Position numbers and translations under genes: made by a program. Positions 1 through 35,323 of a DNA stretch of 35,323 nt are shown in pieces. The notes beneath the pieces are model-generated. The model was not told the origin of the DNA and did no database searches. It saw only the letters and a list, made by a program, of their open reading frames with translations. Each line of letters starts with the position of its first letter. Within the stretch, counting starts at the first letter, position 1. The DNA comes from Paracamarosporium sp. OC-R06-R3 (Eukaryota; Ascomycota; Dothideomycetes; Pleosporales; Didymosphaeriaceae): positions 1 to 35,323 of the forward strand of contig JACVRA010000415.1 of assembly GCA_019828545.1 (NCBI GenBank), written 5' to 3'.

Positions 1-21
1 TCCGTGCATTGGGTGCACGGA
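1..21. repeat. Short perfect inverted repeat at the window edge
   Basis: Two 8-nt arms, TCCGTGCA and TGCACGGA, are exact reverse complements separated by 5 nt. The unit is followed by GTGCAG-rich sequence (30-45) and then a strongly AT-rich block. It could be the terminal inverted repeat of a mobile element that runs off the window, or just a hairpin. No transposase reading frame is visible beside it, so the element class is unknown. Confidence 0.4.
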
Positions 22-59
22 CACGTTAGTGCAGTTTTGTGCAGTGGCAAACTAGGGCC

Positions 60-400
60 AACTTGACAAACGCTCCATAATAATTCAAATTATGTTAATC
101 TACTTTGATAGCTACTATGTATAGATAAAAAGAGATATCAATCTTTTCACTTATCTTATTAAATTAAAAAAACTTAACATGTGTCGGGCTGGTATTCTTC
201 TAATCTTCTTATTGTTGTTACTAGTGCGACTATGATGATATTTTTTTTTTAATTTTTATTATATTATTGTTTATATAGACACGAGAATATAAAGATATAC
301 TATAGATAATCTTATGCTAAGTACTAAAAGGAAACACTGAATGATAAAATCTAAGCTTCTAATAAAAGGTCGTGGCGCCTCAAGCATATGATAGAGAATT
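60..400. other. AT-rich gene-free block
   Basis: This stretch is strongly AT-rich, with homopolymer T and A runs (for example 240-255), and has no convincing reading frame. Its composition differs sharply from the GC-richer HAD gene that starts just after it. An AT-rich patch beside a possible repeat end fits a RIP-degraded element in an ascomycete, but no transposon protein can be recognised. Confidence 0.4.
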
Positions 401-482
401 GAGCAACGCTAAGTGAGCACAGCAACGTTAAAAAGAAAAGTGAGCAGGAGCGCGGGGCCCGCCCTAGCAGAAAATAGATTAA

Positions 483-1536
483 TCATGCTGCAACAGGAAC
501 ACCCTCGTCGACAGCATTCAACTGAGTGAAGGTGTCTGGCCAGATGAAGGGCTTTTCCTCCCTGGGCGTCATAGCAGCGAAGAGAGGGACGTTCTTTTTG
601 CTGCTGGCCCTGCGCCACATGTTTGCGCGGGGGTTGAAGTTTGAAGGAAGGCCCTTCCCCTGAGTCTTAGCCTCGTCGATCACAGCAATCTTGATGACCT
701 CGCGCTGGATGTCGGCGAAGGTGTCGAAGGGGATATACGCGAGCTTATTCTCGATGCAGTACTCCTCAAGCCGGAGACCGCGGCGCGCGAAGAGAACGTC
801 GGCTTCACGTGCAGCAGGAAGATCCGAGACACCGTCACCGATGAAGACGATCATGGGAATAGTGCCATCCTCGCTTTGTAGCCTAGCCTCGTCCTTGAAG
901 TCGTTGATAGACTTCGCCTTGTCGTGACCGAGCTCGTTGTCGTGGAGCCAGACGGGCTTCCATTCGCTACCGTCAGAGGAAATAGTTGCGTCATTCGCGA
1001 CAATGTCGATGTGTTTGGAATTCTCTTCCCCAAGGAAGTGATCGAGAACCCTTCGGAGAACCGGCTTCAGACCAGCAGAGATGACGTTGAAGGGGATGCT
1101 GTTGTTGATGCAAAATTGGTGGAAAGTATTGAAGTCGACATCAATCTCGAGCGCCTGCTTCATTACCTCGAAACCGTCATCGAAGGGAACATCGAGAGAG
1201 CCCCACATCTCCTCCGACACATCACGGAAGGAGCGCTCGCCACTGTGGATCTGTTGATCGAGTTGTTGTCGTCGTTCGGTGCCGCAGCCGAAGGCGTTAA
1301 AGAGTATGTGCCCCGTGTCTTGCATGAAGATGGTACCATCAAAATCTAGTCTAGAATGAGCGCTCGTCCCTTACGATCGGCCTGACTGGGACTGTCTATC
1401 GTAACATACCCGAGAAGCAGATGATCTTCCGCTTGGTGCCGATGTTGGATGTGTCAACTGAGGCCGCCTGCGAGATTGGATCGGTGGGCAATGATTTGAC
1501 CTCAATGGCAGGAGGCGTAAGTGCGATAGGAGCCAT
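483..1536 (-). CDS. HAD-superfamily phosphatase (fungal Pyp1/phosphoserine-phosphatase-like)
   Basis: Two exons, complement(join(483..1345,1410..1536)), give 329 residues. The 64-nt intron (GTATGT...CTAG) was placed because splicing restores the HAD nucleophile motif DFDGTI at residues 43-48; neither exon alone contains it. Other HAD motifs are visible: VISAG (motif II Ser, about 132), HDKAKS (motif III Lys, about 185) and GDGVSDLPAA (acidic motif IV, about 212). Family knowledge: these are Mg-dependent phosphomonoesterases acting through an aspartyl-phosphate. The overall pattern resembles the fungal Pyp1-like group of small-molecule phosphatases, probably cytosolic, since no signal peptide or membrane segment is seen. 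The start at 1536 is the first ATG (MAPIALTPP); an in-frame ATG at 1626 would add 30 residues. Substrate unknown. Confidence 0.85.
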
Positions 1537-1673
1537 AGCGATTGTTGTGTGGGATTTCTGAAGAAGGGACAAATGAAGTAGGTCTATTCGCGGTAATACT
1601 TTGTCTAGTGAATACCATCGTGGCAAGTATGGGCCAGACCTCTTTATAGGTGGCCTTTGATGGAAGGGGTGGC

Positions 1674-1883
1674 CTAGGCCTTCGCCGCTACTATGACAAC
1701 ATCGTGGACCTCCACCAACTCGTTCTCAACAGCTTTCACGATAGCAACGGCATCAGGAGCCAAATAATCACACTATTCGGCCGCGGATAGTGCGATAGCG
1801 GCTCGCTTGAGTAGGTAGTTCAGGGCAAGGCGCTCGAGCCAGGCGTTGTCATTGGTGCGGAGAGCACGATAGCGCAGAAGGAC
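1674..1883 (-). pseudogene. Possible fragment of a decayed protein-coding gene
   Basis: Read on the minus strand from 1883, one frame gives protein-like sequence of about 69 residues (motifs LLRYRALRTNDNAWLERLAL, then AVAIVKAVENELVEVHDVV). An in-frame TAG at 1775-1773 interrupts it and another at 1676-1674 ends it. The helical, charged and hydrophobic pattern looks like real protein rather than noise. I cannot assign a family, no start or flanking exons are evident, and chance remains possible. Confidence 0.3.
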
Positions 1884-2450
1884 GCACCTCGACGTCACTG
1901 ATAGAACTCTTCAGAACGCGATTCTGGGCTATTTTCACCCTATTCGAGACAGTGGGGCTTTGCTACAGGCCGTCAGCAATTATGCAGCTGGGTCACCGCC
2001 TACGAGAATACACTCTCGTTGGCGTGGGCCGTTCTCGATCCTACGTCCCAAGAGGAGCAGTGATGTAAACGGATTTTCACTCCACTTCACGATTCTACGA
2101 CCCATAGATTCACCCCACGATCCCACGCAAAATCGGACAGTAGCGGCGAAGCCCGCCATTGTGGAGCTGAGCCTCACGATGGATCTCGATTGTCCTTATT
2201 CAGCTGCTCCCACCTTTACGCCATGGCAAACAAAATGGACTTAGTGGTCCAGTAAGCCAACAGCGTTGGCATCTTTGCAGGAAGGTGACGGGCGCAAAAT
2301 GGAATTGTGCAAGCGTTATTCCGATGTGTTGATGTGTGCGGTCTAGCCGAGCCTTTTGCCCACACACGAAAAGGGTCTAATCGATCAGCGCTCGCTTACT
2401 ATATTAGTAAACATTTCCTCGCTAGGTCTACGTTGGGTGTCTGCGAGTGT

Positions 2451-2470
2451 TATATATATATATATATATA
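2451..2470. repeat. (TA)10 microsatellite
   Basis: Ten uninterrupted TA units lie in the intergenic region about 120 nt beyond the 3' end of the 2OG-oxygenase gene. No function is implied; it is a likely length-polymorphic marker. Confidence 0.9.
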
Positions 2471-2586
2471 AAGACGTCTTGTTTCACGTATTCTTAGCTA
2501 TGTACAACGTTTGTACGCTTAGAACGTAGTGTTAATTTAAAATACGATCGTGATTCAACTCCTCTAGCGCCAAAGCCCACATTCGC

Positions 2587-3691
2587 CTAACCAAAAAGCT
2601 TTGTAATTCTGCGATTGTTCCATTCCCAAGCCGTGACATCGTCATATCGGCAAGGCGTCGCATCAGTAATGAATTTCTCCAAAGGAAAAAGAGAAGCGTG
2701 TCGGTTAGGCTTGACAAAGTAGGCAATTGAATAGCGTTCTGGAATCTCGGTGGTATCCCCAGCCTTAATAGCAGGTGGGTAAGTGACTCTATGGCACGCT
2801 GCCCGGAAAGTGTCGTTGGTCAGACGCTGAAGAGAGTCGCCAATGTTAAGAATGATATCAGTCGGCTTCACCGACTCAACACTGCGGAAAACACCAGGCT
2901 GCGTCTGATCCTCGACCTGAAGTCCGCCGACAGAGTCTTGGAAGAGCATTGTAATAGTGCCAAAATCAGTATGCTCAGCGATGCGAGTCGCGGTGCCGTC
3001 CGCAAGCTCTGAAGCTGGGATGGCTGGGTAGTGGAGTAGACGAAATTCATTTTCAGCACGATTGTGAAGTGTCTTGAGGTGGTCTTCGGAGATGCCCAAC
3101 GCGATGGCCAGTGCAGAAAGCAGCTGCATTTCCGTCTTAAATGCCTTTTCGTAGAAAGATTCCATAAAGCCGCGGAACCCTGGGAGACTCTCTTCGGGAA
3201 CCCAAATGTTGTCAACTAGGTCATCTTGAGCGCTGCCCATGTCGAGTGTTTCCTAATCAATGTTAAAGAGAACCCAGGCGCAAATCAGAAAGTTGTATTG
3301 ACAAACCTTAATATCACGCGTCTTTCCGGGACCCAACCCCTTCTCATATCCACTGATGTTGGCAACGTTTTCTTGACCGACGAAGCAGTACCCACGGTTG
3401 GGATTAGCTTGAGGGGGATGTTTGGCCTCCATCTTTGTTTCAAGAGGTAGGGCAAAGAATTTGCGGCTCTTTTGTCATTCCAAGTAAGCCTAAGCCATAT
3501 CTTTCGATGTGAAAGTACCAACTTACCATATCGAAAAGCCTATGAATATCCTCATCCGGAATACTGTGGTTTTGGATCTTGACACCACCCCTCGACTTAA
3601 GAAGGCGGAGTAGCTCAGTGCAGAAGTAATTCTTCTCTTCGGGAGTCCCAAAGAACAATGACATGTCGAGCGTGGCACCCTTGTCAGCCAT
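2587..3691 (-). CDS. 2-oxoglutarate/Fe(II)-dependent dioxygenase (isopenicillin N synthase-like)
   Basis: Three exons, complement(join(2587..3252,3307..3468,3527..3691)), give 330 residues. Both introns (58 and 54 nt) are phase 0. The N-terminal DIOX_N-type part includes the GGVKIQNHSI strand, and exon 2 carries RGYCFVGQENV. The catalytic core is complete: His203 and Asp205 in HTDFGTITML, distal His263 in HRVTYP, and Arg282 in RYSIAYF, which binds the 2-oxoglutarate carboxylate. Length is normal for the family, which hydroxylates, desaturates or cyclises small molecules and is common in secondary metabolism. The substrate cannot be told. The first intron's acceptor is AAAAG, a weaker site, but it keeps the frame and the conserved FFALP segment. 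Its nearest upstream neighbour is an oxidase pseudogene, so it may be a survivor of an older pathway. Confidence 0.88.
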
Positions 3692-5296
3692 GATTGCAGA
3701 TGTGAAGAGTGTGCGTGTCCCAGGCTTTGGAGGGTGAAATTGTCAAGGGTAGAGCAATAAAGATCAATTGGTGTTCAAATGTGAATGTAAGTTGATTCTG
3801 GTTGATCAGTAGTCTTCCCCAGCCGACTCCAGACATCTTAAATACTGTATCTAGTTTGTCCCTTTCACCACCTACTAAATGATAATCTCATACCCAATCC
3901 AGGAGCCTGATGGCTCAGCAAGGGTGACCGGACCACTGCCGGAATATCCCCGCTGTACCTGCACCCGTCCACTTTACTCCGTCAAAAAGTTGATTCCGAA
4001 GGAAGTTGGTTCCGCCATCAAGTCGCTCCACGATCGAGCCCGCTCCGCTGCCGAGATGTTTCCGCCATGAGGCTTACCCGTTCGAGAGGCCTCCGCCGTA
4101 CTCTTTACCACACTTAGCCCCTCGTCTCCGTTAGGCGAGCTCGTACCGCCTTCCCTCCGCAACGCCGTACTTTCCTGCCTCAAGTTCTATTTTGCTGATT
4201 ATAGAACGCTTGATAGACAAATAACAAAGACATTTGGCATCTGTCATTCTTTCAAGACAATACTTAGGTAAACCAGAAGAATACGATCTGCGCGTGTGGA
4301 ACCACGTCATCTATGGTTACCTATATCTCCCGGAGTTAAACCTGATGATGAGACCAGTATTAGCTATCCGCGAAAATGGTTCACTGCTCACACGATAGGG
4401 GTAAGTATAGCTTGTGCAACCTGCACGAATGTTATCTTGAAGATGTATCATGGTATCAACGCTGAAAATGCGGGGCCGCATGTAGCCGCGCGGAGATCTT
4501 GGCGCTTCTCCAGTATCGAGGCGAATTGTGCTGAAGCAAACCAATCACGAACGGCTTTATCATGTGCATTGAGGAACAGGGGAAGGGTTCTATGACGTGC
4601 ATGGTCTCCTAGGTTGTGGGGTCTACACTATGCCCCTCGGAATCGCCTGCCTCTTTGACTCGATACGAGGGCCCGATTCGCCGGACTTCATCTGGGTCTC
4701 CACCCATCTTTATCGAGAGAACTGATAAGCCGATGACATCCGTCTGGTAAATTCCTTGTGCAGTTGATTGAAAGGAGAATACATTTAAGAGCAGCTAGGT
4801 GTTGTGCACGGGTCCCGGCGATGCAGCAAGTATACATGCAAACTTAATAGCGTGCACGTTTCGAGTCCCATTGCCTTACTGTACACAAATTGGTGTCGTT
4901 ATGGGTCTCATCATCTATGGCGACTCTATATGGACTATTGTATGAAAAATAAGCATTTGCCCTTGAGACTCTTTACTCCGTGTCTGTATTGTCGATTTTT
5001 CTTTTTTCTTTTTTCCGCTTTTCTAGTTCGCCAGGCGAGGCCTTGAGTTCCGAGAGGCTTCTACCGGCATACTTCAAAATAAACTCGTCAAGAAATACCG
5101 CTCGAATCACCGGTACGACGAAGTGCGTACTTGAGCAGGAGGCCTGCGTTATCGCGACGCGACACAGAGGCAGGGAAGTAATCGAGAATCTCTAGATCGA
5201 GTGCATGCCGCTGAGCAAGGAACATCTTGAAGACATGTGGGAGGCACAAAAAGACTCCAAAATCACTATTCACGTATATGTCAGGCATTCAATCTT
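3692..5296. other. Gene-poor intergenic region
   Basis: About 1.6 kb without a supportable gene. Short open frames (3879-4070 +, 3974-4183 -, 4296-4595 +, 4804-5046 +, 5088-5288 -) show no domain, no plausible splicing and mostly overlap one another. The first 150 nt upstream of 3691 should hold the promoter of the 2OG oxygenase. Nothing else is recognised. Confidence 0.5.
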
Positions 5297-7017
5297 TTAG
5301 CCTTTGACGTCCCCAATACCAAGTTTAAACCCACCCACACAGCCGTACTGAAATAACCCATCTGGGTCGTATTTGCGACTCGTGTCCTGTACAAACTTCA
5401 TATTCTCTTCACCGTATCCTTCAAATAGCCTCTGCCAGCTTCCACAATAGTTCATGTAACGATGCCGATGACCGGTTCCATTCGCCGCAGCAAAAAAATC
5501 GATCAGCTCAATCATTTCTCGCGTCAGATTCTCCACCAACTCATCATCTTGACGTTTTAACTAGTTAACGGTGAAGCTGACAAGTATGAGTGGGTCTTCC
5601 ACTATATCATGTAGGCCGAGTGAATTAGCATCGCCCTTGTGCACCCAATCTGGGAGAATTGGCTGGAGAACGAGTGTCCAAGACATCCCCTCGATTTTCT
5701 CGCGCTTTATCAAAGCGATAGCACTTCTGTATGCGTCGTACGCTGCTTATATAGTTGCCGGATCATTTTTAATTGTCGTCATGCCAAAAACCTGACGTCA
5801 GCCAGGTGAATTGAGCGCGTTCATCTCGTCGCAGGCACTACCAAGCGTACGCACTTTACAAGTACTCCAGAGACGCCAGATAGACTTGAAGGACGACTTT
5901 TCCTAGCAGCTCGGCCACTTAGGCGGATTCTCTGCCGGTTTTGTGTATACAAGGTTTACTGCAATTGACTGGATGCCCAGATTCTATAAATAAGTAAAAT
6001 AGGCAATAGGACCTGAGGCACAGCTGTCGTATGTAGTGCTAGAGTCAACTGGGTTTGTTCTGTTTACGAAGTCATGGAACGCGGAGAGAACTTTAGAAGC
6101 TTGCCCAGAGGGCATATAGAGAAAGCAACTCCAAATGTTAGTAGCTGGAAAGCTACGAACAGTGATGCGGGCAACAATCCCAAAGTTGTTCCCGCCTCCC
6201 TTGAGAGCGCGCCATAGATCGAGGTTTGTGGATGCGGATGCCGTCGTGATGGAACCCGAGGCTAAGACGATATCGTAGCTAAGGATGTTGGAGCAAACCA
6301 AACCATACCTCTGCGAGAAGAATGAAACGCCGCCTTGTTTGGTTCCTGAATTAGGATTAAACAGCACGGATAAGTTGGCAACGGACTCACCTCCCAATAC
6401 CAAGCCACCTACGCCAACTGCGGAGTTCCTGCCACCCGGAACTGCAAGATGCTTTGTGTCTAAGACTTCGAAAACTTTCCCCATCTAGCCCCGGCTCCTA
6501 TGGTAACACTCTTACCATCCTGAGATGAAGTAACGTCAGAAAAGTGGCTCATGTCGATTAGTACGCCGTCCTCGATGCTTGCGGAGCGTGCTACCAGAGA
6601 ATAGCGAACAACCCTCCCGTGTCGGCTTGGTCACTGTCTTGAGTCGTCTATCTCCTTTCGTCGTATTCACCTTTGAGGATTGTGATCGCAGTGCTTAATC
6701 GGCCGATTGTGCCAGGGCGAATGACACACGAGGGCACTGCTTCACATTCTTGCTGGGCCCAATAAGTGTTCATTGATTTTTCCGAAGGCCTCAATGTCAA
6801 TCGGCAGAATAATGTCATATGGTAGGGCTGATGAAAGATGATTGACAAGCTGCTGTGCAGCTTTTGAAGAGCATCGAGCGGGAATGCGCTCGGTATACTT
6901 GTTGTCCTTCTCGACCGCCTGCGAGGCTTTGCGACGTAGCATGGCAAAAACGAACATAGAGAGAGTGGTGACGACGAATGCTACGATGCTAGATGGGGTA
7001 AACGAATCAACCGCCAT
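5297..7017 (-). pseudogene. Decayed FAD-linked oxidase (berberine-bridge-enzyme family)
   Basis: The whole family layout is visible on the minus strand but broken. A hydrophobic N-terminal anchor (7017 downward) is followed by YWAQQECEAVPSCVIRPGT, typical of the FAD-binding domain entrance. Next comes GAGARWGKV...VPGGRNSAVGVGGLVLGG (about 6370-6510), then LKGGGNNFGIV (about 6200), and the BBE C-terminus with RKYDPDGLFQYGCVGGFKL (about 5310-5385). From 6484 to 5297 one frame is held, yet stops occur at 5986-5984, 5905-5903, 5800-5798, 5749-5747 and 5563-5561. Upstream there are a frameshift near 6770, a stop near 6647, a short deletion near 6620 that removes the RSGGH segment (site of the FAD-linking His), and a one-base frameshift near 6480. 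A working enzyme from this copy is very unlikely. All five stops fit single C-to-T or G-to-A changes. Confidence 0.85.
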
Positions 7018-7510
7018 GGTAGACTAAAGTGAAATGCAGGTGGTGCGGATGCGACAGGGTGTAAACTTGCAGATAACTGCTGAGCCACGCAAAGGAGTAA
7101 GCACCTTCACGCTAGACTTGAATTCATGTCACCCACCCCGAGAATTTGTGGAATGGGTCACTTGTGATCCAGAACCGCCTTTATGGTTATGCTCTTTGAT
7201 AAAGTGAAAACTATTAGAGTTTTTTCAGCGAGGCCAATTGCCCTCATCACACACAGTAGTCTTACACTGTAACTTATACGCATAGTAAGCTACTTAGTCA
7301 AGTAAGCAACTCACTCTACTAAAGTCTTACTGAAAGATGCTAGTAGTCATCATATAATATATATAAAATCTTACGTTATAAGTTACCAGATAAAACACTT
7401 TAGTACCGTGGAAGAAATAGTCAAGTTGGCCGCAGTTCACTAACTATAGTAATCGCCTTCAGGCATTTCCTGATCAGAATCATGTATAATTGAAGCATTC
7501 ATGCTTTGGA
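7018..7510. other. Intergenic region downstream of the MFS transporter
   Basis: Moderately AT-rich sequence with repeated short TAAGCTACTTAGTCAAGTAAGC-like strings near 7285-7310 and no reading frame of note. It would hold the terminator of the transporter gene and the former promoter of the oxidase pseudogene. No further feature is seen. Confidence 0.5.
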
Positions 7511-9482
7511 TCATCGCTTCCAGAATCTCCTATACGATCCTACTCTCCGCTCGGCACTTCCTATCACACGACCTTCAACAGGCTGTTCCATCTCACGCAG
7601 TTTGTAGTTTTGCAAGAAATACGTCAATGGCACAATAGGTGCAGCTGCAACCAGTGCCCCGATAAGTAAAAGACGCATGGTCTCCTGATATGCGCGATTG
7701 ATCGCGTTGCGTGTCGGCGAGCCAGGCGGATATGCGATATAGTCCGAAGACGTGGTGATGTCGCCGAAGATAATCGTAGCATTTGTAACGGTCTCAGCAG
7801 GTAGATATTGTTGCAGCTTGCGCGGAATATATGTGCTCCAAATCGCTCCAGAAACAGCCGATCCCACAGCGCCTCCGACTTCCAACAACGTGAGCCAGAC
7901 GGTCGTGGCTGCGGCAACTTGTTGATGACTCGCGCTTGCTTGGACACCAAGCTGGACCGGGACGTTAAGAAAACCACCACCAAAGCCTATCACTATCTGT
8001 GTTCCCACGATCGTGGCGGTCGATGTGTTTTCGTCGCGGTATCGAAGCATAATACCCATGCCCAGTAGGTAGATACAGGATCCGACAGTGACGTAGTATT
8101 TATAGTGTCCAGTAAATTTAACCATGAGCGAGACGATGATGGACGATACGGTTGAACTCAACGAAAATACGCGCGTAATATTCCCTGCTTCGCTGATGGA
8201 TTTGTTTTGGACGATGCGGAGATAGGAGAAGAAGTAAGGGAAAACCGACATATAGAATGCCACTATATATATGGTTAGCGCGTATATTTCCATCCCTAAA
8301 GCTTCGAAAGAACAATCAGTAGGGCTTACTAAAGTACAAAAAGGCGATTAAAGTTGCTGCAATGACCGTCACGTTCTTGAATAAGTCGGGTGGGAAGAAG
8401 GCCTTTGGGGCCAGCTTTTTACTGGTTTCCCAGTAAGGAAAAGCTATTAGAAACACAACCCCAAAAACAAGCATGGCAATCATGCTCGAGTTGCTCCACT
8501 TGTCACTCGCACCAGGCGCTAACTACTTTAATTTTAACAGGGTATCTTGCAAGAATGACGTGTCAACTTACGGTGAGCGGCAGAAGGATGAGCGATACTG
8601 CTGTAGCAAGCAATAATAAACCGAAGATATCTAAGTCGTACCATAGATTTTCGAGAATTTGGAATGCAGTGTTACCTCTGAATGCTGTTGGGAATGCTTG
8701 CCCACGTCTTCTAGCGTTGTCTCTAGCTCTTCTCTGGTTTAAATAGAGACTTAATGCCAATGGACTAAAGCAAATCGGCAATGTGATCGCCCATATGCGG
8801 TAGCCCCAACGCCATGTTGTATCCTCGATTATTCTTGTGGCCAACTTGGGTCCTGCCCATACCATCCACAAGAATGGAATGTCGAACAGGGTGGAGAACA
8901 AAGCGCGATTAGACAAGTCGGTCGTATCAGCTACGAAGATCTGCTGTAAGATCTGAAGGCCATTGAATCCAGCTGCCCAGAAGATCTGCGCGGAAGCGAA
9001 TGTCTCGACGTTCTTCGATTGAGCCTGCTGAATGTACCCAATGGTATACAGGAAGATAGTAATGGCGAAGGACTCTAGTCGACCGAATACATCCGCAATC
9101 TTGCCCATTGGTGGCTTTATCACTGCACTGACAATACCTTGAATCACAACGACTGTGGAAACTAATGAGTGCTGCTGGAAAGTGCTTGTCGCGTATGGTG
9201 TCATAAGGTTGGTGACTTGCAACTCAAGAGACGTGACATTTGCTAACAAGAACAAGCTGTCGGGGTTAATCCACAGATGATTGTTCGAAGGAGGTCCACC
9301 TACGTGACATATGTGATGACAAGGGAAGCAGTTGTCCAAGTCCTGCTGACAGCTTCGATTCGCCTGACGCCAGCCTGTGCCTCTTCGTTCTCATCGGAGG
9401 CGCTATTGGGACTCATATCATTTGTACTTTGACTCTGATTGTCTTCCGCGTGTCTCTCAGCTAGTTGGATATCCCTCACCAT
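7511..9482 (-). CDS. Major facilitator superfamily transporter, siderophore-iron-transporter (SIT1) type
   Basis: Four exons, complement(join(7511..8262,8330..8522,8572..9256,9304..9482)), give 602 residues. Introns are 67, 49 and 47 nt. The last acceptor was set at 8263 because it uses a CTAAC branch site and gives LIAFLYFMAFYMSVFPYFF, a normal SIT helix. Family features: a charged hydrophilic N-terminus, ITYV at the first helix, LMTPYATSTF, KIADVFGRLESFAI (loop 2-3 MFS signature), FVADTTDLSNRALF, WRWGYRIWAI and LNQRRA. About 14 membrane helices are expected. Family members are proton-coupled importers of ferric siderophores at the plasma membrane or vesicles, although relatives move other compounds. 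It diverges from the kinase gene at 9992, sharing about 0.5 kb of promoter. No iron-regulator (GATA-type) site was firmly identified. Length is typical and the gene looks intact. Confidence 0.87.
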
Positions 9483-9991
9483 ATTTCATAGCATATGCAG
9501 ATCAGCTTTGAGAGTCCAACAAACAAGGAGTCGTCGCAGTAGAGGCTGACGAACACCAAGATCACGGCTTATAAGGGCGAGAAAGTCATAACCGGAATAC
9601 GGTGGCACAAGGCAGCCTAGGTAACAACAAACCCTCAGGCTAATATCCTTTACCACTCGCGATGCATGCTGCGGTTCCCATGCTTCCGGATCGGGCGTGG
9701 GGGTAGATGATGATGATAGGGGGAAACGAGCTTGGCTATGCATTTCAATATACTGGTGGCGTTGAATGGTGAGCTGAGCAGGCAAGAGGGACCGTAAAAG
9801 GCGCGGGGCTGAGCTTCACAAACTAACGATTTGCAGCCGAATTAGCCAACGATGAGTTTAGATTTACGCCACATTCCATGCGCTGTATGCCTCGTATCTC
9901 TGCGTTGGTCATGCATCAGCCTTATCGCTGCTCTTTTCTCCCTCCCTCCTCGTGTTCAGAAGCTGATCTTTCCTTTCATGATCAGCGCAAG
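9483..9991. promoter_or_regulatory. Divergent promoter region, MFS transporter / protein kinase
   Basis: About 0.5 kb separates the start codons of two oppositely oriented genes, so promoters for both should lie here. Open frames at 9486-9785 (-) and 9909-10142 (-) show no domain. If the kinase uses the upstream ATG at 9878, the shared region shrinks to about 0.4 kb. No specific operator was recognised. Confidence 0.45.
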
Positions 9992-12900
9992 ATGGACGAG
10001 GCCACGAACGAAGCCTCTCTAGACCATAAGATTTCTCAAAAGCCTTTCGAAAGCACAATCGGCCAGTACATAGACGAGTCTGTCTACTCCGCCATTGGCA
10101 CACGTTTAAGCATACGGCAAAATTACCGCGATAACTGGACAAAATATTCGGAATACTGGAATAGTGGCACTGTCAGGCTGTATACCTTGTTGCGCATGTT
10201 GGGGTTCCAAGACGGCGATAATGTCTTCAAGCGATTCGAGCGCGAGCATATCGACGACTTTTGGCTGCCTTTGAATACTATCATCTTGAGAAAGATCAAG
10301 TTGGAGTCACTGCCAGAGCTTGACAATCTCGAGTTTGCGAAAGCGCAATCCTACGTTATGTCTGATTTGAAGCACATGAATGAAAAAAACCTAGTTCGTC
10401 CATTCTTTGCGCGACAATACAATCAAGACAAGCAAATATATCAGCTACGACACAGGCACCTAGAGTACGGAGTTGATCATTTCACAGATATGGGGAAAAT
10501 TGGGGAGGGAAGCTCCGCCCACGTCAGGCATTTTCAACACAAGGACTCAGGCAGGGCCTTCGCATGCAAGCGTCTTCCGCGAAACAGCTATACCAATCTG
10601 AAAGACCAACGGAACCAATTAGAAATTTTCAAGAAAGAAATCGAAGCTCTAAGAAAATTGGCATATCATCGCCACATTGTCAGCCTCGTTGCAAGCTTTA
10701 CGGATCTGGAAAGCTTCTCTCTCGTTTTATACCCAATCGCCGATAAAGTGCTCTTGGACTTATTGAAGCAAACAGAGCCACTCTTAGATCAAGATGTTGC
10801 AACCCTCTACACTTCTTTCAACTGCCTTGCCACAGCCTTGGAGTTCCTTCATGCGAACTCCATCCGTCACAAGGACATCAAGCCTAGCAACATTCTTCTG
10901 AGCAATGGACGTGTCTTACTCTGTGACTTCGGCATCTCTCACAAATGGACCGATAGCGAGAATGGCACGACTGAGGGAGGTTACTCCAGTTTCACTCATC
11001 GCTACGCCGCTCCTGAAGTTCTGACTGTAGACGCTAGTCGAAATTCGAAGGCAGATATCTGGTCTCTAGGTTGCGTATTCTTGGAAGTACTCAGCGTTAT
11101 CAAAGGCTGCTCGTTTGACCACATAATGAAAGGTCGTGGTTTGTCTTATAGCTTTATTGAAGAACATGAAATGACAGCGTGGTCGAAGAAGATCAATGTG
11201 GAATCTGACAACTTTGTACATAGCCTACCAATGGATTGGGTTCTGAATATGGTAAGTTGGGTTATATGCCTTCAGATACAAACTTACAACGTATCAGATT
11301 CGACATGACTCGAAGCAAAGATTAGATGCCGGCGCTGTTGTGAACAAGATCCACGTAGATGCAGTGGAGAGCAACTTAACGGCTGTGTTCTTAGCTTCGT
11401 GCTGCCGGAAAGATGATCCGGAAGCACTACCACGACGATCTGTCAGCTCGATACAGAACATCAAATCATACGTCGGACCTCCCTCGCAGAATGGCATTGT
11501 GAATGCAGTATCAGACAGCTCTTCAGCGCGGTCGAACCGACGCGAATCTATCGTCAGCACACGGAGCGAAAGGGCGTTAGGTCCAGTGCGAAACTCTAGC
11601 ATCGCATCTGCTTTCGCAATGCCTCCTCCGGCTTTAGCCAGGCAAGCAAACAACAGTTCGAGCAGTGGCTTAGCTAGTGTTGTCCTTTGTCCAGGACAAA
11701 CGCCAGTCACCACACCGGGCACATCAGTAAGATCCAATTCAGCTTCCTATGAGCCATTTGCATTGCAACAAACAGCATCTGGAGCACCTTCAGACGGGAG
11801 GTTATATGTCCATAGAGTCGCATGGCCAATGACTCTCGGTTCGTCATGTGGCGCTCGAAAAGGCGAAGCACTGCTTTTCATGGACTCTTTTGTAACAGTC
11901 TCATTCACCGAGTCTGCGACAATAGAAAGATTCTCGCAGTGTTGTAACAAAGCCGATAACACAGTCCAGACCTTCGAAACAACACGCGTCAGCCATGGTA
12001 CGCCTATTTGGGAAGCCACACGCAGACTATTATTGAGCGATGTGACATCGGCCAATGAAAAGATTTGCTATTCGTTTTGGCTTCCCCTCACAAACATACA
12101 GTATACATGCCACGAAGATACAGTGACTCTTCGATGGTCTGACTGCAACCATCCTCAACAAGAAAGCACGCGCGGCCACAGTGGACATTGGAACTGGATC
12201 TATAACCCTGTGCTGACTAATAACAAAGTACGCATTCAGTTTCGCCACATAAATGCAGCAATAAAATTCATCGGGATTATTCGGCTTCCACAAGACGGTG
12301 GGTCCACACTCGAAGTTTCTAAAACGCTTGAGATACATACTTGGCATTATAATGATTCTCAACCCCAAAAGAAACCCTTCGTCTCTATCCATCGCGAGGA
12401 AACATACTTTACCTCGAGGCTTTATGTCATTGGCCGGTATATTGACCCTCTGATCTGTCTTCTGCCCCAAGATCACCAGTTCAATGTGCAATTGAACAGA
12501 ATTGAGTGTTTAACGTACCTATCCGATCTGCAAAAACAGACCTCAGAAGGCCAGAGGATCGCTCGATTCGAAGCAACAAAGTTGATTCCAGATTCACTCA
12601 CCATATCAGTTCAGCTCTCCAGTGACCATAGTTCGCCCATACCACCAGACTGTAAGACATTGAGCTCTTGTGTATTGGCTAGACTAATCTACGATAGCAA
12701 TCACTACCCTATTCCAGCGTCTCACAGGGTGGGAATTGCTATTCTTTGCCACTGTCAAACAAGTAAATTTTGCACGTTCTCGTAGGCTCAGGTCGTGGAA
12801 GCACCACAGCACAGCAGATGTCATGATATGGCGTAGGGACGTTAACGACGGCTTGTCAGCTAGAATTACTTTCCGTTTCCCAGGAGAAAGTGATGTTTGG

Positions 12901-13302
12901 ATGAGCGGAAGAAGTACCACGCCCTAATCCCTTCCAGTGTTTTCGTTGCTAACTCTACGGGGTCTAGTCAGTAGGTTGGCATCTAGAGATCACGAATCAA
13001 AGGAAGCTGTTTTCAGATTTAATATATTCGGAAGGCAACGCGGTCGGCTTCTCGACACAATGAGTATGACAGCAGTTCCTGAGACCACATTCAACGACCC
13101 ATCTTCTGTGGAATCCAGCTCGAGAGATCAGCAAGATTTACGCCGTGTAGAGTTACGCTTCCAAGACCTCAAGCAGCGACAAGTGTTTGAGGGACTTTTT
13201 GAAGAGCTCGTGGATTCTGTTAGCGAAGACCCGCCGCGCTGGAGAATGCACACATCACTGGCTACAGGTTCTTTGATCCCTGGCACCCCAATGGGACGAT
13301 AA
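9992..13302 (+). CDS. Protein kinase with a long unassigned C-terminal region
   Basis: Four exons, join(9992..11251,11298..12671,12718..12913,12968..13302), give 1054 residues; introns are 46, 46 and 54 nt. An in-frame ATG at 9878 would add 38 residues; MDEATNEASL is preferred because the upstream stretch is Cys/Pro/Ser-rich and not conserved-looking. The kinase domain (about 167-410) has the glycine loop IGEGSSAHV, Lys193 in FACKRL, catalytic HKDIKPSN (293-300; Lys replaces the Arg of HRD), DFG (312-314) and APE (340-342). It is probably active. After it come a Ser-rich linker and about 500 residues of beta-rich-looking sequence (QQESTRGHSGHWNWIYNP, GWELLFFATVKQVNFARS, ITFRFPGESDVWM) that I cannot assign. 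Exons 3 and 4 were joined because they restore one continuous frame with good branch sites. Ser/Thr specificity is inferred. Role unknown; likely cytosolic signalling. Confidence 0.78.
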
Positions 13303-13960
13303 GTAGTTCTCGCGAATCAGAAAAGACGTCAAGCTTTCATGTCAGCTCCAAGGTTGAATCAACGCGACGTTCAAGGGATCTGATACGTTGATGGAATTTT
13401 TTAGATGTAACGATTGTGCAATTGGCGTGCACTGAAGTCTTTTTAGGCGCTCCTGAAAATCTCGATTTCCTTTCACACTCTGTTGTCTGCACCGGTCACA
13501 CTGTATTTTATAATCTGACATTGTACGGAGATTGATTCGTTTTCATTCACGTCATCCGAAATCTACAAGATCTGGTGAAGTTACAGTGAAAAACGCATCG
13601 CGTCCACAGTTTGGGTGCTTTCGCATTCAACCGCTCTGCAATTGACTTGGACAAAGTCTCAGGGCTCGATTATCATCCTGGATCAAGGTTTTGCGTTTCA
13701 ATACTCAGTATCATTAGCATGTAGAAGTATGCATACTTTGACTGATTATTATCGAGCTTTGAGTGGAGCCAAGCAGGAGGTGTGCACTCTTCTAACATTC
13801 TAACTTTATAGCCATAATGAATGTATACTCACTTGTGTGGTCAAATAATCCTCCTATAACCATGTCCATCTAGGTCACGCGGTAGCAGTGAAACAGAATG
13901 TCCGCAAAATTGAATCTCCCCAAAATACCTCCCAAGTCCACTTGAAGAACGATTTAGGTC
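13303..13960. other. Intergenic region 3' of the kinase gene
   Basis: No supportable gene. An open frame at 13615-13803 has no domain. Towards 13900-13960 the plus strand reads LNLPKIPPKS, which resembles the proline-rich hinge of a P450 N-terminus, so the relic that follows may begin here in degraded form. Confidence 0.45.
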
Positions 13961-15170
13961 TGGAATCATGTTTCTACCTCGAATAGAGTGCCCATCTTAC
14001 CATGGACCTCTGGATGAATTTGCGTGGGATGTCGAGCCATAATGCTTGGGTAATAAACCACACGAAATACCTTAATTCCGAATTCAATGCTACTGATAGG
14101 CGCTTTCCAAGTGTCCAATACAATTTGCCCATATACACGTTCCGTATGCCTGGCTCGAGATTATCCGTTGTAAACTCGTCTGACCTTATCGCAGAAGTTC
14201 CAAAGCAGCATAAAATGTTCGCTTTCATGCCTCTTGTTGTCAGTGCGTCCCTCTCAGTTTCAAGATTCAGCAAATTAGCAGCTAACATCATCAAGACCAA
14301 TACCAATGACCAAGAGGGAAATTGGGTATATATCATGACGTTCCACAATGCAATACATCCAACCTTGGCACCGGGAAAACATCTTGACGCCATGAATCGA
14401 GTTATTGTCGGTTACATTGCACTTACGCTCAACCAGTTGAAGTAAGAATTACCTACAACGACGCGGTTGTTTGGCTGGGTTAAGAATCGGATCACGCTCG
14501 CCACTACCAACGCAGCATATGGGCCTTCTAATCCTTACAGAAACCCGGCGATAGCGAAATCCTTTTGGTAGGACGTTCATCATATATTGAAAACATCTTC
14601 AGATGTATCTGGTTGTTGCAGGACTTTCAAGGCAGGCATAACCAATTTGATCTTGGGTATGTTATTGAATGAAGTCACCAAGGATGCTATCAGGAGTATG
14701 GACTCAGGAGCAAATGCCTTCGAACACTATTTTGACAAAGGCAATCATCATCAGGCCTCTGCACTGACCCAAACCCGATTCAACCATAGTTCAGACCACC
14801 ATATTCCGCTGAACGATATAGCAAGATCATAGTCAGCTAATGAGATTGGTTCGCTATCCAACACTGTGCCAAAATCGTTCTGAATTCTATATCACATTTA
14901 TTCAGACCCAAACCTACTGGCTGCATGCCGAAGATGACCATCAGTGGTAGTGGCAACATCAAATCAAAAAAAGCCAGAAAGCTACCTACAATCGACATGA
15001 CAATGGTGAAAAAGTGCTGCCCGATTCTCTTTGCTCCTAACGACACAGGAAGCAGATAAATTTCAGTCCCTACATACGGGACATGAGAACCTGCTCCGCA
15101 TTCTGCACTACTCGCCTCTTTCGAATGCCACAGATGAGTTGTCGCGTATGTGTATGCACACAGACTGGGG
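13960..15170 (+). pseudogene. Cytochrome P450 relic with many in-frame stops
   Basis: One plus-strand frame runs for about 1.2 kb and reads as a fungal P450: LPIYTFRMPGSRLSVVNSSD (about 14130), TFHNAIHPTLAPGKHLDAMN (about 14340), RLFGWVKNRITLATTNAAYG (14464 on), ASALTQTRFNHSS (about 14755), SNTVPKSF then ILYHIYSDPNLLA (about 14860-14920) and MHTDWG (about 15155). Stops in that same frame lie at 14443, 14569, 14830 and 14881, with more TGA codons between about 14925 and 15005. Several replace expected Trp or Gln codons. The frame is held but the coding is destroyed, and the heme-binding Cys region cannot be found downstream. The sequence type resembles fungal P450s related to sterol 7-alpha/prostacyclin-synthase-like clans. 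An open frame on the opposite strand (13974-14393) is its shadow. Confidence 0.78.
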
Positions 15171-16756
15171 GTGAGTTAGATCCAGATACGCATTGATGGT
15201 CAGAACCGAAGCCCGTCGAGATATGCTTCACAGCCGCTTACATCTGTATAAATCTCTTTACCCTTTTATTCCGAGATGATTATGGTGGCATCAGGTTCCT
15301 TGACCGACAGACAAACGTCTTCATTCCAACTACTCCACAGGAAGGCGTAATGTACAGAATATCGGCGACATGTTCCACCACATCTCAAGCGGTAATAGAT
15401 ATGTTCCGCAACAACTACACTAAAAGATCAGATTTCACAAAACGGGCTTCTACCTATAAGCCCTTCATCAGGTTGTGACCAGCTAGGGCAAAACCACCGC
15501 CAAATATTCCATCCCCTTGTTATACCTAGCCTAGATGACATCATTCAATCTTAACCTTCAAGAGTTACCATACATGGGAAAGAGGTCTATGAGCCAATTG
15601 TATTCGCTGAGTGTTCTAAGAGGATGTTTGAGACAACCAACTTGTACGGCTCCTAAGCATACATCCTAGGTCCATTCCACAAGCCTCTTAAATATATTCT
15701 CAACAGGAGAATTAATCTTTCTCGAACGTCAACAATACTTTTCGTATGATTTTCGGCAAACTTGTTAATCCTAACATGAGCTTCCTTATTATTCGTGGCA
15801 TACAAATGGCACAAGAGCCGGACTCCGTTCATTAAAGCGGGATTTATTATCATGATAGTTTCAGAAAGCGTTGTTGGATATCATTGGTCACGATTATTCT
15901 CTCCAGTAGACCAATGTCGTCCCCTATACATCCATGTATCTCCTAGAACGTTCAGGGCACCAAAACTTAGAATCGGTGGGTTTCAGTTGTGGGTTGCCAC
16001 GTGTCACTAATTACGAACTATCGTTATAGCATACCCAATCATAACTAAGATAAGTTAACCCCGCACTGATCAGTTACTCGACCAATCGAAACAGGCTGGT
16101 CGGTGAATATTCAGCATTAGTCTAGTAACGACCATTGCCAACGCGTTTAGTTTGTCGGAGATGCATCTTTGAAGGTATCTAGACACTTAGGTTCAGTTGA
16201 TCATCTCGCAAATTGGCTTTACTATCAACATCTGAACCTATTTGTTCCATTTCCTAGCCTTTCTTAACCAGGTCTTACATAATCAGTTCTCTATATAGTT
16301 TCTTTACTTAGGATCTCTTCCTCGTGGCTGGGGGGTCTAACCTCTTAAGATGCCGATGAAATAATTTACTACTGGGGGTGCCTCGGTTGTCATGCCTGAG
16401 ATCTGAACTGATCTTTTTTCAGGATAAGAGTACTCTTGGGGTTTCTGAGGAGAAGCAATCCTTATGTTCATGCTTGTACGATAATGTGCAACAATGGCCT
16501 ACAGCATAAGAATGGGGAGGAGCAAACGTGAGGATGCAGATCATAAACTTCATATCGTATTGACTCAGTTAAGTAACATTCCTCCTTTAAGTCTTTACAG
16601 CTTATATGTAAGCATCTGTGCAGTAGGTAAAGCAGTTTTTAGCGCCCCTACTGTTATACCAATCGTTACATTCATTCTGTGTTCTCAGAAAAGAAAAGTA
16701 AAAGAAAAGAAAAATCAGCGATCTAGTATTACACGATGAATAGCAACTCTTAAACC
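15171..16756. other. Gene-free, AT-leaning region after the P450 relic
   Basis: About 1.6 kb with only short frames (15653-15853 -, 15795-16010 +, 16494-16739 +) and no recognisable domain. The lost C-terminal part of the P450 relic should have been in its first 400 nt, but no FGxGxxxCxG-like heme motif can be read. The rest may be degenerate repeat DNA, but no terminal repeats or transposase were recognised. Confidence 0.45.
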
Positions 16757-17914
16757 TTAAGACGCATTTTCGTGTAATTTCGCGTAAGCACCAGAAACGT
16801 CTTCCTGGTAAAGGCATTCTATGTTCACGATTACCCAAACACCAACCGCGATCAAGACAGGAAGACATTCAAGTGTGTAGAAGAACACTTCGTTATGTGC
16901 CAACATAAGCAAGTAGCCCGTGAAAAGCCCAGAAAGCTCAACGAGGCGGTAAGCAACTCTGATCAATATGGCTCCCACGCTGAAAAGTAAAGCGTAGGAT
17001 ATCAAGCGCCATCTTGTGGACCGCTGGTCTGGGGAGTCGAACGTTATTGTCTGGGGGATTTCAGCTTGTCTATCAGCCAGTTTCCTATGGAGGATAACTG
17101 TTATGACGAATATGTACACCATTACGATTTCCTGAATGCCGATGCCGACGAGGTACAACTGCAGCCCAAGCATCGCAGTGCTAGAGGCTCCCTTTGAGGC
17201 TGATGGTTGGTGTTTGGGAGCAATCAGGATACTGGCGACAAGTTGCTCGATTGCAAGAAGCATGACGAAGAGAAGGCCCCGCAAGAGAGCTTGATCTGTG
17301 ACGCCGACTATCTTGTCATCTGAAAAAAAGGATCTCATCAACTTAATAAGGACGGCGTAGTCCAACGCAGATACTACTGTGTACAGGAAGAGTAGTCAGT
17401 ATCAAAGTAGGCAAGAAGGTAGGCAGGAAGGCAGACAGAATTTGGAAAGGAGTTAGGGAAACCGAAAAGAACAGAAACAAGACTGACATATTGGGCAGAC
17501 CAAGACCAAAGTATCAGAGGAAGCCACAAACTCCGGCACTTGTTGATATCTCGTGCCGAAGGCGCGCAAAATGTACGCCGCCAAGAGGCATGTCGAAATG
17601 AGAGCCCCGGACCAAGACAGTAGGCGACCATTCCCCCATGATAACGCGTTTTCTTCTGGCAGCCGACCGCGACGATGACGAGTCGCGTGCATTATCATTA
17701 GCGCATATCCTACCAAGACTGCGGCTGCAGCGGTGGAAAAAATTAAGGCTGCGACGAAGGATGGGTAGTACGGCCGAGAAATATATCCGCAGGTCCCTGG
17801 CGGTACCCATCCGTTGGCATCAGGCCTTACAGTGGTTGTAGGGCAACCATTTGCCAATGGACTCTTCGAGGCCGCACCGGTCAAGGTCGGAGGGGTAGGA
17901 GCGAGCGAGGCCAT
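16757..17914 (-). CDS. RTA1-like seven-helix membrane protein
   Basis: Two exons, complement(join(16757..17373,17488..17914)), give 347 residues. The 114-nt intron (GTCAGT...CAGTAG) restores CPILSALDYAVLIKLM across the join. The N-terminal region ends with a lumenal CGYISRPYYPS-type start of helix 1, followed by about seven hydrophobic segments. Family-diagnostic parts sit near the end: RSTRWRLISYALLFSVGAIL, LIRVAYRLVELSGLFTGYLL and HNEVFFYTLECLPVLIAVGV, matching the R-x-x-x-R-x-x-E...HE-x-x-F-Y pattern of RTA1/lipid-translocating-exporter proteins. These fungal membrane proteins are linked to resistance to toxic lipophiles. It lies about 560 bp from a UstYa gene and in the same direction, so a resistance or export role for the peptide cluster is possible but unproven. 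The acceptor choice is the weakest part of the model. Confidence 0.8.
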
Positions 17915-18471
17915 GAAGTTCTGATTAGGGGAAAAGTATGAGATGACGACATCTGCTCAGCCCTATGCCTAGCAGTCAAGCGTGAAAGGGCTGAAAAAGG
18001 CGATGTCTGGTATCCACGAGACGGCCGGCGAGAGCATTGGGGATTATACGGAGCATTACTTTGGCCCCAGCGCCACAGTTCAGGTGACACTTGCCAAGCG
18101 CTTTAGCTCGCATGGGTGGAGATCCTTCGGGAGTGTGCGGGATGACAGAGCGACACCAATGTCTTGGAACCAGTGCTAGGACAACTACAACAGATATCGC
18201 TTCGAATCGCACTGGAGCTGGAAAGGCTTCAGGGGTTAGTGCAGAGCGTAGAGATAGGGCAACCCTATGATTGCTTATCATAATTATACTGATACTGCAG
18301 CTTTCAAACTAAGCCTACATCGTTCATCAAAGCCGTCTGGACCCAATTTTGAATTATTACAGAATTACAGCTGTACAAACCTCATTTCATTCTCCACACC
18401 GTGCAGGTGGTGTTCGCGGGCCACGATAGGTATGCCCTATGCAAGTGTCAATAAACTGCAAAATCGTCGTT
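17915..18471. other. Intergenic region between RTA1-like and UstYa-like genes
   Basis: About 560 nt between the start of the RTA1-like gene and the stop of the upstream UstYa-like gene, both on the minus strand. It should contain the RTA1 promoter and the UstYa terminator. Overlapping short frames here have no domains. Confidence 0.45.
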
Positions 18472-19428
18472 TTAGGGTAGAAATATCAGGGGGAACTTCT
18501 CACCTTCAGGCGTAGTAATCAATTTATCCTCTTCCATGAACGAATGCCGCCTCGTCCAATCCTGAACAGCATCCCAATTTACACAGGCCGAATCCACTGT
18601 GTTATTAGCAAACGCCACACCAGGCTTATCGGGGTTCCAAGCGATAGCCCTGACACCGAGATCCGGCTGGCAAATAAGTCTTTTCCGTAAAGTCTCGATG
18701 CAGTGATCTATATGCGGTGGGAAGTATTGCTCATCTTTCATGTCGTACTGCGCCGTGCGATTAGCTGTCAGATCCTGCGGGTTTGTGCAACCGATTCCCG
18801 CTACTTGGTGTCTAATGGAGTCTAGGCAGTGCAGGTGGTGGTAGACGTTCATTGAGACCCAGACGTCGCCAGAGTTATCATTTAGTGGGATGCTTTCGAG
18901 GTTCAAAGCATCTAGAGATGTTGATGGAACACGTATTGAGTAACCTGGATGCGTCTGTGGTCAGCGTACTAAGTCTCAAGGGGCAAGAATGTTATAATCA
19001 CCGTTCATGAGATCCATCCATCTAGCTGTCCTCTCTGAGGTCGGAAATCCTTGATATGGGCTCATATGCCCATGACCCTCTAGCTCGTGATGTGTAAGGG
19101 TCAATGGCTGGGAAGATATGGCTTCGAATGCTGGTGCTTGTTTACCATTTCTATCAGTTCTGCGGAACGTATCTGAGGGTGACTAGTACGAAGATAATCC
19201 AAGCTTACAAGGTACCATTGAGTATTGTGCGAGTTGATCATTGGCGCCCCGTGTACGTGCATTGTTGAAGAGCAAGCCAACACACAGTCCAGCAGTGAAG
19301 AAAACCACATTAATTATCAGCTGCTTGATGTTAAGCCCGCTGATCCAGATTTGACTATTGAAACTTCTCTGCAAGACGTCTTCGCCATCTTCTTCGCCGC
19401 GGAGTGGCTTGTACTTTTGGTTCGGCAT
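18472..19428 (-). CDS. UstYa-family (DUF3328) oxidase, RiPP cluster, copy 1
   Basis: Three exons, complement(join(18472..18944,19002..19136,19209..19428)), give 275 residues; introns are 72 and 57 nt. The layout is typical: a short cytosolic N-terminus, one membrane segment (about 36-54, INVVFFTAGLCVGLLF), then a lumenal domain. SPAFEAIS follows the first join, with GFPTSERTARWMDLMNGYSI in the middle. Both family-defining HxxHC motifs are present: HHLHC (154-158) and HIDHC (196-200). It ends with WTRRHSF and a short tail. UstYa and UstYb act in ustiloxin formation as oxidative cyclases that cross-link side chains in the precursor core; the motifs are thought to bind metal. The gene is divergent from the precursor gene, with about 0.7 kb between starts. 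An alternative acceptor 6 nt downstream (19130) would drop two residues. Intact and complete. Confidence 0.9.
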
Positions 19429-19923
19429 ATTCCGGATATCTAAAGCGAACAGGACGAACAGGACGAGAAATAAACAGAGTGCATAATGCGCCTAAAGCTC
19501 GGATCTCGTGTAAGGGCGACAATCGCCTGTTATCCTATCTCGGCTTGTCAGGTTATTTGCTACCTGAGCGGATTTCACGCATGGGCCGGTGTCGCTGAGC
19601 ATATAGCAGAGCCAAACCGCTGTTTCCTTGTTTCAGACTAAGAAAATGGTTTCCTAATTGGCGGATAGTGCTGATAAAGCGATGAATGTGATATACCTGA
19701 TTTGTCTGCCGATGGTGGGGCGGAAGCTCAGGGCAAAGAGTCCAAGATCTGGATTGTTCGTTGAGGCTGATGAGGGATGGGGCAGGAACGAAAGTGCGTG
19801 GACAAGACCGAGCCGCCGGTGAGATTGTCAAGAGTAGGTTGGATAAGGAAGGTGAGGTGGTTGCGTTTCCGTCAGGCCTACTTGGTGAGTTACCGTCAGC
19901 TTGGCGTCCCACCCGTTTCGCAT

Positions 19924-19943
19924 AGTGATCCTGAAGGATCACT
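19924..19943. promoter_or_regulatory. Perfect 9-2-9 palindrome, candidate operator
   Basis: AGTGATCCT and AGGATCACT are exact reverse complements separated by GA. The site is about 190 nt upstream of the precursor ATG and about 500 nt from the UstYa-like copy 1 ATG. Two-fold symmetry fits binding by a dimeric transcription factor, or a transcribed hairpin. The role is inferred from position and symmetry only. Confidence 0.5.
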
Positions 19944-20053
19944 GTACTCATACGCCAAGCATTTACACCACATCTTAGGTATCGATAACGTTAGCTTACA
20001 CGACGCCTACAGGGTGCGGGGTACTACCGGCCGTTTTGGAATATAGAATTGTG

Positions 20054-20060
20054 TATATAT
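20054..20060 (+). promoter_or_regulatory. TATA-like element of the precursor gene
   Basis: TATATAT lies 74 nt upstream of the precursor start codon, with pyrimidine-rich sequence between them. That spacing suits a core promoter with a short leader. No other strong TATA run lies closer to the ATG. Confidence 0.35.
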
Positions 20061-20133
20061 CGGGCCTTGCCTATCATAACCGTGATCCTCGTCTTGTTCT
20101 TTGTCTCATACCACCTACCCTTCGGTTCTCAAT

Positions 20134-20613
20134 ATGCGTGTCTCCACTATCTCTACCATCCTTGGGCTCGCTGCTGGCATCGCCAGCGCGGCCCCCGTTC
20201 AACCTAAGGAGGTCCAGAACCGTGAAGCAGACCCTCAGTGGTACGACCTTACCTACATCGACAAGCGCAAGGAGGATGAGAAACGCAAGGCCGACCCTCA
20301 GTGGTATGACCTTACCTACATCGACAAGCGCAAGGAGGATGAGAAACGCAAGGCCAACCCTCAGTGGTATGACCTTACCTACATCGACAAGGCCAAGCGC
20401 GAGGAGGCCGACAAGAAGCGCGACGCCGAGGCGCAGTGGTATGATCTTACCTACATCGACAAGCGCAGCGAGGAGGAGAAGAAGCGCAAGGCCGACCCTC
20501 AATGGTACGACCTTACCTACATCGACAAGCGCAAGGAGGATGAGAAACGCAAGGCTGACCCTCAATGGTATGACCTTACCTACATCGACAAGCGTGCTGC
20601 GGAAAAGCAGTAA
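20134..20613 (+). CDS. Six-repeat RiPP precursor, Kex2-processed, dikaritin/KEP type
   Basis: A single exon encodes 159 residues. The start at 20134 is chosen over the in-frame ATG at 20101 because it begins directly with a secretion signal (MRVSTISTILGLAAGIASA, cleavage likely before APV). Six copies of QWYDLTYIDK follow, starting at residues 35, 56, 77, 101, 123 and 144, each preceded by acidic or Ala residues. Five copies continue as DKR; copy 3 reads IDKAKR. Lys-Arg sites bracket every core except at the very ends, so Kex2-like cleavage plus basic-residue trimming would release peptides such as KADPQWYDLTYID and short KEDE spacers. Phomopsin precursors also place Ile-Asp before Lys-Arg. 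Trp36, Tyr37 and Tyr41 (first copy) are natural targets for oxidative cross-linking by UstYa-type enzymes. The core differs from the ustiloxin, phomopsin, asperipin and victorin cores known to me. Product and bioactivity unknown. Confidence 0.92.
   Translation: MRVSTISTILGLAAGIASAAPVQPKEVQNREADPQWYDLTYIDKRKEDEKRKADPQWYDLTYIDKRKEDEKRKANPQWYDLTYIDKAKREEADKKRDAEAQWYDLTYIDKRSEEEKKRKADPQWYDLTYIDKRKEDEKRKADPQWYDLTYIDKRAAEKQ
20221..20601 (+). repeat. Tandem 63-72-nt coding repeats of the precursor
   Basis: Six units with core starts at 20236, 20299, 20362, 20434, 20500 and 20563 have periods of 63, 63, 72, 66 and 63 nt. The 30-nt cores differ only at third positions (CAG/CAA, TAC/TAT, GAC/GAT). Spacers of units 3 and 4 are the most divergent and longest. 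The open long frames on other strands through this interval (20036-20620 + and 20074-20694 -) are by-products of the repeat. Confidence 0.95.
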
Positions 20614-21174
20614 AGCGTGAAGTCTAAGGTCCAAGACGGAAGCCTTTCCGTAAGAGAAGCCACGGAGTAAAGAGGTCCGTTCGTATTGGTACATATAGTT
20701 GTATGCGTCTAGCCTCTGTTATCCAATCGATCTCCGTCGAACTCCATCAGAATGCCAGTGCTGTGCCAACCATTGCCATGAAAATTGCCAAGGGTCTAAA
20801 AGAACTACTTAATGGTAAACTCGCAAGGTATGTCTTATCTTATCGATGACCTAATGAGGCTTGAAGGATGCAAATCTGACGTTTGATGTGACCCAAACAC
20901 CTTCCTCTATTGGCCGGTCTGTACCCCATGACTTTTGCGTGTCAACGCTTAAACCTTGGCCAGATCCTTAGCGGCGGGGCGATAGTCGGGGCATGTTTGC
21001 GCTTCTAATTGACACAGCTTGCGAGGGATTACTGCACGCTACTCTACCTAAGACTTGGTCTTGCTGATGTAACGTCTTGCCTAAGATCATCGCGTGTTTT
21101 CCAAACTCCTACCCACCGGTAATCAAACTCGAGATCAAAGACTACGTTGTGGATTGTTTTGGACCTATACCAAG
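20614..21174. other. Intergenic region between precursor and UstYa-like copy 2
   Basis: It holds the 3' flank of the precursor gene and the promoter of the downstream UstYa-like gene, with an ATTGG (reverse CCAAT) at 20909-20913. No gene is seen. The palindrome found upstream of the precursor is not repeated here. Confidence 0.45.
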
Positions 21175-22175
21175 ATGCAACCACTGGACGAGCGGATGAG
21201 TTTTGACGACTCGGGCAGCGCGCAAGACACCCAGGATTACCAAACATCGAGGTCATCGCATAGCCAAGATGTTGATACGGAAAAGTATCTTTTGTTGGGT
21301 GAAGGCAGCGTAAAAAAGCGCTGGGGCTCTTGGAGGAGTTCCCGTTCTACCAAAGTCCTTGCTTCTGTGACGGTTCTAAACGTCGTCTTATTTTTTATAT
21401 CGATAGTGATACTATCTTTATCGAACAGGGCGAACCGCCTGTCCGACCAGGACTACTGGACAGCTACATCCTACTACTGTACATACATCCCCCCTAACGG
21501 AGTAAGAAAGACCAGCCGCTAACTTTGGACTGGAAAATCGCAGCCCCAGTATTCGACCGTTTCAAAATTCCCAAGCACACCAGAGTCACAAATGGCACAT
21601 TCTGGGACACAGAACCCCCTTCGATTTGGCGCGTTCGCACCGGAGCCGAAGCAGACGCAGCATGGGAAGCGATTGGAAGCAACATCGCACCCATAATCAT
21701 AACCTCCGACGACGTAGTTGCGCTCGGCAAAGATCCCACCGTAGCCGTCAAAGCACCTCCCGAACTCAACCTGGGCTCAGACGCGTACATAGCAGGCATG
21801 GATGTGTTTCACCACCTACACTGTCTGGACAAGCTCCGCCGAGAGATCTCGTACGCGCACTATCATGAGGCGGAGGAAGGGCCTAGCCCCGGGTCGAAAT
21901 TACACAAAGCGCATATCGATCATTGTATTGATGTGCTTGCGCAGGCGTTGAGGTGTACAGGGAGTGTTGACATGGTTACTTTCAATTGGGTCGAAGGACA
22001 TCGGATGCCGCAGCCGGATTTCAACAACAATAAGGTTTGTCGGGATTTTGAGGCGTTGAGGGGGTGGACGGTGGAAAATGGGGTCGATAGTGAAGGTTTC
22101 TTTAAAGCTGCCGATAAGCCGCCGCCTGGAGCTGTTATTGTACCTGAATTCCGCCCGAATCATCCGGGTCGATGA
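21175..22175 (+). CDS. UstYa-family (DUF3328) oxidase, RiPP cluster, copy 2
   Basis: Two exons, join(21175..21478,21544..22175), give 311 residues. The 65-nt intron (GTACAT...CGCTAAC...CGCAG) was chosen because it restores TSYYSPVFDRFKIP, the usual family sequence after the membrane anchor. Segments: hydrophilic N-terminus with KYLLLGE, membrane helix (about 61-83), NGTFWDTEPPSIWR, then HHLHC (191-195) and HIDHC (225-229), and RGWTVENGVD near the end. Both HxxHC metal-site motifs are intact. The NGTFWDTEPPSIWR segment and longer lumenal part put it in a different subgroup from copy 1, as UstYa and UstYb differ within the ustiloxin cluster. It follows the precursor gene in the same direction with about 0.56 kb between. 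Likely role: oxidative cyclisation of the released core in the secretory pathway. A later in-frame ATG (residue 8) is possible. Confidence 0.9.
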
Positions 22176-23407
22176 ACGAGGTTCTGGGTAGAATAAACTT
22201 ACTACTCATCACGTCCACGTTTGACATAACACAACCCGAAATTTTAGACGCAAACCACACTGTCTCAGCTGACTTGGCCAGCAGATGTGATATTTGTTTG
22301 GCTGTATTTTGTTCAGCAAGGAATTACTCAAGAGACGTATCAAAGCCCTAGTGGAAGACGTGGCGGATGCGAGCTCTTTTGATAGCCTCTCCGTTATAGC
22401 AACTGGAAGATATTGAAGCGAAATTCACTACCTAGCTGAATGTCAGTTGTTCTAGATATCCCCGAAAGAAAGCAATTTGCGTCGAAGGCATTGAACGAAA
22501 ATGAATTGCCTATATCGTGGGGAACATTGGATCGACTATCACCTTAGCGAAGCCTTGCTGGAAGCTAGAGGTGGTGTCTGGATGTGAATAGCGTTAGAAG
22601 CTAGGCAGTTTACGAACAGAAAAAAACTAAGGAAAATGTGGAAGGCCGACGATTTAACCTCGTGGATTAACATTACAGGAGAGCAGTATATGTCGGTCAT
22701 CACGTATCTTGCGTCCACAGGAAAACGACTTCAGTGCCAGATGCAGTGAGAGTACAGTAATGTTCTCTTCTTCTGAACCGTCAACATTAGAGGATTCATA
22801 CTTCAATGAGCTACTTAGAGTTGAACACATGCTTGCATGAGACTGCTAAACAAAAAAGGTTGACCCCCGCTCACAGCTCGTAACCAGAAGGCGTGTAACG
22901 GTATGGCTGTCTTCGATATCATACTGTATATTCAGACGCAAAGTAAGCTATTAGGGTCACCTATCTGCTTCAATGTCCTGGCTTGGCTGATGTTTCAAAG
23001 CAGTATCTCCATTTCAGCGCTCTTCAGCTCATGCGATAGTGCTCAAGTTGTTGTTGGGCCAGGTTTGGACCTAGTGGGTTGACTTTAGGCTCCAAAGTGA
23101 ATCTAAGCACTGAACGCTTTGTAGTTACTAATTTGTAGTTTCTCATAGCTTTGCTTGTTCCCCTTTAGAGTTATTTTAAATGTATAGTTTAGTGAGGATA
23201 GTGAGGTGTTATGCCTTAATAATCGATACAGAAGTCGAACATTTTATGTAGGCTGCAGAGCCTTGCGGTATCTCACATACGGTCCAGAGTACAGAGTCGC
23301 AACGCCTTCAATCAACAACTCAAATACAATTCAAGCAGCAATAGCCATCCGAAGTAAGTTGTGTACAGTGGTTTATAGCCTGTGCAGACACTGGCCCGTG
23401 TAATAGA
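22176..23407. other. Gene-free region between the RiPP core and the GNAT-ankyrin gene
   Basis: About 1.2 kb between two convergent gene 3' ends, so neither gene needs a promoter here. The only frame of note (23206-23403 +) has no domain. No tRNA, repeat or transposon end was recognised. It may mark the right boundary of the RiPP cluster. Confidence 0.45.
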
Positions 23408-25572
23408 CTAAGCGATGGTGCGGTAGTGCTCGCGGCTCACCATCTTGTATCCGAGCTGCGCACTTACGAAACCGTACTCGAGGTCGTTGCGGCATTCGGG
23501 CAAAGTCGCCATCTCAGCACCTAGGCCAGTTTCATTAAATTCCTTCTTTTCGTCCTCGTCTAACATCATAGGATCGCCGTCTCCAGCGACCTCATCCTCG
23601 TTCATTGCAATATCGAAGAGGCACGATCCGACTGCGTAGACAGTACCGCCCCGGTCAAGATAGTTCTTGGAATGTGGAGGCCACTCGTTTCCTGCAGTGG
23701 CTAGATGGAGATGTACGTTTGCTTCAGTTGGTAGGCTTTGTAAAGTCTCCCCCTGAAAAATCGTCGAAAAGTGAGAGAACAGATTCGCGAAGCCCTGGCG
23801 CATTGACTTGTTCGTCTTCATGGTATTGCGAATATCTGGCGTAACGTACCGGAGATAGCGCCCGTTGCTCTCGACAAAATCGCTGCCCATGCCGATCATG
23901 ATATTGAAAGGGTCATCGAGGATATCTCGGATATGCTTAGCCTTGTTGCGAAGAACAAAACGCATTCGTGGACTGAGGAAGCCTCCGATACATCTATCAC
24001 AAGTGCAACCAAATTTGAGACCTATCTTTTTGGTATTGGTAATAGCAGGCAGTCCATCTAGCAGAGCAAGGCAACCAATAGTGCTGTCATCGAAGCCCGT
24101 AAACTCATCTGAGACGCTCAGTGTCAGAAGGCCATGCCCGCGTTTAGTTCTGTGTTCCTCGCACATCATTTCGAGTGCGTCCAATGCAGTCTGTCCCTTG
24201 TTGTTTCGGATTTCCTGGAGATCCGGGTTCTTCTGAAGAACCCATGATACCGTCTGAGGTTTGGATGCGACCGCTGCGTGATGTAGGACTGTATTGCCGC
24301 CTTCGTTGGCAGTGTGCCAAATTGGGTCATTATGGACTTTGTCGCTAAGCATTTCCTGGAATCGAACAAGAAGAGCTTTATCCGCCATTCTGAGGCAATC
24401 ACCGGACACATTCCACTTCTCTGAAGAAGCGTTGCGGGGAAGAGGATTCGGCAACTCGAAGTCAGCATCTGCGTCCAACATATGGCATGGGTGCTCTGAA
24501 TTGCTTGCCAGGGCAAGCCAAGCTGACGCGCCAACTCTTCGGAAACCCAAAGAACGAAAAAAGTCTTCTGCAATGGATTGGTGTTGAAATTGGACCTTTT
24601 CAATGTCCTCCTGATTGTCGTCTTTCGTCTCCTTGCTGACTGCATGGTTCAACCAACCTGGGGCAACAACAGCAAAGAAATTGTAGGATTTAGACCGAGT
24701 CTGGTCTAAAATGGCGGTAACCAGTTTACTCCCCAGCCCTTGGCGTCGATATTGTTCCTGTAAAGACACATACTCAATCAGTAGAAGATCGCCGCTATCG
24801 AATTCGTCGCGCCAGATTCCAGATCCTTTCAGGAAGGCATGTTGTTTGAAAATTCTCTTCAGGCGGCCGTAACGGTCAAACAGCTCGAACGCTAGCTTAC
24901 TAGTTTCTCGTGATGGCTGATCCAAGTCGCTGTAGAAGGACTGCATTCGGTTGCGCCGTATGAGTTTCGCATCGCAATAACCCACACACAGAGGCTTCTT
25001 CGGATTTTCCGGATTAGGCATCAGAATCACTCCATCCATCTGCTCCAACCAGCGAAACTCAGCAAACACATCATCTCCAGAGTCTTGGTCAGATGCCTCC
25101 TCGCTGTCGGACACACCATCATTCTGACCATCTGCCGACTCTTGATCAGATGCCTCTGCGTTATTGGGCAGGCTATCGTCCTGTATTTGTGGCGAACTCG
25201 TCTGATCACTGCCCGGGGCTCTCTTGGATTGCTTCTCTATCTTGGTGCTCTGTTCAGGCTGGCTGTGTGAAAGTTACCATCTGATCCTCAGTCCTTCTAG
25301 GGACATTCTCACGTCTCATCCGTGACTGATAGCCCAGGTAGCGCGACCTCTCTATCTTCCGCTTCCTGATATTCCCGTGCCAAATCTTCGATTTTCTGCT
25401 TCCAAGTTTTCACGGGTCTGTGATCATTTCGCTCCGCTTTCGATTTCGATCGCAGCGTCACCCGAACAGTAAATTGATCCATGATATCTGTAGTATGGGC
25501 GCGCTTCTGATTCGCAACGTCTTGCTGGCTCGTGTCATCACTAGCACTCCTCTTTCGCTTGCTGGAAGTCAT
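23408..25572 (-). CDS. GNAT-acetyltransferase-like protein with ankyrin repeat
   Basis: Two exons, complement(join(23408..25262,25313..25572)), give 704 residues; the 50-nt intron (GTGAGA...CACACAG) joins a basic N-terminal exon (MTSSKRKRSASDD) to an acidic Ser/Asp-rich linker. Residues about 240-330 form a GNAT-like fold with IEYVSLQEQYRRQGLGSKLV, the acetyl-CoA pyrophosphate-binding R/Q-x-x-G-x-G/A loop (259-266). One or two ankyrin repeats follow (about 403-451, GGNTVLHHAAVASKPQTVSW). A CTCDRC cluster lies at about 506-511. The first exon has a KRKR-type basic patch that could be a nuclear signal. Substrate unknown; protein or small-molecule acetylation are both possible. It is probably unrelated to the RiPP genes, which it borders across 1.2 kb of gene-free DNA. 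An upstream ATG at 25689 would extend the N-terminus by 39 residues. Confidence 0.82.
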
Positions 25573-26575
25573 TGGCAGGGAGTGGCGGCCGATGAGCGAA
25601 GAACGGCGGTGCTGTCTGCGGTGAGAGGGAGAGGTGGAGAGATGTTCCCGACGCGTCTGTCCTGCGATGTAAGGGACGCGTCGAGACAACAGTTCGCGCG
25701 GTCACGTTGCCATTTCAAAGCCTAGCGAGAGAGCCTGAAGCTCGTATGGTGGCTGGGGGGGTTGTGGCAAGGTATGAACAGTGCAGAACCAACCCGCGGT
25801 GGGTAGGAGGTTTTGAATGGAAGCGGCAAGGAAAGCACAGTTGTGCGCACGATCAGGCAACCACGTTCCATAGCGCTCTTCTCTGTTTGGCCTTCTTGCT
25901 TTCCTCGTAGAGATTCCGCGTTCACCGATGCGCAATCTGAGATAGACTCTCATGATGTGCCAATGTGCATCACAAGATGGATTGCCTGGGAATGCGGAAC
26001 AGCAAGGAATTCGAGCAACGCATATCAGAAACTCTCATTATGTACTCCAAATGATTTGTAACTATTACAATGAATCCAGATGGTCGTGTGAGTGCTCAAG
26101 CGCAATGTGATGTAACCGGTGGTGCAAGACAACCCTGTTATCGCAGTGCTACGGTCCGATACAAACCTCTAGATACTGCGCGCTGTGTGTTTTGCAGTTC
26201 ACGATTCGAGATTGAGTAACACTGAGCGTGTGCTGTCCATGAGAGTGCCACAAACTGGTGACGAATGCCCGGCGCTTTATGAGGCCGAATACGGTTTTTA
26301 CGGGCCAAACGGCGCTAAGCTGCAACATCCAATGAAAATCAAAGCAGATCCACCACCCGCACTTTTTCCATTACATGTCAAGCATATGGCCAGCATTGGC
26401 CTTCCTTTCCGGGTGATCTGCAGAGAACCTTCATAAGTGCGACGCTGGTGTCTCCGCCTTGCAATAATCGGCAGTGTTAACGTGAATGGATGCGTGTACG
26501 TACCAGGATCTGCTTAAATAAAGCCACACGGAAACCACATGTCATCTCTAGAACATACCTGCGACAACCACAATC
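25573..26575. promoter_or_regulatory. Divergent intergenic region, GNAT-ankyrin / P450
   Basis: About 1 kb between divergent start codons holds the promoters of both genes. Short frames (25702-25953 -, 25813-26061 +, 26185-26436 +) have no domains. No operator is recognised, and the palindrome of the RiPP promoter is not found here. Confidence 0.45.
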
Positions 26576-28183
26576 ATGGCCGGCACTATTCAAGCCGTTA
26601 TCTCCCAGGCTCGCGCACTTGACTGGATAACGCTCAAGGGCATCGCCCTCGTGCTCGGCCTCATCATCATCTTCCAAATTTCTCACGCCTTACTCTGCGC
26701 AATTTACAACATCTATTTTCACCCGCTTTGCAAATACCCTGGACCCAAGTCATGGGCAGCTTTCGAAGTTGCGCGAACCATCTCACGCGTACAAGGTCAT
26801 CTCGATTTCGCGATCGTAGAGGAGCATCGGAAACATGGTGAAGTTGTGCGCGTTGGCGTGAACGAACTCTCTTTCATACATCCTAGCGCATGGAAAGACA
26901 TCTACGGCCATGGGCACGCCGAGCTACCGAAATACTTTCCGCCGAAAACGATCAACAAGAACCAAATCATCGCCGCAAAAAGCGGTGACCATTTTCGCAT
27001 GCGCAGGGCTTTTCTACCGGCATTTTCTGATAAAGCGTTGGCGCAGCAGGAATCGCTCATGCGCGTGTACATCGATCTGCTCATTCAGCGGCTCTCAGAG
27101 TGCACTCAGTCTGGCGAATCTGCAGACATGACAAAATGGTTTAACTTGACTACGTTCGATCTTATCGCTGATTTGACGTTTGGAAAGTCGCTTGGTGGTC
27201 TAGAGTCAGGAGAATCCAACAAATGGACGCAGAAGATCGAGACAATGTTGAGGCTCATGCCTGCTCTTATGCTTCTTACAAGCTTTCCGCTCCTAGCTTC
27301 CATTCTGAACTTGTTGTTCGGTCGGAAAATGGAAGAAGCGCGACAGAAGCACTTCAACTATGCGGCGTCGCTCGCCATGTCTCGTCTGCAAGGAAAAGAG
27401 CAGGCCGATCGAGGGGACTTCATGGATTACATTTTGCGTTCGCGTGGGGAAGCGCACCAGGTTACGGATGACGAGCTCGTACACAATGCCGACCTCTTTA
27501 TGCTCGCAGGCTCTGAAACAACGGCAACTCTTCTTCTAGGTGTGACTTACTATCTTCTCAAGAATCCGAACGCGTACCGCAAAGTCACACAAGAAGTTCG
27601 GACGGCTTTTGAAAATCCTCGGGATATCACTTTCAAGGAAGCCACTCAACGCTTACCTTACATGGTAGCCTGTTTGAACGAAGCATTGCGCATATTTCCA
27701 TCGATTCCTCTAGCTTTATTCCGTATCACGAATCCCGGACAAATGACACCGATTGCTGGTCACATAATACCGCCTGATGTATGTATCTCTTCTTTCCCAC
27801 CATGCCTCGTTTTCGGCTATTAAAGCTTACTCCACCAGACCCGCGTCGGCGTTCACCAGCTCTCAGCATACCACTCCCCTCTTAACTTCCACGACCCGCA
27901 ATCATTTCACCCGGAGCGATGGCTTCCAGAAACTTATAACGATCCTTCATCACCATTTCACAATGACCGGCGCGAGGTACACAAGCCGTTCTCTTTCGGT
28001 CCGCGTGATTGTATTGGACGAAACCTTGCGTTCCATGAGATGCGCCTCATCCTTGCTATGGTGCTCTGGAATTTTGATCTCGAGCTAGACGAAGGTATGG
28101 AGCAATGGCATTTTCAGAAGATCTTTGGCATCTGGTCGAAACCACCGCTTCGGGTGCGGCTCTGGAAAAGGAAGGTGGATTAG
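26576..28183 (+). CDS. Cytochrome P450 monooxygenase, microsomal
   Basis: Two exons, join(26576..27778,27839..28183), give 515 residues; the 60-nt intron (GTATGT...CACCAG) is phase 0 and follows GHIIPPD. There is an N-terminal membrane anchor (about 21-46), a proline hinge (KYPGPKSWAAF), the I-helix AGSETT (311-316), the ExxR pair (E369, R372) and the PERW meander. The heme loop is FSFGPRDCIGRNLAF with proximal Cys459. All catalytic landmarks are present and length is normal. The pattern resembles the fungal CYP65/isotrichodermin-C15-hydroxylase-like group common in secondary metabolism. It lies 4.4 kb from UstYa-like copy 2 with one unrelated-looking gene between, so cluster membership is possible but weak. 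It converges on the STAND gene, with 95 bp between stops. Confidence 0.9.
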
Positions 28184-28278
28184 GCCTTTGAGGGATTTTG
28201 TCATCCTCGAACGCACGATTCGTATTGTTTGGTCTCTTGAATCTGTGATACAATAGCATTTTGCTAGTAAACCAACAA

Positions 28279-31200
28279 CTAGTCTTCCACATCAATGTCC
28301 CGGAGTCCACCTTGCTTGAGCCAGTACCTTTCCCACGCCTTGGGCCACCTTTCCTCCTTCATCTCCTTGAGCCACTCCTGCACTGTAAATGGCTCCTTTC
28401 CATCGACGCGAATGACTCCGTCTTTAACTCCTTTCCAACCTTTCATCGGGCCCTTGATGAAGCGATGATCCGGACTACAGAATTGCCTCCAAGCCTTATC
28501 TTCTTCTTCAGGGGTCGAAGCACGCTTCTTATCATGACATTCTGTGCACAGGTCTGTGTTAGGACATATGAGACACAGGTAGAAGGGCTGTTCCCATTTC
28601 TCCATCGTGGTTCCGCAATCACCATCACAGCCCATCGGATATAGTTCCCCTACAAGATCCTGGTCGTCGTCTTCCTCGGATTCTTCGTCATCGTCTGGAG
28701 AGCCATCTACTGTGACATCATCCGTCGTGATGGGATCGGCAGCTTCGGTTTCAGCAGTGTGAGGTTCGGTCGTAGATTCGTCATTCGTCTCGTCGTTGTC
28801 CGTATCTGCCGATCCTTCTGAGTCGCCATCTTCGTCAATCTTTTTGTTTAGTTGTTCAAGGGAAGCCGCATGCACTTCCTTATCGAGAACAGAGAACTGA
28901 GCAGACAAGGCTACTCTCGCATCGAATTCCAGACCTTCTAGGGAACTGAGTACTTTGGCCAGCAGTCGAAGCGCGGGGGAATCGTTGAAGAAGTCCTCAT
29001 CACCTAATCCTTTGATGCAGGTTTCAAAGATCTCGTTCATGTATTTTTGGTACTCACGAGTCGGGCCCATGATACGCAACATGTTAGCATAGAGCATGCC
29101 AACGTGTGACTCAGAAAAGCTGTCTTCTCCACGTGTTCCGGGTAGATGCTTGAGTTCTTCCATAAACTCCTCTTTACGGGCGGGGTCATCTGAAGATGAG
29201 AATTGGGCAAAAATGATACCTGCAAGCCGGAGACGCGTGTCCGAGATTTCTTCGTCGTAAATCTCACTGTTGGTAGCATCGATTTTGGGCTGCATGGTGA
29301 GGGCCGATCGCAAGGTGGCTTTCGCTTTCTCGGTGTCCCGGACGACAGAGGAGTAGAAATCCGTCAGCGCGTACTGAAGGTTGAACGCTACCAACGAACG
29401 TGGGGACAATTTCCTTCCGTACTTATTCAGCCATTCCACGACGAGATCAGTCTCTCCCGTCAGTTTAGAAGCACGGAACATCCTGCCCAGAGCCTCCAAA
29501 TCTGCATAGGGCAACAGATTGTAATCGAACCATAGCTGGAATTCTCGGTCTTTCCAAGTTTTGAGGGCATCCATAAAGCGATGACCATCCGGGTCACGAT
29601 CTTCGTCGAAGAGCTGGGCAATGTCTTCCAGCACCCATCCATTGAGGCATCCTCCCCATTCATCAAAAGTCAGCTTGCGGGATTCCTCGTAGGCTTCGAA
29701 TGCCTCATCCTGTTTGTCAAGTTCTGCCAGATAGCTCGCCTTAATACGGAACACCTAGATGAAGAAGCAGAGTCAGTTCTTGCCACACATATGTTTTGAG
29801 TCGATGTTTACTTACACTCCAAAGCATTACATCTGGGCGATTGTTCCATAGATATACCTCTCTGAATGGTGGAGGTGGGTCCGCTTTTAACTTGAGGTTG
29901 TATGCTTGGTATGTTGATATGGCAGATTCGATTGTCTCCAAGGCTTTAGGACAATCTTCCATTGCCTTGTGCATGCCAGATAAATTGAGTAGAGTTCCAC
30001 CTCTTTCTAGCTCATCGTCTTTTGTCAAGTCGAGATTTTCTGTAAGATAGGACATGGCAGTTTGTTGCAGCTCCTTTCGTCGCGCTTCTGAGCACGCTTC
30101 CATGTTTGCATAAAATAGTGTCACTCCTACTGCTCTCTTCCCAGGTGTATCGAGATCTGCTTCAAAATACTGAGCCACACTCAGGATCTTTTGCAAAGGA
30201 TCTGCGGCTGAATCTTCAAGTCGACCACACTGGTAAAGTCAGACTCGAAGCTTTAAATTGAGATTTCAGCAAACTCACAATTCTTGTGGTGGCTTCAGCA
30301 TTCTTGTAAGCTTGCGTAATGCTTAATTGGGACCTTCGCATCAACCAGTTCTTGACATGAGCCCCTGATAAGTGCCAAAGGACATGATGTTCATCTGTGA
30401 TAAGGCTAGAGGCCCACGCCTTCACCGGCGCAGCGATCGCGGAATCGGGAAGTTCGGCAGCCCTGTTTGCCCATGGAAGTACCCTATCATACCACGGTGT
30501 GGGCTCTCCCTCTTTTGACTCGGGATAAAGCTCAGATGTATCAGCAAAATGGTCAAGCACCCTTGAGATACACTTCTCGTCTGTTAAAATTGAATGAAGG
30601 CATTCTAGGGTCTGGCCGATCTCAATATCGGTAGCTGTTTCGATTTCAAGCTCGTCGAAATGCTCATACCAGTACTTCACCGCATAGCTTCGTAGTTCGG
30701 GTCCGCGTGCATTCTTTGTCAGATCAGTGGATTTTCGTAGAACCTCGAGGCACATGGACAAGATGATTGTATGCGCAGCGCGTGCTGGAGTGCGCAGCTC
30801 TTCGTTTCCGTGCTGTTCGACGCTTACAGCTCTGAAGTATTGGCGAAGTGATCGCTCCTGGAATGTCAATGGCGCCTTTCTGTACTCATCAACATTTATG
30901 ACTGCTTCATCGCCGTGGTCTTCATTTTCGTCTTCCTTGGTTTCTTCATGGTTGTCTTCTTCGGTTCGCGAGAGCGGAGAGAGCTCCAGGATCCTGTTTG
31001 CAGTGTTAGTTCTACTATCAACAGATGCTCTAGGGTCAATTACCTTGCTGATCTCCCAATGATCTCATCTTCGATATCAAAATCATCATCAGTAATAGTG
31101 AGTGCCACAAGTTCTGAAGCCTCTGCCAAACTCAACGGTCTCTTAGAGAAGGCGAGCCAAGCAAAAAGCTTCTTCAGTGCCTCATACTGTTCCTTCGACC

Positions 31201-33236
31201 TCCCACGACGACACTCCTCAAGCATGATCTTGTATAGTTCGTGCAGATCAGTAGGCATGTGCTCGAGATCCTTCAGAACGGCACCTTCGCGACCAATATA
31301 AGAGAGTCGTCTCAACATATGATCCGCATACAGCATGCTATCAGCTTGTCTACCTACTTTTCGCCGAATCACCTTCTTGGCCGCTGTGCTAAACTTCTTT
31401 AGCCGAGGGAATGTACCACTGTTTAGCCTATCGCGGATGAAGATGTTAATGTCGTGCGTTATCTTAGTTTTCGAGACGTCGATGATGAGAGGATCAGATT
31501 TTTCAATAAATTCCTGTTCTGGTCGACTGGATACTAGTACGCGGATCCGTGATTTTGACCTTTTCAAGTCCGCAAGAAAGAGTCGAAAAACTTGCAGCTG
31601 CTCTTCGGGAAGCTCGTCGAGCCCGTCGAATACTATGTATAGTACGTGGTCTTGCAAGCCATCAGCGCTATGATCAGCGGCATTGTCTCCGTAGGCGGAG
31701 AAGAAGAATCGCTGCCAGGGAGTGGTTTCCGTTATGTCGTTCTCTTCGTCTGCTAGCTTAGTACCCATGAATTTGGCATATTTCATGTCTGATTCAGCCA
31801 CTTGAAGTGCGGTGCATGCGATAGCATTTTGCACAGACTGTAGGCAAGCGATTTCTTCTCTGAAATGGAAGTAAGCGATGGCGCTTCCGTCAGCCTGGTT
31901 TAGCAATTTCTGTACACCAGAAAAAGACAGGAACGACTTTCCAGCTCCGTCTGCACCCCTTACCCACAGCAAAGGGTTTTCACCGGTCGTCCATTGTTCC
32001 CAAGCCGTCTCAGCGAAGAACCACTCAGCGGTCCCAGCCACGAACTCACTCTTGTAGTCTTGATGCAATGCAGCATTTTCCTTTTGTGCAGCGCCCCAAT
32101 TCAGGAATTTGTTCTTCTCATCATCGAAGAAAGTCTTCAAAGGCCATAGGGCCTGAGCTTTCTTGTCGGTGATATCTCCCATACCACTTGGCTTGTTTGC
32201 CTGCTTGCGCCTTTCTGCATTTTCCGGTCCAGGGCGGCTTTCTGTATCTTTCTTGTTACGTGCATTAGCCTTTGCTATAGCGCTCATGGCATCCATGAGG
32301 TTATCTTCAAGCTCTTGCATTCTGTCCATGGTCATTACATGATTCATACGAAGCTCCATCTTGATCTCCAAATTACTCTCAAATATCTTGTAGACATCTT
32401 CGCTTTGTTCTTCTCGCCAGGTGCGAAGCATCGCATCTAGCTTGTCGGTTTTTTCATCAATGTGAATCGTAACATCTTGCGTGCTTCTGATGGCTGCATG
32501 GTTTGCGAAGTTGATAGTCTTGTCAAGTTCTTCAATCGATGATTGCATGAGCGCATATGCACCGATAAGCTTTGGATCTTCTGGTTCCCAAAGAGCTTCA
32601 AAGAACATCTCTGAGAACAGTCAGTCTTCGGCTTCTTATTTCACATCTATAACCTGGCTTACTGATGCGTGCGCTCTTCCTGTTTACCATATCCTGGACA
32701 ATAGCGTAAACGCTTAGCTGAGCTGAAAAGACTCGAACGATCGCTTTCCCAAGAGGCCCATCACTACATTTGCTTCCTTCTATAATGGACAGTCTCTCAA
32801 AAAAGCGACTCGACAGGGCCAGAAACTGTTCAATCTTGTTCATGTCACTCTGAACACCCATGAATGCCCCCAATACGCGCCCGCAAGCAGCAAATACCAA
32901 GCTGACCGGCATCGCTGGAGGGAAAACCGAGGCGGCCTCTCCGACCATGGAAACCCCATCCAAGCACTTCTGCATACAGTCCAGATGCTGTCCAATCGAG
33001 TGTCGGGCTTTGCTGGCCTTGTCTTTTTTATGCCGGAAATTCATGAATTTGTCACCCTTCTTTTCTGTTGCATCCATGATCTCAGTGATATTTTGTGCCA
33101 CGCGCTCAGTGCTTTGAGCACTCAACTCAGATATATTCGCTTTTGTTGTTCGCTCATACTCTCTCACAGCCTTGCTCCATAACGATGCGAGGTCCGTCGC
33201 TTCTTCCGGTGGAAGATCTATATTTCGTACCACCAT
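28279..33236 (-). CDS. STAND protein: Goodbye-like N-terminus, NACHT, TPR-like repeats, C-terminal zinc finger
   Basis: Five exons, complement(join(28279..29754,29816..30229,30279..30993,31044..32610,32663..33236)), give 1581 residues; introns are 61, 49, 50 and 52 nt. The N-terminus (1-190) reads like the fungal Goodbye domain (LWSKAVREYERTT, CMQKCLDGVSMVGEAASVFP). The NACHT module has Walker A GADGAGKS (410-417) and Walker B YIVFDGLDEL (about 516-525). Helical repeats follow, consistent with TPR-type sensing. An acidic Asp/Glu-rich linker (about 1395-1455) leads to a Cys/His cluster (1466-1520: CDGDC, CLIC, CTEC, SPDH) like a ZZ-type zinc finger. Family knowledge: STAND/NLR-like proteins act in fungal self/non-self recognition and programmed cell death; the finger may bind a ligand. 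All exon joins preserve frame and it appears intact. The start at 33236 (MVVRNIDLPP) excludes a basic, unconserved-looking upstream stretch. Confidence 0.87.
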
Positions 33237-34980
33237 TGTGAACAATGAAAATATGTGTAAGGAAGAAGTGACCGAGGAAACGAGGGGTTCCCTCTCATAA
33301 ATGTCCAGATGCGTAAGACGAAGGCCAAAACAGGGATCAGCCTTACTGGCGGCCAGCCACAAGCTTCAGCTACAGCGACGGACTTGGCGCTAGAGCAATT
33401 AAGGCGGGGTGAGTAACACACCATGGCACAAAAATAGGCTAGTTCAGCGCTTCATATCATGGCTTTACCTAGATCGTCGAATGGGTTCGGTGAGGCGCCA
33501 ATTTCGGGCTTGACGAGTGTTGTTGTGGTGTTTTCGCCCCCAAGCTCTCCACATTAAAGCCATTGTTGCCTTCTACGCCTTCCCAAGGCCCGACAATTGC
33601 CACGCTGGGTCGTGGAAAAATAGGCGGGGTAATATGCGGTGACCGTAAAACGTGCTACTGATGCGTAGATAATGCTGCAACAATAGGCTTGCAGCTTGCA
33701 CGGCATAAGGAGCGTGTTTCACTCATGGATATAATGCAAGCAATACTGACGGGTATTTATTCGATTCTTTCTTGGAGATGATGGGTTTAAAAAACAACAA
33801 GACGGAAAGTGATGAGTACGCAACGTTATAGAATGGTGGGAGGGCAATTGGGTGGTAAGGCGTGAAAACACAACGACCCGTGATGCGTGGAGCAAGAAGT
33901 CTTCCGATACACGGAGATACTAGCTAGCTGAAACACACTGCAACCTCGATCGCCATGAGCATTTTCTAACTAGCGATTGTTTCTTAGTGTCACTCACGAA
34001 TCACTTCGATAGACGCTCTCAAAGATAAGTGGTTGAAGTATTACCAGCATCGGTTTCGACTATATACCGATGAAGGAGATCGGTTTTTACAAAGCTGGAC
34101 AAGAAAACCCTCGTAAATGCAGATCTCATGGTCATAAGCTCTGAGAATAGATAAGCCTAGGAGTACATTCAGCAAGGCCTGCAGTGCTTTGGCGAGGAGT
34201 CGCTAAATGAAGCGAAGCTTGAAATTAAGGGAAAGTCTCAATCTGTTGGCATATTCAGTAGAGGCGAGCACTCTTGAAATTAGATAGGAATAACAATCAA
34301 AGAGATTGGAAGTAAACGAGTTGGTTGTAACTCAAGACTAAGGGAACTGTGCTGAGGTAGGAATATATCCAAATACTTGGTCAAGAGTTATCAGTACGCA
34401 GGTCGGAGAACAAGTCCAAGTATAAGAATACATTTTAATAACAGTTCCAGGCTGTGGAGTGTTACAGCTTCAGTACTACCGACGTTACCGAAACAACGCG
34501 TTTGTTTTTTCTATTTCGGAGTTAAATTCACTTTGGTATTTCTCAACACATTTTTCCTGCTACGCTTTTTCTCGTTTCTCATACGATTAGCTCGCGAACA
34601 GTAAAGACAATCGATTTTATCTTCGATTGCACAGGGGTAATTTGGGTCTTGTATCAGCCGCCCAAGGGACATGAACAGTCTAAGCTGTTTATCCTTCTAA
34701 TGTCAAGGATACCGAGCTATTGAACTGGCATGGGCATTGATTGAGCTTGGTTCAGCACAAATGATTCGGAATGACTATGAAGACGAGGGTCCTCAAGGAT
34801 ATGCTGCGACGCTCGTTATACTCTGACTGCTCATTCATGTTAACAACGGACGATATTCGACCTGTTCAAGACACTTCGCGATCCAGCACTTATAGGAGGT
34901 AATATTATTCTGTTAAAAAATGCGACGAATGTAACACAACTAGTCTAAGCCGACTCTTCTATCTTACGGTTTAGGTTAAA
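33237..34980. other. Gene-free region upstream of the STAND gene
   Basis: About 1.7 kb with no supportable gene. The first few hundred bases should hold the STAND promoter. A frame at 34377-34604 (+) ends in a hydrophobic Phe-rich stretch from T-rich DNA and has no domain. No tRNA was recognised. Confidence 0.45.
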
Positions 34981-35010
34981 AGCGAGCGGCCACTATAAGC
35001 GAGCGGCCAC
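34981..35010. repeat. Tandem 13-nt repeat at the transposon end
   Basis: AGCGAGCGGCCAC occurs twice, at 34981-34993 and 34998-35010, separated by TATA. Its place beyond the transposase stop and a short AT-rich tail marks it as the likely terminal repeat region. The TATA spacer contains TA, the Tc1/mariner target dinucleotide, so this may be a duplicated end or two abutting ends. Confidence 0.7.
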
Positions 35011-35323
35011 CCCTACTAACTTTTTACGCCTTTACAGTAATCTATCTTAATAACGCAATAAGATAATTATAATATTTAAGCTGCGCTAGATTAAGGAGTA
35101 TCTATAGTATCTTTCTTACAGGTTCGTAAGTTATGGCCAGTCTGCCTGCAGCGGCTGCAGCGCGCTGAAGCCTGCCAACTCGTACCTGATCGCGCCTTGC
35201 CTTGGCGCGTTTCCCCCTCTAGCTGCTGCTCAACGTCTCTTTAAGCAATAATATCCTCTGCCTCTGCCTTTGTTAAGGTGCCTTTCTGCTGGATCCTTTT
35301 CTTTTTGCGCTTTCTACGCGTTG
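34981..35323 (-). mobile_element. End of a pogo/Tc1-mariner-like DNA transposon, inactivated
   Basis: Read on the minus strand from the window edge, a frame gives RRKRKKKRIQQKGTLTKAEA, then a TAA stop at 35243-35241, then QLEGETRQGKARSGTSWQAS and a zinc knuckle CSRCRQTGHNLRTC (Cx2Cx4Hx4C, 35159-35118), ending with a stop at 35093-35091. This is the C-terminal tail typical of fungal pogo-type DDE transposases. The internal stop sits where a CAA Gln codon would fit (one C-to-T change). The flank then reaches a pair of 13-nt repeats at 34981-35010 that probably form the terminal repeat. The other end and the DDE core lie outside the window. Confidence 0.75.

What the first reader, a model, noticed from the sequence alone, without database searches (positions are those of the whole stretch)
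20134..20613. Probable new ribosomal cyclic-peptide precursor with core QWYDLTYID
Seen: a signal peptide, six near-identical Trp/Tyr-rich cores, and dibasic sites between them. Established: dikaritin-type fungal RiPPs (ustiloxin, phomopsin, asperipin) use multi-core, Kex2-cut precursors next to UstYa-family genes. Inferred: the core is cyclised by the flanking UstYa proteins. The core motif does not match cores I know, and it carries one Trp and two Tyr that could make ether or carbon cross-links.
Basis: partly seen in the sequence, partly recalled or inferred. Interest (0 to 1): 0.95.

Follow-up and report, generated by a model that had tools for sequence, protein, structure and literature searches.

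The report
Fungal repeat-peptide precursor between UstYa genes
A fungal gene encodes a secreted protein that carries the same nine-residue peptide six times and sits between two genes for UstYa-family enzymes, so it very probably makes a small modified, likely ring-closed, peptide of a known class whose product has not been identified here.

Summary
Window 20134-20613 (+) encodes a 159-residue protein with a signal-peptide-like start and six exact QWYDLTYID copies. Each of the five spacers has two KR sites, and each core is preceded by two [x-Ala][x-Pro/Ala] dipeptides. The three variable core bases are all synonymous. The gene lies between two UstYa (PF11807) genes: UstYa1 head-to-head, UstYa2 in tandem.

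The same genome gives 75 UstYa matches. Of 14 UstYa loci examined, 9 have a repeat precursor, each with its own core (the window is one, and one was found with bias). In 9 of 9 the precursor is head-to-head with a UstYa gene, 0.9-2.6 kb away. Control loci gave 0 of 10, on far less DNA. Two KR-repeat arrays lie on contigs without UstYa.

Best reading: a dikaritin-type RiPP precursor (like those of ustiloxin, phomopsin and asperipin), cross-linked by UstYa1/UstYa2, cut by Kex2/Kex1 and trimmed by a dipeptidyl peptidase. Cross-linking is inferred. Novelty of the core could not be tested: all ten paper calls failed, the protein database was off, and no other fungal genome was searchable. New member of a known kind.

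The parts
20134..20613 (+). Precursor gene, 159 aa, six QWYDLTYID cores
   Evidence: repeat array
20134..20193 (+). Signal-peptide-like N-terminus (MRVSTISTILGLAAGIASAA)
   Evidence: Read by eye from the translation; cleavage site not predicted by a tool
20236..20262 (+). Core 1, preceded by NR-EA-DP, followed by KR
20299..20325 (+). Core 2, preceded by KR-KA-DP, followed by KR
20362..20388 (+). Core 3, preceded by KR-KA-NP, followed by KAKR
20434..20460 (+). Core 4, preceded by KR-DA-EA, followed by KR
20500..20526 (+). Core 5, preceded by KR-KA-DP, followed by KR
20563..20589 (+). Core 6, preceded by KR-KA-DP, followed by KR
18472..19428 (-). UstYa1, UstYa-family gene, head-to-head with the precursor; about three exons, the end of intron 1 uncertain; HHLHC and HIDHC motifs, N-terminal hydrophobic stretch
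   Evidence: PF11807 E 1.2e-21 on the last exon, genome search, splice trials
21175..22175 (+). UstYa2, UstYa-family gene, tandem and downstream; exons 21175-21478 and 21544-22175; HHLHC and HIDHC motifs, N-terminal hydrophobic stretch
   Evidence: PF11807 E 6.2e-48, best UstYa match of the genome, spliced frame open
19429..20133 (.). Intergenic region shared by UstYa1 and the precursor, a possible two-way promoter
   Evidence: Head-to-head layout; promoter function inferred
16757..17956 (-). RTA1-like membrane protein gene, neighbour of UstYa1; membership in the cluster uncertain
   Evidence: PF04479 E 6.7e-18 on 16757-17395; 17453-17956 had no Pfam match and is joined to it by position only
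26552..28183 (+). Cytochrome P450 gene; membership in the cluster uncertain
   Evidence: PF00067 E 8e-45 and 8.2e-22

Best explanation
The gene is the multi-core precursor of a dikaritin-type fungal RiPP. Shown in sequence: a signal-peptide-like start, six identical nonapeptide cores, two KR sites in every spacer, two [x-Ala][x-Pro/Ala] dipeptides directly before every core, and UstYa-family genes on both sides. Inferred: the precursor enters the secretory pathway; membrane-anchored UstYa1 and UstYa2 oxidise side chains within the cores (one Trp and two Tyr are candidates) to make one or two cross-links; Kex2 cuts after KR, a Kex1-like carboxypeptidase removes KR, and a Ste13-like dipeptidyl aminopeptidase removes KA-DP or DA-EA. 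This leaves QWYDLTYID, perhaps with pyroglutamate at its start, up to six per chain; copies 2, 4, 5 and 6 have exact ends on both sides.
For: Precursor anatomy and synonymous-only core variation. UstYa genes 0.86 and 0.96 kb away with the paired HxxHC motif. Same-genome precedent: 9 of 14 examined UstYa loci hold a repeat precursor by a fixed criterion, against 0 of 10 control loci (9 distinct places, 42 kb against 254 kb) and 0 in 3 shuffles. Head-to-head with a UstYa gene in 9 of 9. The six loci with a precursor and 10 kb held on each side all have it under 2.3 kb from UstYa; uniform null about 1.5e-4. All nine cores contain an aromatic residue.
Against: No chemical, transcript or protein evidence. 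5 of 14 UstYa loci had no precursor by the criterion. Two KR-xA-xA/P arrays (C17, C81) lie on contigs without any UstYa match, so this spacer pattern alone does not imply UstYa. The control loci cover far less DNA than the UstYa loci. No tyrosinase, methyltransferase or peptidase was found among the window ORFs given to Pfam (not every ORF was given). The core was not compared with other fungi.
Confidence: 0.82

Rival explanations
1. A linear secreted signalling peptide, pheromone-like: Kex2, Kex1 and a Ste13-like peptidase release unmodified QWYDLTYID, and the UstYa neighbours act on something else.
For: The KR plus x-Ala/x-Pro spacers match alpha-factor-type processing (recalled), 6 of 6 copies. 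Arrays with this spacer pattern also occur on contigs without UstYa matches (C17, C81).
Against: UstYa genes on both sides and the same precursor-UstYa pairing at eight other loci, head-to-head each time. No Cys in the precursor, unlike the recalled alpha-pheromone consensus of filamentous ascomycetes.
Confidence: 0.1
2. A secreted structural or surface repeat protein that is not cut into peptides.
For: Short secreted tandem-repeat protein; charged spacers.
Against: Two KR sites in each of five spacers and trimming-type dipeptides before each core; no Cys; UstYa neighbours and same-genome precedent.
Confidence: 0.05
3. A decayed or silent cluster: precursor and UstYa genes remain, but no product is made.
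For: No peptidase or methyltransferase among the window ORFs given to Pfam. The contig ends about 20 kb to the left and 15 kb to the right of the precursor, so companions could not be sought further.
Against: The precursor is open and its core is free of non-synonymous change. UstYa2 reads through with one plausible intron, and UstYa1 does with two introns, the first uncertain. Asperipin's cluster works with few enzymes (recalled).
Confidence: 0.03

Closest known systems
Ustiloxin pathway (UstA precursor with UstYa/UstYb), Aspergillus flavus; recalled, not checked here
   Same: Signal peptide, repeated cores with KR sites, two UstYa-family genes beside the precursor
   Different: Core YAIG/YVIG there, QWYDLTYID here; tyrosinase, methyltransferase and peptidase genes of that cluster were not found among the window ORFs scanned
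Phomopsin pathway (PhomA precursor, core YVIPID); recalled, not checked here
   Same: Multi-core Kex2-type precursor with UstYa-family genes; core likewise ends in Ile-Asp before KR
   Different: The core here is longer and has a Trp and two Tyr
Asperipin-2a pathway (AprA precursor, core FYYTGY, AprY); recalled, not checked here
   Same: Small cluster; several aromatic residues in the core that UstYa-type enzymes can join
   Different: Two UstYa genes here, only about 30% identical to each other over the matched part; Trp in the core
Yeast alpha-factor precursor and filamentous alpha-pheromone precursors; recalled
   Same: KR followed by x-Ala/x-Pro dipeptides before each copy
   Different: UstYa genes on both sides; no Cys; peptide unrelated to those recalled
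Eight other repeat precursors of the same genome
   Same: KR-separated repeats, head-to-head with a UstYa gene within 2.7 kb; signal-peptide-like starts at the six whose start I read
   Different: Each has its own core; four of the six starts are cut from the repeats by a stop in frame, taken as an intron, whereas the window gene needs none

Membership tests
Dikaritin-type fungal RiPP | Precursor with secretion signal | tested here: met
   MRVSTISTILGLAAGIASAAPVQP, by eye; no predictor run
Dikaritin-type fungal RiPP | Several near-identical cores separated by Kex2 sites | tested here: met
   Six exact cores, two KR in each of five spacers
Dikaritin-type fungal RiPP | UstYa-family (DUF3328) gene beside the precursor | tested here: met
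   Two, PF11807 E 6.2e-48 and 1.2e-21
Dikaritin-type fungal RiPP | UstYa proteins with the paired HxxHC motif and an N-terminal membrane stretch | tested here: met
   HHLHC and HIDHC in both; hydrophobic stretch by eye
Dikaritin-type fungal RiPP | Aromatic residue in the core able to take part in the cross-link | tested here: met
   One Trp, two Tyr
Dikaritin-type fungal RiPP | Oxidatively cross-linked (macrocyclic) product | not testable with these tools
   Needs LC-MS/MS and NMR
Dikaritin-type fungal RiPP | Further tailoring genes (tyrosinase, methyltransferase, P450, peptidase), variable between clusters | tested here: inconclusive
   A P450 6 kb away and an RTA1-like gene next to UstYa1; no tyrosinase, methyltransferase or peptidase among the ORFs scanned
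Alpha-pheromone precursor | KR plus x-Ala/x-Pro spacers | tested here: met
   6 of 6 copies have [xA][xP/A]; 5 of 6 are preceded by KR, copy 1 by NR
Alpha-pheromone precursor | Mature peptide with paired Cys and terminal Trp (recalled consensus of filamentous ascomycetes) | tested here: not met
   No Cys in the precursor; core ends in Asp

The most novel reading that the evidence does not exclude
The locus makes a Trp-containing dikaritin in which two distantly related UstYa enzymes (about 30% identical) each make a different bond, one of them through the Trp of a Trp-Tyr pair. Trp-Tyr recurs in the cores of two other UstYa-linked precursors of this genome (TEFAPWYRATNILPASD; [ND]WY[TSA]DSA), which would define a Trp-Tyr subclass of UstYa products in a fungus with at least nine such precursors.
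Probability: 0.25. Interest if true: 0.7.

Novelty: new member of a known kind. Interest (0 to 1): 0.5.

Why it matters
It gives a defined core with candidate masses for a targeted LC-MS/MS and gene-removal test. More broadly, one genome shows nine UstYa-linked repeat precursors with different cores among 14 loci examined, each head-to-head with a UstYa gene. That layout could serve as a search rule for such clusters, and the set offers enzyme-core pairs for asking which residues UstYa enzymes join. I found no solved structure related to UstYa2 by sequence or by fold.

Tried and rejected
Abhydrolase_2 for the precursor and odd Pfam matches of other repeat ORFs (Apidaecin, RNase_T, TGL and others): rejected as repeat artefacts, since no single stretch passed. 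First UstYa2 splice choice (intron 21502-21543) gave a broken frame; replaced by 21479-21543. The AlphaFold2 model of the UstYa2 domain (mean pLDDT 69.4, pTM 0.69) had 0 PDB matches with E at or below 0.001; the UstYa profile gave one row near chance (4u09, E 0.033). The P450 and sugar-transporter searches were meant to give control loci; only the sugar-transporter loci were cut out, and 2 of those 10 overlap. Alpha-pheromone reading: rejected for lack of Cys. Nothing in print could be checked: the paper search failed, and paper reading. What I say of ustiloxin, phomopsin, asperipin, alpha-factor, alpha-pheromones, Kex2, Kex1 and Ste13 is recalled. I make no claim that the core is absent from print.

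Full report
Observation. The ORF at 20134-20613 (+) is 159 residues long. It begins MRVSTISTILGLAAGIASAAPVQPKEVQNREADP and then carries six copies of QWYDLTYID. The spacers are KRKEDEKRKADP, KRKEDEKRKANP, KAKREEADKKRDAEA, KRSEEEKKRKADP and KRKEDEKRKADP, and the tail is KRAAEKQ. Tandem Repeats Finder reports period 63, 5.6 copies, 20230-20594. Copies 2, 4, 5 and 6 have exact ends on both sides.

Coding evidence. Among the six cores, 3 of 27 bases vary, all synonymously. In the other two sense frames the same bases give five different peptides each. Of the three antisense frames, one is invariant but holds a stop in every copy. Homogenisation between copies could also keep the cores alike, so this supports selection on the peptide without proving it.

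Processing. Every core is preceded by two dipeptides of the form [x-Ala][x-Pro or Ala]: EADP, KADP, KANP, DAEA, KADP, KADP (6 of 6). That is the substrate pattern of Ste13-type dipeptidyl aminopeptidases (recalled). It places the mature N-terminus at Gln, which could cyclise to pyroglutamate; the C-terminus would be Asp after Kex2 and Kex1. This is inference from sequence.

Neighbours. UstYa1 (18472-19428, -; PF11807 E 1.2e-21) and UstYa2 (21175-22175, +; E 6.2e-48, the best UstYa match of the genome) flank the precursor. Both have an N-terminal hydrophobic stretch (by eye) and the motif pair HHLHC and HIDHC. They are about 30% identical over the matched part. The end of UstYa1's first intron is uncertain. 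Further out are an RTA1-like gene (16757-17956, -), a P450 (26552-28183, +), and a block at 483-9390 (-) with HAD, 2OG-Fe(II) oxygenase and MFS matches and an FAD_binding_4 match below its cut-off; a protein kinase lies between that block and the precursor. I do not claim these as cluster members. The window is the whole contig C200 (35,323 bases), so the cluster cannot be followed further.

Same-genome comparison. The genome (43.1 Mb, 337 contigs) gives 75 UstYa matches, counted exon by exon. Searched with the precursor, it gave the gene itself and three weak matches (E 0.011-0.047), which fall in two other repeat precursors beside UstYa genes. I then examined 14 UstYa loci: the window; the ten next-best scoring loci, about 10 kb each side; two chosen for several UstYa matches (9 kb and 6.5 kb held); and one found through the precursor search and so biased. 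The criterion was an identical 6-mer at least three times, with KR or RR between at least two successive pairs, in a stop-to-stop ORF of 50 or more residues. 9 of 14 loci have such an ORF (8 of 13 without the biased one), against 0 of 10 sugar-transporter loci (two of which overlap) and 0 in three shuffles. The controls cover 42 kb against 254 kb, so the count alone is a weak comparison.

Distance and orientation are stronger. All 9 lie 0.86-2.6 kb from the nearest UstYa match, and the six with 10 kb held on each side all lie under 2.3 kb (uniform null about 1.5e-4). In 9 of 9 the precursor is head-to-head with a UstYa gene. Independent random orientations would give this about 4e-6; the window counts through UstYa1, since its UstYa2 is tandem. 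Common descent of the pairs would make the loci non-independent.

Other precursors. Cores seen: QWYDLTYID, RTNFEIDTILDVN, QYHGKNVVKI, ATYAPLVYVGGL, [ND]WY[TSA]DSA, NTRVNGSQNYTGPGNG, DDIWLW, TEFAPWYRATNILPASD and AAPAYVWAS. Their exact ends are my reading. Signal-peptide-like starts were seen by eye at six: C260:144.8k, C302, C42 and C260:245k, C163 and C260:36k. At the first four a stop in the same frame separates start and repeats, which I take as an intron. No clear start was read for C110 and C54.

Results against. Five of 14 UstYa loci had no precursor by the criterion: C76, C317, C148, C38 and C175. C76 does hold a Cys-containing repeat that misses the criterion. A genome-wide pattern search for KR-[KNED]A-[KNED][AP] gave 132 places against 65 for the reversed pattern; 100 places were listed and C200 was not among them. 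Five arrays of three or more appear in that list: C54, C110 and C163 beside UstYa genes, and C17 and C81 on contigs without any UstYa match. I could not read the last two; they may be pheromone or other Kex2-type precursors. So the spacer pattern alone does not imply UstYa linkage.

UstYa structure. An AlphaFold2 model of the UstYa2 domain from 15 same-genome sequences (mean pLDDT 69.4, pTM 0.69) puts the two HxxHC motifs on its two long helices (residues 86-110 and 118-136) and has 0 PDB matches with E at or below 0.001. By sequence UstYa2 has no PDB relative up to E 1, and the profile gives one row near chance. This neither supports nor refutes a mechanism.

Conclusion. By the sequence-level features tested, the precursor belongs with dikaritin-type fungal RiPPs; the set of tailoring genes is inconclusive. 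Cyclisation, the residues joined, cluster borders and novelty of the core are untested. All ten calls to the paper library failed, the protein database was switched off, and no other fungal genome was searchable here.

Noticed in passing
G000 C260:144762-145124, C302:142105-142470, C110:72551-72823, C54:20451-21200, C42:16266-16649, C260:36068-36928, C163:3-521, C260:245429-246043: Eight further KR-separated repeat ORFs with other cores, each head-to-head with a UstYa gene.
   Followed up: partly
L014:2123-2572 (+), C76 near a UstYa gene: A Cys-containing repeat (about four copies around CTRDLEARNCAWSKYV) near a UstYa gene, without KR between most copies; it missed the precursor criterion.
   Followed up: no
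G000 C17:151004-151209 (+) and C81:727365-727531 (-): Arrays of four and five KR-xA-xA/P motifs on contigs without any UstYa match; possibly pheromone or other Kex2-type precursors. They could not be read.
   Followed up: no
G000 C110, upstream of 72551: Two further KR-preceded repeats (around TLNTRVGPATNVCYGDWCTT, with Cys) in another frame upstream of the NTRVNGSQNYTGPGNG repeats, perhaps separate exons of one precursor.
   Followed up: no
L011:796-1416 (-), beside the [ND]WY[TSA]DSA precursor: An ORF with HLDHC and HTIHC motifs in UstYa-like spacing but with no Pfam match; perhaps a diverged relative.
   Followed up: no
window 31040-33365 (-): STAND/NLR-like gene with Goodbye (PF17109) and NPHP3_N (PF24883) matches in adjoining ORFs.
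   Followed up: no
window 483-9390 (-): Co-directional HAD, 2OG-Fe(II) oxygenase and MFS genes plus an FAD_binding_4 match below cut-off; perhaps a separate metabolite cluster.
   Followed up: no
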